From positions 1 to 64,000 of the forward strand of contig JAKYXN010000007.1 in NCBI GenBank assembly GCA_022538095.1: a stretch of DNA of 64,000 bases. Reading direction: 5' to 3'. A program made the translations under genes and the position numbers. Source of the DNA: Puniceicoccaceae bacterium K14 (GTDB taxonomy: Bacteria; Verrucomicrobiota; Verrucomicrobiia; Opitutales; Opitutaceae). Below the pieces are notes generated by a model. That model made no database searches, was not told where the DNA came from, and saw nothing but the letters and a program-made list of their open reading frames with translations. Below, piece by piece: positions 1 to 64,000 of this stretch (positions are counted from its first letter, which is position 1; each line of letters starts with the position of its first letter).

Positions 1-160
1 AATCGATTTACCATTGAGTTCGAAGAACGGATGCCTCAAAACTACAAATAACCGCACATCAGAAACGCTAGTTACACAAAATAAATTACACCTCCTATTC
101 TTGTAGACAAGCTGTTTGGTTAAGGGGAAAAAGTGATAGGTTATTCCACTCCAGTTTCTA

Positions 161-745
161 ATGCTTAAACAATTCCTAGGCCTCGTTGCCATCGCTCTGA
201 CACTATATTCCTTCTATCCTTATATCCGATCCATAAGAAGTGGAGAGATAAAGCCACACGCCTTCTCCTGGGTTATCTGGGGACTATCTACCAGCATCGT
301 TTTCTTCGCCCAGTTGGCTGATGGTGGTGGAGCCGGAGCATGGGCAATTGGTATTTCTGGAGCAATTACGTTCTACGTCGCCCTACTCTCGTTCACGAAT
401 AAGGGAGACTTCACTATTAAGAAAGTCGATTGGCTCTTTCTAATCCTCGCCCTACTCTCGCTTCCCTTCTGGTTCATAACCTCCGACCCACTATGGGCCG
501 TTGTCATACTTACTACAGTTGATACTCTCGGTTTCGGTCCAACGCTACGCAACGCTTACAAAAACCCACACGACGAACAAATACTGTTTTATCTGCTCTT
601 CACGATCAGAAATGCCATCACCCTTTTTGCTCTAGAAAACCTATCTCTCACAACAACACTGTTCCCCATTGTCACCGCTTTAGGCTGCATCATCCTCATT
701 TCAGCAATCATGATACGTCGCAAGGCTGTAAAAAGATGTTCATAA
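161..745 (+). CDS. Small polytopic membrane protein with internal repeat
   Basis: A 194-residue, very hydrophobic protein with about six or seven membrane segments and no signal peptide or soluble domain. Two halves look alike: the N-terminal part (residues ~17-60, with YPYIRSIRSGEIKPHAFSW) and the part from ~118 (GPTLRNAYKNPHDEQILF) both have a helix, a short basic loop with a proline, then another helix. This resembles the duplicated layout of PQ-loop/SWEET-type transporters, but I do not see the diagnostic PQ pair, so function is unknown. It is followed 33 bp later by the rhomboid gene on the same strand, so the two may be co-transcribed. The ATG start gives a membrane segment straight away, as expected for this type of protein. 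Confidence 0.75.
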   Translation: MLKQFLGLVAIALTLYSFYPYIRSIRSGEIKPHAFSWVIWGLSTSIVFFAQLADGGGAGAWAIGISGAITFYVALLSFTNKGDFTIKKVDWLFLILALLSLPFWFITSDPLWAVVILTTVDTLGFGPTLRNAYKNPHDEQILFYLLFTIRNAITLFALENLSLTTTLFPIVTALGCIILISAIMIRRKAVKRCS

Positions 746-778
746 CTCAGTTTAATTACAGGAAGCATTCATCCAAAA

Positions 779-1429
779 ATGATCCTCCCAATCAGTATAA
801 ACACACTCTTTCAATACCGCCCTTTCACAAACCGGATTCTTATCGTCACAACTTGCCTCATATCATTGGCGGCAATTTTTTCAAATGATGATTGGATCTA
901 CGGATGGATATTAGACGGTTGGAAGCTTTCAGGAATCTTTGGCCACCTTTTTATCCACGCAGATTTCTTTCACCTTTTCGGTAATATCGTGTATTTGTGG
1001 GTATTCGGCAATGCAATCTGCGGCAATACAAACAACCGTCTATATTTACTCCTTTACCTAGGGTTCGGGTTGTTCGCCGCTGCTACTCATAACATAATGG
1101 ATGGAAGCCCAGCAATAGGAGCCAGTGGGGCCGTAAATGGAATTGTCGGTATGGCGACAGCGCTGTATCCGAAAAACAGTGTTAATTTGTTCTATTTCTT
1201 GCTTTACCGAACAGGCACATTTGAACTTCCGCTCTGGGTTTTATCGCTTTTCTGGGTCGCTATGGATCTCGTACGCATATCTATTGGAAACAGCGAAGTT
1301 GCCGCGTGGGCTCATATAGGAGGCTTTTTCATGGGTCTCGCCCTAGGCATCTTGTTTCTTAAAGCTGGGATCGTTAAGTTAACCGAATGGGATAACGAAT
1401 CACTCCTCGATTCGCTTTCGCCCAAATGA
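779..1429 (+). CDS. Rhomboid-family intramembrane serine protease
   Basis: A 216-residue polytopic membrane protein with the complete rhomboid signature. The HLFIHADFFHLFGN segment (residues 56-69) carries the conserved histidines and the Asn of the oxyanion region. GASG at 114-117 supplies the catalytic Ser116, and WAHIGGFFMG contains the partner His179. About six transmembrane helices with no extra domain fit the basic bacterial rhomboid type. The family cleaves membrane-protein substrates inside the bilayer; the substrate here cannot be told. It follows the unknown membrane protein by 33 bp and converges on the DUF2277 gene. Confidence 0.93.
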   Translation: MILPISINTLFQYRPFTNRILIVTTCLISLAAIFSNDDWIYGWILDGWKLSGIFGHLFIHADFFHLFGNIVYLWVFGNAICGNTNNRLYLLLYLGFGLFAAATHNIMDGSPAIGASGAVNGIVGMATALYPKNSVNLFYFLLYRTGTFELPLWVLSLFWVAMDLVRISIGNSEVAAWAHIGGFFMGLALGILFLKAGIVKLTEWDNESLLDSLSPK

Positions 1430-1499
1430 TTCCATCAAAAAAACCTTAGTGCCCCGGACTATTGTGGTCACACCGGATTCACTCCGTAATGGGCAAAAA

Positions 1500-1775
1500 C
1501 TACTCAGTAGGTTCGAAACGCCTTGTATTTCGCTCTCTCGCCTTTGCTGCTTCTACCTCGCGATTCTTTGGTTCAGCACTGGTCACTAACGAATCGAGCA
1601 ATTCCGCAACCGTTTCGGCGATACGGTCAACCGCCAACTCAAGGGCAGGCTCGTTTGCTTTTGAAGGCTTAGTCGACCCGCTAATCTTCCTTACAAATTG
1701 GATAGACGCTGCTCTGATCTCAGCCTCCGACGCCGCGGGTTCAAAATTGAAAAGAGGTCTTATATTTCTGCACAT
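1500..1775 (-). CDS. DUF2277 family protein
   Basis: A 91-residue soluble protein that begins MCRNIRPLFNFEP, continues with ATxxEIRAASIQFVRK-like sequence and SGSTKPSKANEPA, and ends with REVEAAKARERNTRRF. These are hallmark segments of the small DUF2277 family, widespread in bacteria and of unknown biochemical role. Length and both ends match the family, so it looks intact. It stands alone: the rhomboid gene converges on it from the left, and more than 500 bp without a recognisable gene lie upstream of its start. Antisense reading frames over this stretch are shadows. Confidence 0.9.
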   Translation of the reverse strand: MCRNIRPLFNFEPAASEAEIRAASIQFVRKISGSTKPSKANEPALELAVDRIAETVAELLDSLVTSAEPKNREVEAAKARERNTRRFEPTE

Positions 1776-2298
1776 GGTAAATGAGTATTTTCATGATTGT
1801 GTAGAAACAAGAACACCATACCGCGCGACTTCTTTCAAGACGCACCTTACGCCCCTTCGGGCAAGGGTCATCTCGAAAGGGAGCAGACACAAAAAAGCCC
1901 GCCTAAGATAATCTTAAGGCGGGCCCTTTTTGATAGCGGGCGTACCCCTACACCCATCTGCTATCTCTTTATTACCCCAATAAATGAAAATATATGAAAA
2001 AAAGTTTTCCAGGTCTTTCGTCCTGATGAGAACAATGTACCAAAAAACTACTATTCTGTGAAATACTTAAAACGGCTAGTTTCCATAGCCTTTTCCTATA
2101 GTAATTTTTAAATACTTGCCACCAACGATTTAAAAATCTCACACTCGACAGATTTCATTGAAAAAACACGAATTACACCTCTAAAAATCAAGAATACGTC
2201 TAAACGAACGTACATTCACCGTCCCACGAAAGGCCCCGATCGCGAATAATATTCGCAAAAACATCTGTGTTAATCTGTGGATAGAGAACTCAACCCAA
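1776..2298. other. Non-coding stretch between DUF2277 and purL with hairpins
   Basis: No convincing gene. The stretch holds a strong GC-rich hairpin (1897-1924), a second inverted repeat formed by GATAGC at 1932-1937 and GCTATC around 1961-1966, a 15-bp palindrome GCGAATAATATTCGC at 2242-2256, and the doubled word ACAGAT (minus strand) at about 2262-2284 just after the purL stop. The rest is AT-rich. It should contain the promoter of the DUF2277 gene, but no clear -35/-10 pair could be fixed. Confidence 0.5.
1897..1931 (-). terminator. GC-rich hairpin flanked by A and T runs
   Basis: GCCCGCCT (1897-1904) pairs with AGGCGGGC (1917-1924), with an inner AAGA/TCTT stem and a bulged A. Six A residues precede it and five T residues follow after CC, so it could stop transcription in both directions. 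On the minus strand the T run directly abuts the stem, which is the better match. It lies between purL and the DUF2277 gene and may end a purL read-through transcript. Confidence 0.6.
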
Positions 2299-5200
2299 TC
2301 ACCCCACAAACACACGGGCATTCCTAAACATACGCATCCATGGAGAATCTTCGCCCCACTCTTTTGGAGCCCAGCTGAGCTGGCTCGACCTAAACACGCG
2401 CTCAGGGTGAGGCATCAATATCGTCGAACGTCCATCTTCGCTGGTCAAACTAGTGATACCAAATGGAGAACCATTCGGATTGAGCGGATAGGCCTCAGTA
2501 GCTGCGTGATGATTGTCCACATAACGAGCGGCGACTAGGCCAGACGCATTGCAGGCTGCTGCCGCATCCGAGCTTTTGAATTCCGCTCGTCCTTCTCCGT
2601 GAGCCACCGCGATTGGAAGAACGCCTCCTTCCATTCCTTGGAAAAGCACGCTTGGGCTTTTTTCGATCTTAACGGATACCAAACGTCCTTCGTAGCGCTC
2701 GCTGCGGTTTTGCACAAAATGCGGCCAGTGACTTGTACCTGGAATTAAGCTACGCAAATTGCTCAACATCTGACACCCATTACAAACGCCTAGAGAGAAT
2801 GTATCTTCACGTTCAAAGAAGGCTTTGAACTCCTCGCGTGCTTTATCGTTAAAGAGTATAGACTTCGCCCAACCTTCACCGGCACCAAGCACATCCCCAT
2901 AACTAAAGCCTCCACAAGCTGCCAAGCCTTGGAAATCTTTGAGCGACACCTTACCGCTAAGAATGTCGGTCATGTGAACATCGACAGTCTTGAAATCAGC
3001 ACGGTGAAAGGCTGCAGCCATCTCGACCTCTCCATTTACACCTTGCTCTCGTAAGATAGCCATTGGGGGCTTCGAATCATAATCCTTACCGAGATCGATC
3101 TCAAACGGAACTTTCGGACTAATTCCTGGATTCGTCTGATCTAGACGTATCTGATGTTCGGATGCAGCGCTTTCTGGATTATCACGCAGCGTCTGCATGC
3201 GGCGGGTTACATCCGACCACACGTCACGCAAATCTGAAAGACCTTCTTCTAAAATCGCTTCGCCACTTTGCATAACTCGGAAGGTAAACGAATCATTCAA
3301 GGAGCCAACAACTGAACTACAGTCATCGAGGCCGTATGACTTCAAGACTTCGAACACTTCTGCTTGCTCACTGTCGCGCACTTGGATCAATGCGCCAAGT
3401 TCTTCGGCGAACAATGATTCGAAAGTGCTAGAGTCCGCAGGAATTTCAATATCCAAGCCAACATTCCCGGCAAAGCCCATTTCAACCGCTGTTGCTAGCA
3501 GACCTCCGTCGGAACGATCGTGATACGCGAGCAGTTTTTCATTTTTCCCAAGCTCCTGAATCGCCTTCCAGAAGTTCGCGAGATCTTCGATGCTATCTAC
3601 ATCTGGAGGCTCTTCACCCATTTGAGAAACTGTTTGTCCGAGAATAGAACTCCCCAAACGATTTTTTCCGCGACCCAAGTCGATCAGAACTACGCTCGTA
3701 TCCGCATCCTGGATCAATTGAGGTGTAAGCGACAAACGAATGTCTTCACAGCGAGCAAAAGCGGAAATTATCAAAGAAGTCGGAGCGGTAACACGCTTGT
3801 CGCCTTCGTCGTCCTTCCACACTGTACTCATACTCATGGAGTCCTTACCAACTGGAATCGTCACTCCAAGCTCAGGACAGAGCTCCATCCCGACTGCTTT
3901 TACCGCTTCGTACAAATCAGCAGCGTCTCCTGGAACCGACGGAGCCGCCATCCAGTTTGCTGAGAGATTGACGCGGTTCAAAGGACCCACCTGAGCCGAC
4001 GCGAGATTCGTCAACGCTTCGCCGACGGCGAGGCGAGCCGACGCCGCAGCATTGTTTACTGCGGTAGGCGTACGCTCGCCAACAGACATCGCTTCGCCTG
4101 TGTATTCATCAAACGATGACGCTGTCACCGCGCAGTCCGCTACTGGAACTTGCCAAGGCCCGACCATTTGGTCACGGCTAATCAATCCAGTAACCGTACG
4201 ATCACCAATCGTGATCAAGAAAGTTTTGTCTGCCACGGAAGGATGCGAAAGCACTCGATTGCTTGCTTCTTGCAAAGAAATTCCATCGAGGTTCAACGGC
4301 TCCACCGGACGCTCCAATGATTTCTCATCTCGGTGCATTCTCGGTGGTTTTCCTAAAAGAACATCCAAAGGCATATCGATTGGCTTGTTTCCAAAATGCG
4401 GATCTTCCAGCACTAACTGACGCTCATCGGTAGCCTCGCCAATAATGGCGAACGGACAACGCTCGCGCTCGCAAATCGAAACGAATCTATCAATACGGTC
4501 ACTTGGGATAGCCATCACGTAACGCTCTTGAGATTCGTTACACCAAATTTCGAGAGGGCTCATCCCTGGCTCGTCGTTATTCACCTTACGCAGATCAAAG
4601 ACGCCCCCTTTGCCCGCATCGTTAACGAGTTCTGGCATCGCGTTTGACAGACCGCCGGCTCCCACATCGTGAATAAAAACGATTGGATTCTCTTCACCGA
4701 GCGACCAACAGCGATCGATCACTTCCTGACAACGACGCTCCATTTCTGGGTTCTCTCGCTGCACGCTGGCAAAATCGAGATCCTCGTTACTCTCTCCGCT
4801 GTCAATCGAACTGGCGGCTCCACCTCCAAGACCAATCAGCATCGCAGGCCCGCCAAGCACGACGAGTTTATCACCGGCATTGACTTCTTTCTTCTCGATG
4901 TGCTCGCGACGAATATTGCCCAAACCACCGGCCAGCATAATCGGCTTGTGATACCCGCGGATTTCAGGGCCATTCGCTCCCGGTACGCTTTGTTCAAACG
5001 TGCGAAAATAACCCAAAATATTCGGCCGACCAAACTCATTGTTGAACGCTGCGCCTCCCAACGGACCCTCGAGCATAATATCAAGAGCCGAAACAATTCG
5101 TTCAGGCTTACCATTATCCTTCTCCCACACTTGTTCGCCGCCGGGTAATTTCAAATTGGAAACCGTAAATCCAGTAAGACCCGCCTTTGGTTTGGACCCA

Positions 5201-6174
5201 ATTCCCGTCGCTCCTTCGTCACGAATCTCGCCCCCAGAACCAGTCGCAGCCCCCGGAAACGGGGAAATCGCTGTTGGATGATTGTGGGTTTCTACCTTAC
5301 AAAGAATCGCGATATCTTCCAGAGATGCCTTATACTCGTTCGTATCTGGGTCCGCAAAAAAGCGGTTGGCTTCGCTGCCTTCGAATACAGCGGCATTGTC
5401 TTTATAAGCCGACAAAATCCCTTCGCTTCGCATCTCGAAGGTATTCTTGATCATCTTGAAGAGCGACTTCTCCTGAGCTTCCCCATCGATATCCCACGAC
5501 GCATTGAAAATCTTGTGGCGACAATGCTCTGAATTCGCCTGAGCAAACATCATCAACTCAATATCCGCCGGATCACGCTCGAGCTTCGTAAAACTTTCGA
5601 CCAAATAATCGATCTCGTCTTCAGCCAACGCCAAGCCCAATTCCTTATTGGCCTTCGCCAAAGCCTCACGTCCCCCCGCCAGAACAGGAACAGTCGTAAA
5701 CGGCTTCGGTTCCTCATGACGGAAAAGAGCCTCCAGCTCCTTCTCCTCACCAAAAACTGCTTGGGTCATCCGGTCATGAATCTTCGAATCCAAATCCTTT
5801 AACTGGTCGGCCGAAAGCTCTGCCCCACCAAGATCCACCCAAAACGCCGTCGCGCGCTCCACCCGCTCCACCTTCTCCAATCCACAAATGTGGGCAATAT
5901 CCGTCGCCTTCGACGACCACGGTGAAAGCGTCCCCGGACGAGGCGTTACGATTCGCAGCAGTCCCTCCGGAGTATGCTCCTCCAGCTTCGGCCCGTATGT
6001 CAGCAACTTCCCGAGAACCTCAGTCTCCTCCGTTGACAAGCTTCCGTCCACCTCAGCTGCGTGCAAAAACTCTGCGTACACGCCCTTAACTGGCAAACCA
6101 CTGGCAGTAAAATCAGCCAAAAGCTTTTCAAGGCGAAATTCGGAATGAGACGGAGCACCGCGAAGAATAATCAT
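2299..6174 (-). CDS. purL: Phosphoribosylformylglycinamidine synthase (FGAM synthase), large single-chain PurL
   Basis: Converts FGAR, glutamine and ATP into FGAM in step four of de novo purine synthesis. At 1291 residues it is the long proteobacterial-type PurL that carries its own glutaminase, not the short purL/purQ/purS type. The N-terminus ([17 protein letters not shown]) and the [19 protein letters not shown] segment match E. coli PurL closely. Two PurM-like halves follow, with [20 protein letters not shown] and, near residue 890, HDRSDGGLL. The C-terminal class I glutamine amidotransferase has the GVCNGCQM nucleophile Cys near residue 1130 and the PHPE His-Glu pair near 1254. An upstream in-frame ATG at 6237 would add 21 residues not seen in the family, so ATG 6174 was preferred. 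No other pur gene is adjacent. Confidence 0.97.
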
Positions 6175-6309
6175 AACGCAAGGGAAGTTGAGAATTTCCC
6201 AGTCCCCCCGCAAGCGCCGAGTGAACAATTCATTCAATTAAGAGCATCTCGTTTCTCCTGTGTTCACTTAATATGAATTCAGACTCTATTTCAACTATGC
6301 ACGCTTTAC

Positions 6310-6530
6310 CCTAGTCTCCTTTGCAGCGAGAGGCCTCCGCTCCCAAATTTAAAAATCGAATCTCGCAATCGCCCATCGGCAGCTTGTTCAACAATTCGAA
6401 GCCCTGCCAGAACGTCGCAGCTCGATCGAAGACGACTCCTCGCAATACGCGAGAATCAACTATTCCTAGGGCGTGTTCCCTCGAAAATGGGCTCCTGCCA
6501 GCAAAGAGTTTATTCACGAACACGCCCTAA
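6310..6530. repeat. Non-coding block bounded by a perfect inverted repeat
   Basis: About 220 bp between purL and the GH30 gene with no supported gene. Its right end has a perfect 12-bp inverted repeat: TAGGGCGTGTTC at 6467-6478 and GAACACGCCCTA at 6518-6529, separated by 39 bp. A 70-codon open frame crosses the block on the minus strand but has no family features. The composition (many CGAAG/TCGCAG words) and defined edges suggest a dispersed intergenic repeat or a small non-autonomous element. No second copy was seen in this window, so this is inference. Confidence 0.4.
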
Positions 6531-6614
6531 AGGGTCTTAACGAATCAGAGGTGGTTAATCCCCCCCTACCCCCCCTTACAATTTACCTTAACACACACGA
6601 AAACATTTCTTTCA

Positions 6615-7925
6615 ATGACTTCTCTAAACACGACATCCTTCTCCCTACCAACAGAAAAATTTTCTCACTCAAACGCTCTTAAAGCGGAATGGGATAACAT
6701 GGCGGACCAACCAAGCTCGTCTCTCGAAGCGGTTTCGATCACCCTTTACCCAGAGTACATCCACCAAACGATCTCCGGTATAGGTAGCTCATTCAACCCT
6801 ATGGGAGGCGAGGCTCTTTTCTCACTCTCAAGCAACGACCAGAAAGAATGTCTCGAGGCCCTCTACTCAAAAGACCAAGCCCATCTCAACTTCTGTCGCA
6901 CCCCAATCGGAGCGAGCGATTTCGCACGCCAAGAATACAGCTACTCGTCCGAAAAAGGCTCCTTCGCTCTAGAATCCGATAACAACAACCTCATCCCCTT
7001 CATCAAAGGAGCCAAAGCAGTCAACGCAGACCTCGCTCTACACGCCTCCCCATGGAGTCCCCCAGCATGGATGAAGACCAACTCCGAAATGTGCAATGGA
7101 GGCACCCTCATCCCAGGCGAAGAAGTCAGAAAAGAAATCGCCAACTACCTTGTCAGCTACGCCCAAGCGATGTCCCAACAAGGGCTCCCAATCGCTCGCC
7201 TAATGCTTCAAAATGAGATGGACGTCGAAACAAAGTACCCAAGCTGCAAATACGATCCAGTAGATTTCGCACGCATTCACGTCGACCACCTCGCCCCCGC
7301 CATTTCCAAAGCAAAACTCGATTGCGAATTATGGGCTGGTACCTTTAGAGCCCTATCAGGACTGCAATGCTTCGACTGCCTCAAAGAATCAGGCTTTCGA
7401 GAAAGCATCAAAGGCTTCGGCTTGCAATACGTCAAAGAAGAAGCCCTCCATTCTCTCCAGCTCAACCATCCAGACGTCCCTCTGATGCACACCGAGAGCG
7501 TCTGCCATAATGGAGACAACAGCTGGGAACAAGCAGTAGCCCTCTTCTACGATGTCACAAAATACCTCCGCTACGGATGCGATTCCTATACCTACTGGAA
7601 CACCATCCTCCCACATGACGGTCTCAGCGGATGGGGTTGGAAGCAAAATTCACTCGTATCCATAAATGCACAAGAGAAGACGCTATCATTCAATCCTGAC
7701 TACCACGTCATGCGTTGGCTCTCCTCCAACGTCCCTCCCGGAAGCAAGCGCGTAGAATGCTTCTCCTTCCAAAGACGCACCCTCGCCTTCTTGAAACCAG
7801 ACGGTCACTACGTCGTGCTCCACTTCAATCCAGAAAGCCACGACAGCAAAGTAGAGCTCCATATCAACGGCAAAACCCACCAAGCCCAAATCCCCCCACT
7901 CACCTTCACCGCCATCGAATGCTAA
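6615..7925 (+). CDS. Glycoside hydrolase family 30 enzyme (beta-glycosidase)
   Basis: A 436-residue enzyme of the GH30 clan-A TIM-barrel type, a family that includes glucosylceramidases, beta-1,6-glucanases and xylanases. The order of motifs fits: ISGIGSSFNPMGGEAL near residue 54, CRTPIGASDFA near 94, SPWSPPAWMKTN near 145, the acid/base Glu201 in MLQNEMD, the nucleophile Glu294 in MHTES, and YTYWNT in the late barrel strand. A small C-terminal beta domain (about 370-436) is typical. No signal peptide is seen, so it appears cytoplasmic, which would imply that it acts on imported oligosaccharides. The substrate cannot be assigned. A downstream Met at residue 29 is an alternative start. It converges on the 311-residue gene. 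Confidence 0.9.
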   Translation: MTSLNTTSFSLPTEKFSHSNALKAEWDNMADQPSSSLEAVSITLYPEYIHQTISGIGSSFNPMGGEALFSLSSNDQKECLEALYSKDQAHLNFCRTPIGASDFARQEYSYSSEKGSFALESDNNNLIPFIKGAKAVNADLALHASPWSPPAWMKTNSEMCNGGTLIPGEEVRKEIANYLVSYAQAMSQQGLPIARLMLQNEMDVETKYPSCKYDPVDFARIHVDHLAPAISKAKLDCELWAGTFRALSGLQCFDCLKESGFRESIKGFGLQYVKEEALHSLQLNHPDVPLMHTESVCHNGDNSWEQAVALFYDVTKYLRYGCDSYTYWNTILPHDGLSGWGWKQNSLVSINAQEKTLSFNPDYHVMRWLSSNVPPGSKRVECFSFQRRTLAFLKPDGHYVVLHFNPESHDSKVELHINGKTHQAQIPPLTFTAIEC

Positions 7926-8002
7926 TGCCGGGAAGAACCTCATTTCCTCCTAAAGTGTGTCCACATCAGGAACAAAAAAATCCTACTCCCTCGAAGCAAA
8001 AA

Positions 8003-8938
8003 TCACTGTTCAACGACATTCGTCAAAGCCTCGAACATCTCCGGCAAAATCTCCAAAGCCTCGTTGTTCTCCAAATAAGACTCTATATCTTCACTCTTCT
8101 CCGGTTCTCTATAGTTCTCTGATTTGAATTTGGATATAGCTTCCTCGATCAATTCTTTGCTATCATCATATGACCTTCCACCTATCGCAAACGACGATTC
8201 ACCCCCCACAGATGAGGTCCCAATCCTAATGATAGAGAAAGTATCCCAAAATTTATCTACTCTGCCCTTTTCGACGAATTCTTTAAAATCTCCCTCGTCT
8301 GCAAATATAATTTCCACATCATCATCTGACTCACCAGTCTTTAGCTTGTACCTTTGCAAGGTCCCCAAGCCGATCTCACCGTTTGTGAATGCAATTAAGT
8401 CTCCCAAATCCTCAATCGGGTTGTCCGGGTTCGCATTTTCATATTCCTTCAAAGCTTTACGAATCACGCTAAGCGCACCCATCTTAGCTACACTCCTCAA
8501 CCCTGACAGAGCTTCGCGGTACTCCGCTTCCGTCTTTAAGATTTTGCCATTGGTAACCGCTAACCAATCCAATGCACTCAACAGGTTCATCTCGGCGATT
8601 CGGTACTGTTCATTTTCACTAAGAAAACGCCCAAGTCTCTGCGTCTGCTCAACCCAACCTGTAACATCTCCGAATTCAACACTGCTATCTATGTCATCCA
8701 CGGCCATGCGTTCTTTACGAGCCACTAGACTCTCAATACTTTGATCAATTTTGCTAACCTGCTTCTCCAACCCCCTCAGGGTTAACAATTTATAATCGTT
8801 CTCTGCAACCAATTGTTCTAACGTCAAAATCTCTTCACAGACCCCGTCAATTTCATCCCGTTTATCCAAGATGTATCCAATTCCTCCTGCACCTAGTAGC
8901 GCGACAATACACAAAAAAAATATTCGAATAAAATTCAT
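8003..8938 (-). CDS. Membrane-anchored protein resembling the adjacent sigma-factor extension
   Basis: A 311-residue protein with an N-terminal hydrophobic anchor (residues 5-24), a coiled coil (~28-75) and a predicted helical domain. The central part, from FLSENEQYRIAEMNLL to LQRYKL, aligns by eye with the C-terminal extension of the upstream sigma factor (FVSENEHWRIPEMDML to LNRYDI). Shared features are an 'xxSEN-RI-EM--L' motif, a following D/N-WL, and a proline-containing segment before the second conserved tyrosine. I know no named family for it. It begins 21 bp after the sigma gene ends, so the two are almost certainly co-transcribed. It may compete with or dimerise with the sigma extension, but that is conjecture. 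Confidence 0.8.
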   Translation of the reverse strand: MNFIRIFFLCIVALLGAGGIGYILDKRDEIDGVCEEILTLEQLVAENDYKLLTLRGLEKQVSKIDQSIESLVARKERMAVDDIDSSVEFGDVTGWVEQTQRLGRFLSENEQYRIAEMNLLSALDWLAVTNGKILKTEAEYREALSGLRSVAKMGALSVIRKALKEYENANPDNPIEDLGDLIAFTNGEIGLGTLQRYKLKTGESDDDVEIIFADEGDFKEFVEKGRVDKFWDTFSIIRIGTSSVGGESSFAIGGRSYDDSKELIEEAISKFKSENYREPEKSEDIESYLENNEALEILPEMFEALTNVVEQ

Positions 8939-8959
8939 TTCTCTAATTTTTATTTTAGA

Positions 8960-10564
8960 CTAATTAGTAGTCACATCAATTGCAGTAGTCATCGCCTCAA
9001 AAATCTCCTCATACAATTCCTCACTTACGGGTTTCTCGAGATACGGAATCAATTCATCAGGCCCCTCAGGCGAACGCCCCACTTCTTCCTTGAATCGCCT
9101 TAATCCATCTCGAACAGAGTCCCATTTTCGGTGTCCCGGCTCGGCCGAACTACCCGAAGAAAGATTAGGTCCAAAGTAAGTAAGGTCTTCCCAAATGTGA
9201 TCAACTGGCCTAGCTTCATACAGAACAATTGCTGAAGATTCTGATTCTGGTCGAATGTCACTATACTTAACGATATCATATCGATTCAAAATCAACGGAC
9301 TTAAAGGCCCCTCTATGTATTCGTAGAGCTCACTCGCTTCTTCAGGAGGCGTGCCTCCCGATTGCTCCAAATAACTACGAAACGCCTCCTGCAAAATAAC
9401 TTGCGTCTTGTACTTCGCTTTCGTCCTGACTTTAGCGAGCTGCATTCGATAGTCTGCCACAGTCTCAACCTCACCCAATTTAACCGCATCCAGCCAATCA
9501 TTTGATTCCAGCATATCCATCTCCGGGATACGCCAATGCTCATTCTCCGAAACAAATTTAACCAAACCGCTCACACGGCCGACCCATTTCTCCATCGCTT
9601 CTTCCATTTCTAACAGAGAAAACCCATGGGGGCCCAATTCATCTGGATCAGCCATAGATTCTTGGAGCGATAGTTGTTTCGCCATCAATTCCTTCAGGCT
9701 TGTGCGCAAAGTAGCTATCTGACTATCCAGATTCCCAGTGCTCTTCACCTCTGATCTTAACGCATCTACTTCCAATTGAGCTGACTCCAAACACCCTCGT
9801 TCGTACAACCCCACACCTATAATCAAGCTTCCTATTAACGACACTCCCACTAATGAAATTTTACTCGTACTCATAACAGTTATCAATGTTCCCAATACAG
9901 ACGATCCAGCGACAGCAACCGTTCCAAGCCCAACTCCACTCACAATCGATGCCGAAAGCCCCACTGGAGCGGCAATCGCGTTTTGTCCGCCAAGAACAAC
10001 ACCAAGAGCCGTCACAGTAGAACGAATTCCCCTTTTTCCTAAGACGCCACTCAATTGGTCAAGAGCACGCGACACACGCATCCGTGCTGCATTTTCGCTC
10101 AGTGAAAGCAGTTCCCCTATCTCAGAAAAACTCCGTTTCTCATAAAACCGTAAACACACCGCCGATCGGTCGATCTCCGTTAGCTCGCTGACAGCTTCAT
10201 CCAACACCGGCCGCACCTTTTCCCAATCGCGAACGCGATCGTCATCGTCTATCTCATCCATACGCAGGGCCTCTATCTCCCTCTCTGCTCTTCGGCGTTC
10301 AGACCGCATCGCTTTCAACGCGGTATAACGCGCTGCCCGGTACAACCATCCAGATACAACGACCTCTTCGCGAATTTCATCTGCGCATCGTGCCAATGAA
10401 ATGAATACTTCTTGGCAAATATCTCTGGCTAACGCATCATTTCCTCCCACTTGACGATACGCGACCGAATACACCAAATCCAAATGCCGCTTCACCAATT
10501 CCTCAAAAGCTTCACTCGAATCTTCGCGGCTATATTTCCTAATCAATTCAAAATCGTCCTGCAT
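8960..10564 (-). CDS. ECF-type RNA polymerase sigma factor with membrane-spanning C-terminal extension
   Basis: A 534-residue protein. Residues ~5-90 are sigma region 2 (RHLDLVYSVAYRQVG, then DICQEVFISLA and GWLYRAARY) and ~115-175 are region 4 (ELTEIDRSAVCLRFYEKRSFSEIG, then ENAARMRVSRALDQL). Ordinary ECF sigmas end here at about 180 residues. This one continues through a hydrophobic stretch (~198-230), a clear transmembrane helix (~236-256), a coiled coil (~260-305) and a helical domain like that of the next gene. No anti-sigma gene of a known type is adjacent, so the extension may hold the sensing or inhibiting function in cis. Similar tethered sigmas are known in Planctomycetes and Verrucomicrobia. 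The ATG start is the only one giving a full region 2. Confidence 0.9.
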   Translation of the reverse strand: MQDDFELIRKYSREDSSEAFEELVKRHLDLVYSVAYRQVGGNDALARDICQEVFISLARCADEIREEVVVSGWLYRAARYTALKAMRSERRRAEREIEALRMDEIDDDDRVRDWEKVRPVLDEAVSELTEIDRSAVCLRFYEKRSFSEIGELLSLSENAARMRVSRALDQLSGVLGKRGIRSTVTALGVVLGGQNAIAAPVGLSASIVSGVGLGTVAVAGSSVLGTLITVMSTSKISLVGVSLIGSLIIGVGLYERGCLESAQLEVDALRSEVKSTGNLDSQIATLRTSLKELMAKQLSLQESMADPDELGPHGFSLLEMEEAMEKWVGRVSGLVKFVSENEHWRIPEMDMLESNDWLDAVKLGEVETVADYRMQLAKVRTKAKYKTQVILQEAFRSYLEQSGGTPPEEASELYEYIEGPLSPLILNRYDIVKYSDIRPESESSAIVLYEARPVDHIWEDLTYFGPNLSSGSSAEPGHRKWDSVRDGLRRFKEEVGRSPEGPDELIPYLEKPVSEELYEEIFEAMTTAIDVTTN

Positions 10565-10624
10565 ACTCTTCTAACACCAAATACCCGCAGAAGTTCGAAC
10601 CGCACAATAAAACGAAAAAAAGTT

Positions 10625-11842
10625 TCAATCGCTTTTTATAGTCGACCCAAAGCGACTTCCGATAGCCACACCACCCACCAACATCGCTACCGACGCGTAA
10701 AACATGTAATCGAAGAGGTAAGGTATTGGTTGCCAACCCAATCCTCCCGGTAAAGGCAAATAAACCAAAGCCAACTGACTAATAACCGCACCTACGATAA
10801 AGAGCGCAATTCCTATCCTCAACCCAATACCCTCTTTTAAGAAACCTAACTCTATTCCCCATGCCCAAAGCAAAGGCGTAACAACCCCTAAAAACACCAG
10901 ATGCAAAAACGCGATCACCATAAAATGCTGCGTGCCCAAAACCTCCATACTCGGAAAAATTACCACAAATTGCAAAACGACCTTTAAAACAAATAGCCCA
11001 ACTGCAGCACGCCCTAAGCCCGACGCCAATCGACTCGAAAACCAGGCCTCAGACCGTCCTACCAACCACAACAACCGAACCACAGCAACAAGCTGCAAAG
11101 CTCCACCGACACAAGCCACCGAGCGAACCCACTCGACTCCATCTACCCAAAGCGCCGACTGAGCATATGTTAATAAAATCGCTACCGCCAACAGGACCAG
11201 ATACCGCTTCACACTCGCTTCCAACTCATTCGAAATCTGACAACGAACAACCTGCAACCCTGCTGCGATTAAGAAAAAGACAAACCACCCATTGTATTGA
11301 AAATGCAAATAATAATAGACGCCCAAGTCTCTCCAAATTGTATCTCTCAATTCGCTCACCATAATCGGCCCCAACGCAAAGGGTCCTACTGATGAGATTA
11401 GCAAAAACCAAGCACCCAGCTTAAGCGCAAAGCCCGCAACTCGCGTCGCTCGATTTCGTCTCACCAAACGAATAACAAACAACACCGAGCACAGCAAATG
11501 CAGTGTGGAAAATACAATGCTCCATAACGCATATCCTTGAATTGGAAACGCAACAAGCATCCCCAAGACTCCCAATTGGCAAAATAAAAACATCTTCCAA
11601 CACCACGACCGATCCTCAGGCAAAACAAACAGCCGAAATGCCAACGCAAAAAAGCCATTGAAGACCCATCCCAAAAAACCCACGTGGGAATGCGCATGTT
11701 TCACGTACCCAAAAGAAAACCCTTCCAATGGAAATACAAACTGCATTCGCAGCAATACACCGATCAAAAAAGTCACGCACATATAAGCCACCGCTACTCT
11801 AAAGCAATGTCGCTCCATCGCACTATTCCCTTTACCTATCAT
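10625..11842 (-). CDS. Polytopic membrane protein, heme-copper-oxidase subunit I-like
   Basis: A 405-residue protein with about twelve transmembrane segments and almost no soluble parts. Histidines lie within or beside helices: KHAHSHVGFLGWVFNGFFAL near residue 48, YYYLHFQYNGWFVF near 183, and LGTQHFMVIAFLHLVF near 304. That spacing recalls haem- or metal-binding histidines of cytochrome oxidase subunit I and NnrS-like proteins, but the full copper/haem ligand set could not be confirmed. The safest call is a conserved membrane protein of unknown function, with a redox or metal role possible. It ends 60 bp upstream of the sigma gene start and is transcribed in the same direction, while the DUF4870 gene diverges from it. 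Confidence 0.75.
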   Translation of the reverse strand: MIGKGNSAMERHCFRVAVAYMCVTFLIGVLLRMQFVFPLEGFSFGYVKHAHSHVGFLGWVFNGFFALAFRLFVLPEDRSWCWKMFLFCQLGVLGMLVAFPIQGYALWSIVFSTLHLLCSVLFVIRLVRRNRATRVAGFALKLGAWFLLISSVGPFALGPIMVSELRDTIWRDLGVYYYLHFQYNGWFVFFLIAAGLQVVRCQISNELEASVKRYLVLLAVAILLTYAQSALWVDGVEWVRSVACVGGALQLVAVVRLLWLVGRSEAWFSSRLASGLGRAAVGLFVLKVVLQFVVIFPSMEVLGTQHFMVIAFLHLVFLGVVTPLLWAWGIELGFLKEGIGLRIGIALFIVGAVISQLALVYLPLPGGLGWQPIPYLFDYMFYASVAMLVGGVAIGSRFGSTIKSD

Positions 11843-11984
11843 CCTAACTGACAGGTCTAGCCGATATAAACCCCGACACCAGCTATAATCATCCGAATTT
11901 AGTCCTTCTTTTCAAAATCAAATCGATTTAACTTCAACAACTTAAGGCTCGATTTATTATAATTTTTGCGATTCCATTTCGCCT

Positions 11985-12350
11985 ATGGAACAATCAGCTG
12001 AATCACCTGAACAACCAGACTCAACCCCACCCCAATCAGAGTCCACACCACCCGCTAGCGAAAATAAGACCGTCGCTATCGTTGCCTACCTAACAATCAT
12101 CGGCTTTATCATCGCCATTGTTCTCAACAGCAAAGATAAAACCGCACTAGGCTCCTTCCATCTCAGGCAAATGATGGGGTTAGCAATTGGTTCGATCGTT
12201 TGTGGATTTATCCCAATCGTGGGTCTCTTCTCTTTCTTCTTTTTTATATTTCTTTGGGTCATGGGTCTCATCGCGGCCTCCAGTGGTCAAATGAAGCCCG
12301 TCCCCTTACTTGGAGAAAAATTCGACGAGTGGTTTAAAAACGTTTTTTAA
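11985..12350 (+). CDS. DUF4870/Tic20-like small membrane protein
   Basis: A 121-residue protein with a Pro/Ser/Glu-rich disordered N-terminus (residues 1-27) followed by three to four membrane helices. The sequence KTVAIVAYLTIIGFIIAIV, then FHLRQMMGLAIGS, then FIFLWVMGLIAA with a terminal VPLLGEKF, is the usual DUF4870 layout, in which a short amphipathic FHxRQ segment separates two helices. The biochemical role of this family is unknown. It is a single-gene unit: it diverges from the large membrane protein upstream, and a clear terminator follows 26 bp after the stop. Confidence 0.85.
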   Translation: MEQSAESPEQPDSTPPQSESTPPASENKTVAIVAYLTIIGFIIAIVLNSKDKTALGSFHLRQMMGLAIGSIVCGFIPIVGLFSFFFFIFLWVMGLIAASSGQMKPVPLLGEKFDEWFKNVF

Positions 12351-12376
12351 ACTATATACCCCCAAAAAAATAAAAG

Positions 12377-12404
12377 AGCCTTCCATCACTTGGAGGGCTT
12401 TTTT
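12377..12404 (+). terminator. Rho-independent terminator after the DUF4870 gene
   Basis: AGCCTTCCA (12377-12385) pairs with TGGAGGGCT (12391-12399) around the loop TCACT, with one G-T pair, and is followed by a run of six T. An A run upstream makes it potentially bidirectional, so it could also end transcripts from the RidA remnant on the other strand. Confidence 0.85.
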
Positions 12405-12546
12405 ATTTTACATAAACTCCAATGAATTCGATCTCAATCAATGCATCGCCAAGCAGAGTCTCTACTGGGAAAGCAGTCCGCACCGGTTTCGTTGGCTTAA
12501 GTTTTCCATGATAGAAAAACCTTCGATAAGCTGAATTCCAGTTTTT
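12403..12546 (-). pseudogene. RidA/YjgF-family remnant (C-terminal third)
   Basis: The last 47 codons of a minus-strand frame read NWNSAYRRFF, then KPVRTAFPVETLLGDALIEIEF. This matches the C-terminal part of RidA-family enamine/imine deaminases, where Pro-x-Arg-Thr and the DALIEIE strand are diagnostic. Upstream of it the frame no longer resembles RidA: the N-terminal two thirds are missing or replaced. It abuts a decayed D-amino-acid-oxidase-like gene. The two activities are commonly clustered, since RidA removes the imines such oxidases make, so both probably come from one decayed operon or island. Confidence 0.7.
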
Positions 12547-12631
12547 TGAATACGGATAAGGATTGCTGCTCAATCGTCCCAAATTAGTCACCCAAAATAA
12601 CATCGAGTGTGGCAACAGGTGTATGGTCGCC

Positions 12632-13127
12632 ACTATAGAATGGGTGGACACCTACGCAATTTCTAATAAACCTTGGGAAGAGGCACAAAAGAAAAACCCT
12701 TTTGCTCAGCCATTTGCTAAAAAAAGATCTCGAATGATCTACAATATTTCCGCCTACATGCAAACGCTAATCAACGAATTTACCTCATCAGGCGGAAATA
12801 TCGTCGTTAAGGAATTTTTCACTACAGAAACATTTTTCGAAAATCCCGGAAAACACAATAATCAACGCCACAGGTTTCGGAGCGAAAGCGCTTCTCAGCG
12901 ACGACAAAATGGTTCCGGTCAGAGATCAGTTAACTTTTCTGATGCCACAACCAGAAGTAAACTGCCAATTCAGCAACAACGACGCCTATGCAATTCCTCG
13001 CAGAGATGGATTAGTCGTCGGCTCAACCGATAATGGCCGATACGGTTCCACCGACTTATCAGTTGACCTCAAACAAACCTACGATGCGGTCGCTTCTTTA
13101 GCCCAGTCAATGAAAACGCTTTATTAG
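12632..13127 (+). pseudogene. Decayed FAD-dependent D-amino-acid-oxidase-like gene
   Basis: Two frames join into one DAO-like C-terminal half. The first carries IEWVDTYAIS and IVVKEFF; the second reads TIINATGFGAKALLS, VPVRDQLTFLMPQP and YAIPRRDGLVVGSTDN. These are the typical 'N-TG-GA--L--D--PVRGQ' and 'Y--PR-DG-V-GGT' blocks of the DAO fold. A single-base shift near 12850-12856 (after ENPGK) breaks the frame, and the N-terminal FAD-binding GxGxxG part is absent. The last codons overlap the end of the convergent FAH gene by four bases. A sequencing error could explain the shift but not the missing N-terminus. Confidence 0.8.
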
Positions 13128-13786
13128 TAAATTACGCTTGTATTCACTTTCAAAGCATCCCCCAAGAGAACTGTTAGGGTATCGCCAGGGCTCAACGGGC
13201 CGACTCCCGCTGGTGTGCCAGTCAAGACCACATCGCCTGGAACCAATGTGAAATGCTCGCTTATTTCGCTTAGCAACTCCAATGTAGGGAAAATCATATC
13301 CCGCGTATTGCCATCCTGAACAACCCTGCCGTTTCTCTCTAACTTTAAGTCTATATTCTGGAGATCGCCCGAATAGCTCACAAACTCAGACAAAGGGCAG
13401 GACCCATCAAACGCCTTCGCTTTTTCCCAGGGCAACCCCATACCCTTCAGCTTATCTTGTACATCTCGCAAGGTAAGGTCCAAAGCTATACCAATGCCCA
13501 CGATCGCTTTCTTTGCCTCCGAAACGCTTGCCGACGTCAAACGCTCCCCGACCAAGATTGCCAGTTCTGTCTCAAAGTGACACGACCCGCGACCCATTGG
13601 AACCGCAAACGGTTCTTCAAGAGAAACAAGAGCATTGGGAGCCTTCATAAACAAAATCGGCTCCGCCGGAATTGCATTATTCAATTCCTTAGCATGATCC
13701 GCGTAATTGCGTCCGACGCAAACAATCTTCCCAACTGGCAAAGAAGAGAAATCCCCGTTCAAACGGTGCTGGTATCTTGTTTTCAT
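13124..13786 (-). CDS. Fumarylacetoacetate hydrolase (FAH) family protein
   Basis: A 220-residue soluble enzyme of the short YcgM/FAHD1-like group. IVCVGRNYADHAKEL (residues ~21-35), FMKAPNAL, and the metal-binding FETELAILVG near 72 are conserved. Later come WEKAKAFDGSCPLSEFV, MIFPTLELLSEIS and the closing LVPGDVVLTGTPAGVGPL block. Members act as acylpyruvate hydrolases, oxaloacetate decarboxylases or enol isomerases; the exact substrate here is unknown. Its start codon overlaps the stop of the Nudix gene (TAATG), which indicates translational coupling. Confidence 0.93.
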   Translation of the reverse strand: MKTRYQHRLNGDFSSLPVGKIVCVGRNYADHAKELNNAIPAEPILFMKAPNALVSLEEPFAVPMGRGSCHFETELAILVGERLTSASVSEAKKAIVGIGIALDLTLRDVQDKLKGMGLPWEKAKAFDGSCPLSEFVSYSGDLQNIDLKLERNGRVVQDGNTRDMIFPTLELLSEISEHFTLVPGDVVLTGTPAGVGPLSPGDTLTVLLGDALKVNTSVIY

Positions 13787-14208
13787 TATTCTTCTTCCAA
13801 AAATTCACGGTGCTCCGAGATCATCAACTCAGGGAGTTCATTAAAAAACGCCATCTCCCGAGCCTGGTCGCTTCCTCGCATTTTTCCGCGTTTCCCAATC
13901 ACTTGAAACACCAAGCTCACCGCATGTCTAAACGGATTTCCCTCATCGGGAAATTCGAGGGTGCCAATCAATTCAAACCCACGGGCAGTCAATCCTGTCT
14001 CATTCTCGAGGATACGCCTTGCCGCATCCTCCAAGGGCTCTCCAAGTAAAACAGTACCACCTGGCAAATGCCAAAACCCTTTACCTGGGTCGATTTCCCT
14101 CTTAGTCAACAAAACGCCATCGTCCGAATCGACGATCAAGTCGATGCAAAGTCGCGGCACACGACTGTAAATAGATTTAAATTCTTCTGGAGGTAGATAT
14201 TTTGGCAT
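13786..14208 (-). CDS. Nudix hydrolase, GDP-mannose mannosyl hydrolase-like
   Basis: A 140-residue Nudix protein. The box reads GGTVLLGEPLEDAARRILEN then ETGL. The first Glu of the usual REUxEE is replaced: the Arg is followed by Ile. That exact change marks GDP-mannose mannosyl hydrolases (Gmm), which hydrolyse the glycosidic rather than the pyrophosphate bond. The preceding strand PRLCIDLIVDSDDGVLLTKR and GFWHLPGG also resemble Gmm. It would release mannose (or glucose) from the GDP-sugar in the cytoplasm. It is coupled to the FAH gene by a one-base overlap, but no other nucleotide-sugar gene is nearby, so the substrate remains inference. Confidence 0.85.
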   Translation of the reverse strand: MPKYLPPEEFKSIYSRVPRLCIDLIVDSDDGVLLTKREIDPGKGFWHLPGGTVLLGEPLEDAARRILENETGLTARGFELIGTLEFPDEGNPFRHAVSLVFQVIGKRGKMRGSDQAREMAFFNELPELMISEHREFLEEE

Positions 14209-14267
14209 AAGTTGGCGTAAGTATCTGCCTTCTAAGGGCTAACTCTTCAATTCAATTATACGATAAA

Positions 14268-15302
14268 TCAGTGCTCATGATTTTCATAATGCTCGCGAAG
14301 AAAATCCCTTCCAAAGTCACCCTCGAAATCCCGCCAAACAGCGTGGATATGATTAGCCCGGTTTTGCACATTATCGTATTCAATTAAAAAGGATTCGCCT
14401 TGAATTCTGTAATAGTGTCCATCGCCCTTTTCCAAACTGCCTGCCCAGCTGAAGCGGATTTCATCTAAATCATCAGATTCGATCTTTTCCCAGCGAGAAT
14501 TTGCTAAACCTGTTTCGAGACTACTCAAATAGATATGGATCAAACGGGTAACCAATTCCAACTGATTCGTTTCTAATTCACCCAGCGAAATACCAGAACT
14601 CTCAAGTGGCTCTACCTTTAGCAAAGACCCAGTTATAATTTCCCTATACGCTCGATCTGAAACTACCACTTTTCTCCTTTGCTCGTCATTCAAGGTAGCC
14701 ATAAACTCACGAGCGATTTGCTCTTCATTATGTAAGACCCGCTGATCCTTAGCAAAGCCAGCAACTCCCGTCGCATTCGCTGGATTGGCCCCAAAAAATT
14801 GAGGGGTTACAGAAACCTCGCCACCACTACCAAAAGTAAAGTTCAAAGATAAATGGTGCCCCTCATAACGCATTCCCCAATTTTTCTTGCCTCCAGGCGA
14901 GCCAAACAAAGACAAATAATATTTTTCTGGATCGCGCAAAGAACTCCCACCCGACTGTTCAAACAAAATCTGTTCCAACCCAATAATTCCTTTCACCTTC
15001 TGACGTCCTGAATCACTCAATACAGTTCGGAGCAATCTTTCTAGTAATTCTTTTTGTGATTCGTCTAAACTCTTTAAGCTAATCCCTTTTCGCTGTTTCG
15101 GCACATAATTCCAACTATAGCGCTCATTCCCCTCAAATGACAAAAGCACGCTGCCCCTCTGTTCGTCCGAAAGCGAACTGAGGAATTCTCTGGCTGACTC
15201 GGATACTCTTTGAATTAGATCATCATGCTTACTAAATGCACCAGAATTTGACGCTAAAAGGCACAGCAAGAAAAACACTGAGGTTGGGGTAATAGAGCTC
15301 AT
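14268..15302 (-). CDS. DUF3500 family exported protein
   Basis: A 344-residue protein with a signal peptide (MSSITPTSVFFLLCLLAS, cleavage near residue 23). The DUF3500 marks are present: W-x-Y-x-P near residue 70, GISLKSLDESQKELLERLL, GIIGLEQILFE, RDPEKYYLSLFGSPG, WGMRYEGHHLSLNFT and TPQFFGANPA, with a further aspartate-rich RFSWAG segment and His-rich C-terminus. The function of the family is unknown; the EGHH block suggests a metal or catalytic site. The open frame extends 61 codons upstream, but that part is low-complexity and basic and would hide the signal peptide, so ATG 15302 was chosen. Confidence 0.88.
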   Translation of the reverse strand: MSSITPTSVFFLLCLLASNSGAFSKHDDLIQRVSESAREFLSSLSDEQRGSVLLSFEGNERYSWNYVPKQRKGISLKSLDESQKELLERLLRTVLSDSGRQKVKGIIGLEQILFEQSGGSSLRDPEKYYLSLFGSPGGKKNWGMRYEGHHLSLNFTFGSGGEVSVTPQFFGANPANATGVAGFAKDQRVLHNEEQIAREFMATLNDEQRRKVVVSDRAYREIITGSLLKVEPLESSGISLGELETNQLELVTRLIHIYLSSLETGLANSRWEKIESDDLDEIRFSWAGSLEKGDGHYYRIQGESFLIEYDNVQNRANHIHAVWRDFEGDFGRDFLREHYENHEH

Positions 15303-15802
15303 ATCTATTACACTACAAGAAACCTTCGGCATTAGCAAATGTGGATTGTTAGCCTTTTCCTCATTTTCTCTCACACATTGTCCCTTCCTACGTGATCGTC
15401 GACGCCCCATGCACTCAACAGACGATCTCCACTTCCATTTGCCAGAAGAACAAGCTGAACGCACTAGCGCCACCGCATTTACCAAAAAACTCCGTCTTGG
15501 ATGGATTACCTGGATAAGCTCAATATTCCCCCAAATTTGTCCAACTAGACTAAGATTCTTCTAGAGAAGAATTTGCGAGCTTACAGAACGTCAACTTTAC
15601 AGTGTAACCTTTTAAGTGTTTTCAATTAAAGTTATTGAGGGTTTTTATGTCACTTCATAAACTCATGAATCCCCTTAAATAGACTAATAGTTACACCATT
15701 ATTAGTATTTTTAATTATTACTATTTTAAATAGGCATTTTGACTAGCTCGTTTCGTTTCAGGAACTAAACAAAATGAAGATTCATAAAAATAGATCAACC
15801 AA
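15303..15802. other. AT-rich intergenic stretch with a perfect palindrome
   Basis: No gene is supported here. An 18-bp perfect inverted repeat lies at 15555-15572 (ATTCTTCT, AG, AGAAGAAT). The AT-rich part from 15600 to 15800 likely holds the promoter for the small exported protein that follows. No -35/-10 pair can be fixed with confidence. Confidence 0.4.
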
Positions 15803-16064
15803 ATGAATACACTAAAAAAAAATCAAAACCACAGTGACGGCTATACTATTGGTAGCTTCTTTTACCTGCTCTACTGTGTTAGCCAATGGAAACTCTTGGT
15901 ACGCTAACGATGACTATATTTTTATCACTTATTACGTTCCTGCGAATGCCTCTATGTTTGGCTATGTAGATGCATATACAGAGTCTGCAAGTGACACGGC
16001 GTACGCCGATGTGGTAGGCAAACGACAATACGCAACCCCACTCCAGCAACGCAAAACCACGTAA
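15803..16064 (+). pseudogene. Small exported protein with frameshift in a 9-A tract
   Basis: ATG at 15803 opens MNTL and then meets a run of nine A. With eight A the frame would continue as MNTLKKIKTTV into the next frame, TAILLVASFTCSTVLANG, a textbook signal peptide, followed by about 60 exported residues (WYANDDYIFITYYVPANASM) ending at 16064. With nine A the signal peptide is cut off from its natural start, leaving only a GTG at 15834. This is either a disrupted gene, a sequencing slip, or a slippery tract that gives some in-frame product. The mature part matches no family I know and ends soon after a degenerate tail. Confidence 0.55.
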
Positions 16065-16069
16065 GATTC

Positions 16070-16110
16070 TATAGTGGGCGTGATTCCTGATAATCAGGTC
16101 ACGCCTACTT
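16070..16110 (+). promoter_or_regulatory. Hairpin just upstream of the parvulin-like gene
   Basis: AGTGGGCGTGA (about 16072-16082) pairs with TCACGCCTACT (about 16099-16109), with one G-T pair, around a loop containing CCTGATAATCAGG, itself a short stem. The structure ends only about ten bases before the chosen start codon at 16119. It lacks a strong T run, so it is a weak terminator at best and may affect translation of the downstream gene. Confidence 0.45.
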
Positions 16111-16118
16111 TCAGAACT

Positions 16119-17435
16119 ATGAAAACACTCTCACTGATCATATGTTTAATCATTGCATCCATTAGAGGTTACGCCTCCGAATCAATGGACGGCGATACCG
16201 CTTTTAGCGTCGGCGATATCAGTATTTCTCAATACATTTACAATCGAGAAATCAACAAGGCATTTCGCAAAAGAACTCCCAGCAACCTCGAAAAAGAAAA
16301 ATGGATGAGAGACTGGATCGGGCGTCTACGCGTAGCTGGACACGCAATAGAAAAAGGGTATCGAAACAACACAGACGTTAAGCATGCGGTTAAGATACTA
16401 AGCCGCCACATGCTGCTAAAAGGTGAAGACGGTCCCTTTTACAAAGAAATTGTAGACTCTGAGATTGTACGCTCAGGTGTATCAATTGGGGGATTAAATC
16501 GAAAAGAACTCTACACAATGCGGCAATCCGTTTTAGAAAAATTGAGTAGCGGAGTGATAGAAGAATCTGAAATAATTACTTCCCGAAAAGCATCTCAAGC
16601 AATTGTCCAACTTTACAGAGACTTAACTGACAAACATAATTTGTCACCTGACATCCTAGTTGGCCAGTGCGAAGATCTCGAATTATTTAACTACGCAAAA
16701 CGAGGGCACAGGGTTTCAATCTCCACTCATCAGTTTATTAAAAGCTACGGTAACAAGGTCTACAAGAGGTACATCACAAAAGAGGCAGATCTCGATATAG
16801 AAATAAAAGAGTATATCGTAGATGAAGCTTTCTACTCCATGATAATTGAAAAAAACTTAGACCAAGAAAAGCATTTTGTTTGGGAAAAAGATAATTTCGA
16901 ATACAACACGATCTATAATGTATTTAAGATGAATGAATTCCTGAACAAGGTTACAGTATCGGATTCTAGCTGCTTAGAGCACTATAAAGCGAACCAGAAC
17001 TCGTTTGCGATCCCTTCTACAATATGCGCTTTTGAGATTCTCTTTGACGATATGGACGCTGCTCAAAAATCCAGACGAGTCATTCAAATAAGCATACGAG
17101 AAAATGGGCTAAAATCACTTGAACAGTTTATCAGCACAGCCGGATTTTCGTATTCAAAAGAAACAATAAAAACTGATTCAACAAAATTAAACAGCAACCT
17201 CGTCAACCGATTAGCCCAATCACCGCCAGGCTGGACTTCCAATGTTATGCCGAAAGGCAAACTATCAAGTTTTTGGGTTAAGGAATCCCACGAGGGACAG
17301 TCTTTCCTTCCATTCGAAATCGTAAAAGAGACAATAATGAAAAGGCTTGCCGATGAAATTGCGACGGCTCAAATAAGCAAATTTTCCGATGGATTAAGCG
17401 ATACTTTTTCGTTCATAGAGAGCACACCTTATTAA
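16119..17435 (+). CDS. Exported SurA/parvulin-like peptidyl-prolyl isomerase homologue
   Basis: A 438-residue protein with a signal peptide (MKTLSLIICLIIASIRGYAS). The N-terminal half is helical and charged, like the chaperone arm of SurA/PrsA proteins, starting with VGDISISQYIYNREI. The C-terminal part resembles a degenerate parvulin domain: VSDSSCLEHYKANQNSF, then AFEILFDDMDAAQKSRRVI, a G--SLEQFI segment, KGKLSSFWV and LPFEIVKETIMKRLADEI. The order (helix after 'Y---F', strand with I-F, GxLSxFWV, F-I----I) fits, but several isomerase residues are not obvious, so it may act only as a chaperone. ATG 16119 is preferred because the upstream frame would bury the signal peptide. Confidence 0.6.
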   Translation: MKTLSLIICLIIASIRGYASESMDGDTAFSVGDISISQYIYNREINKAFRKRTPSNLEKEKWMRDWIGRLRVAGHAIEKGYRNNTDVKHAVKILSRHMLLKGEDGPFYKEIVDSEIVRSGVSIGGLNRKELYTMRQSVLEKLSSGVIEESEIITSRKASQAIVQLYRDLTDKHNLSPDILVGQCEDLELFNYAKRGHRVSISTHQFIKSYGNKVYKRYITKEADLDIEIKEYIVDEAFYSMIIEKNLDQEKHFVWEKDNFEYNTIYNVFKMNEFLNKVTVSDSSCLEHYKANQNSFAIPSTICAFEILFDDMDAAQKSRRVIQISIRENGLKSLEQFISTAGFSYSKETIKTDSTKLNSNLVNRLAQSPPGWTSNVMPKGKLSSFWVKESHEGQSFLPFEIVKETIMKRLADEIATAQISKFSDGLSDTFSFIESTPY

Positions 17436-17645
17436 TAAGTAGAAAACGAACGATTCCAGTGCAAAGAAACAAACTCTCCATTCGGATCTTTCGCTCACAA
17501 AAACTAAACTCTAACGAAACGGTTTTCTGAACTTTAAACAGTGCATCCGCAAGATTTCATAGGCTTGATAGTGAAACGACTGCCTACACTTTCGTGCAAC
17601 AGCCGTTCAAACTACTACGAACTCAAGAACTAACAGGCAAATTTT

Positions 17646-19052
17646 TCACACCTCACATGCTTTCGATACAGAAAGAGAAGCTCCATTGGACTCGATAACA
17701 TCGCGATACTCCTTTGCCGATTGCTTCAAAATTCGCTCCTGTGTCTGGTAATTGACGTACACGATTCCGAATCGTTGCGAATAACCACGATCCCACTCGA
17801 AATTGTCCATGATAGACCAGTGAAAGTAGCCCATGCACTCCACTCCATCAGCAGCTACGCGGGAAATGCCTTTTAAGTGCTCCTTTAAATAAGAGCAACG
17901 AGCTGAGTCGATGACCTCGCCATTTTCATCTGGGAAGTCCGTGGTCGCAGTTCCATTTTCAGTTACGACAATTGGCTTACCATAACGCTCATATAAGTAC
18001 TTACTTCCCCAATACAATATATCTGGAACAATATCCCACCCCATAGTTGTCAATGGGCTACCATCTGGCATATTCAAGATTTCATAACCTCCATTTCCAT
18101 CAGCCTTAACTGTGCGCCCATGGTAGATATTGGCTCCCAGGAAATCCAAAGGCTGGAAAATTATATCCAAATCTCCATCGGACATCTCGGGAAGGTGTTC
18201 GCGATAAGCCTCTAAACCATTTTCCGGATACTCTCCCTTAAACATAGGATCCATCCACCAAGCGCTATTCCAAATGCCATTTTGCATCGCCATCGGGTCA
18301 GTGCTCTCAGGCGGGACAACGTCAAAGGTTGCCATTCGCGCCGCTTCGATATCTTCCGGAGACTCAGTATTCGGTCTCGAAACAACTCCAACGGGAGCGC
18401 CGCCAATCAACACAGGGCGCTTAGCGTTCGCTCTCAACGTCTGCACACTCTTGCCATGAGCAAGCTGTACGTGATGACCTGCTTGAAGAATTTCGTGTAG
18501 TGAAAGCTTCAAACCTGGAGCATGAATACCACTTCCATACCCAAGGCCTACGATCACTTGCACTTCATTAATCGTGATCCAGCGACTCACTCTATCCGAT
18601 AACCGCTTTGCAACTACCGATGTGTATTCGGCAAATCGATCCGAAATATTTGGATTCAGCCACCCTCCCTCAAGGTGTAACTGCCAAGGTAATTCCCAAT
18701 GATATAAAGTGATCCAAGGCTCTATATTTACTGCCAACAAAGCATCCACCAGGCGGTCATAGAAATCCAATCCCGCTTCATTGACCTTTCCGTATCCATT
18801 GGGTATTACACGTGGCCAACTTACTGAAAATCGATACGCCTTCAGGCCCACTTCCTTCATCAATGAGACATCATCCAAAAATCGGTTATAGTGATCGCAA
18901 GCAACATCGCCAGTCTGCGCCTTATAGATTTTCCCAGGGCTTTTGCAAAACTTGTCCCAAATTGATAACCCTTTGCCACCATCGTAGGCGGCTCCTTCAA
19001 TTTGGTAACTCGATGCTCCAGCACCCCACGTAAAATTTTTAGGAAACTCCAT
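17646..19052 (-). CDS. Glycoside hydrolase family 1 beta-glucosidase
   Basis: A 468-residue enzyme typical of bacterial GH1. The start MEFPKNFTWGAGASSYQIEGA is the family N-terminal signature, so ATG 19052 is preferred over an upstream start at 19118. SVSWPRVIPNG, TLYHWELPWQL and the acid/base Glu in TINEVQ (near residue 163; usually NEP) follow. The nucleophile Glu sits in VVTENGTA near 363 and the aglycone-site block YFHWSIMDNFEWDRGYSQRFG near 405. No signal peptide: it hydrolyses imported beta-glucosides or cello-oligosaccharides in the cytoplasm. It diverges from a LacI regulator gene, and a TonB receptor gene follows that, suggesting a single sugar-use locus. Confidence 0.95.
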   Translation of the reverse strand: MEFPKNFTWGAGASSYQIEGAAYDGGKGLSIWDKFCKSPGKIYKAQTGDVACDHYNRFLDDVSLMKEVGLKAYRFSVSWPRVIPNGYGKVNEAGLDFYDRLVDALLAVNIEPWITLYHWELPWQLHLEGGWLNPNISDRFAEYTSVVAKRLSDRVSRWITINEVQVIVGLGYGSGIHAPGLKLSLHEILQAGHHVQLAHGKSVQTLRANAKRPVLIGGAPVGVVSRPNTESPEDIEAARMATFDVVPPESTDPMAMQNGIWNSAWWMDPMFKGEYPENGLEAYREHLPEMSDGDLDIIFQPLDFLGANIYHGRTVKADGNGGYEILNMPDGSPLTTMGWDIVPDILYWGSKYLYERYGKPIVVTENGTATTDFPDENGEVIDSARCSYLKEHLKGISRVAADGVECMGYFHWSIMDNFEWDRGYSQRFGIVYVNYQTQERILKQSAKEYRDVIESNGASLSVSKACEV

Positions 19053-19118
19053 TAGCGAAAACTGTAATCCTGTTTCGTAAAACGAAAGCGGATGAACACT
19101 CTTATTTAAGAGAATCAC

Positions 19119-19297
19119 AGAGAATGAAACCTACATGAAAGAGCTCATCAACCAATCGCTATTATTATGTAAGAGTTGCTTGCTCTATTCTTTCTTAAGA
19201 ATAAGATGTTAAGAGTCATAATCATTAGACTCTGTACTGAAACTTCGCCCCCATAACAACGAAGTCTCAAAGCCCAATAGTTAAATACCCAAACACA
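19119..19297. promoter_or_regulatory. Divergent GH1/lacI promoter region with candidate operators
   Basis: Two inverted repeats lie between the divergent genes: TATTCTT-4-AAGAATA, containing TTCTTAAGAA, at about 19183-19203, and AGAGTC-10-GACTCT at 19212-19233. Either could bind the LacI-family regulator encoded next door. LacI sites are usually palindromes with a central CG, which neither shows, so assignment is tentative. Confidence 0.45.
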
Positions 19298-20392
19298 ATG
19301 CCCCAAAAACGAATTGTAATGAAAGACGTCGCTCGTGAAGCGGGCGTTCATCAAACCACAGTTTCGCTAGCGCTTCGCGATCACCCCAGCCTCCCCCAAG
19401 AGACGCGCAAACGGATTAAGAAGCTTGCCATCGAAATGGGTTACCGCCCAGACCCCGCGCTCACCGCTCTTAATAACTACCGCGAACGCGTTAAATCCGC
19501 TCCCACTTCTCATTCCATTGGTCTCATAATCAACCTCGCCAGCGAGGCCCACCTGAAAGAAAGCCACGTTCACGAGCAATTGATTCGCCACTCAAGAGAG
19601 CGAGCCAAAGAGCTTGGATACAACCTCGACATATTCTGGTACGGCCGAGACTACCACCGTTCAAAAGGACTCGACAACGTTCTTAAAACTCGAGCGATTC
19701 CAGGCCTAATTCTAAGTGCATTTAGTTATATCAATACCGACATCCAACTCGACTGGGATGCCTACTCGACTGTTAAAATAAATCTTCTACCTGTTGGACT
19801 CGAAGTAGATGCCATTCTGAGCAACCAGCTATTCGCAGTACGCTTAGCTATGCGTAAACTCCGCGAACGCGGCATTAAGCGCATTGGCTTGGCCATTGCA
19901 GAGCATGACGAAATTCATACCCGCAATCTTTTTACTGGTGGCTTCTATATAGGGCAGCGTACTTACCATGCCACCGAACGAATCCCACCACTTGTATTCA
20001 AACCCAAACCGATGCCGTTGCTAAGCGAACAGGTCAAAGATTACTGTATCGAACACAAATTGGATGCGCTTATGAGCAATTGGAATATTTTAGACATCTG
20101 TGCATGGCAAGCAACTGAAGCGCTCGGAAGAGATTGTCGATTCGTCACCCTCGATCTTAACGATAGTTCGCGGCCCTACGGAGGCGTCAATCAAAACCAC
20201 GACCAAGTCGCTCGCACTGCTGTTGATCAAGTAGTTGGAAAGATCAATACCTTCCAAAAAGGCACTTCGGATTCTCACAATATGACTCTCGTGGACCCTA
20301 GCTGGGAAGAATTGAAACCTTGGATTTTCAATCAATCGCCTGAGATAAAACGCCAAGTATTTGTGCCAAGCAAAGAACTACTTGTAAGTTAG
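19298..20392 (+). CDS. LacI-family transcriptional regulator
   Basis: A 364-residue regulator. Residues ~6-55 form the LacI helix-turn-helix and hinge: VMKDVAREAGVHQTTVSLAL, then LPQETRKRIKKLAIEMGYRP. Residues ~75-345 are a periplasmic-binding-protein-like effector domain (SIGLIIN, then GLILSAF and KRIGLAIA). The central domain is more divergent than in sugar repressors such as LacI or CcpA, as is usual for Opitutae members. Divergent from the GH1 gene and upstream of the TonB receptor, it probably controls both in response to an oligosaccharide. The effector is unknown. Confidence 0.93.
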   Translation: MPQKRIVMKDVAREAGVHQTTVSLALRDHPSLPQETRKRIKKLAIEMGYRPDPALTALNNYRERVKSAPTSHSIGLIINLASEAHLKESHVHEQLIRHSRERAKELGYNLDIFWYGRDYHRSKGLDNVLKTRAIPGLILSAFSYINTDIQLDWDAYSTVKINLLPVGLEVDAILSNQLFAVRLAMRKLRERGIKRIGLAIAEHDEIHTRNLFTGGFYIGQRTYHATERIPPLVFKPKPMPLLSEQVKDYCIEHKLDALMSNWNILDICAWQATEALGRDCRFVTLDLNDSSRPYGGVNQNHDQVARTAVDQVVGKINTFQKGTSDSHNMTLVDPSWEELKPWIFNQSPEIKRQVFVPSKELLVS

Positions 20393-20844
20393 AGTTAGCT
20401 CTACCCTTGATCTACAAGTAAGTGGATCAGTAGGACATCAGCCCATCGTTTACACAGGCGCTGCCAATCTTTCGGGTATAGTTCTTCTGAAAGCGTAGTG
20501 AACACCTCTATCCGATATCCGGATACTTCGATAGCGTTCAGAACAAGAGCGTAAATTGGAGAAACGGCTCAAGAAACGCCATCTTACGCACAAAAACACC
20601 CTCTAAAATAGGTTACTCTTATATGTGAATGAGTAACAAATTGTGCGCAGGCCATAAGCGAATAACGTTCAAATTAAATTACAACTTTACCCGTTTTTTA
20701 AAATCCGCCCCGGACTTATACCACGGCCTACCCCGTCTCACTAATACAGCAATAGTAGATACTCTCCCAATCTCAGCCCAAACAAAAGCGGCTTAGATTA
20801 ATTTCCAAACCAAACCTAAAAACTAAACTTCTACATAAGATCTT
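20393..20844. promoter_or_regulatory. Leader region of the TonB receptor gene, rich in inverted repeats
   Basis: About 450 bp without a gene. It holds TATCCG-5-CGGATA at 20509-20525 (centre GATATC), GCGTAA/TTACGC (about 20549-20589), and a nested pair: CGCACAA (20587-20593) with TTGTGCG (20641-20647), enclosing GTTACTC (20612-20618) with GAGTAAC (20631-20637). The inner pair would make a stable hairpin in RNA. The 17-bp palindrome is a candidate regulator site for the downstream receptor. Confidence 0.45.
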
Positions 20845-23800
20845 ATGAAAAAAGTTATCAATAAACGGAATCTCGGCCTCATAGCCATGGGACTTCCGTT
20901 GCTTACCCCCTATACCTACGCCCAAGAGGAGGAAGACGAAGCATTCGAGCTTTCTCCATTCGAAGTTAACGCCGAAGATGATTCTCGCTATCGTGCTACA
21001 AGTACACTTGCAGGGACACGTCTCCGAACAGACCTTAGAGACATCGGATCTGCAATTTCCGTTGTTACCGAAGAATTCCTAGAAGATACAGGAGCGACCA
21101 ATAACGAATCGCTCTTATTATACACCCTCGGTACCGAAGTGGGTGGTTCCGCTGGTAACTTCGCTGGTGGTGGCGATGGTGGACGTGTCGATACGGATGA
21201 CCAACGTAGAAACCCCAGCGCAGCCAATCGCGTACGCGGTCTCGCAGCTGCAGATAGCACACGTAACTTCTACGCAACCGATATCCCTTGGGATTCTTTC
21301 AACGTCAACCGAGTCGACATTCAGCGTGGCCCTAACTCTGTTCTATTTGGATTAGGCAGCCCAGCTGGTGTCATTAACGCCGGGTTAAAAACAGCCATGT
21401 TCTCCGATCAAGGAGAAGTTGGCTTGAATTTCGGAAACGACGACTCGTGGCGAGCTACTCTCGACTATAATAAAGTAATAATCGAAGACGAATTGTCCGT
21501 TCGACTCTCAGTACTCGAATCAGAAAAAGGGTTCCAACAAGAGGAAGCCTTTGAAGACGACAGTCGAATTTTTCTCTCAGCACAGTGGGCTCCTAGCTTT
21601 TTAAATACAGATAGCTCAAAAGGAAAATTGACGGCTAACTACGAAGACGGTGAGATCATGGCAAATCGCCCTCGCGTACTCCCTCCGATTGACCGGATTA
21701 CTCCTTGGTTCAACTCCGCAAATGGTGACCTTTACCAAGGTACCTTCACAGCGCCGGAGCTCCAGACATTTTCACAATCAGGAGCGACTGGGAGTGAGTT
21801 TATTGGGATCGAAGTTCTCGGTCGTATTTTTAATGGTCCGGTTGCGTTTTATGACGGGTCCGGTACGCCATCTGCATACAGAATGGCAGCCGTAGACGGA
21901 ATCAATTACCTCGGGATCGACGACGCCAGTGATGCCGCTGCAAAGGCAGGATTGCCCTTTTCTAGTATCGGAGGAGTGAAGAGCAAAACGCTTTCTGACG
22001 CATCCATTTTCGATTTTTATAATCATATGCTCGACGGTGACAACAAACGAGAATGGCAAGAGTGGGATTCCTATAATATCACCTACGAACATACATGGCT
22101 GAATGATTCGCTAGGTATTGAGGTTGGTTTTGACAGTCAAAGCTACCAAGAAGGTCAAGTGAACGTGTTGGACAACTGGGGACAATCAATATCTGTTGAT
22201 ATTGTATCAGTTTTTCCAGACGGATCTGAAAATCCAAATGTCGGCAGAGCAATCGTTGGAGGTGAAACTCAAAACAACCGCAATGATAGCACAGACAGAG
22301 ACACATTCCGTGCAACTGGATTTTACGAATTCGATTTCCGAGACCTAGACAACGACTCTCTTGGGTTCCTCGGTAGTCACCTGTTTACTGCACTCTACTC
22401 TGACCAAGAAGTTAGCAGACTCGACACAGAATGGGTACGTAATACATCTTTAGGAATCGATTCCGGTTCAATTGATGGGGCTTCCCGCTATCTATCAAAC
22501 ATTGTCTACGTAAGCGACGACTTATCAGGATTAAGCTCCGCCTCAGGAGCGAACATTCAACCGATCAGTTACCGCCTTATCCCGCACGATACTGAACAAA
22601 CAATAGTAACCAGTGCAGGCGTAGTATCTCCTTTTTCCGTATTGAGCTACGACAACGGAGATATTGCATCTCTCTACAAACAGGCAGATAAATCAAAGGA
22701 TGAGATCGAATCCACGGCTCTCATCTGGCAAGGCAAGATGTTCGATGATCTTTTCGTTCCAATGTTTGCCCTCCGTAAAGATTCCGTCGATGCAGCTAAT
22801 GCAGGCAATGCCCCAGACGGCCCAGAAACAGGCTCAGTAAATCCATTTGGCGAAGATTGGAACCTTCCAGGAAGCGCTGCAGATGCAGATGCGAGCACCG
22901 TTGGCGCTACCTATAATTCCGTCAGTGAAACAACAAGAACCTACGGAGCCGTCATCCACGCGCCTCAGTCGATAACCGATGCCCTCGGAGGGACTCAGCT
23001 AAGCTTGTCTTATGCAAATTCAGAAAACTTCTCACCCGATGCAAGCCGTCGCGGCATTGATGGAGCAGCCGTACCAAATCAAACGGGAGAAACGGAAGAA
23101 TTCGGGCTAACGATCTCAGCCCTAAAAGGTAAGTTGCAATTCAAGGTCAATCGCTACGAGACGACCGTTAAGAACGCGACACTCTCAGGCTCTTCAATTG
23201 CCAATTCGTATATGATTGGATTTGGAGAAGGTGTCGCTCGTTGGGCTGCTCTGCAGACGCGAAAAGGAAATTATGGCTTTTCCACAAACTACGCATTGGA
23301 CGCTAATGGTAATCAAATCAACCCAGATATAGAAGTCCTTCGCTACGAACCAATCGTGGCAGACTCGGATGCCGGGGCTACCGCACAAGAGGTAGAGGAT
23401 GCATATAACAGGCAGGAAGCAATCCTTGCCCACTTCGTTGAGCTAGATTCCAACGGCGAATGGGCCCTAATTGATGAAAATCGTCCTTCTGCAGCGATAG
23501 AAAGTTTCTGGGGACAAAATTACGATGCCATAACAGGTGATGATACTTGGGGTGGACCCGATCAAGCTAATGCTTGGGCGGGCGAGCCTACAAATTTCGC
23601 GGTTACCAGTGACTTCATATCAAAAGGTACTGAGTTTGAACTCTTTTACCAACCGACAGAAAACTGGAATATAATGCTCAACGCCGCAAAGATTGACGCT
23701 CAACGCTTCAATATTGCAGAGTCTTATGCCACTTACGTGAACGAACGTTGGGATCTGTATAAGAATACCGAGTACGGAGACATCAAATTGTTCAACGGAT

Positions 23801-24303
23801 TCAATGCGGATCCAGAGTCACTCGAATTCAAATACGGAGCCGAGTTCCATGCGAATTACCTTGCGAACGTACTAATTAATAGATCCAACGTTCCAGAACT
23901 TCGCGAGTGGAGAGCGAACTTCATAACCAACTACAGCTTCACAGAAGGCAAATTCAAAGGTCTCAATGTTGGTGGAGCGATCCGCTGGCAGGACGAGGTC
24001 ACTACCGGATTCGCTGGAACACTAGCGACCGAAGCCATAGAAGAATTCAGCATAGACGTTGGCGATGAAATTTATGATGTTAGCAACCCCTATACAGGTC
24101 CTTCTGAAACAAATTACGACCTCTGGGCTAGCTACTCAGCTAAAATCTCTGATAACATCGATTGGAAAATCCAGCTCAACATCAGCAACGTATTCGCAGA
24201 TGACGAACTGATTCCGGTTACAGTTGATTATGATGGAACAGTAGCAACTTCTCGTATCGCGCCACAGAGAACGTGGACGATTTCTAATACGTTCTCATTC
24301 TAA
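20845..24303 (+). CDS. TonB-dependent outer-membrane receptor
   Basis: A 1152-residue receptor with a signal peptide (about residues 1-26, ending TYAQ). An acidic linker with FELSPFEVNAEDDSRY leads into the plug (TLAGTRLRTDLRDIGSAISVV, then FLEDTGATNNESLLLY). PNSVLFGLGSPAGVINAGLK is the plug-barrel junction motif. A long beta-barrel follows, ending in RTWTISNTFSF with the required terminal Phe. Such receptors move siderophores, vitamins or glycans into the periplasm using TonB energy. Placed after a LacI regulator and near a GH1 enzyme, glycan uptake is the best guess. No SusD partner is present, as is usual outside Bacteroidota. A strong terminator follows. Confidence 0.95.
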   Translation: MKKVINKRNLGLIAMGLPLLTPYTYAQEEEDEAFELSPFEVNAEDDSRYRATSTLAGTRLRTDLRDIGSAISVVTEEFLEDTGATNNESLLLYTLGTEVGGSAGNFAGGGDGGRVDTDDQRRNPSAANRVRGLAAADSTRNFYATDIPWDSFNVNRVDIQRGPNSVLFGLGSPAGVINAGLKTAMFSDQGEVGLNFGNDDSWRATLDYNKVIIEDELSVRLSVLESEKGFQQEEAFEDDSRIFLSAQWAPSFLNTDSSKGKLTANYEDGEIMANRPRVLPPIDRITPWFNSANGDLYQGTFTAPELQTFSQSGATGSEFIGIEVLGRIFNGPVAFYDGSGTPSAYRMAAVDGINYLGIDDASDAAAKAGLPFSSIGGVKSKTLSDASIFDFYNHMLDGDNKREWQEWDSYNITYEHTWLNDSLGIEVGFDSQSYQEGQVNVLDNWGQSISVDIVSVFPDGSENPNVGRAIVGGETQNNRNDSTDRDTFRATGFYEFDFRDLDNDSLGFLGSHLFTALYSDQEVSRLDTEWVRNTSLGIDSGSIDGASRYLSNIVYVSDDLSGLSSASGANIQPISYRLIPHDTEQTIVTSAGVVSPFSVLSYDNGDIASLYKQADKSKDEIESTALIWQGKMFDDLFVPMFALRKDSVDAANAGNAPDGPETGSVNPFGEDWNLPGSAADADASTVGATYNSVSETTRTYGAVIHAPQSITDALGGTQLSLSYANSENFSPDASRRGIDGAAVPNQTGETEEFGLTISALKGKLQFKVNRYETTVKNATLSGSSIANSYMIGFGEGVARWAALQTRKGNYGFSTNYALDANGNQINPDIEVLRYEPIVADSDAGATAQEVEDAYNRQEAILAHFVELDSNGEWALIDENRPSAAIESFWGQNYDAITGDDTWGGPDQANAWAGEPTNFAVTSDFISKGTEFELFYQPTENWNIMLNAAKIDAQRFNIAESYATYVNERWDLYKNTEYGDIKLFNGFNADPESLEFKYGAEFHANYLANVLINRSNVPELREWRANFITNYSFTEGKFKGLNVGGAIRWQDEVTTGFAGTLATEAIEEFSIDVGDEIYDVSNPYTGPSETNYDLWASYSAKISDNIDWKIQLNISNVFADDELIPVTVDYDGTVATSRIAPQRTWTISNTFSF

Positions 24304-24335
24304 GATTTGAGCGTCTCGAACATTCTATATTGACG

Positions 24336-24364
24336 AACGGCGCCTTACAAGGCGCCGTTTTTTT
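24336..24364 (+). terminator. Rho-independent terminator after the TonB receptor
   Basis: Perfect 9-bp stem AACGGCGCC (24336-24344) with GGCGCCGTT (24351-24359), loop TTACAA, followed by a run of seven T. It lies only 25 bp before the ATG of the next gene. That gene therefore needs either read-through or a promoter inside or before the hairpin. Confidence 0.92.
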
Positions 24365-24389
24365 CTTAACAGTTTACTTACTAAAAACA

Positions 24390-27300
24390 ATGAGCCGCAC
24401 AGTATCCCGCTTCACAGCCTACACACTCATAGGAAGTAGCCTACTAGCGCCAACTAGCCTATTAGCTGAATTTAGTAACATCATTGCTAAGTCCGGCCTC
24501 GATCACATTCAAGCAGAGTCAAAGAGCTCAAAGCACGGTGGAGCCGCAGCAGCCGATGTAAATGGAGACGGATACACAGATATTTTGGTGGCTCGGGATG
24601 ACATGCATCCTCTTCTTTTCATTAATCAAGGGAACGGGACTTTTCGCGACGAAACCTCGAGCCGCGGTTTAGACACTATACAGAACATTGCAGGCTTCGG
24701 TGTAGGCGACTTAGACAATGATGGCGATCAAGATATATTCATTTCTCCTAGGCTTGGTTTTCGCTTTTATCTATTTATTAATGACGGTAGCGGCGTCTTT
24801 GCCGAAGAAGCCGAAGCTCGTGGAGCTGCCATCAAAACAACTATTGAACCTCACCGCGGGTTCAGCGTTGGACTTGTAGACTATGACCTCGATGGATATT
24901 TAGACATATATGCCTCCGAGTGGGGAGTCCCCAGCAATGACGATAACGCTAAACACTCCGTTCTCCTCCGCAATCTCGGAGAAGAAGAATCCGCCCATTT
25001 TGAAAATGTGACCGAGCAAGCCGGACTGACCCAACCAACAAGTAGAAATCAACATTTCGTTTTCTCTAGTGGGTGGGGCGATTTTGATGATGATGGATGG
25101 CCGGATCTAGTTCTCGTTTCCGACTTCGGCACTAGCCTTATGTATTGGAATAACGGCGACGGCACCTTCCAAGAAACAACTGAAGCTTCTAAGATCGGTT
25201 TAGACGAGAATGGCATGGGCGTGGCGATCGTCGATTACGACCGGGACGGAAAACTAGATATCTTTGTAAGCTCGATCTATGACCGCTTCTCAAACGATCG
25301 CAATGGCACACACACAGGAAACAAACTATACAAAAATCTGGGCGACAGAACGTTTACCCAAACAGCCAATGGAGCTGGACTCTCTCGTTCCGGATGGGGA
25401 TGGGGAGCTTCATTTTTTGAATACGAAAACGACGGCAACCCGGACTTAGTCGTAACAAACGGGTCAATCGTATCCGCCGGAACAAATCCCAATACGACGC
25501 CCTATGTTGATGCCGTTGACGACCCAACTACCCTTTTCCTAAACTTATCAAATGGAACTTTCGCCGACAAAACCATCGCCGCTGGAATCACAGATCGAGA
25601 ATTGGGAAAAGCTATTGTCGTCTTTGATCATGAAAAGGATGGCGACGAAGACCTATTTATCACCAACTCAGGAGGTCACCCAATCCTCTACCAAAACGAC
25701 GCATCAACCAACGGAAACAATTACCTCAGACTTTCCTTCGAAGGCACAGTATCCAACCGCGATGGGTACGGATGCATAGTAAAGCTAACCACAAGCAACT
25801 CAATCCAAACGAATCTATACAACCCGACCAATGCCTACATCGGGCAACGCGAACCCTACCTTCATTTCGGATTAGGCACTGCAACCACCGCAGATGTAAT
25901 CGAAATCACTTGGCCGTCCGGTATCGTTCAAACGCTAACCAATATTCCATCCAATCAAGTCCTCGACATCGTCGAACCCTTCGTCGAACAATTCGCTCCA
26001 ACAATTACAACCGAACCCATTGGCCGCACCTACGAAGTGGGTGAAAAATTGGAGCTTCACGCTGAAGCTAGCGGCCACCCAACCCCTGTTGTCGTTTGGG
26101 AAAAAGACGGCATCCCCATTGAAGGAGCCACCGAGACAAATTTCCGCATTAAAAAAATAACGCCCTATGATGCAGGAACCTACCGTGCCAAATTCATCAA
26201 TCCGAAAGGCATCACTTACTCAAACGAAGCTATTGTATCAATAGATCTAGACATATCCAAATTCAGCATTGCCCGAATTTGGAATGACTTTCTTCTAGAC
26301 GCGATTCGAAAGGACTTCCCAGATCCCACCATTCACAGCCGAAACCTCTACCACACTTCCGCCGCCATGTGGGATGCTTTCTGGGCTTGCGAATCCGGCG
26401 CCTGGCCTATCGTAGAACCCGCCTTCACCCAAGAAAACCTAACACTGCCAGGCAGCGAAGAGGAACGACAAGCCTTTCAAGAAAAAGCCATTAGCCACGC
26501 TGCTTACAGCGTCTTAGTTCACAGGTATCAGAATAGCCCCGGAAAAGAATCTTCCCTATATAATTTCGCTTGGCTCATGGAATACCTGGGCTACGACTCC
26601 ACTAATCTAGAAACAACAGGCAACTCAGCAGAAGCCGTCGGCAACCGCATCGCAGAATCCATCATCCAAATCGCACTAAGCGATGGATCCAACGAAGCAA
26701 ATAACTACGCCGACACGAGTGGATACGAAGCAGCGAACGACCCCATGATCCTTGAACTTAGTGGCACTGATATGGAAGACCTCAATCGATGGCAACCATT
26801 AGCATTTGAATACCTCGTTCTGCAAAACGGAATTCACATCGGAAAATCCATCCAAACATTCCTTGGTGTCAACTGGAGAGAAGTCGATACATTCGCCATC
26901 TCCAAGGACGCATCTAATTCAATTGCGATCGATCCCGGCCCGCCTCCACAATTCATGGGCGAAACGCATCAAGAATTTGTCGACGCTGTCGTCGAAGTGG
27001 TTCGCTACTCGGCCATGCTCGATCCGAACGATGGTGAATACATCGATATTTCTCCAAGTACCCACCTCAACAATACACTCGGAGAAAACGACGGAACCGG
27101 ACGTGCGATCAATCCAATTACCCAAGAGCCTTACCCAGAAAACCGCGTCAAAAGAGCCGATTACGGACGCATCTTAGCGGAATTTTGGGCTGACGGACCT
27201 GCTTCGGAAACACCCCCTGGCCACTGGAACACCCTACTCAATCAAGTTTCAGAACATCCTCAATTTGAAAGACGTTTCGCCGGTCAAGGCGATCAAATCA

Positions 27301-28847
27301 ACCCGCTTGAGTGGGATATTAGAGCCTACTTAACTCTCAACGGAGCCATGCATGATGCCGCCGTCGCCGCTTGGACATTGAAACGTCAATACGACTATAG
27401 TCGCCCAATTTCAATGATTCGACACATGGGCGGATACGGACAATCATCTGACCCCAACCTCCCATCGTATAACGAAAATGGACTCCCTATTGTCGATGAC
27501 CTCATTGAACTCATAACCGCTGAAAGCAGTCAACCCGGCGAGAGACACGCCCATCTTTCAGACCATGTCGACGAAATCGCTATTCGCTGCTGGGCCGGAG
27601 AACCAGAAAATAACGACACCCAATTTGGTGGAGTCGGTTGGATTCTAGCCGAAGATTGGTTCCCTTATCAAAGAAGCACCTTCGTTTCACCTGCCTTTGC
27701 CGCTTATGTATCCGGGCACAGCACCTTCAGTCGAGCAGGTGCAGAAGTACTCACCCTTCTCACTGGAACTCCATTCTTCCCTGGCGGCATTGGCGAATAC
27801 CATTTTGTTAAAAACGATTTCCTCGAATTCGAAGCAGGTCCAAGCGAGGATGTTGTTCTGCAATGGGCGACCTACTACGATGCAGCCGACGAAGCTGGGG
27901 AATCTCGCCTTTACGGCGGTATCCACGTTCCCGCAGACGACTTCATCGGGCGCCAAATCGGAGCTCGAGTCGGCCTCGAAGCATTCCTAAAAGTCCAACG
28001 GATGGTAAGCAGTCAAGGGCCTGAAAGGGGCCTCCTCAACCTTTCTTCCCGAAGCAAACTGGGAACAGGCGAAAATGTTACCATAACCGGTTTCGTCATG
28101 GATGGCACAGACAAGGAAAGCATTCTTATTCGCAGTATTGGGCCCGGGCTTGCTGATCAAAACATCACCAACTACGCGGAAAACCCTCGATTTGATCTCT
28201 ACCGTTTCAACGACTCAGACACAGGTAGCACACTCGTGATAGGAAACGACAATTGGGAAGAATGCCTCGATCCAGACGCAGTGGAAGACGCCTCCAACGA
28301 ACGCGGAGCTTTCGCTTTGAAACCATTCTCCCAAGACGCCGCTGAACTCACATCCCTCAACTCAGGAGTCTACACTGCGATTACTTCCAACAATTCGACT
28401 TCTGGCGAGATCGCCCTCACGGAAATCTACGGTGAGAACCTCCTAAACATCTCAACTCGCGCTCAAGTAAACTCTGAAAGCGAAGGCTCACTCATTGCCG
28501 GATTTTATCTAGAGAGCTCCGAACCTACAACACTACTCATCCGTGGAATCGGCCCCGCCCTCGCCCAAGAAGATGTATCCAACTTTCTAGAAGATCCTAT
28601 AATATACGTTTATCGAATGTCTTCCGACAGCGCACCAGAGCTCGTTGCCTACAACGACAATTGGCAAGAGTCCGACACCGCCTCCTTATCGCAAGTTGCA
28701 GCCGACTACATCGGAGCCACCCCTTTAAACAAAGATTCTAAGGACGCCGCCCTGTTGCTTCAACTCCCGCAAGGACTCTACACCGTCATCGTACAAAACG
28801 TATCAGGGCAAGGCGTCTCCTTGGCTGAAGTGTATCACGTCGAATAA
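24390..28847 (+). CDS. Secreted FG-GAP/UnbV/Ig/vanadium-haloperoxidase multidomain protein
   Basis: A 1485-residue protein with a signal peptide (about 1-27, ending SLLAEF). Residues ~45-440 contain FG-GAP/VCBS repeats, each with a calcium-loop-like D-x-D-x-D-G-x-x-D (VNGDGYTD, LDNDGDQD, YDLDGYLD). Residues ~458-530 are an ASPIC/UnbV domain (REPYLHFGLGTA, then ITWPSGIVQ), and ~535-620 an Ig-like domain. Residues ~620-1200 are a vanadium-dependent haloperoxidase. All vanadate contacts are present: Lys998 and Arg1005 in K-x6-RP, Ser1108-Gly-His1110 in VSGHS, and Arg1173 with His1179 in SRLYGGIHVPADD. Their spacing equals that of fungal chloroperoxidase. Two C-terminal repeats (LLNLSSRSKLG... 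and LLNISTRAQVN..., each with LIR-IGP-L) resemble the Verrucomicrobia secretion-linked domain. ATG 24390 is chosen because it gives the signal peptide. Halogenating or antimicrobial activity outside the cell is inferred. Confidence 0.92.
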   Translation: MSRTVSRFTAYTLIGSSLLAPTSLLAEFSNIIAKSGLDHIQAESKSSKHGGAAAADVNGDGYTDILVARDDMHPLLFINQGNGTFRDETSSRGLDTIQNIAGFGVGDLDNDGDQDIFISPRLGFRFYLFINDGSGVFAEEAEARGAAIKTTIEPHRGFSVGLVDYDLDGYLDIYASEWGVPSNDDNAKHSVLLRNLGEEESAHFENVTEQAGLTQPTSRNQHFVFSSGWGDFDDDGWPDLVLVSDFGTSLMYWNNGDGTFQETTEASKIGLDENGMGVAIVDYDRDGKLDIFVSSIYDRFSNDRNGTHTGNKLYKNLGDRTFTQTANGAGLSRSGWGWGASFFEYENDGNPDLVVTNGSIVSAGTNPNTTPYVDAVDDPTTLFLNLSNGTFADKTIAAGITDRELGKAIVVFDHEKDGDEDLFITNSGGHPILYQNDASTNGNNYLRLSFEGTVSNRDGYGCIVKLTTSNSIQTNLYNPTNAYIGQREPYLHFGLGTATTADVIEITWPSGIVQTLTNIPSNQVLDIVEPFVEQFAPTITTEPIGRTYEVGEKLELHAEASGHPTPVVVWEKDGIPIEGATETNFRIKKITPYDAGTYRAKFINPKGITYSNEAIVSIDLDISKFSIARIWNDFLLDAIRKDFPDPTIHSRNLYHTSAAMWDAFWACESGAWPIVEPAFTQENLTLPGSEEERQAFQEKAISHAAYSVLVHRYQNSPGKESSLYNFAWLMEYLGYDSTNLETTGNSAEAVGNRIAESIIQIALSDGSNEANNYADTSGYEAANDPMILELSGTDMEDLNRWQPLAFEYLVLQNGIHIGKSIQTFLGVNWREVDTFAISKDASNSIAIDPGPPPQFMGETHQEFVDAVVEVVRYSAMLDPNDGEYIDISPSTHLNNTLGENDGTGRAINPITQEPYPENRVKRADYGRILAEFWADGPASETPPGHWNTLLNQVSEHPQFERRFAGQGDQINPLEWDIRAYLTLNGAMHDAAVAAWTLKRQYDYSRPISMIRHMGGYGQSSDPNLPSYNENGLPIVDDLIELITAESSQPGERHAHLSDHVDEIAIRCWAGEPENNDTQFGGVGWILAEDWFPYQRSTFVSPAFAAYVSGHSTFSRAGAEVLTLLTGTPFFPGGIGEYHFVKNDFLEFEAGPSEDVVLQWATYYDAADEAGESRLYGGIHVPADDFIGRQIGARVGLEAFLKVQRMVSSQGPERGLLNLSSRSKLGTGENVTITGFVMDGTDKESILIRSIGPGLADQNITNYAENPRFDLYRFNDSDTGSTLVIGNDNWEECLDPDAVEDASNERGAFALKPFSQDAAELTSLNSGVYTAITSNNSTSGEIALTEIYGENLLNISTRAQVNSESEGSLIAGFYLESSEPTTLLIRGIGPALAQEDVSNFLEDPIIYVYRMSSDSAPELVAYNDNWQESDTASLSQVAADYIGATPLNKDSKDAALLLQLPQGLYTVIVQNVSGQGVSLAEVYHVE

Positions 28848-28862
28848 AGGAAAGGTTTCTCG

Positions 28863-29519
28863 CTATTCCTCAACCAGCTTCCCTGTCACCACAATATCGT
28901 CAAACCAACCACGATCGTCGAAGCAGCCAAACCCAATCACTCCCCCCTCATAAGCAGTATCACACGCTACCATGAACGGAGTATCCATATCGCCAACATA
29001 AATCGAAATTGCACCCGTACTCAAGTGAGTTAGCTTAATATCGTTCCACCCTTCTCTCAAGCGCACTTCAGGAAGAGCTGGCTCTTGAATCATAAAACGC
29101 TCTTCCCCTGCCACTTTCATAATCACGTTGTGAAATCTGCCATTGCTTTCAGCGCATATATGCACGTAGTAAAAATGAAGGTCATCTTGATAACCAAAAA
29201 TCAAAGTTATATCTCGACCAGTTTTTGAGATATCTTCTCTCGACTGAGCTCGGATTATAAACTCATAATCCTTCCATACCTTGTCCTCTAAAATTGCATA
29301 CTCTCGGGGACGCCGCACCGGGGGCCGATGTTTTCCTGGGGTTTTCAACGAAGCAATACCAGAAACTCCACCATCCTCGGTTACCCAATTCTCAGGATTC
29401 AAGGGCACAAAAAGCCCTAACCCTTCAGAAAAATCGAATTCAAAGATATCTTCCTCCCCACGAAGCGTGGCGAACGCTACCGCAAAAGACAAAACAGCAC
29501 AACAAAACGAAAGATGCAT
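28863..29519 (-). CDS. Secreted concanavalin-like/DUF1080-like protein
   Basis: A 218-residue protein with a signal peptide (MHLSFCCAVLSFAVAFATL). The rest has the beta-sandwich pattern of LamG/concanavalin and DUF1080 (3-keto-disaccharide hydrolase) proteins: NPENWVTEDGGVSGI, then a basic HRPPVRRPREYAIL stretch, KDYEFIIRAQSRE, FGYQDDLHFYYVHI, EGWNDIKLTHLSTGAISIYV, and GVIGFGCFDDRGWFDDIVV. The closing G-IGFG-----FDDI-V is typical. Binding or hydrolysis of a glycan is possible, but no catalytic residue can be named. It converges on the haloperoxidase gene with only 15 bp between the stops. Confidence 0.75.
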   Translation of the reverse strand: MHLSFCCAVLSFAVAFATLRGEEDIFEFDFSEGLGLFVPLNPENWVTEDGGVSGIASLKTPGKHRPPVRRPREYAILEDKVWKDYEFIIRAQSREDISKTGRDITLIFGYQDDLHFYYVHICAESNGRFHNVIMKVAGEERFMIQEPALPEVRLREGWNDIKLTHLSTGAISIYVGDMDTPFMVACDTAYEGGVIGFGCFDDRGWFDDIVVTGKLVEE

Positions 29520-29664
29520 AATCGCAAAGAATCAGAAAAGCTAACAAATCTCAAGACTAGAAAAATTCCTTTCCGCTAAACGCCTCAGCAAAATCCAGCA
29601 CTTCACTACAGCTCAAATGCTACTGATCCGGGAACAACTCACCCCTGTTGAAAAGCGGTCCCGC
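29520..29664. other. Short intergenic stretch between secreted protein and NAT
   Basis: No gene or clear structure seen. It must hold the promoter of the secreted protein gene to its left, on the minus strand. It also lies just downstream of the NAT gene, where no convincing hairpin-plus-T-run was found. Confidence 0.35.
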
Positions 29665-30477
29665 TTACTTATCCGCATCAAAAATCAACTCAGGGCAATT
29701 CAACCGCTCACCCGAAGGAAGAGACAAACCGAATTCAGTCTCTAGAACCTCGATAACTTCCTCATAGGATTCGAGTTCACGCACAACGACCTCCCCTGTG
29801 TAATGACGAATTGTTAATTTCGTATTGTTAAGAATAATACGTTTCCGATCGGTCGCAACTGCGGTTAGAATGGCATTCTTAAAATGGGCATCTGGGTGCG
29901 TGCATGAATACCAATTGCCTACTTCCAAGTCGATAGCTAATACCTCCGCAGCTTCAAACTGATACAGATCCTCCCAAACTTCCTTAATGAGGACTTGATG
30001 AACACAATCGCGCCCACGTTCAACCAATCTACGAGGTTCGAACCCCTCGTGCTGAACTTTCCCAATATCGAATGCCAATGGTTCGATCAATCCGAGTCCC
30101 CCATAGCCAACATCCGCTAAGAAGGTTTGCCCATCTACCTCTACTTTTAAAATCATATGGGTCAAAGGAGTGAACTCATCGCTCGCAGCCTGCCAACGAA
30201 CACGCGAAATCATTGGTACTACCTTAAAACCAATTTCTTCCAATACCCACCTAAATAGATGGTTATGTTCAAAACAGTATCCACCGCGCCTCTCATCCAA
30301 AATCTTTGAAATAATCCCGTCCCGACTAATAGAAATCGCCTTGCCCAACAACACATCCAAATTTTCAAACGGGATTGTAGCCACATGTCGACTATGCAAC
30401 GCAAACAAAGTTGAAACATTAGGGGAAACTTCTCCCTCAAAACCAACCCTATTTAAGTATTTATCAACTAAGTACAT
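29665..30477 (-). CDS. nat: Arylamine N-acetyltransferase
   Basis: A 270-residue NAT that transfers acetyl from acetyl-CoA to arylamines, hydrazines or related small amines. The catalytic triad is visible: Cys in RRGGYCFEHN (near residue 68), His in LTHMILKV and Asp in FLADVGYGG. The N-terminal IPFENLDVLLGK is the usual helical-bundle signature. Length is normal. It is the last gene of a likely three-gene minus-strand unit, following the DMT transporter gene by 12 bp, with a Crp-type regulator in front. The combination suggests a detoxification or export unit for an aromatic amine, which is inference. Confidence 0.93.
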   Translation of the reverse strand: MYLVDKYLNRVGFEGEVSPNVSTLFALHSRHVATIPFENLDVLLGKAISISRDGIISKILDERRGGYCFEHNHLFRWVLEEIGFKVVPMISRVRWQAASDEFTPLTHMILKVEVDGQTFLADVGYGGLGLIEPLAFDIGKVQHEGFEPRRLVERGRDCVHQVLIKEVWEDLYQFEAAEVLAIDLEVGNWYSCTHPDAHFKNAILTAVATDRKRIILNNTKLTIRHYTGEVVVRELESYEEVIEVLETEFGLSLPSGERLNCPELIFDADK

Positions 30478-30489
30478 ATATATTTCTTA

Positions 30490-30954
30490 TTAATCTCCGT
30501 TACTAAATGTAAACAACACAACCCCTGCTCCTACAAGAGTCAAGGCCAGCAAGCGTTGCCCCGATAAAGAATTTTCAGGCAAAGCAAACAAACCCAAATG
30601 TCCTACGATTGCCGAAGTAAGCAACTGCCCCATCAACAACAACAGCATTGTTCTCGCGACCCCAATCTGTGGCATAATCCAATAGACACAACTCAACGCG
30701 CACGCGCTAAGAATTCCGCCCACTATCCACAAGTGCCTTGGCGTTTCCCTAATTAGTTCCCAAGCAGGCAAACGATCGCGAGATACCATCAAAAAACTCA
30801 TCAACACTAAAAACCCGATTAAAAACACACTCGCACTTGATAGAACCGGACTCCCTATGCGGCGACTTAACTGAGCGCTCAAAGAACTTTGTAAAGCTAT
30901 CGCCGAACCTGAAATCACACATAGCATGGGAATTAAAACCGATTTTAGATGCAT
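30490..30954 (-). CDS. DMT-superfamily transporter of the DUF606/YdcZ type
   Basis: A 154-residue membrane protein with about five transmembrane helices, half the size of EamA exporters, matching the DUF606 group. The N-terminal AIALQSSLSAQLSRRIGSPV segment, the W-VGGILSA helix and the GQLLTSAIVGHLG segment with LALTLVGAGVVLF near the end are typical. Members are thought to be small exporters that pair as homo- or heterodimers. Sits between the Crp-type regulator and NAT genes. Confidence 0.85.
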   Translation of the reverse strand: MHLKSVLIPMLCVISGSAIALQSSLSAQLSRRIGSPVLSSASVFLIGFLVLMSFLMVSRDRLPAWELIRETPRHLWIVGGILSACALSCVYWIMPQIGVARTMLLLLMGQLLTSAIVGHLGLFALPENSLSGQRLLALTLVGAGVVLFTFSNGD

Positions 30955-31037
30955 GTGCCAATTCTAGCGCAAACCGAGGCTCACGAAATCAACATATGTT
31001 GAGGTATCGATTTATTTCTAAAACTCTATCCACAAAT

Positions 31038-31646
31038 TTAACCCAAATTACGAATACGACTTAATTGAGTCGGAGTGATTCCCAACCACGATGCGATATG
31101 TTGCAATGACACTCGCCCCACAAGCTCTGGGTTTTCGCTTACAAAACGCTCATACCGAGCTCCTGCATCATCCAAGGCAAAAGCGACCTGCAGTGATTCC
31201 TTTTTCAATATCCAATTCTTCTCCAAATACTGGATATGATACCACTTAAGATCATCTAGGTTCTTCAACAATACCCGATAACGATCATGTTCGATGGCGA
31301 TTACAAGCGAGTCTTCCAAAGCTTCCAAGGCAAAGGTCGATGGTTCACCTGTTATCGCTGCTTTGATCGAACCAGGGAAAGTGTTTTCTGGAAAAAACAT
31401 TTTTGTATACTCTTTGCCATCCAACGAAACCGTGTACGCTCGCAAGAGCCCTTTACAAACAAAGAAAAAGTGCTTTGTGCCCTGTCCAATTGAAACCAAA
31501 CATTCCTTGCGTTTTACAGAGCGAAGGTGGCACGCATCAACTATTTGCTCCCAAGTCGACTCAGACAGCGCAGCATACGCCTCCATTGCGTCGCGCAGCA
31601 AAAACGCCTTAGGGTCATTTTTGGAGAATATTCTAGTTTCATCCAT
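31038..31646 (-). CDS. Crp/Fnr-family transcriptional regulator
   Basis: A 202-residue protein with an N-terminal cyclic-nucleotide-binding-like domain (KRKECLVSIGQGTKHFFFVCKG, then GKEYTKMFFPENTF) and a C-terminal region ending VSLQHIASWLGITPTQLSRI, which is the recognition part of the winged helix. The cAMP-binding Arg/Glu set is not obvious, so the ligand is unknown. ATG 31646 is preferred over an upstream TTG. First gene of the unit with the DMT transporter (83 bp) and NAT, which it probably regulates. Confidence 0.88.
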   Translation of the reverse strand: MDETRIFSKNDPKAFLLRDAMEAYAALSESTWEQIVDACHLRSVKRKECLVSIGQGTKHFFFVCKGLLRAYTVSLDGKEYTKMFFPENTFPGSIKAAITGEPSTFALEALEDSLVIAIEHDRYRVLLKNLDDLKWYHIQYLEKNWILKKESLQVAFALDDAGARYERFVSENPELVGRVSLQHIASWLGITPTQLSRIRNLG

Positions 31647-31865
31647 GCTTCCTACAAATACCCTATCAATCAATTCTCAGTTCAAGACTACAAAACACTT
31701 TCGAATTAACGCCGAGAGCAACCAAAAAAACAATAACCCCTTCACCAATAGACTTAAGCCAAACATAGTTCTACATCTGCCGATCTTCTACATGTAAACT
31801 GCCAGACGAATCCTGCAAATTTCGCTTTCCACAGGCTGCAATAATCCTAACCTCCCGCTTCAAAC

Positions 31866-33590
31866 ATGTTCAATTCGATAACCAAAGCTCCCAGCGACCC
31901 CTCATTGTCCCCAAAAGAAACATCCCAACGTTCCTACCACACTTACATTATTGTCCTCGTTACCTTCCTCATGGGTGGATGCGGAATGGCCTATGAATAC
32001 ACTCTTAGTAAAATTGCCTCGGACATTCTCGGAAACTCCGTCCAACAGTGGGCAATAGTCATCGCCGTAATGCTCTCGTGCATGGGTTTCGGAGCAGAAA
32101 TCCAGCGGCATATTTCCGATAAGCGACTTGTCGACGCGCTCGTCTATTCGCAAATCCTCCTCGCCTTGCTCGGCGGTTATGGCTCTCTCCTCATGCTCCA
32201 TATATTCAGCGCGCTCCCCTCCCACTTCGTACTCATCCAATACATACTGGTCAGTAGCATAGGAACATTAATCGGATTCGAGATTCCACTTCTGACACGG
32301 ATAAACGAGCAATTCTCGGCCGATGTTAAAAACAACTTAGCTCGTATCCTAAAAATGGATTACCTCGGAGCGCTCATTGGGGCGCTGCTTTGGGTCTTCT
32401 TACTTTTTCGATATTTTTCCATGGTAGAGACCGGACTCATTCTTGCCCTAACTACCCTAGCATCTGCCCTTCTTCTACTCTTTGCTTTCCGTTCCCAGAC
32501 AAAGCAACTCACCCGTCTGTACTCAGGTATCGCAATCGCAACGGGCGTTATCTGCTTAGGCTTTCTTTTCAGCAAACAATGGACGCTCACTGCCGAGCAA
32601 AGGCTCTATCGCGACAAAATAGTCTTTCAAGAAACCTCCAAATATCAGCACATCGTAATAACCGAGAGCCACGCAGGCGTCCTTTCTTGTTTCATCAACG
32701 GGCACCTTCAATTCAATAGCCACGACGAGCACATCTATCACGAGAACCTCGTTCACCCAGCCATGCATATCGCCCCTAGGCGAGACTCGGTGCTCATCCT
32801 CGGAGGAGGTGACGGTCTCGCCCTACGCGAAGTTCTCAAATACGAGGACGTCAACGAAGTCACTCTAGTCGATCTCGATCCCGCCATGACAGATTTGGCT
32901 AAGAACAATCCTCTGTTCCAACGCCTCAATCAAAATAGCTTATCATCTACCAAGACTACAATAACCCCCAATGCAGCTCTCGTTGAGACAGGAAACGCGA
33001 CTCTGAACGTATCGAAAGCTACCGACTTCGCTGGAGATCAATCCGACACCATCGCCACGATATCTGTCTTCAATCTAGATGCCGCCGCTTTTGTTGCTCA
33101 GGCTCCCGGCAAGTATGATGTCATCATCATAGATTTTCCCGATCCCAACTCAGTCGAACTCGCAAAACTCTACAGCCAACACTTCTACGGTTTCGTTCGG
33201 CAAAAGCTTTCCGCTCACGGAATATTCGTTCAGCAATCAACCTCACCCTACCATGCAAAAGAGGCCTACCTCTGCATTGGCCGTACCATCCAAAGCGCAG
33301 GGCTAAACGCCCTTCCCTATCACGACAATGTTCCGTCATTCGGAGAATGGGGTTGGTGGATTGGCTGCCGAGACGACGCCAAATCGCAAGCGAAATTGAA
33401 AGACTCTCTCTTGCAAATCGACTCCTTGACTCCACCGACTCGCTACCTTACACCCAATCTCATCCACTCCTCCCTTCACTTTGGGAAAGACCAACTCATG
33501 ACAGATCAACAAGACGTAAATACGATCACCAATCCATGCATTTACACCCACTACCTCGAAGCATGGAAAAACACAAAAGGCATTCTCTAA
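31866..33590 (+). CDS. Membrane-fused spermidine synthase-like protein
   Basis: A 574-residue fusion. Residues ~25-240 form about seven transmembrane helices; ~250-560 are a polyamine aminopropyltransferase-like Rossmann domain. The domain has the substrate-binding YHENLVHPAM (291-300), the nucleotide site LILGGGDGLALREVL (near 310-324), VTLVDLDPAM, and the catalytic-loop IIDFPDPNS followed by KLYSQHFY. Compared with SpeE there is an insertion of roughly 45 residues between the NPLFQRLN segment and the LDAAAFV strand. Similar membrane-bound SpeE homologues occur in PspA-linked gene clusters. It opens the same-strand block that contains lipoprotein, DUF350, channel, PspA and SpeD genes, so membrane-associated aminopropylation is the likely role. 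Confidence 0.9.
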   Translation: MFNSITKAPSDPSLSPKETSQRSYHTYIIVLVTFLMGGCGMAYEYTLSKIASDILGNSVQQWAIVIAVMLSCMGFGAEIQRHISDKRLVDALVYSQILLALLGGYGSLLMLHIFSALPSHFVLIQYILVSSIGTLIGFEIPLLTRINEQFSADVKNNLARILKMDYLGALIGALLWVFLLFRYFSMVETGLILALTTLASALLLLFAFRSQTKQLTRLYSGIAIATGVICLGFLFSKQWTLTAEQRLYRDKIVFQETSKYQHIVITESHAGVLSCFINGHLQFNSHDEHIYHENLVHPAMHIAPRRDSVLILGGGDGLALREVLKYEDVNEVTLVDLDPAMTDLAKNNPLFQRLNQNSLSSTKTTITPNAALVETGNATLNVSKATDFAGDQSDTIATISVFNLDAAAFVAQAPGKYDVIIIDFPDPNSVELAKLYSQHFYGFVRQKLSAHGIFVQQSTSPYHAKEAYLCIGRTIQSAGLNALPYHDNVPSFGEWGWWIGCRDDAKSQAKLKDSLLQIDSLTPPTRYLTPNLIHSSLHFGKDQLMTDQQDVNTITNPCIYTHYLEAWKNTKGIL

Positions 33591-33650
33591 TTACACGTCA
33601 CTTCTTCTGTTAAATCTTTTATCATTTAAAGTAAACCTCAGGAAACCAAA

Positions 33651-34535
33651 ATGAATAAGACTATACTTCAAATAGGCCTTGGCCTATTCGCTTTCCTTTT
33701 CGTGATTTCGAGCTGCAGCAATTGCAGTCGGAAAAGCACGAACTCGTATGGCAACAACTACAACGTTTCCATCCAACAAACAATTACTCAAGATGCTGCA
33801 TCGGGCCTCGACTTAAAAGCCGTCGGCGAGCTCGTCAAAAAAGTCAAAACCGGTGAAGAATTCGAACGCTCTTTGAATGACCCCTCCACCGGCATAAACA
33901 ATCTAGATCTCGATGAAAACAATCAAGTCGACTACATAAACGTAACCGAATACGGTTCGACTGACATTCGCGGCTTCTCACTCACAGTAGACCTTGCTGC
34001 CGGCGAGACCCAAGAAGTCGCCACCATCGAAATTGAAAAAACCGCCAACGGAGCAAATGTCCAAACCCATGGCAATCGCCACCTCTACGGAAACAATTAC
34101 TACTACCGCAGCCAAACCTCGCTTACTGACGTTCTACTGATTTCCTGGCTGTTCAGCTCCAACCGCCCCTTCTACAGCTCGCCATACGGCTACGGCAACT
34201 ATCCGAACGATTACCGCTCATACACTCCGCGCAGTTACGATAACTACCGCCGAGACATGAGCAAAACAACGAGCAGCTCAACCTACACTCCCTCGAACTC
34301 GTCCACTCTCAGCAAAGAAGTTGCCTCGCCAAACGCTACAAAAACTGCGAGTAACATAAAGGCTCCACTCAAAAGCCCAACCACCGCCCAAAAGAGCTTC
34401 CAAGCTCGTAATCCATCAAAACAAGTCAAGAGCGGCGGCTTCGGTAAAAAGACCACTAGCACTGCCAAAAGCAGTTCCTACAGTCCCACCGTGAGAAAAT
34501 CAACCACCTCAAGCTTCCGAGGCGGCGGCAAATAA
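33651..34535 (+). CDS. Lipoprotein with basic, Ser/Thr-rich C-terminal tail
   Basis: A 294-residue predicted lipoprotein: signal segment with the lipobox FVISSC, Cys22. Residues ~45-150 form a beta-rich domain with an aspartate-rich NNLDLDENNQVDYINV segment. Residues ~155-180 include a hydrophobic stretch (SLTDVLLISWLFSS). The remaining 110 residues are low complexity: Tyr-rich, then Ser/Thr/Lys, ending GGFGKK...SSFRGGGK. The GGFG plus serine-rich tail is reminiscent of E. coli YgiB/YjfM (DUF1190) lipoproteins found with DUF350 genes. Homology is not proven. A good ribosome-binding AGGA precedes the start. Confidence 0.75.
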   Translation: MNKTILQIGLGLFAFLFVISSCSNCSRKSTNSYGNNYNVSIQQTITQDAASGLDLKAVGELVKKVKTGEEFERSLNDPSTGINNLDLDENNQVDYINVTEYGSTDIRGFSLTVDLAAGETQEVATIEIEKTANGANVQTHGNRHLYGNNYYYRSQTSLTDVLLISWLFSSNRPFYSSPYGYGNYPNDYRSYTPRSYDNYRRDMSKTTSSSTYTPSNSSTLSKEVASPNATKTASNIKAPLKSPTTAQKSFQARNPSKQVKSGGFGKKTTSTAKSSSYSPTVRKSTTSSFRGGGK

Positions 34536-34560
34536 AAACTTTCAAAGGAGACTTATAAAA

Positions 34561-35469
34561 ATGAATACAGATTCTCTAAATACTCTTTTCGGAACAGAAG
34601 ACGCCCTATCACTAATCGATAGTCAATCACTCATATTTCTGGTTCTCGCTATTGCCATTCTCTGGATTGGGAAACTCGTAAACGATCTTCTCACTCCTTA
34701 CAACCTCTCCCACGAGCTCACTCAAAGAGACAACAAGGCGATCGCAGTATCTTTTTCCGGATACATTTTTGCCATCGGGATCATCGTTTGGGGCATTTTA
34801 CGCCAAGATATCATCACAGCAGAAATCGGAGACGGACGCGACCTCTTGCTTCGAGACTTAGGAGGCACCCTGCTTTGGGCATTATTCGGTATTGCTCTCC
34901 TTCAAGTCGCTCGAATCGCTAACGACAAGCTACTCCTTTCAAAATTTGACAACGCCAAAGAACTCGCCGAAGACCGAAACATCGGCACAGGAGCCGTACA
35001 GGCAGGAGCCTACATCGGTTCTGCATTCACAATCCAAGCAGCCACCTACGGTGAAAGCTCAGGTAACCTTCTATCAGACGTTGGATACACCTTGCTCTAC
35101 TTCGTCATAGGCCAAATCGCCTTCATACTTTTCGCCATAATTTACCAGAAGCTCAGTTCCTACGACCTTCATAACGAAATAGAGAAGGACAACCCGGCAG
35201 CTGGCGTAGGATTCGGCATCACACTCGCCGCGGTCGGTATGCTACTATCCAGCTACATAGTAAACTACGACTCACTCCTCGGCCTAGGCCTCTGGTTTAT
35301 CATTTGCGTGTTTCTCCTATCAGTCTGCCGGTTTGCTATCGATAAGTTCATTCTCCCAGGAGATGCCCTAGACGATGAAATCGCCAAAGATCAAAACTGG
35401 GGAGCCGCCTTGATCGAAGGAGCTTCCGCACTAGGCCTAGCCCTAATTCTAACAACACTCTTTAGTTAA
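34561..35469 (+). CDS. DUF350 (YjfL-like) double-repeat membrane protein
   Basis: A 302-residue protein with eight transmembrane helices in two similar halves. Each half repeats a DUF350 unit: a helix, a short charged turn (NLSHELTQRDNKAIAVSF; DLHNEIEKDNPAAGVGFG), then a GYIFAIGIIVWG- or TLAAVGMLLSSY-like helix. The E-x-DN-A-a turn is the DUF350 hallmark. E. coli YjfL is a single-unit member and is encoded beside a PspA-like gene. It is 25 bp downstream of the lipoprotein gene and has a strong AAAGGAG ribosome-binding site. The role is unknown; a membrane component of a stress complex is plausible from context. Confidence 0.92.
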   Translation: MNTDSLNTLFGTEDALSLIDSQSLIFLVLAIAILWIGKLVNDLLTPYNLSHELTQRDNKAIAVSFSGYIFAIGIIVWGILRQDIITAEIGDGRDLLLRDLGGTLLWALFGIALLQVARIANDKLLLSKFDNAKELAEDRNIGTGAVQAGAYIGSAFTIQAATYGESSGNLLSDVGYTLLYFVIGQIAFILFAIIYQKLSSYDLHNEIEKDNPAAGVGFGITLAAVGMLLSSYIVNYDSLLGLGLWFIICVFLLSVCRFAIDKFILPGDALDDEIAKDQNWGAALIEGASALGLALILTTLFS

Positions 35470-35470
35470 T

Positions 35471-35497
35471 TCTCACCATTCACCTTTCACTCTTCTA
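35471..35497 (+). repeat. Heptamer tandem repeat in the DUF350 downstream gap
   Basis: The gap between the DUF350 and next gene holds (T/C)TCAC every seven bases, at 35472, 35479 and 35486, with a degenerate TTCTA at 35493. The same 7-base period, with the same core, occurs 3.5 kb later before the AAA+ ATPase gene. This resembles short tandem repeats described in cyanobacteria. Confidence 0.65.
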
Positions 35498-35498
35498 A

Positions 35499-36308
35499 AT
35501 GTCACAGGGCGAACAATACACTGTTACCGAAAGTCAAAAAAGCCAATTCGCAGCCATCTATCTTCTGGAGTACATGATCAATGCTCCCAAGACCTTCGCT
35601 TTAATGCTTGAGCGAGAAGAGGAAGATCTCGAACCCATACTCGAAGTTCTCATGGTTCGCGATCTAATCGAGATCAAAGACGAAGAACAATACATCCCTA
35701 CCGAAAAAGGACGAAAAGCCCTCCAGCGCTTTATGAAGCGCTATTCGGATTTCCTTACATTCTTCGATGTTTTCTGCGCCGTCGATTTGGGAGAAGGCGC
35801 CTTCGCCTTCGCCAACTATTTCGAATACGACAGCAAGGAGGCATGGTTCTCCTTCCTCAACCAAGACAATTGGGAAGACCTTCGCGTCGCTGTTGCAGCC
35901 TACAAAGGGATCGATCCAGTCGAAATCGTATTCATGAGCTTCATAAACGAAGAGCGCTTTGGCCGAAATGAAACCGGATGGACCTTCGATCTTCTGCTCG
36001 GCACTGTATGGGATGAGATTCTCCACATCTGCAATTCAGCCCTAAAAATTGAGCAATTGGGCTGGGAAGATGAAGACGGACAAATATCAGGCGAAGCAGT
36101 CATGGAAGACATACTCGCTCAAGGCCTAGCGCTCGCGGAAGAACTCCATCAACGCGAAGACAATCCGTATCGAGAAATTACTCACTCGACTAGCGATAAA
36201 CCGAGTGAACGTACGCTCGAGGCCGTTGACATCCTAAAACGTGACGCCAACAGTTTCGACCCCACTCCAGAAAAACCCGACCACTGGAAGGAACCCTGGG
36301 AGCTTTAA
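35499..36308 (+). CDS. Unknown soluble protein with winged-helix-like N-terminus
   Basis: A 269-residue acidic protein with no membrane segment. The first 75 residues (ESQKSQFAAIYLLEYM, then EDLEPILEVLMVRDLIEIK and YIPTEKGRKALQRFM) look like a winged helix: helices followed by a 'Y-PTEKG--A' wing. The middle is rich in aromatic residues (FLTFFDVFCAVDLG, then FANYFEYDSKEAWFSFLNQD), and the tail ends with a basic-proline EKPDHWKEPWEL. No family is recognised. It is placed between DUF350 and the K+ channel gene in the same-strand block, so it probably serves the same system. Confidence 0.8.
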   Translation: MSQGEQYTVTESQKSQFAAIYLLEYMINAPKTFALMLEREEEDLEPILEVLMVRDLIEIKDEEQYIPTEKGRKALQRFMKRYSDFLTFFDVFCAVDLGEGAFAFANYFEYDSKEAWFSFLNQDNWEDLRVAVAAYKGIDPVEIVFMSFINEERFGRNETGWTFDLLLGTVWDEILHICNSALKIEQLGWEDEDGQISGEAVMEDILAQGLALAEELHQREDNPYREITHSTSDKPSERTLEAVDILKRDANSFDPTPEKPDHWKEPWEL

Positions 36309-36329
36309 AATTCACGCCAATACTAAGGT

Positions 36330-37448
36330 ATGCTATTCACCCTATACAAGCGTCTTTTGCGGAGAAAAAAATTCTCCAAAAACAGGATACTCAACACGCT
36401 CTTAGTCGCTATTGGCTTAAATCTCGTTTTTGGCTTCGGATTCTATTTCGCCGAGCGCAACTCCCAAGAAACACTTACACTTATCGACTCCATCTGGTGG
36501 AGCATGGTCACCATGACAACTGTTGGTTATGGCGATCTCTACCCACAAACATTTATCGGACGCTTCCTAGTAGCCTATCCTTGCTTTATGCTTGGTATCG
36601 GCTTACTCGGCTACCTGCTTGCCACCGTAACTGAAACCATGCTCGATCGCGTATCCAGACGAAAGAAAGGCACCATGAAAATCCATCACGAAAACCATAT
36701 CATCATTTGCAACTTCCCTAACGCAGAAAAAGTGCTTCTTCTCCTAGACGAACTCCAAGCAACCGAAGCCTACAAGAGCTGCGAAGTCGTCATCATCAGT
36801 AACGACATCGACGAGCTACCCGGCCATCTCCAAAAACGGGGCGTTCACTTTGTCAAAGGACTTCCCACAAGCGAAGATGTTCTCCATCAAGCAAACATCA
36901 TTCACAGCGACGGCGTATTCATAATCCCAAAACAAAGCGACGACCCCTCTTCTGACGCCGAGACCTACGCAATAGGTTCCATCATCGAACTAATCGAAGC
37001 CGAAACAAAATCACCGATTAAAACCGTCGTCGAACTCGTGAGCGCTGGAAACCTTCGAATGATGGAACGAGCTCAAACTGATGGAATTATCGTCTCAAGC
37101 GGCATAAACGAAAACATGATCGTTCAAGAATTCCTTAACCCAGGCATTCACAAAACCTTTGAACAACTCATATCAAACAGGGAAGGCAGTCAGTTCTACG
37201 TCCACAGCACCTCCCTACGCGATATCCCTTTTGCAGACATTCAAATAGCCGCTATAAAGCACAGTACGAACATGCAACTCATTGGCATCGTTAAAGACGG
37301 CAAACACGTACTCAACCCGCCAAAACACGTAAATGTCGAATCCGGGGATCAACTCATAATCCTTGCTGACAAACTAGAAGACTTTCTTTCAATCGAAAAA
37401 GATATTGAATCCCAACGTGGCTCCGAAAAAGCCTCCAAAACTCCTTAA
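36330..37448 (+). CDS. Two-TM potassium channel with RCK/TrkA domain
   Basis: A 372-residue ion channel of the KcsA/MthK class. Two transmembrane helices (~22-41 and ~75-100) flank the pore helix and the perfect selectivity filter TVGYGD at residues 64-69. After a basic linker (RRKKG), residues ~115-240 form an RCK/TrkA-N domain: HIIICNFPN with a divergent GxGxxG replacement, then VVIISNDI and VHFVKGLPTSEDVL. A TrkA-C-like domain (~275-358) ends in ILADKLEDFL. Kv-type gating sensors are absent; ligand control by the RCK domain is likely. The family is commonly found near DUF350, PspA and spermidine-synthase genes. Confidence 0.93.
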   Translation: MLFTLYKRLLRRKKFSKNRILNTLLVAIGLNLVFGFGFYFAERNSQETLTLIDSIWWSMVTMTTVGYGDLYPQTFIGRFLVAYPCFMLGIGLLGYLLATVTETMLDRVSRRKKGTMKIHHENHIIICNFPNAEKVLLLLDELQATEAYKSCEVVIISNDIDELPGHLQKRGVHFVKGLPTSEDVLHQANIIHSDGVFIIPKQSDDPSSDAETYAIGSIIELIEAETKSPIKTVVELVSAGNLRMMERAQTDGIIVSSGINENMIVQEFLNPGIHKTFEQLISNREGSQFYVHSTSLRDIPFADIQIAAIKHSTNMQLIGIVKDGKHVLNPPKHVNVESGDQLIILADKLEDFLSIEKDIESQRGSEKASKTP

Positions 37449-37472
37449 GAACCAAAAATTCAACCAAGAACA

Positions 37473-37889
37473 ATGAACGAAGTAATCGTCAAAATAGAAA
37501 CCCAAGAAGAATTCAGCCGCTTTCTTATGCTAAACGGCTTCGACATTGAAGACCTCGGCAACGCGGTCTACAAGGTAACAAGAGCAGAGGAGCTCCCCGT
37601 CTTTCTAAAGATCGACGAAAAAACAATCTACTTCGAAGTCGACCTAGGCAACGTAAACGAATTCGGTCCGGCTTCCCTGCACTTCAAGCTCCTAGATTTG
37701 AATACAGAAATACTTCCTGTTAGCTTCGGCATCAACAACAGCAACCCGGAAGACCCTCGCCTCGTACTCGTCGAAAGTCGCGAAACAGGCTCACTCAACG
37801 ATCATGAAATCCTAAGCGTATTCGATGCCCTCGAACTCGCAGTCGATAAAGCTGAAGCCCTCTTCAACGCCCAACAATCCGAAGCGTAA
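37473..37889 (+). CDS. DUF2170-like (YjfI-type) small protein, tentative
   Basis: A 138-residue acidic soluble protein. An N-terminal alpha/beta unit (EEFSRFLMLNGFDIEDLGN) is followed by strands (LPVFLKIDEKTIYFEVDL), a central LNTEILPVSFGI and a helical C-terminus (LSVFDALELAVDKAEALF). The arrangement 'LPVFL-I----I-FEV' with a later 'L-TEI-P-S-FGI' resembles E. coli YjfI (DUF2170), encoded next to a PspA-like protein. This is similarity of pattern only. It ends 22 bp before pspA, which supports the link. Confidence 0.7.
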   Translation: MNEVIVKIETQEEFSRFLMLNGFDIEDLGNAVYKVTRAEELPVFLKIDEKTIYFEVDLGNVNEFGPASLHFKLLDLNTEILPVSFGINNSNPEDPRLVLVESRETGSLNDHEILSVFDALELAVDKAEALFNAQQSEA

Positions 37890-37911
37890 ACCCAAAAAAC
37901 ACTTTACTAAA

Positions 37912-38607
37912 ATGAGCATATTTTCACGTATCTTCAAAGTAGGACAAGCCGCAGCCAACAAGGTAGTCGACAAAATGGAAAACCCCGAGCTCATGCTCGA
38001 CCAAGCGATCCGCGATAAAGAAACTCAAATTCGCGAAGCAAAGAAATCCATCCAAAGCTGCATCGCAACAGAACGCCAAACGAAGGCTCTTCTGGAAAAA
38101 GAAAAGGCCGACAAATTCGCTTGGGAGCAAAAAGCGGAAATGGCCCTCAAAGCAGGAAAAGAAGAACTCGCTGTTCGCGCCCTGCAACGCGCTACCGAGC
38201 ATGAACAAAAAATGGCGTCACTCGATACGCAGTGGCAAAGCCAACGCGCATCCGTCGAGGAACTTAAGAAAGAAATCATTACAATGGGCGATGCCGTTGC
38301 CGAATTCAAACGCAACAAAGACTTCATCATTGCTCAAAGCAAAGCTGCTCAAGTCAAAAAAGACATCTACGAAGCCAAAGCCCGTATCTCCTCAAACAAC
38401 AAGGCTGATGACTTGATGGCCCGCATGAAAGCCAAAGCCGAGCGACAAGGCTACGAAGCAGAAGCAGCTAAGGAAATCGCAGACGTATCCACCGGAGCAG
38501 GCGATACCCTCGAAAAAGAATTCGAAAGCATGGGTAGCAGCGGCAGCGCTTCTGTCGAAGTAAATGACAAACTAGCAGCTCTTAAAGCCAAACTCGGCAA
38601 CGCATAA
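37912..38607 (+). CDS. pspA: PspA/IM30-family membrane-stress protein
   Basis: A 231-residue PspA homologue. It begins MSIFSRIFKVGQAAANKVVD, the usual amphipathic helix that docks on the membrane. MENPELMLDQAIRD follows and then a long coiled coil (about 40-190) rich in Lys/Glu/Ala. The family assembles into ESCRT-III-like scaffolds on damaged inner membrane and helps keep proton-motive force. Preceding codons of the open frame are not family-like, so ATG 37912 is used. Neither PspF nor PspB/C is nearby; instead the gene is embedded among DUF350, channel, SpeE-like, SpeD and AAA+ genes. Confidence 0.94.
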   Translation: MSIFSRIFKVGQAAANKVVDKMENPELMLDQAIRDKETQIREAKKSIQSCIATERQTKALLEKEKADKFAWEQKAEMALKAGKEELAVRALQRATEHEQKMASLDTQWQSQRASVEELKKEIITMGDAVAEFKRNKDFIIAQSKAAQVKKDIYEAKARISSNNKADDLMARMKAKAERQGYEAEAAKEIADVSTGAGDTLEKEFESMGSSGSASVEVNDKLAALKAKLGNA

Positions 38608-38620
38608 CACGCTCAACCGA

Positions 38621-39010
38621 GTGACACCGCTTGACAACAGTTTACCCGCCCAGATGCCTTCACAGGCTCTGGGCACTCACATCCTTCTGGAACTCAATAA
38701 CTGTCCAGACGACCTACTGCTAAACCAAGAACACTTAGAAAGCGTTCTTAGCAATTCCGCAACCCAAGCAGGCGCCACCGTCATCAAAAGCGTTTTCCAC
38801 CAATTTAGCCCCCATGGCCTTTCCGGAGTGGTCGTAATCGCCGAAAGCCACATTACAGTTCATACGTGGCCAGAACACAACTACGCCGCCATAGACATCT
38901 TCACCTGCGGTGACCCCAATATCGCGCAGCGTATTCAAGATCAAATAATAAAAGAATTCACCCCAGCTACTCACACCACCCAAACAATAACCCGCGGCCC
39001 CACCCAATAG
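38621..39010 (+). CDS. speD: S-adenosylmethionine decarboxylase proenzyme (SpeD/SpeH type)
   Basis: A 129-residue prokaryotic-type AdoMet decarboxylase. LGTHILLELNNCP is the N-terminal signature. Self-cleavage between Glu75 and Ser76 in AESHITVHTWPE would make the pyruvoyl group. His81 and Cys96 in DIFTCGD complete the active site. It makes decarboxylated AdoMet, the aminopropyl donor for the SpeE-like enzyme. The frame starts with GTG (38621); an internal ATG at 38654 gives MPSQALGTH, an equally plausible start. It follows pspA by 13 bp. No arginine or ornithine decarboxylase is present, so putrescine must come from elsewhere. Confidence 0.93.
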   Translation: MTPLDNSLPAQMPSQALGTHILLELNNCPDDLLLNQEHLESVLSNSATQAGATVIKSVFHQFSPHGLSGVVVIAESHITVHTWPEHNYAAIDIFTCGDPNIAQRIQDQIIKEFTPATHTTQTITRGPTQ

Positions 39011-39016
39011 AAGAAA

Positions 39017-39050
39017 TTTCACTCTTCACCATTCACTTTTCACCCTTCCA
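39017..39050 (+). repeat. Heptamer tandem repeat before the AAA+ ATPase gene
   Basis: TTCAC occurs at 39018, 39025, 39032 and 39039, with a degenerate TTCCA at 39046: a 7-base period (TTCAC plus two variable bases) for about five units. It ends three bases before the ATG at 39053, so it replaces a normal ribosome-binding site. The same motif precedes the gene at 35499. Confidence 0.7.
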
Positions 39051-39052
39051 CC

Positions 39053-40390
39053 ATGGCCGACATCAACGCCGCCGCCCAATCCTGTTTTTCTAACTACCAG
39101 ACGACCAAAAGAAGTCTTATCAGCCAACACGGGTGCTCTGATTTTGAAATCGATTTTGAAATTCGTTTCGCCCTTTTCCTAAGCGGCCTCATAGATGGCG
39201 ATACAAACGCAAGCGAACGTGCCTTTCTCCAAGCCAGCATTTCAGCTCTAGAATGGTCACCCACCTACGAAGGACTCCTCCGCTCACGTATTGAGAAATT
39301 ACCAAGCTACGATCTCGCCCAACTGCGCATCGCCAAAGAGCATCCAGAGCTAGCTCAGCTCATTCTAAGGGCAGCCTACGCGATGGCCCTTTCAGACGGA
39401 ACGCTTAGCAATGACGAGCGATTCCTGCTCTCAAACTTTGCAGATACAACCCTAGCAAACGAAAAAGGCAGAGCCGCCCAAGCGGAATCAGAAGCTCGCT
39501 CGCTCTTCCAGAGCGACAGTTCCCCGATTTTTGAGCAAGTAGAAGACACAAAAGAACCGTCACCAGAGATTGACGACAATAGCACCCTCGAAGACGAACT
39601 CGAAAATCTCAACAAGCTCATTGGGCTAAAAGAGGTCAAAGATGAAATCAACCGACTAGTACACTTTCTCGAAATTCAAAAACAACGAGAAAGCCACGAC
39701 CTAAAAACAACCGCACTCTCCCTTCACCTCGTCTTCTCCGGCAACCCGGGCACAGGAAAGACTACAGTCGCTCGCATCTTGGCTCGAATTTTCAAGAAGA
39801 TGAATGTTCTTAAAAAAGGACATCTCATAGAAACAGACCGCATGGGCTTGGTCGGCCAGTACGTTGGCCACACAGCAAAGAAGACTTCAGAAATTATAGA
39901 CTCAGCCCTAGACGGCATCCTATTTATAGACGAAGCCTATAGCCTGGTAGGAGGAGAAAACGACTTTGGCAGCGAAGCCATTGATACACTCGTAAAACGA
40001 ATGGAAGACGATCGCGATCGCTTAATCGTAATTGTTGCCGGGTATCCAAACGATATGGACGAATTCATCAGCACGAATCCTGGCTTAAAATCTCGTTTCA
40101 CAAAAACAATTCTATTCTCCGACTACAAACCAGCCGAACTCTCGAAAATCTTTCAAATATTCTGCAACAATAACCAATACGAAACTTCAAACGAAGCGTT
40201 GGAAAAGCTAGACCAAGTTTTTGGTAACGCTCTAGCAAACGCAAACAACGACTTTGGCAACGGGCGATACGTGCGCAACCTATTCGAACAAGCGATCCGA
40301 AACCAAGCTATGCGACTTAGCCAAAACAAAGGCGAATTGACCAAGAAGGACCTCACAACTTTGGAAGCCGCAGACTTCGTATTGCCTTAG
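39053..40390 (+). CDS. TerB-like/AAA+ ATPase (CbbX/SpoVK type)
   Basis: A 445-residue protein. Residues ~25-135 have two TerB-like segments, FLSGLIDGDTNASERAFL and YAMALSDGTLSNDERFLL, with the metal-binding-type DG-----E pattern. An acidic linker (150-180) leads to a classic AAA+ module: Walker A GNPGTGKTT (230-238), Walker B ILFIDEAYSL (289-298), VIVAGYPNDMDEFI with the sensor region and GRYVRNLFEQAIRNQAMRL carrying arginine fingers. The ATPase resembles CbbX and SpoVK. Such AAA+ proteins remodel protein complexes; a role in PspA or channel remodelling is inferred from position, since it lies 42 bp after speD. Confidence 0.92.
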   Translation: MADINAAAQSCFSNYQTTKRSLISQHGCSDFEIDFEIRFALFLSGLIDGDTNASERAFLQASISALEWSPTYEGLLRSRIEKLPSYDLAQLRIAKEHPELAQLILRAAYAMALSDGTLSNDERFLLSNFADTTLANEKGRAAQAESEARSLFQSDSSPIFEQVEDTKEPSPEIDDNSTLEDELENLNKLIGLKEVKDEINRLVHFLEIQKQRESHDLKTTALSLHLVFSGNPGTGKTTVARILARIFKKMNVLKKGHLIETDRMGLVGQYVGHTAKKTSEIIDSALDGILFIDEAYSLVGGENDFGSEAIDTLVKRMEDDRDRLIVIVAGYPNDMDEFISTNPGLKSRFTKTILFSDYKPAELSKIFQIFCNNNQYETSNEALEKLDQVFGNALANANNDFGNGRYVRNLFEQAIRNQAMRLSQNKGELTKKDLTTLEAADFVLP

Positions 40391-40417
40391 AAAAACATAC
40401 CAATCGACCCTCGAAAA

Positions 40418-42154
40418 ATGTTAAACGCGAGCGATCTAGAATCGCATCTAAACCGTATAGACGGCAAACAGTACCCACAATATAAAGACATACGAGGAAA
40501 GTATGATTTCGGAAACTTCATTCTCTCGATAGATCGCATTCAAGGCGATCCCTTTGCAGCTCCATCACGACTCTCGCTCGCAATCGAGCACAGCGAGTCG
40601 AAACTCCCAAAGGACCTATTCTCCAACCGTTCTCGCAAAACTGGAACTGAAACCTACCTCGCCAAACGTTTCTCTAAAGCCTGTCAAAAATCAAAGGACC
40701 ATTCCGGTTCCGGCAAATCGGGTCTCATTGCCATCGATACCCCAGGTCAAGAAATCATCGAACGCACCTGCATTAGCATAAGCGAATCTCGAACCGTCGC
40801 TCGCTTCTCAGTTGGCCTCCCAGCCAGCGGGCGCCGCATTCTCGGCAGAGCTGCAACCAAACTCCTCGTAGAGCAAATACCCTCTATCGTAGAACAAGCG
40901 CTCTGCTATGCCAACATCGATTCTCAGACAATCACCTCCTACGCTGACACAAACGAAGACGCCGACATCCTCCGTTCAAAGCTTGAAGAACACTCACTCA
41001 TCGCCTTTGTAGCCAAAGGATCGGTGTTTCCCAGAGCCACCGGCGTCGATCAACGCCCACTAGAAAACGCAATCAAATTTGCCTCGCCTCCCAGCCTCTC
41101 CCAATCATTCGAATTACCGCACGCTGGCACGGTCATAGGCATGGGAATCCCCAAAGGCGTCACCTTAATCGTCGGCGGAGGCTACCACGGCAAATCCACC
41201 CTCCTAAACGCTATCGAACGCGGCGTCTACAACCATTGCCCAGGGGATGGACGAGAACTCGTAGTCACCCTTCCAGATGCTACTAAAGTCCGAGCTGAAG
41301 ACGGACGCTCCGTAGCTAACGTCGACCTTTCTCCATTCATCAACAATCTCCCAGGAGGGAAAGACACCCAAAACTTCACGACAGAAAACGCCTCGGGTTC
41401 CACCTCTCAAGCAACCTCTATAATTGAGACTCTCGAAACCGGTTGTAAAACCCTTCTCATTGACGAAGATATATCCGCCACCAATTTCCTAATACGCGAT
41501 CAACGCATGCAAAAACTGATCGCCCCAGACAAGGAACCCATCACTCCTTTCTCTGATCGCGTCGAGGCCCTTTACTCAGGCCACAATACCTCAACCCTCA
41601 TCGTGCTCGGAGGTTCTAGCGCATACTTCGAGGCAGCCGACTGCGTTATAGCGATGGACAACTACACACCCCTCGATGTAACTGCCCAAGCGAAAGAGCT
41701 ATGCGATGAAGGTAACGTGTCCACAAGAGAGCCCTTCTCCCTCCACCCAGGAAAAAGCCGCTACGCAAAGCAAAGCGCAATCAATCCTTATAAAGCCGCC
41801 GCACCTTACCGCGGTCGCCGCCCAGGTTCTAATGATCGCCCACCGCGCCTAAACATAAAAGCCCAAGGGACTCAAAGCCTCACCTTTGGCAGCAACGAAA
41901 TAGATCTCTCCCTACTCTCTCAAATCATCGATCCCGCTCAAACGCGAACAATCGGAGCCGCCCTCGCTTACGCCGTAGAAGAAAACCTTTTTGAAACCCA
42001 ATCCCTCGTCGAAGCTCTCAAAACCGTCATCCAAACCATCAACGAAAACGGTATCACAATTCTTAACGGCTACGATCTAGCAACCATCCGCCTCCAAGAG
42101 CTCACTGCCACCTTAAACCGCCTTAGGGCGCTAAACGCGGAGTATCGTAGGTAG
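40418..42154 (+). CDS. ABC-class predicted ATPase (COG3044)
   Basis: A 578-residue soluble ATPase. VTLIVGGGYHGKSTLLNAIE is the Walker A block of the COG3044/'ABC_ATPase' family. Other family features are SGSTSQATSIIETLETGCK with the Q/signature-like region, LLIDEDISATNFLIRD (Walker B) and STLIVLGGSSAYFEAADCVIAM. The N-terminal GKYDFGNFILSIDRIQGDPFA and the C-terminal SLTFGSNEIDLSLLSQI are also typical. Mitochondrial and bacterial members relate to RNA handling but the bacterial role is not settled. It follows the AAA+ gene by 27 bp and ends the block. Confidence 0.9.
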   Translation: MLNASDLESHLNRIDGKQYPQYKDIRGKYDFGNFILSIDRIQGDPFAAPSRLSLAIEHSESKLPKDLFSNRSRKTGTETYLAKRFSKACQKSKDHSGSGKSGLIAIDTPGQEIIERTCISISESRTVARFSVGLPASGRRILGRAATKLLVEQIPSIVEQALCYANIDSQTITSYADTNEDADILRSKLEEHSLIAFVAKGSVFPRATGVDQRPLENAIKFASPPSLSQSFELPHAGTVIGMGIPKGVTLIVGGGYHGKSTLLNAIERGVYNHCPGDGRELVVTLPDATKVRAEDGRSVANVDLSPFINNLPGGKDTQNFTTENASGSTSQATSIIETLETGCKTLLIDEDISATNFLIRDQRMQKLIAPDKEPITPFSDRVEALYSGHNTSTLIVLGGSSAYFEAADCVIAMDNYTPLDVTAQAKELCDEGNVSTREPFSLHPGKSRYAKQSAINPYKAAAPYRGRRPGSNDRPPRLNIKAQGTQSLTFGSNEIDLSLLSQIIDPAQTRTIGAALAYAVEENLFETQSLVEALKTVIQTINENGITILNGYDLATIRLQELTATLNRLRALNAEYRR

Positions 42155-42180
42155 CTTCGATTGGCACCTGAATGCCTCTC

Positions 42181-42239
42181 TTAATGAACACGGCATCGAG
42201 TCCGAAAATACTCGGACCAATCTTCACATGCGTCATTAA
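42181..42239. terminator. Nested inverted repeats between convergent genes
   Basis: TTAATGA (42181-42187) pairs with TCATTAA (42233-42239) and encloses GTCCGA (42200-42205) paired with TCGGAC (42212-42217). The COG3044 gene and the PIN gene converge here, so a shared transcription stop is plausible. There is no long T run in either direction. Confidence 0.45.
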
Positions 42240-42245
42240 AAACAG

Positions 42246-42767
42246 TTAGATCCCTCTCCACTTTGCAATGTACTCGCTAGACTGTTTTCTGGGCAATCGC
42301 CTCTTCTGCTCTCCAGTCAATCCGATTAAATACTCCAGTTTATCAGCAGCTACAACCCCCTGAATAACACCTTTCAATACAAGCTGATCAAGTATCCAAA
42401 TAGTTCCATGCACTTCGATTCGATATTTCACTTCAGCTTCATGCCTTAGAGGTTTATCACCGGTTAACAGCATAGCTCCTTTTTGCATCGCAAGAAATAA
42501 GACGGAAGCATCCACAACTCCAGCGCCTTTGGGCTCAAAGCTCCGGTGAATCCGATCAACTTCCAACAAATCCTCAAAGCTAATAATAGTCTCCAATATA
42601 GAGCCATTTTTCACGTACGAAAGAGCTTGAATATGACTTCCTTTTCGAAGCTCTCTACAAACCAGGTTTGTCGTATGAGTTTCGATACCGAGTTGAAACC
42701 ACAGGTCTAGCAATCCAGATAATTCTAGGTCAATGAGTATATTTGCATCCTGAACCGCGACTTTCAT
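42246..42767 (-). CDS. PIN-domain nuclease-like protein (candidate toxin)
   Basis: A 173-residue PIN-fold protein. The four acidic positions are visible: Asp7 in QDANILIDLE, Glu39 in VCRELRKGS, Asp86 in GVVDASVLFLA and Asp104 in LLTGDKPLR. These coordinate Mg/Mn in RNA-cleaving VapC-type toxins. The C-terminus (EYLIGLTGEQKRRL) is an extra basic extension. Its start lies eight bases after the end of the XRE-ImmA gene, so the two are one operon with the regulator first. The function as toxin is inferred from this pairing. Confidence 0.9.
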   Translation of the reverse strand: MKVAVQDANILIDLELSGLLDLWFQLGIETHTTNLVCRELRKGSHIQALSYVKNGSILETIISFEDLLEVDRIHRSFEPKGAGVVDASVLFLAMQKGAMLLTGDKPLRHEAEVKYRIEVHGTIWILDQLVLKGVIQGVVAADKLEYLIGLTGEQKRRLPRKQSSEYIAKWRGI

Positions 42768-42775
42768 TTCTTCGT

Positions 42776-43879
42776 TCAGATTGTTGCGAACTCAGATTCA
42801 GCAGCGAACTCTGGCAACGTCAGTCCCAATAAGCTCGCAGCTTTTGATTGGGTGAGCAGCTCACACGTGTACGCTCGGTAAACAAGATGCTTAAAGCGGC
42901 TAGCGGACTCACTCCCTACCCACTCACTAAAACTCGGCTCAACCTTATTCCAACCTTTCGTTCGCATGTATATACAAAAACCTTTGTAAGTACTGGAACT
43001 AACAAGTCCAAGCGTCTCTGCACGCTTCATAATCGCAGCCAACGAAATCCCCCACTCTTGCTTGATCGCTTTAAGCTCAGGGATACTTACGCGAGGACGT
43101 TTCCCTCCAAAGGCATCAATGAAAGCTCCCTTCGGGACGAGAAATGCACCTGCAAAGCGATGGCACAACACTTCGATATCCTTTTCAGAAAATCCTTTTG
43201 GAAACTCTAAAACTAGGTGCCCAAGTTCATGAAGCTCAGTAAAGCGCTTTCGTGGTAAATCTGTATTTAGATGCTTAGCTAGAACAACTACTGGCAATCG
43301 CCCTTCGGCCGATTCAGCCCAACCAGAAAACCCATTAAACGACTCCGGAGCATCTACCTCTTTTACTTTAACACCACGTTCCTCTAGAAGCATATGAACA
43401 TTTGGCAAAGCGTTCTCACCGAGCTTCCAAATTTCAGTTCGGAGTTCATACGCGATACGTTCCACTTGTTCACCGAGATCTTCAGATGCGTTCAATTCCC
43501 AAACTGGTAATGACTCCGCTTCTATCTCCAAAATCGACTCAATATCTAAATAACGTTCAAAAAACTCCAAAGCCTGTTCCCGAACTTGATCCTGAGCTTT
43601 CTTGCCAAACTTGCTTTGCTTGCGAAACGCGATCCCACTCAAAACTAAATCATTATCTCGAAAGAAAAAATCAGGTTCGAGATCTAGAACATCGCAAATC
43701 GAAACTAAAACCGATGAGTCAGGCCCCATCAATCCACGTTCATACTTACTCAAAGCCATACGAGTAACCACATGCCCCATCTCTGTAGCCAGCCCCTCCA
43801 AGGACAGCCCGCGCAAAAGCCGAGCACGCCGCAAACGCTCTCCAAACCGCTTCTTCAAATTATTACCCTCTGTTGACAT
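42776..43879 (-). CDS. XRE-family regulator fused to ImmA/IrrE metallopeptidase (candidate antitoxin)
   Basis: A 367-residue protein. Residues ~10-70 form an XRE helix-turn-helix (RFGERLRRARLLRGLSLEGL, then MALSKYERGL). Residues ~140-250 are an ImmA/IrrE peptidase domain with HELGH at 217-221 and a helix carrying Glu236 ahead of HRFAGAFLVP. The C-terminal ~100 residues are helical. This architecture occurs in phage regulators and toxin-antitoxin antitoxins. It precedes the PIN gene by eight bases. A 7-bp inverted repeat directly upstream is a candidate operator for self-control. Confidence 0.92.
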   Translation of the reverse strand: MSTEGNNLKKRFGERLRRARLLRGLSLEGLATEMGHVVTRMALSKYERGLMGPDSSVLVSICDVLDLEPDFFFRDNDLVLSGIAFRKQSKFGKKAQDQVREQALEFFERYLDIESILEIEAESLPVWELNASEDLGEQVERIAYELRTEIWKLGENALPNVHMLLEERGVKVKEVDAPESFNGFSGWAESAEGRLPVVVLAKHLNTDLPRKRFTELHELGHLVLEFPKGFSEKDIEVLCHRFAGAFLVPKGAFIDAFGGKRPRVSIPELKAIKQEWGISLAAIMKRAETLGLVSSSTYKGFCIYMRTKGWNKVEPSFSEWVGSESASRFKHLVYRAYTCELLTQSKAASLLGLTLPEFAAESEFATI

Positions 43880-43915
43880 AGTTTACATCATCGACAGTTA
43901 TTCACATTTTGTAAA
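43880..43915 (-). promoter_or_regulatory. Candidate XRE operator (inverted GTTTACA)
   Basis: GTTTACA (43880-43886) and TGTAAAC (43909-43915) form a perfect 7-bp inverted repeat with a 22-base spacer. It begins one base before the ATG (on the minus strand) of the XRE-ImmA gene. XRE regulators often bind such sites over their own promoter. Confidence 0.6.
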
Positions 43916-44094
43916 CAAATTATTTTCGCCCTATGAAACTGCTTCTTTCGAATATTCTCAAGAATTCCCGAATTTAGGCCAATCCGCTTCCTTCCACAGT
44001 CGAACGTTAAATGGATCCAGAGTTTACCGAGCGTTGCTAAAGACACCGCAACTTTTCAGTAAAAAACCCTTCCTCCTAAATCCTCACATTCACT

Positions 44095-46887
44095 TTGACC
44101 ACGAAACTCTTTTGTCTGAGAAAGAGAACTATCCAACCTTCCAGCTTGACGAATCCAACCAATCCAAAAATTCAAATTCGCCTTCTCGGCGAATTCCGCG
44201 TAACTGTAGACGGGCAAAGGGTCCCCGCCTTAGAAAACGCCCGTCTGCAAACTCTCCTCGCCTACCTCGTGCTACACGCTGGAGAATCACTCAAACGCTC
44301 ACGCATCGCATTCACGTTTTGGCCCGAATCCGAGGAGAAACAAGCTCTGGCGAATTTCCGAAACCTGCTTCACAAACTCCGGCAAGCACTTCCCCAAATC
44401 GACAGTTGCCTCACTACTGATTCCAAAACAATCACTTGGAAACTCGACTCAAACTACACACTCGATGTAAGCGAATTCAAGCAAGCGACTCGATTCGAAC
44501 CCGAACCCATAGAAGGCAATTCCCAAAAAGCGATCAAGCATCTTCGCGAAACAGCTGCTCTCTACAAAGGCAACCTTCTTCCCGATTGCTACGACGATTG
44601 GGTCAGCAACGATCGCGAGCGACTACTGCTTTCTGCAAAAAAGAACCTCACTACTCTGGTCGCGAAATTGAAAGAAAGCGGCGACTACACCAACGCCATC
44701 AAGTATTGCAGCACCCTCATTCAGTACGACGAATTACGTGAACCAAGTCACTACGCATTGATAGAGCTCCATGCCCTAAACAGAGATAGGGCATCTGCGC
44801 TGCAGGCCTACAAACAATGCGACGCTCTCTTACAAAAAGAACTAGAAATTTCTCCCGGCGCTGAACTGAAAGCCCTGTACCAACACATCAAAGAAGGAAG
44901 GTTCGAAAAGAAAACGGATGAACCCATAGAATCCCACGCACCACAGTCGCCTCAACCTCCAAAACACAAAACCCGTTTTCTATATTTAGCTTCAGTCCTG
45001 CTCGCTACAGCTCTCGTATTAGCCATATCCTTACTCGTTTTCGAAAACAAAATCTCTCCAGAACCCACAGGAAAGTCCATAGCCATTCTTCCTTTCGAAA
45101 ACCATAGAGGCCACGAAGAAGACCTCTTTTTCACCGACGGGATCCACGACGATCTCATTAACAGAATCTCCCAAATTGAAGACCTCAAAGTCATCTCCAG
45201 GAGCTCCGTTATGAACTATCGCGACAGTTCAATACCTGTCGAAGCAATCGCAAAAGATCTCGGTGTCGCGACCATCATAGAAGGTGGCGTGCAACGCTCT
45301 GGCGATGTCATACGCATAAACATACAACTCATCGATGCCGGAACAGGTTACCACATCTGGGCGGAAGACTACACACGAAAAACCACTGCAGAAAATATCT
45401 TCGCGCTTCAAAGCGAGATCACCGATGCTATCGCAAATCAACTACAAACTGCACTCAAACCAGACACTGCAAAATTAGCAAAACAGATCCCTACTAAAAA
45501 TATCGACGCTCTCGAATCCTATTTTTACGGCAAATCCAGCGGCTCCAACTCTACGAGCGAAGGCCTGGAAAAAGCCATCAACCACTACAAACGATCCATA
45601 GAACTGGACCCTCACTTCGCTGAAGCCCACGCCGCACTCGCTCTATCCTACTTAAGCCAAATCCACTTCAGTGGCAAATCCGTCGAAGCCCAGATTGCCA
45701 TCGCTCAAAGTCACATTGCTAAGGCCCTCGAACTAAACAACAACCTAAGCGATGCCTATGTCTCTCTCGGAAAACTACAGTATCGTAAAACGAATTACAT
45801 AGATTCTGAACAAGCCTTCCTAACCGCGATCAAACTCGATCCCAACAACGCCCTCGCTTACTCCACATATTCGGGTTTAATGCACTACAAATTCGGAGAC
45901 TATGATAAAGCGTTGGAGCTCAGTCAAAAAGCGAGAGACTTAGCTCCCAAAGACATCGCCCCGCGTCTTGAGCAATCCAGTATCCTCGTTTCACTCGCCA
46001 GAGCCGAAGAAGCGAAACAAATCCTTCTCGGTCTCATCAAAGAAGACCCGCAAAACGCTACTGTAATCGGACGTTTGGCTTGGCTCTACGACGAAAGTCT
46101 CAACCAATACGACCAAGCGATAAAACTCTACCGCCAGGCAATCGCGCTCGACCCAAGCAATCAAAACCTCCCCTTCCGCTTAGCTTGGGCTTACTTTCAC
46201 CTCGGTGATCGAGAGAATTTCATATACTGGAGCGAACGAAACATACAAGTCGCACCCAACTCCTACAAAGCCTCTCTTCTGCGGGGCTTCGTTCACGAAT
46301 TCAGAGGAAACACTGAAAAAGCTCTCGCCAGCTTCTCAGACCTTAAGAAATCCGATGTTTTCTATGATTGGTCCACATACAAAATAGCCGCTGCCTCTGT
46401 TGCAGCCGGACGCTACCGAGAAGCCATCGAACTCTTCACCGTTTTCTACCCGTGGATTACCAATCCAGATTGCGCTATAAACAATTCGAATTGCGTGCAA
46501 GTCATCGACTACGTCTATTTGCTATCCCTGAATGATCGTCAGGAAGAATCACGATCACTGGGAGACCGCGTCATCGCATTTCTCCCTCAAGCGACAAGAC
46601 TCTCCCCAACCGGCTATAAATTTTTCGATACCCCTCTTTACATCGCTCGCGGAGACACCGAAGGCGCCTTATCCGCTATTCGCGACTATGTTGATCTGGG
46701 GGGATGCTCTTCCTACTTAGCTAGAGAAACGTTCATCCAGTCTCTACACCCTGAGCCTGAATTCAAACGTCTCCTCGACATCGTCGAATCCCGCCTCTCC
46801 AAACAACGCCAGCAATTAGCTGAATGGGAAGCAAATGGAACCCTCGCTCCTATCCCTGAATTATCCCTCATTTTGAAAACGCAATAG
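44095..46887 (+). CDS. Membrane-anchored BTAD (SARP-type) regulator with TolB-like and TPR domains
   Basis: A 930-residue protein. Residues ~25-120 are a winged helix of the SARP/AfsR kind (IQIRLLGEFRVTVDG, then RLQTLLAYLVL and RSRIAFTFWP), and 125-265 the BTAD helical domain ending ALQAYKQCDALLQKELEI. A transmembrane helix lies at 294-316. Outside it, residues ~325-445 resemble the TolB-like/FlgO domain of CadC-type or cyclase-linked proteins (SIAILPFENHRG, then FFTDGIHDDLINRIS and LKVISRSSVMNY). TPR repeats (~480-800) follow, with ALALSYLSQ and YKRSIELDP. It may sense something outside the cell and regulate DNA without phosphorylation. No ATG lies near the domain start; TTG 44095 is tentative. 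Confidence 0.88.
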   Translation: MTTKLFCLRKRTIQPSSLTNPTNPKIQIRLLGEFRVTVDGQRVPALENARLQTLLAYLVLHAGESLKRSRIAFTFWPESEEKQALANFRNLLHKLRQALPQIDSCLTTDSKTITWKLDSNYTLDVSEFKQATRFEPEPIEGNSQKAIKHLRETAALYKGNLLPDCYDDWVSNDRERLLLSAKKNLTTLVAKLKESGDYTNAIKYCSTLIQYDELREPSHYALIELHALNRDRASALQAYKQCDALLQKELEISPGAELKALYQHIKEGRFEKKTDEPIESHAPQSPQPPKHKTRFLYLASVLLATALVLAISLLVFENKISPEPTGKSIAILPFENHRGHEEDLFFTDGIHDDLINRISQIEDLKVISRSSVMNYRDSSIPVEAIAKDLGVATIIEGGVQRSGDVIRINIQLIDAGTGYHIWAEDYTRKTTAENIFALQSEITDAIANQLQTALKPDTAKLAKQIPTKNIDALESYFYGKSSGSNSTSEGLEKAINHYKRSIELDPHFAEAHAALALSYLSQIHFSGKSVEAQIAIAQSHIAKALELNNNLSDAYVSLGKLQYRKTNYIDSEQAFLTAIKLDPNNALAYSTYSGLMHYKFGDYDKALELSQKARDLAPKDIAPRLEQSSILVSLARAEEAKQILLGLIKEDPQNATVIGRLAWLYDESLNQYDQAIKLYRQAIALDPSNQNLPFRLAWAYFHLGDRENFIYWSERNIQVAPNSYKASLLRGFVHEFRGNTEKALASFSDLKKSDVFYDWSTYKIAAASVAAGRYREAIELFTVFYPWITNPDCAINNSNCVQVIDYVYLLSLNDRQEESRSLGDRVIAFLPQATRLSPTGYKFFDTPLYIARGDTEGALSAIRDYVDLGGCSSYLARETFIQSLHPEPEFKRLLDIVESRLSKQRQQLAEWEANGTLAPIPELSLILKTQ

Positions 46888-46889
46888 CT

Positions 46890-46995
46890 GAGGAAGGCTC
46901 CTTGCTCTGACAAATTCGCGATTTGTTCGAGTTTTTCGCCCCGAAACGCCAGAAAAACGCTATAAAAACGCTCATTCGCTAGGATCCCACAAGCA
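46890..46995. repeat. Non-coding stretch with 11-bp periodic repeats
   Basis: Three copies of AAACGC start at 46944, 46955 and 46966, in a unit AAAAACGCTNN of 11 bases, followed by TTCGC words and preceded by TCGCGATTTGTTCGAG. The stretch lies between the regulator gene and the secreted TPR gene, where no gene is seen. It looks like a small dispersed repeat, but only one copy occurs in this window. Confidence 0.4.
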
Positions 46996-47050
46996 GTCAA
47001 GGAGGACGATTTACAATCGCCCGCCCCAACTAATCAAAAAACCAACTAGC

Positions 47051-48724
47051 ATGACTTCCCTAAAATCAACGTACCTATCCATCACAGCTGTGGGCTTCAG
47101 CCTACTTGTTTCTATTCTCTCTCACGCCTCATCCGAAGGCAGCCGGCGCTACGAAATGGGCGACTTCACGCGAGCGATTTCTACCGATTCAACTGGCGCT
47201 CAAACTTGGTTTAACCAAGGTATGCAACTCCTATACGGCTTCAATCACGACGAAGCCATACGCTCTTTCCACGCCGCAGCCGAAGCCGATCCCACCGCCG
47301 CGATGCCTTGGTGGGGCATCGCTTACGCTCATGGAATCAACATCAACGATCCCATGATGACTGAGGAACGCTCAAAAGCAGCCCGCGAAGCAGCCGACAA
47401 AGCCCTCTCTCTGATCAAAGGAGCCTCACCTGCGGAAGCTGCACTAATCAAAGCAGTCTCCGAACGCTACGAATACCCCGCTCCCGAAGATCGTTCTGGC
47501 CTTGATCAGGCCTACGCTGACGCCATGGAAAAAGCATATGCCGCTCACTCGGATGACGCCGACGTCGCCGCCCTTTTCGCTGAATCGCTTATGGACCTCC
47601 AGCCGTGGGATTACTGGGACAATGAAGGAAACCCTCGCAAACGCATCCTTGAAATCGTGACTGCCATCGAAGCCGCCATCGAAATCAACCCCAATCACCC
47701 CGGAGCAAATCACTTCTACATCCACGCTACCGAAGCCTCCCAAGATCCCGACCGCGCGGTAAAATCCGCCGACCTCCTCCGCACCCTTGTGCCAGGGTCG
47801 GGCCACCTCGTTCACATGCCATCTCACATATACGTGAGAGTGGGTCGCTACAGCGACGCCGTTGATTCCAACGCCCAAGCGGTATCAATCGATCGCGCCT
47901 ATTTCAAAGAGGCTCCCGCACCCACAACTTACCTCATCTACTACGCGCACAATCTCCATTTCCTTTCCTACGCTGCCATGATGTCAGGCCGCTACAACGA
48001 CGCCCTCACCGCCGCCCGCGATCTCGAACGCGAAATGCCAGAACCGGCGCTTAAAGAACTCGCCTTCCTTGTCGAAGGAATCATGCCCACCACTCTACAT
48101 GTGATGATACGATTCGGCAAATGGGAGCAAATCCTCAAGGAACCTGCGTATCCAGAATATCGATTAGTCAGCGTCGCCGTCCGCCACTACGCTCGCTCCA
48201 TCGCCAACTCCGCATTGGGCAACACCCAGGAAGCCCGTGCAGAAATCGCAGCCTTCGAAGAAGCCATGAAAGCCGTACCAGAAGATTGGCACGTCTTCAA
48301 CAACCCCATAGCAAACGTACTCCCAATTGCCCGGGCGATGATGAAAGGAGAACTCCTCTACCGCGAAGGCAACTATGAAAAAGCCTTCTCAATTCTACGC
48401 GAAGCGGCCAAAGCGGAAGACGCGCTCGTCTATGACGAACCTCCAGGTTGGATGCTCCCAGTCCGCCACGCTCTCGGTGCTCTTCTCATGGAACAAAAAC
48501 GCTTCCCCGAAGCAGAAGCCGTGTACCGCGAAGATCTTAAGCGAAACCGCGACAACGGCTGGGGACTCCTTGGCCTGCAAAACTCCTTAGTTGCCCAAAA
48601 GAAAAATGCAGAAGAGTCCATTCGCCTCTCCATGAAGCTCGCTGAAGTCTGGAAAGATGCCGACACCGTTCCAGAAACTTCCTGCTTCTGCGCCCCAACA
48701 AATTTGGCTCAAAGCACAAATTAA
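47051..48724 (+). CDS. Secreted TPR-repeat protein
   Basis: A 557-residue protein with a signal peptide (about 1-26, ending LSHA). TPR-like helical repeats run from about residue 45 (AQTWFNQGMQLLYGFNHDEAIRSF) to 540, with many W/A-x(7)-Y-type units such as YREGNYEKAFSIL and LLMEQKRFPEAEAVY. A conserved GANHFYIHATE and VHMPSHIYVRVGRY pair within the repeats (~200-265) occurs in a group of periplasmic TPR proteins of unknown role. No enzyme domain is visible. A weak hairpin follows the gene. Confidence 0.88.
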   Translation: MTSLKSTYLSITAVGFSLLVSILSHASSEGSRRYEMGDFTRAISTDSTGAQTWFNQGMQLLYGFNHDEAIRSFHAAAEADPTAAMPWWGIAYAHGININDPMMTEERSKAAREAADKALSLIKGASPAEAALIKAVSERYEYPAPEDRSGLDQAYADAMEKAYAAHSDDADVAALFAESLMDLQPWDYWDNEGNPRKRILEIVTAIEAAIEINPNHPGANHFYIHATEASQDPDRAVKSADLLRTLVPGSGHLVHMPSHIYVRVGRYSDAVDSNAQAVSIDRAYFKEAPAPTTYLIYYAHNLHFLSYAAMMSGRYNDALTAARDLEREMPEPALKELAFLVEGIMPTTLHVMIRFGKWEQILKEPAYPEYRLVSVAVRHYARSIANSALGNTQEARAEIAAFEEAMKAVPEDWHVFNNPIANVLPIARAMMKGELLYREGNYEKAFSILREAAKAEDALVYDEPPGWMLPVRHALGALLMEQKRFPEAEAVYREDLKRNRDNGWGLLGLQNSLVAQKKNAEESIRLSMKLAEVWKDADTVPETSCFCAPTNLAQSTN

Positions 48725-48727
48725 TTT

Positions 48728-48760
48728 AACTCTTCCCAAAATACGAAGAGTTTGAATACG
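48728..48760 (+). terminator. Hairpin after the secreted TPR gene
   Basis: AACTCTTC (48728-48735) pairs perfectly with GAAGAGTT (48745-48752) around a nine-base loop, followed by TTGAATACG. The T run is short, so termination would be weak. Confidence 0.55.
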
Positions 48761-48995
48761 AGTTCCTACAAGGGAGGGCTTCTACCATGGAGACACAAAA
48801 TTCTCCACCTTCGCCCGAGGCCTTCCCTTTATCTTCAAAGAGTACCTATCCCAGCAGAACAGCTAACAATATCTTCCTCCAGCACTCCCCAAAACGTCAA
48901 AAAACACACTTCATCCTTGATCCCGTGGCCGACATTCGCAGGTTCATCTCTCTTCTGTTAGCAGCGTCTTCCGCTTGCCGCCAGAATCGAGTCCC
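48754..48995. other. Intergenic stretch upstream of the FtsK gene
   Basis: About 240 bp with no supported gene. Small open frames here have no family features. It should contain the promoter of the ftsK-led unit; no clear consensus element could be fixed. Confidence 0.3.
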
Positions 48996-50879
48996 ATGCC
49001 ACGCAAAAACTCTTCAGATCAGAAAAAGTCCATCACCCGTGTCAAAGACAGCGTTCGACGCTTTTTTGAGAACATGGCGAGCGAACTCTATGAAGAGGTA
49101 GAGGAAGACGAAATCGAATCTGAAGAACTCAAGCCCGATTTAGAAGACCTTGAAGATCAAGACCTCCCAGAAGAATTCGCCAAAGTTGCCCGCGAAGAAG
49201 CTGCTCTTCAAAATGCCGAAAGCGTTCAAATCGAAACCTGGCGAGCTGAGCTAAACAAGACGCTCAACGACCGGGAAGAACGAATCCAATACTTCGCCGA
49301 TCTCGCCAAAGAGCGCGAAACCCGTTTCGCCAGCATGCTGGAGAACGCCCGCGCCCAAGTAGAAGGACGTCCGATCGAAGAAGATCCAAAGGAACTCGAA
49401 GAAACGTTCGAAGAGGAAACTATTCCTGAGACTCCTAAAGAACCTATCATTTCAGTCGCATACACCGCTCCAGCTATCGATCTCCTCACAAAAGCGGAAA
49501 TCGAATCGAGCGACGTTATCAGCTCAGACCTTCTCGAGAGCCAAGAACTCAAGCTCCAAGAAACCCTGGACAACTTCGCAGTCGACGCCCACGTGTACGA
49601 CGCAATCGTCGGACCCCGCGTCACCCAATTCCGCGTAAAACCAGGGATGGGAGTTCGCGTTGAGTCGATTCAAAGTCTGCAAAAAAACATTTCCCTCAAC
49701 CTCGCCCAATCCAACATTCGCATTCAAGCCCCTATCCCCGGGGAACCGTTTGTCGGAATCGAAGTGGGCAATGGAAACACACTCCCGATTCGCCTCCGCT
49801 CCGTATTCGAGTCACGCGCTTGGCAACAAGGCCGAGAAACCATTCCCATCGCAATGGGGATGGATATCCAGGGGAAAATCATCGTAGCCGATCTCGCAAA
49901 AGCTCCCCATCTCCTCATCGCCGGGGCCACCGGGAGCGGAAAGTCAGTCTGCATGAGCAACCTCATCCTGAGCCTGCTCTACCGCTTCGCCCCCGAAGAA
50001 CTCGAGCTTGTCCTCATCGACCCCAAACGCGTCGAATTCGGACTTTTCCGCGAGGTTCCTCACCTGATCCATCCCGTCGTAGGAGACCCCGAAGACGCCG
50101 TTCGACTCCTCAAGTGGGTCGTTAAGGAAATGGAAAACCGCTACGAAACACTCGCCAGCAAACAAGTGCGCAACATCACCGGTTACAACGCCAAGGCAAC
50201 TTCTACAGGCGAATTCGAAAAAATGGCGTTCATGGTCGTAATCATCGATGAGCTCGCAGACCTCATGATGACTTCCAAAGGAGAAGCTGAAGCCTCACTC
50301 GCCCGCATCGCGCAACTCTCTCGAGCAGTCGGTATCCATACGATCATCGCAACACAAAGGCCATCAGTCAACGTCATCACTGGCGTCATCAAAGCCAACT
50401 ATCCCACCCGAGTCGCCTTCCAAGTATCCTCTCATATCGACTCACGCACCATACTCGACTGCAAGGGAGCAGAATCTCTTCTCGGCCAAGGGGACATGCT
50501 TTTCAATCCTCCTGGCATCGCCCGCCTCCTACGTATCCAAAGCCCCATGGTTCAGGACGAGGAGATCGTACGCGTCGCCACCAAGATTTCCGAAGACCAA
50601 GCCAATCGCCACCGCGTGGATCTCTCCGAGTTCAAACGAGAAGGTGACGGTAGCCACAACCCACTCGACGAAGGAGTAGATGACCTCTTCCTCGAAGCGC
50701 TCACCATCGTTGCAGAGTCCCAAAAAGCCAGTACCAGCTACCTCCAACGTCGCCTCCGAGTTGGATACAACCGCGCCGCCACCCTCATCGAGGAAATGGA
50801 AGACCGCTTTTATATCGGCCCACAAAACGGTTCCACTCCAAGAGAAATCTTCATTAGTCCGGAGGAGCTTGCACGCTAA
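48996..50879 (+). CDS. FtsK/SpoIIIE-type DNA translocase lacking the membrane domain
   Basis: A 627-residue protein. After a short basic N-terminus there is a very acidic region (~35-165, rich in EEVEEDEIESEE-type sequence) and then the FtsK alpha/beta motor: VGPRVTQFRVKPG near 205, Walker A IAGATGSGKSVCM near 310, DPKRVEFGLF, Walker B VVIIDELADLMM near 414 and IATQRPSVNVITGVIKAN. The C-terminal gamma winged helix is present (STSYLQRRLRVGYNRAATLIEEME). No transmembrane helix occurs, unlike FtsK or SpoIIIE, so it is a soluble DNA pump. ATG 48996 is preferred to an upstream TTG. It is the first gene of a four-gene unit. Confidence 0.93.
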   Translation: MPRKNSSDQKKSITRVKDSVRRFFENMASELYEEVEEDEIESEELKPDLEDLEDQDLPEEFAKVAREEAALQNAESVQIETWRAELNKTLNDREERIQYFADLAKERETRFASMLENARAQVEGRPIEEDPKELEETFEEETIPETPKEPIISVAYTAPAIDLLTKAEIESSDVISSDLLESQELKLQETLDNFAVDAHVYDAIVGPRVTQFRVKPGMGVRVESIQSLQKNISLNLAQSNIRIQAPIPGEPFVGIEVGNGNTLPIRLRSVFESRAWQQGRETIPIAMGMDIQGKIIVADLAKAPHLLIAGATGSGKSVCMSNLILSLLYRFAPEELELVLIDPKRVEFGLFREVPHLIHPVVGDPEDAVRLLKWVVKEMENRYETLASKQVRNITGYNAKATSTGEFEKMAFMVVIIDELADLMMTSKGEAEASLARIAQLSRAVGIHTIIATQRPSVNVITGVIKANYPTRVAFQVSSHIDSRTILDCKGAESLLGQGDMLFNPPGIARLLRIQSPMVQDEEIVRVATKISEDQANRHRVDLSEFKREGDGSHNPLDEGVDDLFLEALTIVAESQKASTSYLQRRLRVGYNRAATLIEEMEDRFYIGPQNGSTPREIFISPEELAR

Positions 50880-50885
50880 CCTGCT

Positions 50886-52385
50886 ATGGACCTCCACTCA
50901 ATCAACGATCTCGTAGATGCGCTCGAAGAGCACGGCGGCGAAGCAGTCATCAAAGCCACCCGAAAGAAACCCATTTCCAGCTTCGCTCTACGCGACCTCT
51001 ACAAACACTACTCGGACAACAAGGAATTCGTTCTCTTCCTCGCCCAGTATCCACTTATTCCATCCGAATTAGCGGAGACCATTTCAACCGAACTTACTGA
51101 CGAAGACGTCGAAATTGCCCAAGCCCTTGCGTGCAACCCGCGAGCGCCCCAACAAACACTCAATCGCCTCGGTGAGCACCCATCGCCCGCGGTTCGGCTC
51201 ATCCTCGCTCGCAACCCAAACGTAACTCCCAAGGAATGCCAACAGCTCGCCCTTGACGAATCTACATTTGTACGAGCCACAATCGCCGAGAACCCTTCGC
51301 TGCCGTCCTACCTTCAGTTTATCCTTGCAGCGGATACAGAGCCCGCTGTCAAAACAGCCCTAGCCGGACGATCCAACATCGACCTCGATGTTGCGTTCCA
51401 TCTTTCACAAGACCCAAGCTTCCTCGTCAAAACAGCCGTTCTCAACAACAAAGAGATCGAGCCAGAAATGTTCCAAATGTGGGCCGACCTCGACGACGAA
51501 ACCAACCAGCACCTGCTAATTCGCCGCAAGGAAGATCACCCAAAGTCCGTTCTTCAGTCCGTTCGCTACTCCACTCATCCAACCGCCCGCTTCGCGGCCA
51601 TGGATCTCAAGCCACTCAATGAAGCCGAAATGCTCTGGCTAGCCGAGTCAGACTACAGCGAGGATAGAATCTATCTCGCCAAACAACCCCAAATACCGGC
51701 GGCGATTCAGCGTATCCTCGCTCAAGATACATCGGAAAAGGTACGTCGTCACCTCGCGGACAATGACGCCCTCGAAGCAGACATCGCCGAACGCATCGCA
51801 GCGTCACACGACGTTCAAGCCTGTTCAGCGCTCGCAAAGAACTCTAACACCAGCCACGAAGTCCTCTCGCAACTCTGCCTCCACCCGAGCCCTGACGTTG
51901 CCACCCTCGTCGCCTACCGAGACGACTTACAGGACTCCCACTGGGACCTCCTCGTAAACAATCGAGAGGACAGCACAGTAGCCGAACACATAGCTTTTCA
52001 AGGCATCGAGTATCCACATATCCAATCCACTATAGCCGAATACTTTGCCACCAACGACAACCCCTCGCTACGCGCCTTCGCTGCGCTCGCTCTCAACCAA
52101 CCTCCTCAAGTCATTCTCACCCTCAGTCAGGATCACTGCGAGAAAGTACGCGAAGCTGCCGCGAATAACCCCAACATCCCCGAGCAAGCTCTTCGTGCCC
52201 TCATCTACGATACAAACAAAGAAATCGCAGAGGTCGCAGAAAAAGCCCTTTTCAACCGCAAGCACCCAACCACTTCATCCGAAAGCGACGACACTTCAGA
52301 CGAATCATCCCCTCGTCTCACCTCGAGCCCAAGCGGCTCCCGTCGCAAGATACTTAACAAAATACTAACCTTCTTTAATGAATAA
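50886..52385 (+). CDS. Helical repeat protein, leucine-rich-repeat-variant/HEAT type
   Basis: A 499-residue protein of short helical repeats, about 24 residues each, with units such as LACNPRAPQQTLNRLGEH, ILARNPNVTPKECQQLAL, LAKNSNTSHEVLSQLCLH and AANNPNIPEQALRALIYD. The motif 'NP-xP-x-L--L' resembles LRV and DUF2336-type repeats. The C-terminal tail is Ser/Arg-rich (SGSRRKILNKILTFF). It follows the FtsK gene by six bases and precedes the small acidic protein by 11, so it is probably its structural partner. Such repeats usually bind proteins; the partner is unknown. Confidence 0.88.
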   Translation: MDLHSINDLVDALEEHGGEAVIKATRKKPISSFALRDLYKHYSDNKEFVLFLAQYPLIPSELAETISTELTDEDVEIAQALACNPRAPQQTLNRLGEHPSPAVRLILARNPNVTPKECQQLALDESTFVRATIAENPSLPSYLQFILAADTEPAVKTALAGRSNIDLDVAFHLSQDPSFLVKTAVLNNKEIEPEMFQMWADLDDETNQHLLIRRKEDHPKSVLQSVRYSTHPTARFAAMDLKPLNEAEMLWLAESDYSEDRIYLAKQPQIPAAIQRILAQDTSEKVRRHLADNDALEADIAERIAASHDVQACSALAKNSNTSHEVLSQLCLHPSPDVATLVAYRDDLQDSHWDLLVNNREDSTVAEHIAFQGIEYPHIQSTIAEYFATNDNPSLRAFAALALNQPPQVILTLSQDHCEKVREAAANNPNIPEQALRALIYDTNKEIAEVAEKALFNRKHPTTSSESDDTSDESSPRLTSSPSGSRRKILNKILTFFNE

Positions 52386-52396
52386 GGATAATTATC

Positions 52397-52792
52397 ATGG
52401 CTAAGAAAAATCAAAAAACTGAACCTCTCAGCTTCACAGAAATCGTTCTCCGCGGCGACAGCGAAACCATCCGCCAAGCCCTCGAAGCGCGCGTCCAAAT
52501 CGATGGACTTCTCGATGAACGCGAAGCCGCCTACCAACGCATCGCCGAACTCGAAAACCAAGTCGAAACGATCGTGGGCGAAGACGGAATTTTTCCTTTC
52601 CCTTCTCCACCCGCAGAAGTCTCTGCCTTCAGTGCCCCTGCAAAGAAAACTGCCAAACCCGCTGCCAAGAAAGTTGTTGCTGAGCCTATCGTAGACGAAA
52701 ACGTATCGGAATTCCCCGAAAGCGAAGAGGTTCAAGAAGACGAATCAGGCGCTGAGGAATCCGAAGAGACAACGGAAGAAGACGAAAAGTAA
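52397..52792 (+). CDS. Small acidic protein with coiled-coil N-terminus
   Basis: A 131-residue protein. Residues ~25-60 are a coiled coil (LEARVQIDGLLDEREAAYQR) followed by a proline-rich FPFPSPPAEV, a Lys/Ala-rich KKTAKPAAKK segment and a strongly acidic tail with EEVQEDESGAEES. It shares an apparent N-terminal layout with the next gene (helix, then 'xG---xPFxxP'), which suggests an old duplication. A clear AAGGA ribosome-binding site precedes it. No known family is recognised. Confidence 0.75.
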   Translation: MAKKNQKTEPLSFTEIVLRGDSETIRQALEARVQIDGLLDEREAAYQRIAELENQVETIVGEDGIFPFPSPPAEVSAFSAPAKKTAKPAAKKVVAEPIVDENVSEFPESEEVQEDESGAEESEETTEEDEK

Positions 52793-52831
52793 TTCGCCCG
52801 CTCTTACTAGAGTAAGGAGCGTATCCACATC

Positions 52832-53245
52832 ATGACGCCAGACATGCCAATAGACGAGCTCGTCGCGATCAACTCCCTTTTGATAAAACGGGAGAGCGAA
52901 TTGTCACGTCTTAGTCAGATCGAACGCTCGGTTTCCGAAATACTCGGACAACGCTATCCTTTCGAAGCGCCCAAGGAGCCACTTCCTTCTACTCAGAAAC
53001 GCAAAGCCACCAAGGCGAAGAAACGCCCCAAGGCCAAGAAAACGCCCAAAATTCGCCGCCTTAAACAAGGCGAAATCGCTTACCGAGTCACCACTCTCGA
53101 ACACGGCGAACCCAAAGAGCAAGACCTCATCGACGTCTCCTCTCTACAGGCACTTCTTGAGAACCCCCTCCCACATTGTCGTATTCAAACTATCCATACA
53201 ATAAGCGAAGACCTCACCCCCATCGACCGCCTTCTCGATCAATAA
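52832..53245 (+). CDS. Small basic protein with coiled-coil N-terminus
   Basis: A 137-residue protein. Residues ~10-40 form a coiled coil (INSLLIKRESELSRLSQIER), then GQRYPFEAP and a highly basic centre (KRKATKAKKRPKAKKTPKI) suited to DNA or acid-protein binding. The C-terminal 60 residues are alpha/beta (LIDVSSLQALLENPL). Its N-terminus matches that of the acidic neighbour. It lies 39 bp downstream and has an AAGGAG site 14 bases before the start. No named family is recognised. Confidence 0.75.
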   Translation: MTPDMPIDELVAINSLLIKRESELSRLSQIERSVSEILGQRYPFEAPKEPLPSTQKRKATKAKKRPKAKKTPKIRRLKQGEIAYRVTTLEHGEPKEQDLIDVSSLQALLENPLPHCRIQTIHTISEDLTPIDRLLDQ

Positions 53246-53411
53246 GGCACCCATCGCAAAATCGAATTTGAAACCTAAAAACGATAAATAGCCTGTCCCT
53301 ATTTTTTAAAATCTCTAATCAAGATAGCTGCAGCGGTTGTCGCTTATAAATTCGCAATAATTAACTTGAATACACTTCCCAATAAAAGTGTTATCAGTAT
53401 ACCTTAAGACG
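53246..53411. other. Short intergenic stretch before the TetR gene
   Basis: No gene. ACACT/AGTGT words around 53370-53390 form a weak inverted repeat. The TetR promoter must lie here; the operator motif seen in front of the monooxygenase gene is not repeated. Confidence 0.3.
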
Positions 53412-53984
53412 ATGCCAGCACCGCTCAAAACAAAGAAAGAGATTCAGGATATTCTCGTAGACCTCTTTAGCAAATTTGGCTTCGACGGTGTTTCACTTTC
53501 GCTAATCGCTAAAGAGACGGGGTTAGACAAGGGAAGCCTCTATCACTACTACCCAAAGGGCAAAAAAGAGATGGCTTCGTGCGCTCTTAAGTCAAAGGTC
53601 TCGGACCTAGCAAGTCAGGTTCTCGATGGTCTAAAAGGCACGGACAGTACTTCAAAAGCCATCTTGGAGACATTTTTTCGAGCGCTCGCGGACTTTTATG
53701 AAAACGGCCGATCCTATTGTCTCGTCGGAGTTTTCCCCACCGGGAGCGCAAGCGAAACGCTCAGCGCTTCTCTTAAAGCAGCCTACGATGCTTGGGTTGA
53801 TTCGTTGACGCCCGTTTTGTCAAATCACGGTATTTCCAACCCTAGAATGCAAGCCATCTCATTTCTAGCAGCCGTTCAAGGATCGCTACTCCTGGAAAAA
53901 GTTGAGACGGGCGAAGCTCTTTTTCATACGACCCTACTAGACTACGCTCAACGCTGGGAACTGAACCTAGATTTCGACAGCTGA
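53412..53984 (+). CDS. TetR-family transcriptional regulator
   Basis: A 190-residue regulator. Residues ~1-50 carry the TetR helix-turn-helix: IQDILVDLFSKFGFDGVSLSLI, then GLDKGSLYHYYPKGK. The effector half contains YCLVGVFPTG and a C-terminal helical part, as in the LmrA/YxaF-like group. ATG 53412 is preferred to a GTG at 53388. It converges on an NTF2-like gene and probably acts on the near-palindrome at 54922-54941 in front of the ABM gene. The effector is unknown. Confidence 0.92.
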   Translation: MPAPLKTKKEIQDILVDLFSKFGFDGVSLSLIAKETGLDKGSLYHYYPKGKKEMASCALKSKVSDLASQVLDGLKGTDSTSKAILETFFRALADFYENGRSYCLVGVFPTGSASETLSASLKAAYDAWVDSLTPVLSNHGISNPRMQAISFLAAVQGSLLLEKVETGEALFHTTLLDYAQRWELNLDFDS

Positions 53985-54048
53985 CGCCGCTCAAGCCCAA
54001 AGCGAACTATTGGGCCAAGCGTATAGTAATAATTGGATACAATTTCTA

Positions 54049-54426
54049 CTAACCAACTGCTTCGAAATGATCTTCACGGAGCTTCGCCACCCCATCAGAC
54101 TGCACGACCCACAGCTCGCGATGAATCACCCCATGAGCATTATTCATTTTCCAAGCAGATGAGAGGATCGCACTTTGCTCATCAATGACATCGATTTTTG
54201 GATCTACATATTCAACATCTGAAAAGCCATCATCGATCAACTTTTGCCAAAACGCTAAAATGTTTTCGGCTCCTTCGAATACCCCAAAAGGCTCAGCTTT
54301 CATCACTGCCGATCCCTCATACTGCGCAGCACATTCGCTCGCATCCCCTGAATTAAAGGCTACCCTCCATTTATTGCTTGCCGCTTTCACAGCTGAAACA
54401 ACTCTCTCTTTTTGTTGATCGTTCAT
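54049..54426 (-). CDS. SnoaL/NTF2-like fold protein
   Basis: A 125-residue protein of the NTF2/SnoaL or DUF4440 type: an N-terminal helix with VVSAVKAASNKWRVAFNSGD, 'A-YEGSAVMKAEPFG' strands, FEGAENILAFWQKLI, then a four-stranded sheet with AILSSAWKMNNAHG and the closing strand REDHFEAV. Such folds serve as isomerases, hydrolases or scaffolds; no catalytic site can be named. It lies 120 bp after the ABM gene on the same strand. A TATAAT-like element on the minus strand at 54456-54461 suggests its own promoter. Confidence 0.85.
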   Translation of the reverse strand: MNDQQKERVVSAVKAASNKWRVAFNSGDASECAAQYEGSAVMKAEPFGVFEGAENILAFWQKLIDDGFSDVEYVDPKIDVIDEQSAILSSAWKMNNAHGVIHRELWVVQSDGVAKLREDHFEAVG

Positions 54427-54546
54427 AATCTGACCTCTACAATTCTAGTAATTGTATTATAAATACACTATTACATTCATAAAAAGGAACGACCATTGAT
54501 AAAGCAATACCCATCCCCTATAGTTATTTTGGGTAAAAACTTACCG

Positions 54547-54867
54547 CTAACCCAAATTCGAAGATAAAATTTCGGCATTCTCGATGGCGCCAACAACACC
54601 ATCCCAGCCTCCCTCCACGAGATCATCTGCATTGTCATGGAGAAGCGCAGCAACTTTGCCTGAAAAGTGGGCGTCGCGGCCTTCTTGACCAACAAAGGTG
54701 TCGATGATGGCAAAATTGCCCTCGCCCAAATCAACCCCGTACCACTGAAGCGTCAATGGTTCAGTCGAACGGATAACATCCCCCGCGCCGGTGAGAGCAT
54801 CTCTTAATTGGGCTTCCGCACCCTCCTTTGCTTTGAGGCGAATCATAGTAAGCGTTTTCGGTGTCAT
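54547..54867 (-). CDS. Antibiotic biosynthesis monooxygenase (ABM)-like protein
   Basis: A 106-residue ferredoxin-like alpha/beta protein. The order TLTMIRLKAKEGAEAQLRDAL, then EPLTLQWYGVDLG, FAIIDTFVGQEGRDAHFSGK and AALLHDNADDLV matches the YgiN/ABM family: 'A--F-------H--S--V' after the 'D-F' strand. Members act as small quinol or polyketide oxygenases without cofactor. A 20-bp near-palindrome 55 bp upstream suggests TetR control, probably by the nearby regulator. Confidence 0.85.
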   Translation of the reverse strand: MTPKTLTMIRLKAKEGAEAQLRDALTGAGDVIRSTEPLTLQWYGVDLGEGNFAIIDTFVGQEGRDAHFSGKVAALLHDNADDLVEGGWDGVVGAIENAEILSSNLG

Positions 54868-54921
54868 ATTCGTTTAAGTTTTTATGTGTTAAATAGGTTC
54901 AATAGCGAACGATTCACACAT

Positions 54922-54941
54922 TTTACCGAACGTTTGGTAAA
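54922..54941 (-). promoter_or_regulatory. Candidate TetR operator before the ABM gene
   Basis: TTTACCGAACGTTTGGTAAA at 54922-54941 is an almost perfect 20-bp palindrome with a single mismatched pair (the G at position 8 and T at 13). It is 55 bp upstream of the ABM start. TetR regulators bind inverted repeats of this size. The regulator gene at 53412 is the obvious candidate. Confidence 0.75.
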
Positions 54942-55122
54942 GTCAAGTTTTACTTTGTCGCCGTGTGCCAATCTTATCAATCGATCCCCTCATCGGGGGC
55001 ACCAAAAATAGCCACAAATAATGGGGCAATCGGCGAGTTTACCGCGTTTTCGCAGGCTGAATAAAGACGATTCTAATCTAGAACACCTAGTTAAATCGGG
55101 CTATGCTTAAATGACTATAGAA

Positions 55123-57402
55123 TTATTGATTCTGCTCTCCAGGACTAGGTGCCATTGAATCAAATAACTCGGAATCAGCGGCAGTTCGACCAATGGAGAC
55201 ATCCGTATCGGCACTTGAATATTCGACGTAGTCGAGAACGAGATTCAGATTTTCATCCGTATCCACAATCAGAATTTCCTCGCCACTGGCAGACAATTTG
55301 AAATTTGCGTGAAGCCCCAGCTCATCGGAACCATCCTCATCCGCCCAAACGATGAGATAACCGCCTGCAGCTATCAAAGTGCCTTCGGGGATTTCCCATT
55401 TCCGAGGATTGCCCGCATTGTCGCTCAAATACATGCCAGATAAGTCGACCTCAGAATCGCTAATGTTGTGGAGTTCTATCCAGTCATCGAAGTCGCCTTG
55501 AGGATCGGCGTAAGCGGCATCATTAGATGCCATGAATTCATTGATGACAATAACAGTGCTGTCAGCTTGGGTCGTTTCGATTTCGTATTTGTAAGGTTCA
55601 AGTTCCGCTCGAGCGGGGCTGAACACAGCTGTATTAGCACTGTTTCCAGACCTTGCTTCCACATAGTAGCGAACTTTTTGACCTGCTAGATAGCTTGGGA
55701 TACTTCCTCCATAAACTCCGTCGTTAGCAGATCCGTCCGAACTTAAACCGTCGTCGAGCATCTGGACATCTAGGTATTGGCCAGAGCCGCCTTGACGGTA
55801 GTAAAGATAGACTCCACTTATACCATCACTGGCGTTTTCCTCCACTGTCGCGGTGATAGCAACGCTTTCACCCGGTAAAGGTGTATCCGGCATGGAAACA
55901 CTCACTATGGTAGGAGCTATTTGAGACACCTCCAATTCTGTAGTGAGAAAATCGTAACGACTTTGGATATGCTCTTTGAGATCAGTAATGTCCGTCTCGA
56001 ATTCCTCGAAAGTGAATGTGATCTTAGGGTCGAGAGCGACTTCTGCCTCAATCACTTCCTTGTACTCATCGATGAGAGCATTGAGGTATTCGGGATTAAA
56101 GCGTTCGGCTAGAATTGTGCGATAATGAGCCAGATAGCGCTCCCGAAGTTCAGGACTAGAGAGAAACTTCGAGATAACAGGTCGATTGGCATTATCTTCC
56201 TGATACATAGGTTCAAGACTAGAGTCGTTCACCGTGAAAGCTTCATTACCGTCGTGCTCAATCGGATGAATTTGCCCCGACTCAGGTTCGTAATAAATCT
56301 GGTAGTCAGCGCCTTTGTTCCAATAGCTATCATCATCGGTGAAAATGTTTTCAGCTGCGAGAAACCAAAGCCAGCGATCAACTGCGAGAACCGTATCCAC
56401 TGTTTCGCGATAGTCGCTTGAGGCCGGATCCGTTTCACTAAGGACTTTTGAGGCGTTTATGAGATGACTCCAAGGATCGTCCGTTTTTTGAGTTTTGAGC
56501 TCATACTGAGCTTCGTAGAGAGCGCTATCATCCCCCAAGTAAAGGAGTGCTTTGTCGCCAGTAGCGAATCCGCCGCCACCTCCACCGCCGCCACCACGCC
56601 CACCGCCAGTGTCACCTCCGGTTGTCCCGCCTCCTGCTCCCGTGCCGCTCGGAGACTTCCAACGATCGCCATCGTAATCATCAAACCATTCTTCCAGCAG
56701 CTCGCTATTTTGCTGTTGGGCATTCGAATAGACGCCCCAATTTTCACCGTTGATGAAAATCTTAACGAATCCGGCATTAGGCGTAATCGCGTACTCTTTG
56801 ATTGAGTTAAAGTACAAAGCCTCTCGCATAAGAGTCTCGTCGTTGAAGGCATTGTTGAAATTAAAACTATCATACCCATAGAGATCCGCTTCTGGATCCA
56901 CAAAATCCATCTCGATCGCAATAGACTTCTTGTCTCCGCTCCGAGTGTATGAGGTGTTTCCTTTGTAGCGTATCCCGACACTTGGAAAATCAAAGCCATC
57001 GACAGACATTCCACCTGCAAGCAAAGACTCATCTGCATAATTGTCTTGGAGAATGGATACCCAATCCTCCTCTTCAAATGTCAACTCTATCGTTCGAACC
57101 AAAGAGGGATCATAAAAATTGAGAATAAGGCGTGCCCGATAAAACAACGAAGCCGAGTTAAGGTCGATCGAGAGTGGATCGCTATTAGAAAACACGCTCC
57201 CCAATTCGCTCACACTCGACCAAGTTTCAAGATCGTTAGATGATTCAAAAATCCAAGCATCGTCTTCGTCGCCGTGTACCTGAAGGGTCAATTCACTTGT
57301 ATCGATATTAATTTCAAGACTCCCGTCCGATGCATCGGCTTTAGCGTTGCTCATAGCAAGAGAGCAAAGAGTCACCCAAGTGAATAGAGTGTATATCTTC
57401 AT
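55123..57402 (-). CDS. CotH kinase-like and lamin-tail domain secreted protein
   Basis: A 759-residue secreted protein: signal peptide (1-22, ending NAKA), a beta-rich part, then the CotH kinase-like core. Core motifs are VGIRYKGNTSYTRSG (near 145), YDSFNFNNAFNDETLMREAL, PIEHDGNEAFTV and VISKFLSSPELRERYL. In the middle of the core sits a Gly-rich tract with GGGRGGGGGGGGGF (~252-280). After an Ig-like segment (~505-610) comes a lamin-tail domain (VIVINEFMASNDAAY, then WIELHNISDSEVDLSGMYLS). CotH members are protein kinases of spore-coat and extracellular proteins. Alone on the minus strand between two gaps. Confidence 0.92.
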   Translation of the reverse strand: MKIYTLFTWVTLCSLAMSNAKADASDGSLEINIDTSELTLQVHGDEDDAWIFESSNDLETWSSVSELGSVFSNSDPLSIDLNSASLFYRARLILNFYDPSLVRTIELTFEEEDWVSILQDNYADESLLAGGMSVDGFDFPSVGIRYKGNTSYTRSGDKKSIAIEMDFVDPEADLYGYDSFNFNNAFNDETLMREALYFNSIKEYAITPNAGFVKIFINGENWGVYSNAQQQNSELLEEWFDDYDGDRWKSPSGTGAGGGTTGGDTGGGRGGGGGGGGGFATGDKALLYLGDDSALYEAQYELKTQKTDDPWSHLINASKVLSETDPASSDYRETVDTVLAVDRWLWFLAAENIFTDDDSYWNKGADYQIYYEPESGQIHPIEHDGNEAFTVNDSSLEPMYQEDNANRPVISKFLSSPELRERYLAHYRTILAERFNPEYLNALIDEYKEVIEAEVALDPKITFTFEEFETDITDLKEHIQSRYDFLTTELEVSQIAPTIVSVSMPDTPLPGESVAITATVEENASDGISGVYLYYRQGGSGQYLDVQMLDDGLSSDGSANDGVYGGSIPSYLAGQKVRYYVEARSGNSANTAVFSPARAELEPYKYEIETTQADSTVIVINEFMASNDAAYADPQGDFDDWIELHNISDSEVDLSGMYLSDNAGNPRKWEIPEGTLIAAGGYLIVWADEDGSDELGLHANFKLSASGEEILIVDTDENLNLVLDYVEYSSADTDVSIGRTAADSELFDSMAPSPGEQNQ

Positions 57403-58054
57403 ATTGATTAGAAATTACGAGGTAAGTCTCAATTGAGCGAGTCGACCGAGCTAAGTTGATCGACAAAAATGAAGGAATATCAGATTCCTGACAAACCTGT
57501 ATCGCAAACATTACAATATTGTAATGGACACCCACAAAAGGCCGATCCAAACCACAAATATTCTATACACTAGAGGATACTGCGTTTTAGGCACGGGAAT
57601 TTAATATACCAATCCACAAACACGACACCTCAAGGATTATTTCGACAAATTCGTCAAAGGATCCAATAAACGCATCCAAATAATAATCACACGACTCTCG
57701 ACCCACACTCTAAGCCTCTTCAGAGAAAGATCCCTTTTTCCGCTACCATCTCTGATAGCATCAGTGAAGCAAGTGAGGATCTCATGAATACCATTTACAC
57801 GTTTATCACCGATGGCCAGAAGCATGATTAACTTGAGGGTTATCCAACAGAGAGGAAACACGACCAATGACCAAACGAGCCACTGCACAGCTTTCGAAAT
57901 GCCAGCGAGATGACAAAACCGACCAAAGCAGCCGTTCCATAGAAAATAATTAGTCACTGGTCATCAAACTAGCCTATGGCCGCCTCATACCCTTCTTTTG
58001 TTCGTAATTAGGTCTGCCCTATTTCCCTGTTAATTATAAGTACAATCGTCTCGA
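57403..58054. other. Gap between CotH gene and nuoN, possible small membrane protein
   Basis: About 650 bp with no secure gene. One frame on the minus strand (57637-57957, GTG start) could give a 106-residue protein with two membrane segments (VQWLVWSLVVFPLCWITLKL), but it has no family match that I can name and no ribosome-binding site. Nothing else is supported. Confidence 0.3.
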
Positions 58055-59572
58055 TTAACCCGCAATCCAAGTTCCAATTGGGCCCTGCCAGAATCCGAGG
58101 ATAATCGTCCCCGTAACAGCTACAACGATGGCAAGCTTGCCAAACAACTGAAGGGTTTCTCCAGGAACACCTGGGTTTTCTTCTTCCAGTTCTTCGTCCT
58201 TGAAAGTCCACGCTTCGAAGAATGCCGATTTGATAATACCGAAATAGTAGTAAATCGAAATAACAACTCCGATGATCCCAACAGCCAACAAGCCATATAA
58301 TTCCGCTTGGAAGGCCGCCACGAAGATTAGCAATTTTCCAATAAAGCCAGCCAAAGGAGGAATACCCGCCAAGGAGCCAACGCCCACCGCAAGTGCAAAT
58401 CCTAAGAAGCCATTCTTCTTTGATAGCTCGCTCAAATCGTCGATAGTCAATTCGGCATCATCATTCTTAGGCAAGTGAGCCATAACAGCAAATACCGCCA
58501 TAGACGCTAGCATGTAAGCGAATAGATAGAAAACCACAGCATTGGTTGCCCACTCAACTTGAGTCGAAGCAAGAACACCCATTCCCAAGAAACCAGCATG
58601 GGAAACACCTGACATGCCGATCACGCGTTTCAAGTTACGTTGTGTCAGGGCAGCGAGGTTACCGAACAAAATCGTTAACGCGACGATACCTGACAAAAGT
58701 GGATACATCCAAGCCTTCAATGGTTCGAAGACTTCAACCATGTTAATCAACATCGCAAATCCAGCTGCCTTTGAGCCAACTGCTAAAAGTGCTGTGGTTG
58801 GAATTGGCGCTCCTTGATAAACATCCGGCACCCAAATTTGAAAAGGGAATGCTCCAATCTTGAAAGCGATACCCGAGATCACGAGCAGCATTCCAATAAT
58901 TGCCATCATATCCGTCGGATTCGCGACTAGGAAAATATACAAATTGGAAAAGTTCAGAGGATCCGCGCTCGAACCTTCTAAAGCAGGGTTCGACCCAGCT
59001 CCGTAGAGCAAAACGATACCGAACAACAAAATTGCCGAACTCAATGCGCCCATAACCAGGTACTTCAAGCCCGCTTCCAGGGACAAGTAACTTGTGCGGT
59101 AGTAGCTTACGAGAACGTAGAAACCAACTGTCGCTGTTTCCAGTGCGACGAAGAACATCACAAAGTGATTGCTCTGAGCCAATAGCATCAAAGCTCCTGA
59201 AACGACCAACAGAATATGACAGTATTCTATTCTTGGAAACTCACGCTTCTCCAAGCTAACCATAGCAAGATAGCTCACGAAAATAGATGTCGCTAAAAAT
59301 AAAATACGAAACGCTTGTCCCGTTCCATCAAAAGACAGCATTCCACCAAAAGCTTCGCCGGAGCAGCAACCACTGCGGTCAAAAAGGAGAATATAGCCAA
59401 GTAAAATAGATTGGCCAAGGATAGAGATACGCGGGATTAATCCGTGAGCAAACTTTGGCAGGACTGCTTCCAAAGCAAGCAGGGCAAGAGCCAAGATTCC
59501 CAAAGCCAGCTCCGGGTAAATAGCTCCCCAGCGATTTGTTTCCGCGATTTGTTGTAGAAGTTCTGTAGACAT
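58055..59572 (-). CDS. nuoN: NADH-quinone oxidoreductase subunit N
   Basis: A 505-residue antiporter-like subunit of complex I with about 14 membrane helices. The family markers are present: GFYVLVSYYRTSYLSLEAGLKY, then MGALSSAILLFGIVLLYG (a charge-bearing region), PFQIWVPDVYQGAPIPTTAL and a broken-helix NLKRVIGMSGVSHAG. It pumps protons in the respiratory chain. Last gene of the nuo block on this strand, 18 bp after nuoM. The following gap has no clear terminator. Confidence 0.95.
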   Translation of the reverse strand: MSTELLQQIAETNRWGAIYPELALGILALALLALEAVLPKFAHGLIPRISILGQSILLGYILLFDRSGCCSGEAFGGMLSFDGTGQAFRILFLATSIFVSYLAMVSLEKREFPRIEYCHILLVVSGALMLLAQSNHFVMFFVALETATVGFYVLVSYYRTSYLSLEAGLKYLVMGALSSAILLFGIVLLYGAGSNPALEGSSADPLNFSNLYIFLVANPTDMMAIIGMLLVISGIAFKIGAFPFQIWVPDVYQGAPIPTTALLAVGSKAAGFAMLINMVEVFEPLKAWMYPLLSGIVALTILFGNLAALTQRNLKRVIGMSGVSHAGFLGMGVLASTQVEWATNAVVFYLFAYMLASMAVFAVMAHLPKNDDAELTIDDLSELSKKNGFLGFALAVGVGSLAGIPPLAGFIGKLLIFVAAFQAELYGLLAVGIIGVVISIYYYFGIIKSAFFEAWTFKDEELEEENPGVPGETLQLFGKLAIVVAVTGTIILGFWQGPIGTWIAG

Positions 59573-59590
59573 TGCGTATCCGAAATTCGC

Positions 59591-61138
59591 TTAGTGTTCG
59601 TGGTCGTGAGCAGGTGTAGCTGCCGCCGTTTGACTGTAGACTGCCTCGCTTTTAAGAGCGTCGTTGATTCCAGTAGTAACCGTCTTCGGGAAGAAGCCGA
59701 TGAAGAAAAGTGTAATGATCAAAATCAAAGCGGGTACGCGTTCATGCCACCCCATATCAACCACCGCGTGCTCTTTTTGCACCTCAAGAAAATCATCTGA
59801 TTCCTTGCCAAAGAAAACCGCTGCAATGGATCGCAATCCGTAAATAGCAGAGATCACAATTCCAGCTACGACTGCAAAGATTAGAGATGGATTGAATTCA
59901 TATACCGCAAGGAAGATGGAAAGTTCTCCCCAGAAATTCGCCAAACCAGGACCTGGTAAACCGATACTCGCCATCATCGCGCAAACGAAAAATGCGGAAA
60001 GTACAGGAGCCTTTTGAGCCAAGCCTCCCATTTCTTCCATTTCAAAAGTGTGTGTACGGTGGTGAATCATCGTCGCCAACATGAAAAGCAAAGCCACTGT
60101 CAAACCGTGGGCAACCATCATCAATACGACGCCCCCCACTCCGAGAACACTCATAGCTGCGATTCCGAGAAATGCGTAACCCATGTGCATCACCGAACTG
60201 TATCCGATCAATTGCTTCAAATCGCGTTGAGCCATGGCAATAAATCCTACGATCAAGACGTTGCCAAGCGCCAGCCACACAATCCAGTTTTCCCATTGAG
60301 CTACGCCATCTGGTAACAAGGGCACTGCAACTTGTACAAATCCATAGAGGCCGAACTTCTTAAGTACGCCTGCATGCAGCATTGAAGCGGAACTTGGAGC
60401 AGCTCCATAGCCAAGGGGCGCCCAGGTGTGTAACGGCCAGAGCGATACCAAGATTCCAAAACCGAAAAGCAAAAGCCCAAACGCATAGTTTTGTACTGAT
60501 TCCGCCAGAGGCTGTTCTGCCAATGCAGCTTTCAAAGTAATCAAATCAAACGAATTCGCTCCACTTTTAACGTAGATCGCGATCAAACCAATAAGAGACA
60601 ACATCGCTCCCAAGGTTAGGTAAATCGTCATCTTCATTGCCGCGTAACTGCGATCACGTCCGCCCCATACACCGATCATGATGAAGGTAGGAATCAATGC
60701 GAGCTCGTGGAAGAAGTAGAAGAAAAATACGTCAATGGAAGCAAAGACGCCCATCAACCCACCTTGCATAATCAACAAGCAAGCAAGGTAGCGATGAAGG
60801 TTCTCCGCATTTGATTGAGCTGCATAGAGGCCAGCTGCCAAGCCGACAATCGCTGCCATAACGAAAAGCGGAAGAGCTACTCCGTTCAAGCCGAGGTGCA
60901 AACTTACACCGATTACGCTCAAACCTGTTTCCATATCGCTGACGAAGGCGTAGCCACCAGCCGTCTCTGGAGAATAAACTCCCCATAGGATGAGAGCGAG
61001 GATCGCTGGTATGGCAAACCCGGTTACGCTCACAATTTGTATGGCAGGTCGGCCCCATCCTTTGACAAACATCGTCAAGAAGGCGGCTACCAGAGGAATC
61101 GCTATGGAAAATTGAACTAGTGATGCGTGATCGTTCAT
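59591..61138 (-). CDS. nuoM: NADH-quinone oxidoreductase subunit M
   Basis: A 515-residue antiporter-like complex I subunit. It has FYFFHELALIPTFIMIGVWGG (the Glu on the proton path), LHTWAPLGYGAAPSSASMLHAG, RDLKQLIGYSSVMHMGYAFLG and LGWGELSIFLAVY-like sequence near the C-terminus, where the tail is His-rich (PAHDHEH). The upstream in-frame start would overlap nuoL and add 47 unusual residues, so ATG 61138 is chosen. It lies 34 bp after nuoL. Confidence 0.95.
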   Translation of the reverse strand: MNDHASLVQFSIAIPLVAAFLTMFVKGWGRPAIQIVSVTGFAIPAILALILWGVYSPETAGGYAFVSDMETGLSVIGVSLHLGLNGVALPLFVMAAIVGLAAGLYAAQSNAENLHRYLACLLIMQGGLMGVFASIDVFFFYFFHELALIPTFIMIGVWGGRDRSYAAMKMTIYLTLGAMLSLIGLIAIYVKSGANSFDLITLKAALAEQPLAESVQNYAFGLLLFGFGILVSLWPLHTWAPLGYGAAPSSASMLHAGVLKKFGLYGFVQVAVPLLPDGVAQWENWIVWLALGNVLIVGFIAMAQRDLKQLIGYSSVMHMGYAFLGIAAMSVLGVGGVVLMMVAHGLTVALLFMLATMIHHRTHTFEMEEMGGLAQKAPVLSAFFVCAMMASIGLPGPGLANFWGELSIFLAVYEFNPSLIFAVVAGIVISAIYGLRSIAAVFFGKESDDFLEVQKEHAVVDMGWHERVPALILIITLFFIGFFPKTVTTGINDALKSEAVYSQTAAATPAHDHEH

Positions 61139-61172
61139 GCCTGAAGCTTTAAGAAATTCGTAGAAAAAGAGG

Positions 61173-63077
61173 TTAAAAGAGTCCGGAAGCGAATGCGTAG
61201 AAGAGAGCGAGACCACCCACAAACCAGTAAACGTAAGCGTGGATGCTACCGACATGCAAAGCGCGTAGACCAATGCCAATCAATCCAGTCACACCCGCAA
61301 GGCCGCGGATAATCAAACCAGACAATGCCAGTTGCTCAGCAAAATGGAGACCGGACGCCACACGTTGTTGGATTTTCGCTACGTAGAAATTGTACGCTTC
61401 GTCGAAGTAAAACTTTTTGCTCAAAACAGAGTGCAAAGCTGGAACTGTATTTTCCAATTTATCGTCCTTGGCTCCCAGCTTATAAAAGAAGATCGATAAT
61501 ACATAACCTGCAATAACTGCTAGTAAACTAAAGATCAAGATCGTCGTATGCTCTCCACTTGTTGGGTGAGGTAATCCATCGAGTACTTCGCTGAACATGC
61601 CCATGTAGATTCCCTTGTATCCACCCAGCACAGCAAGCACTGCCAAAAGAATTAGGGGCACTGTCATTACGAGACCATTTTCCTTAGCATGATCTGCGTT
61701 GTCTGACTTAGGCTCTCCAAAAAATGTAATGCCCCACAAGCGGATCATATAGAAAGCAGTCAGGAAAGCTCCTAATACAAGAAGGTAGAACGCAAGCGGG
61801 CTCGCCTGCAAGGCAACCGCTAGGATCGCATCCTTAGAAAAGAAACCGGCCAAAAGTGGGAAGCCGGTGAGGGCCAAAGTCGCAATCGTAAATGTAACAA
61901 AAGTGATCGGCATTTTCTTGGAAAGACCACCCATCTTGAAAATATCCTGTTCGTGATGGCAGGCATGAATGATAGATCCAGAGCCAAGGAAGAGGAGAGC
62001 TTTGAAAAACGCATGTGTCGTCAAGTGGAACATTGCCGCTGCAACACCACCAGTAACAACCGCCTGGCCCATGTGTTCGTGACCACCGCCTTGTGAATTA
62101 AGAGCGACAATCGAACCGAAACCAAAACCTGCTACCATGTATCCAAGTTGCGAAACTGTGGAGTAGGCCAGAATCTTTTTGATGTCGCGTTGGGCGATCG
62201 CGGTAAAACCAGCGAACAAGGCTGTAACCACACCCACCCAAGCAATCACTTGGAGAGCATCTACCGTCATCATAAATCCAGTACGGCAAAGAAGGAATAT
62301 ACCAGCCGCAACCATCGTTGCCGCGTGAATCAAAGCAGATACTGGAGTCGGCCCTTCCATCGCATCTGGAAGCCAAACGTGGAGTGGCAATTGACCGGAC
62401 TTGCCCAGTGTACCACAGAAAAGAAAGAGAGCCATCGCAGTGAGCCCTGGAACAGCAAAGGCTTCTGGGTGATGGTCGAAATGAGTCTTCAGCTCAACCA
62501 GATCCACAGTCCCAAAGGTCCAGAAGATCATTATGATTCCGATCAAGAAACCAAAGTCCCCTACTCGGTTTACGATAAACGCTTTCTTCGCCGCCGCAGC
62601 CGCGCTTGGTTTATTCAAGTAGAAACCAATCAGCATGTAAGAGCTAAAACCAACGAGCTCCCAGAAAATGAATAGTGTCACCAAGCTTCTGGATAGAACC
62701 AGACCGAGCATGGAGAACATGAAAATCGAAAGGCCACCGAAGAAACGCGCTTTGTTAACATCGTCCTTCATGTACCCCAAACTGAATACGTGAACTAAGA
62801 ATCCAACAAACGCCACGACGAAGAGCATCATCTTCGCTAAGTCGTTAACCAAAAAACCGAAACCTAAGCTCAAAGGCCCCATCTCGAACCACGGTGTGTT
62901 GAAATCGATATAATCGACTCGAAAGATGATGTGTAGCGCCGTTGCCAAAATAAGCGCCGCAGCCCCAACAGATAAACCAGACGCGGCTGCTCCGTTTCGT
63001 CTCAAGCAACAAGCGATTATTGCCGCCGAAAGTAATGGGATAGCGAGGAGTCCGAATGCGTAAACTTCAGGATTCAT
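61173..63077 (-). CDS. nuoL: NADH-quinone oxidoreductase subunit L
   Basis: A 634-residue complex I subunit, full length, with the long lateral-helix C-terminus. Motifs include FIFWELVGFSSYMLIGFYLN, NRVGDFGFLIGI, LPLHVWLPDAMEGPTPVSAL, RDIKKILAYSTVSQLGYM and LTTHAFFKALLFLGSGSIIH. It begins the antiporter trio L-M-N. The gene follows nuoK by 26 bp. No oddities are seen. Confidence 0.96.
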   Translation of the reverse strand: MNPEVYAFGLLAIPLLSAAIIACCLRRNGAAASGLSVGAAALILATALHIIFRVDYIDFNTPWFEMGPLSLGFGFLVNDLAKMMLFVVAFVGFLVHVFSLGYMKDDVNKARFFGGLSIFMFSMLGLVLSRSLVTLFIFWELVGFSSYMLIGFYLNKPSAAAAAKKAFIVNRVGDFGFLIGIIMIFWTFGTVDLVELKTHFDHHPEAFAVPGLTAMALFLFCGTLGKSGQLPLHVWLPDAMEGPTPVSALIHAATMVAAGIFLLCRTGFMMTVDALQVIAWVGVVTALFAGFTAIAQRDIKKILAYSTVSQLGYMVAGFGFGSIVALNSQGGGHEHMGQAVVTGGVAAAMFHLTTHAFFKALLFLGSGSIIHACHHEQDIFKMGGLSKKMPITFVTFTIATLALTGFPLLAGFFSKDAILAVALQASPLAFYLLVLGAFLTAFYMIRLWGITFFGEPKSDNADHAKENGLVMTVPLILLAVLAVLGGYKGIYMGMFSEVLDGLPHPTSGEHTTILIFSLLAVIAGYVLSIFFYKLGAKDDKLENTVPALHSVLSKKFYFDEAYNFYVAKIQQRVASGLHFAEQLALSGLIIRGLAGVTGLIGIGLRALHVGSIHAYVYWFVGGLALFYAFASGLF

Positions 63078-63103
63078 TATATGTAAAGAGTATAGCTAAT
63101 CAC

Positions 63104-63409
63104 CTAATTATTGAGCGCGTTGAGTTCTTCAACTTGGACCGTCTGCTTCTTGCGGAAAAGCGCCACAATAATCGCAAGCCCGACAGCCACCTCAGCAGCC
63201 GCTACCGATATAACAAAGAATACAAAAAGGTTTCCACCGACGGTTTCGTGATAACGAGAGAATGCGATCAACGCTAGGTTTGCCGCATTGAGCATGAGCT
63301 CCAAGCTCATATAAATTACCAGCGTGTTCTTACGCAGCAATACGCCAAAGAAACCGATGGCGAAAAGCATACTGCTCACTGCTATATATTGGTCTAGTCC
63401 GATTGTCAT
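63104..63409 (-). CDS. nuoK: NADH-quinone oxidoreductase subunit K
   Basis: A 101-residue complex I subunit with three membrane helices. Motifs [36 protein letters not shown] and the conserved Glu in [17 protein letters not shown] are all present. Length matches the family. It is 13 bp downstream of nuoJ. Confidence 0.96.
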
Positions 63410-63422
63410 CGTAATAAAATTC

Positions 63423-63932
63423 TTAGCTTTGCGGTTGCTTGGCCTTCTTGCTGATCACGATCACTCCGACCATTGCAATTAACAGAAGGAATCCCGTTAC
63501 CTGCATCGGCAAAAGGTACGTAGTAAATAGTTGGTTACCGAAAGTCTTCAAAGTCATCTGGCTTGCCGCCAACTCTCCTCCAGAAGCCTCCGCGAGTGTC
63601 GGACTAGATTGGATAGCGACCACGCCCATTACCAGGATTGCGAACCCAATTACAGCCGCTGCCGTCGAAATGCGCGAAATTTTCTTCTGCTTATCTTCCT
63701 TCGCATCGAGAAGCATCACGATAAAGAGGAAGAGCACGACAACCGCACCTGCGTATACCAACACTTGAACGACAGCTAAGAAATAGGCTTCGAGCAAAAC
63801 GAACAACGACGCCATGCTGAGGAACGTCACGATTAGAGCCATCGCCGCATTCACGGTATTGCGACTGAAAACCACCGTAAAGGCAGAGATCAATGCAACC
63901 GCAGAGAAGATGTAAAAGAAAAGGTCAGTCAT
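63423..63932 (-). CDS. nuoJ: NADH-quinone oxidoreductase subunit J
   Basis: A 169-residue membrane subunit of complex I. The signature [20 protein letters not shown] is followed by [20 protein letters not shown], with the pi-bulge region and a Lys-rich loop (EDKQKKI). Its C-terminus has two more helices. It precedes nuoK by 13 bp. Confidence 0.95.
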
Positions 63933-63972
63933 TTAAATTAAAAGGGTTGAATGTCTCATCCAACAATGGGGA

Positions 63973-64000
63973 TCAATGGTGGCCTCCTTCGGCTGCGTTT
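63973..64000 (-). CDS. Partial C-terminal end, possibly nuoI
   Basis: The last 28 bases of the window, read on the minus strand, give NAAEGGHH and a stop at 63973-63975. In gene order nuoI would be expected just before nuoJ, and a short His-rich tail is a plausible end. The piece is too short to identify. Confidence 0.35.

Follow-up and report, generated by a model that had tools for sequence, protein, structure and literature searches.

Ten genes in a row in Puniceicoccaceae bacterium K14 place a membrane-fused spermidine synthase beside PspA, a potassium channel and an AAA+ ATPase, which raises the question of what such an enzyme would modify in this company. The genes occupy positions 31866-42154 of the analysed window, a stretch of 64,000 nucleotides from contig JAKYXN010000007.1. 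The reading favoured here, with a probability of roughly 0.55, is that these genes form the PspA-linked version of a modular system for the polyamine-tailing of proteins, in which the transmembrane (TM)-fused aminopropyltransferase (TM-SpeE) would modify the terminal lysine of a partner protein.

The gene block and its conservation

The predicted run of ten same-strand genes with short gaps is real: in the open reading frame list of the window all ten (g1-g10; Table 1) lie on the + strand, separated by 60, 25, 29, 21, 24, 22, 13, 42 and 27 bp when the ATG at 37912 is used as the start of the PspA gene. The order and strand of g1-g9 (31866-40390) are kept at three other Verrucomicrobiota loci (L007, L008 and L009), with per-gene identities of 61-87%, which indicates that their grouping is more than chance. 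The last gene does not share this history. Its product, a PF09818 protein that we take to be the COG3044-type ATPase of the original prediction, has no homologue at any of these syntenic loci; in G288 and in G290 a homologue sits on a different contig, and G289 and G046 have none. It was rejected as a member of the block and looks like a bystander, so that the proposed unit of PspA, polyamine genes, channel and AAA+ ATPase is conserved for g1-g9 and loses the COG3044 gene. The expectation that the genes stay together holds at the syntenic loci but gives way to a modular arrangement in other samples, since the unit is split over two separate loci in G046 and PspA lies near the aminopropyltransferase in only 5 of 37 assessable loci from Bacteroidota-centred and plasmid samples. 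An Rfam scan of the window at gathering scores found nothing, and scans for promoter-like sites (5, where shuffled sequence gave a mean of 9.2) and terminator-like sites (19, against a mean of 14.8, sd 3.8) were uninformative. A role of the block in envelope stress is plausible.

Table 1. Features of the block, with positions in the window
Feature	Position	Strand	Basis
g1, SpeE aminopropyltransferase domain fused to N-terminal 7-TM domain	31866..33590	+	NF002956, hydrophobic segments
g2, membrane-anchored Ser/Gly-rich protein, proposed substrate	33651..34535	+	RGGGK end
g2 C-terminal RGGGK, terminal Lys the proposed modification site	34518..34532	+	recurrence of terminal Lys
g3, DUF350 membrane protein (duplicated DUF350)	34561..35469	+	PF03994, 188 bits, two stretches
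g4, winged-helix-like acidic protein	35499..36308	+	AlphaFold2 model, structural matches
g5, K+ channel with RCK-type domain	36330..37448	+	PF07885 (Ion_trans_2), 56 bits; PF22614, 34 bits
g6, CesT/Tir-superfamily protein, PspA partner	37473..37889	+	PF05932, 22.2 bits (cut-off 22)
g7, PspA/IM30, in the position of E. coli YjfJ beside a CesT-type gene	37912..38607	+	PF04012, 139 bits
g8, S-adenosylmethionine decarboxylase	38621..39010	+	PF02675, 128 bits; TIGR03330, 132 bits
g9, AAA+ ATPase, SpoVK/CbbX type, weak TerB-like N-terminus	39053..40390	+	PF00004, PF17866 (AAA_lid_6)
g10, P-loop ATPase of the COG3044 type, taken to be a bystander	40418..42154	+	PF09818 (ABC_ATPase), 395 bits

The assignment of g1 as a polyamine aminopropyltransferase follows from its score against NF002956 (582 bits, cut-off 472) and its GGGDG and DFPDP motifs; its activity and acceptor are predicted. 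The genome's two PF01564 fragments both fall inside this gene, and g8 is the sole PF02675 match, so the SpeD and SpeE of the island form a lone pair in this genome (G000), with nspC located elsewhere. The neighbouring g2 had been called a lipoprotein, a label that is uncertain because Pfam gives no match and orthologues do not preserve the lipobox. Specifically, the orthologue at L018 has no suitable cysteine and those at L008 and L009 carry arginine in the lipobox, which removes g2 as a classic lipoprotein. The comparison with the Ctha_1186-type lipoprotein likewise rests on the blank Pfam result and the poorly kept lipobox, and the structure prediction of g2 was too uncertain for use (mean pLDDT 48.4).

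Other assignments in the block are of unequal firmness. The AlphaFold2 model of g4 is of middling confidence (mean pLDDT 66.5, pTM 0.65) and contains a winged helix and a second part without family assignment. Its structural matches (best Z 6.2) are winged helices only, mostly of bacterial transcription regulators; set against the ESCRT-II fold of PspA/Snf7 partners, this middling model matched common winged helices with Z of at most 6.2, and a sequence search of the PDB returned no relative. The protein has a pI of 4.3, and its first domain is acidic, with a net charge of -4 to -10 across five homologues, which argues against ordinary DNA binding without proving anything. It occurs in 2 of 288 genomes of the phylum, its own included. 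The description of g9 as a TerB-AAA+ protein holds for the AAA and AAA_lid_6 domains, whereas the TerB match stays below threshold (18.6 bits, cut-off 24.4), as does the match to TIGR02881 (319 bits, cut-off 423). For g6, no meaningful match was found among PDB sequences and no DUF2170 match in Pfam, but the proposed DUF2170 likeness survives at the level of the CesT superfamily, which it reaches at the cut-off and which includes YjfI/DUF2170.

The core of the block is already published. In the passages compared, the PspA-CesT operons of Ravi et al. 2024 (PMC11237479) contain a TM-fused spermidine synthase, an 8-TM DUF350 protein and a novel lipoprotein, and another operon group carries a K+ channel. 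The authors also assign YjfI/DUF2170 to the CesT superfamily and propose a link between polyamines and membrane dynamics. The present block shares with these PspA-CesT/Tir operons the adjacent CesT/Tir and PspA genes, the 7-TM-fused spermidine synthase, DUF350 and the polyamine genes. It differs in merging features of the two groups and in adding the TerB-like AAA+ gene g9 and the winged-helix gene g4, while the DUF4178 gene of the second group is missing from the ten block proteins and present in L019 and others. The gene set is less novel than originally expected, most parts being found in that paper.

A terminal lysine beside the membrane-fused enzyme

A new feature emerges when the neighbours of TM-fused aminopropyltransferases are compared. 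A membrane-anchored neighbour with a terminal lysine occurs in 47 of 49 assessable loci from several phyla; many of the loci are related, so the number of independent events is much smaller than 47. The partner ends in GK or HK ([GH]K) in 46 of these 47 loci, and in VK at L032. The g2 orthologues follow this pattern, ending in RGGGK (L007 and L009), RSGGK (L008) and RGGK (L018). A mechanical count, with thresholds chosen after the tails had been seen, detected Lys-tailed reading frames in 43 of 49 windows on the sense strand and 0 of 49 on the antisense strand, with 2 of 112 among control windows. Of the 37 loci fetched once the lysine idea had been put in writing, 35 have the terminal lysine, 23 of the 35 coming from a selection blind to the last residue; 14 of the 47 tails lie outside blind selection, and ten of the 14 were taken from listings that had been filtered by type of end. 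The tails vary in their synonymous codons and make use of each of the three stops, which rules out a codon or ribosome-site artefact. Clustered without their last 12 residues, the tail proteins form 15 sequence groups, and all of these end in K. At one further locus (L021, G129), a CesT-PspA-DUF350 set has a partner ending in RRG, and SpeE lies on another contig.

TM-SpeE keeps D[FL]PDP in 49 of 49 loci, its first motif reads GGGDG in 46, GGGEG in two and GAGDG in one, and in 40 of 49 loci SpeD is no more than 8 kb away. By hydrophobicity and charge counts only, 41 of 52 TM-SpeE proteins have seven segments whose K/R residues lie mainly on the N-side, and nine gave six; L040 gave none and L069 two, one being a partial gene and the other below the cut-off. 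In g1, seven hydrophobic segments show an N-in charge pattern, and in the short tail proteins K/R is more frequent before the segment than after it in 21 of 32 and less frequent in one. The charge patterns of both proteins thus predict that the catalytic domain and the tail end lie outside the cytoplasm, although g1 has four K/R among the 20 residues after its last segment, which argues against this placement of its catalytic domain. Membrane-local aminopropylation, as originally proposed, would fit a TM-fused enzyme.

No C-terminal lysine beside an aminopropyltransferase appeared in open-access titles and abstract starts among the matches listed, a set outside which Li et al. 2019 and Pederick et al. 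2023 lie, and C-terminal residues are not mentioned in the compared passages of Ravi et al. 2024 (PMC11237479).

Ligase loci and Gly-Gly ends

An ATP-grasp ligase is present at both exceptions to the lysine rule, with a partner protein ending in SYGG. The same association is seen in E. coli, where the DUF1190 proteins YjfM and YgiB end in Gly-Gly and adjoin YjfC and YgiC, respectively, enzymes of a type named peptide-spermidine ligases by RefSeq. At other loci, 8 of 12 ligase partners end in GG and none in K, the remainder ending in GS (two), CG (one) and HA (one); one further ligase has no visible partner, and two distant ligases have neighbours ending in ASS and RAY. An ATP-grasp peptide-spermidine ligase is absent from the ten block genes, and no YjfC-like tblastn match lies within 8 kb of g1.

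The E. coli yjfIJKLMC and ygiBC genes share with the block the CesT-type YjfI, the PspA-type YjfJ, the DUF350 protein YjfL and a surface protein encoded next to a polyamine enzyme. They differ in that the ligase takes the place of the aminopropyltransferase and that the partners YjfM and YgiB end in GG, not GK. The E. coli ligases use ATP, and the C-terminus of YjfM looks periplasmic, judged from its basic N-terminus; together these features imply that the E. coli branch would need tailing before export.

Possible roles of the tail

Several other explanations have been weighed against polyamine tailing. In the reading of the original prediction and of Ravi et al. 2024, spermidine or a relative may simply be made at the membrane, with PspA and its partners responding to polyamine level or membrane damage. 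The presence of AdoMet decarboxylase and SpeE within one block, the score of g1 as a polyamine aminopropyltransferase and the effects of polyamines on membrane stability cited by Ravi et al. 2024 (PMC11237479) all agree with such a role, but it leaves both the terminal-lysine rule and the Gly-Gly ends at ligase loci unexplained, and nspC gives the genome a possible separate polyamine route. This free-polyamine reading is unlikely.

The lysine could instead serve as a wall anchor, as in Braun's lipoprotein, an envelope protein whose functional C-terminal lysine is joined to peptidoglycan and which involves no aminopropyltransferase. An L,D-transpeptidase would then link the end of g2 (GGGK) to the wall, and the company of aminopropyltransferases would reflect a common envelope setting. 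The tails are indeed anchored in the membrane, with an outward orientation predicted for the short ones. However, the lysine tracks TM-SpeE, as 0 of 33 g2-family reading frames not beside it end in [GH]K (one ends in KKKK), and partners of ATP-grasp ligases end mostly in glycine. This makes wall anchoring decidedly improbable.

Docking is a slightly weaker candidate still: an unmodified lysine tail would occupy the amine site of the enzyme and so regulate the enzyme or the channel, acting as a tethered inhibitor or sensor. It rests on the same sequence facts as tailing, a terminal lysine may resemble a diamine, and a K+ channel is present in 8 of 21 GK-type loci, but Gly-Gly ends beside enzymes named as peptide-spermidine ligases point to covalent products. 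Finally, common descent of the tails from a single short ancestor whose lysine has no function is very unlikely, for although most fall in few groups and homology may be hidden in short proteins, the lysine is kept by proteins of about 230-510 aa, by single-TM proteins of 45-85 aa and by two DUF4178 fusions (above the Pfam cut-off), and protein bodies and codons change while the lysine stays.

Under polyamine tailing, the AdoMet decarboxylase g8 would supply decarboxylated AdoMet, from which g1 would transfer aminopropyl groups onto the side-chain amine of the lysine at the C-terminus of g2. The product would be a spermidine-like cationic tail on a membrane-anchored protein, with the DUF350 protein g3 as the usual membrane partner of the tailing unit. 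In this lineage, the unit would be coupled to a membrane-maintenance unit of PspA, CesT and AAA+ proteins, a K+ channel and the acidic winged-helix protein. A catalytic domain outside the cytoplasm would require decarboxylated AdoMet to cross the membrane by a hypothetical carrier, a point against the model. In the E. coli type, a different chemistry may give a related end product, the ATP-grasp ligase joining spermidine to a protein that ends in Gly-Gly. Diatom silaffins (PMC6356823) are likewise proteins covalently joined to long-chain polyamines, but they are eukaryotic and serve silica deposition, unlike the bacterial block, and the passages compared describe neither a TM-fused aminopropyltransferase nor a link to the C-terminal residue.

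There is about an even chance that bacterial envelope proteins are widely polyamine-tailed at their C-termini, by two unrelated chemistries, lysine aminopropylation by a membrane enzyme whose catalytic domain is extracytoplasmic or Gly-Gly spermidine ligation by an ATP-grasp enzyme, with the enzyme of the operon dictating the end and the system sometimes wired to PspA, AAA+ proteins and K+ channels. If true, this would be a protein modification through which polyamine metabolism is connected with PspA and the cell envelope. The terminal-residue rule points to a specific candidate substrate for either class of enzyme, both for the TM-fused spermidine synthases and for ligases such as YjfC and YgiC.

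The gene block and its relatives

The block comprises ten closely spaced open reading frames, g1 to g10 (see table). Pfam and NCBIfam searches upheld most of the families originally predicted, namely the membrane-fused aminopropyltransferase (TM-SpeE, g1), DUF350 (g3), the channel (g5), PspA (g7), AdoMet decarboxylase (SpeD, g8), an AAA+ protein (g9) and a P-loop ATPase (g10). By Pfam, g6 is a CesT/Tir-superfamily protein, and these searches assigned no family to g2 or g4. Named genome contigs were scanned with g4, yielding four loci. An Opitutaceae MAG (L007), a Verrucomicrobia MAG (L008) and Pelagicoccus sp. (L009) keep g1 to g9 in the same order and strand, but g10 is missing from all three loci; its homologue lies on another contig in genomes G288 and G290 and is absent from G289 and G046. 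The original observation thus holds, the conserved unit being g1 to g9.

The unit is both rare and modular. Among 288 genomes of the phylum sample, with that of the window (G000) counted, g4 occurs in 2, g6 in 4 and g1 in 12 (E threshold for g1, 1e-20). In G046 it is split, with g4-g6-g7-g8-g9 at one site and g1-g2-g3 at another, and a Bacteroidetes MAG (L010) holds only a g2 homologue, PspA and g4. Genome G131 (L019) lacks g4 and g2, and an 85-aa protein ending in GAGK stands where g2 would; this replacement, the presence of a DUF4178 gene and the absence of g4 show that partners are exchanged. Adjoining the block in the window are two genes that look like a regulator or a toxin-antitoxin-like pair; the 173-aa product of one has no Pfam match at 0.001.

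Features with coordinates in the window and in compared loci
Location	Coordinates	Strand	Feature
Window	31866-42154	+	Block of ten ORFs, spacing 13-60 bp
Window	42246-43879	-	Helix-turn-helix + IrrE-type peptidase gene beside 173-aa gene
Window	24330-28847	+	1505-aa protein: FG-GAP/UnbV repeats, Ig domain, vanadium-chloroperoxidase-like helical domain
L019 (G131)	262-8594	-	g1, g3, g5 to g9, DUF4178 gene and two more small genes
L048	8495-9889	-	DUF4178 protein with own TM segments, tail SGSHK
L067	4760-5464	+	DUF4178 protein with own TM segments, tail RGFGK
L116	3263-3769	+	Annotated tRNA-dihydrouridine synthase; lipoprotein-like, ends GGGGHGG

The block had been presented as a broader set than those known, and its novelty is less than claimed. 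CesT-PspA operons in which a 7-TM-fused spermidine synthase accompanies an 8-TM DUF350, a lipoprotein and DUF4178 are described by Ravi et al. 2024 (PMC11237479), as are others that have a K+ channel and an ATP-grasp ligase; the authors suggest a role for polyamine levels or for the aminopropylation of further substrates. By these descriptions, operons of this kind were already published; the block combines traits of two groups from that work and has g4 and the TerB-like AAA+ gene in addition.

Six genomes were searched for polyamine genes, and each has one PF02675 match: inside the block in G000 and G131, in the g4-g9 half in G046, and, in G288, G289 and G290, on a contig that also has a PF01564 match, the two being spaced as in the island. 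Both PF01564 fragments of G000 map within g1, and G289 and G131 hold additional PF01564 proteins above cut-off. The carboxynorspermidine decarboxylase gene nspC is above cut-off in four of the six, has only a weak match in G046 and none in G289. Since nspC lies outside the island in G000, this genome may make polyamines independently of the g1/g8 pair.

A terminal lysine beside TM-SpeE

At three loci (L018, L019, L023), differing proteins encoded next to a g1 homologue have GGK or GAGK at the C-terminus, which gave rise to the idea that the membrane-anchored neighbour of TM-SpeE ends in lysine. This rule was recorded before most loci were fetched. The sample included all 28 loci above the NF002956 cut-off in 395 genomes from the phylum to which G291, the source of L010, belongs, along with one of 26 genomes with a weaker match only. 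Of 13 plasmid records in which g1 has a homologue, 10 were added, the remaining three being from genera already represented; of 12 Verrucomicrobiota genomes with a g1 match, G269, which has a stop within the match, was left out. After removal of L020 and L028 (contig edge), L040 (partial gene) and L069 (below cut-off), 49 of 53 loci were assessable. A membrane-anchored neighbour with a terminal lysine, here called the tail, is present at 47 of these 49 (GK or HK 46, VK 1) and at 35 of the 37 fetched after the idea was recorded.

In a first pick made blind to the final residue, 38 of 76 candidate ORFs near TM-SpeE end in K and 32 in [GH]K, compared with 6 and 0 of 63 far ORFs; this pick caught the tail at 33 of 49 loci, including 23 of the 37 fetched later. 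The remaining 14 tails came from an unfiltered listing (L025, L048, L067), from a listing that kept an ORF only if it ended in K or exceeded 120 aa (L026, L034, L036, L038, L039, L042, L044 and L058, that of L039 being an annotated gene all the same), from an annotated gene (L033) and from divergent-strand ORFs ending in [GH]K (L035, L037). A mechanical count, with thresholds chosen when the tails were already known, found hydrophobic ORFs with a [GH]K end and a length of 35 aa or more at 43/49 loci in the sense direction, at 0/49 in antisense and in 2/112 control windows. Among other ORFs of at least 100 aa in 45 loci, 61 of 566 end in K and 4 in [GH]K.

The tails are diverse. In 45 of them the terminal lysine codon is AAA (38) or AAG (7); the codons before it include each of the two for His and the four for Gly, and each of the three stops occurs after it. 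Without their last 12 residues, the 47 tail proteins form 15 BLAST clusters, every one ending in K, although this number overstates independence because homology is hidden in short proteins. Architectures extend from a 45-aa single-TM protein to one of 510 aa, and two carry a DUF4178 domain above the Pfam cut-off. The DUF4178-tail fusions of L048 and L067 join two genes that adjoin in related operons.

Homologues away from TM-SpeE were also compared. A g2-family profile matches in 37 of 395 genomes, and the 30 loci returned contain 33 matching ORFs, none of which adjoins TM-SpeE or ends in [GH]K, while one ends in KKKK; one of the set is the L010 protein, from which the profile was partly built, most are longer and match the profile over part of its length only, and 6 of the 30 genomes carry TM-SpeE elsewhere. 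A lipoprotein family, searched by its own profile, occurs in 5 of 316 genomes, always at a TM-SpeE locus; as four of the five are profile members, what this adds is that the other 311 genomes lack the family. On a CesT-PspA-DUF350 contig (L021, G129) with SpeE on a separate contig, the partner ends in RRG. No report of a terminal-residue rule was found in the open-access literature searched; this rule would be the new part, the operon kind having been published previously.

Ligase loci and Gly-Gly ends

The two loci without a lysine tail (L060, L061) both carry SpeD and a YjfC-related ATP-grasp ligase, and the gene preceding the ligase ends in SYGG. In E. coli, YjfM ends in HWGG, which was known before the lysine rule was recorded, and YgiB in SMGG; their neighbours are named peptide-spermidine ligases in RefSeq. 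From 159 plasmid records with YjfC-like ligases, 13 chosen for variety were fetched; with two E. coli loci added and the distant ligases L117 and L118 and L106, which has no visible partner, removed, 12 partners remained. Eight of these end in GG (two, from Methylobacterium and Paracoccus, taken from a listing of ORFs ending in GG), one in CG, two in GS and one in HA. The Methylobacterium partner is DUF1190 by Pfam and that of Paracoccus DUF1190-like by reading. Those of Arthrobacter, Deinococcus and L061 have no Pfam family match, which indicates that the GG end is not limited to one family. With L060 and L061 included, 10 of 14 partners end in GG and none in K. The annotated product name of the L116 gene, which adjoins a YjfC-like ligase and has no Pfam match, is probably wrong.

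Topology, operon types and a possible acceptor

TM-SpeE proteins have seven hydrophobic segments in 41 of 52 cases and six in 9. In the seven-segment proteins, K and R are concentrated in N-side loops, placing the SpeE domain outside by prediction. Short tail proteins have more K/R before the segment than after it in 21 of 32 cases (equal in 10, fewer in 1), and this excess predicts that the tail ends are also outside. The enzymes of the 49 loci keep GGGDG (46), GGGEG (2) or GAGDG (1), and D[FL]PDP stands in every one of them. In an alignment with three solved relatives, the latter show A, S or T in place of the Pro.

By the thresholds used, SpeD lies within 8 kb of TM-SpeE at 40/49 loci and DUF350 at 43/49. 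PspA and CesT occur together at 11 of the 21 loci whose tail ends in GK. The 25 HK-type loci (L022, L024, L026, L027, L035-L039, L041-L056), in which the membrane protein is mostly short, carry an FAD oxidoreductase (23), DUF350 (25), SpeD (24) and DUF4178 (18, by BLAST), and PspA at none.

Judging from these sequence patterns, TM-SpeE would transfer an aminopropyl group onto the terminal lysine of its partner. With the SpeE domain outside, the donor would have to cross the membrane for this. The FAD oxidoreductase of the HK type might act on the modified tail and, speculatively, a polyamine tethered near the K+ channel of the operon would make an attractive regulator.
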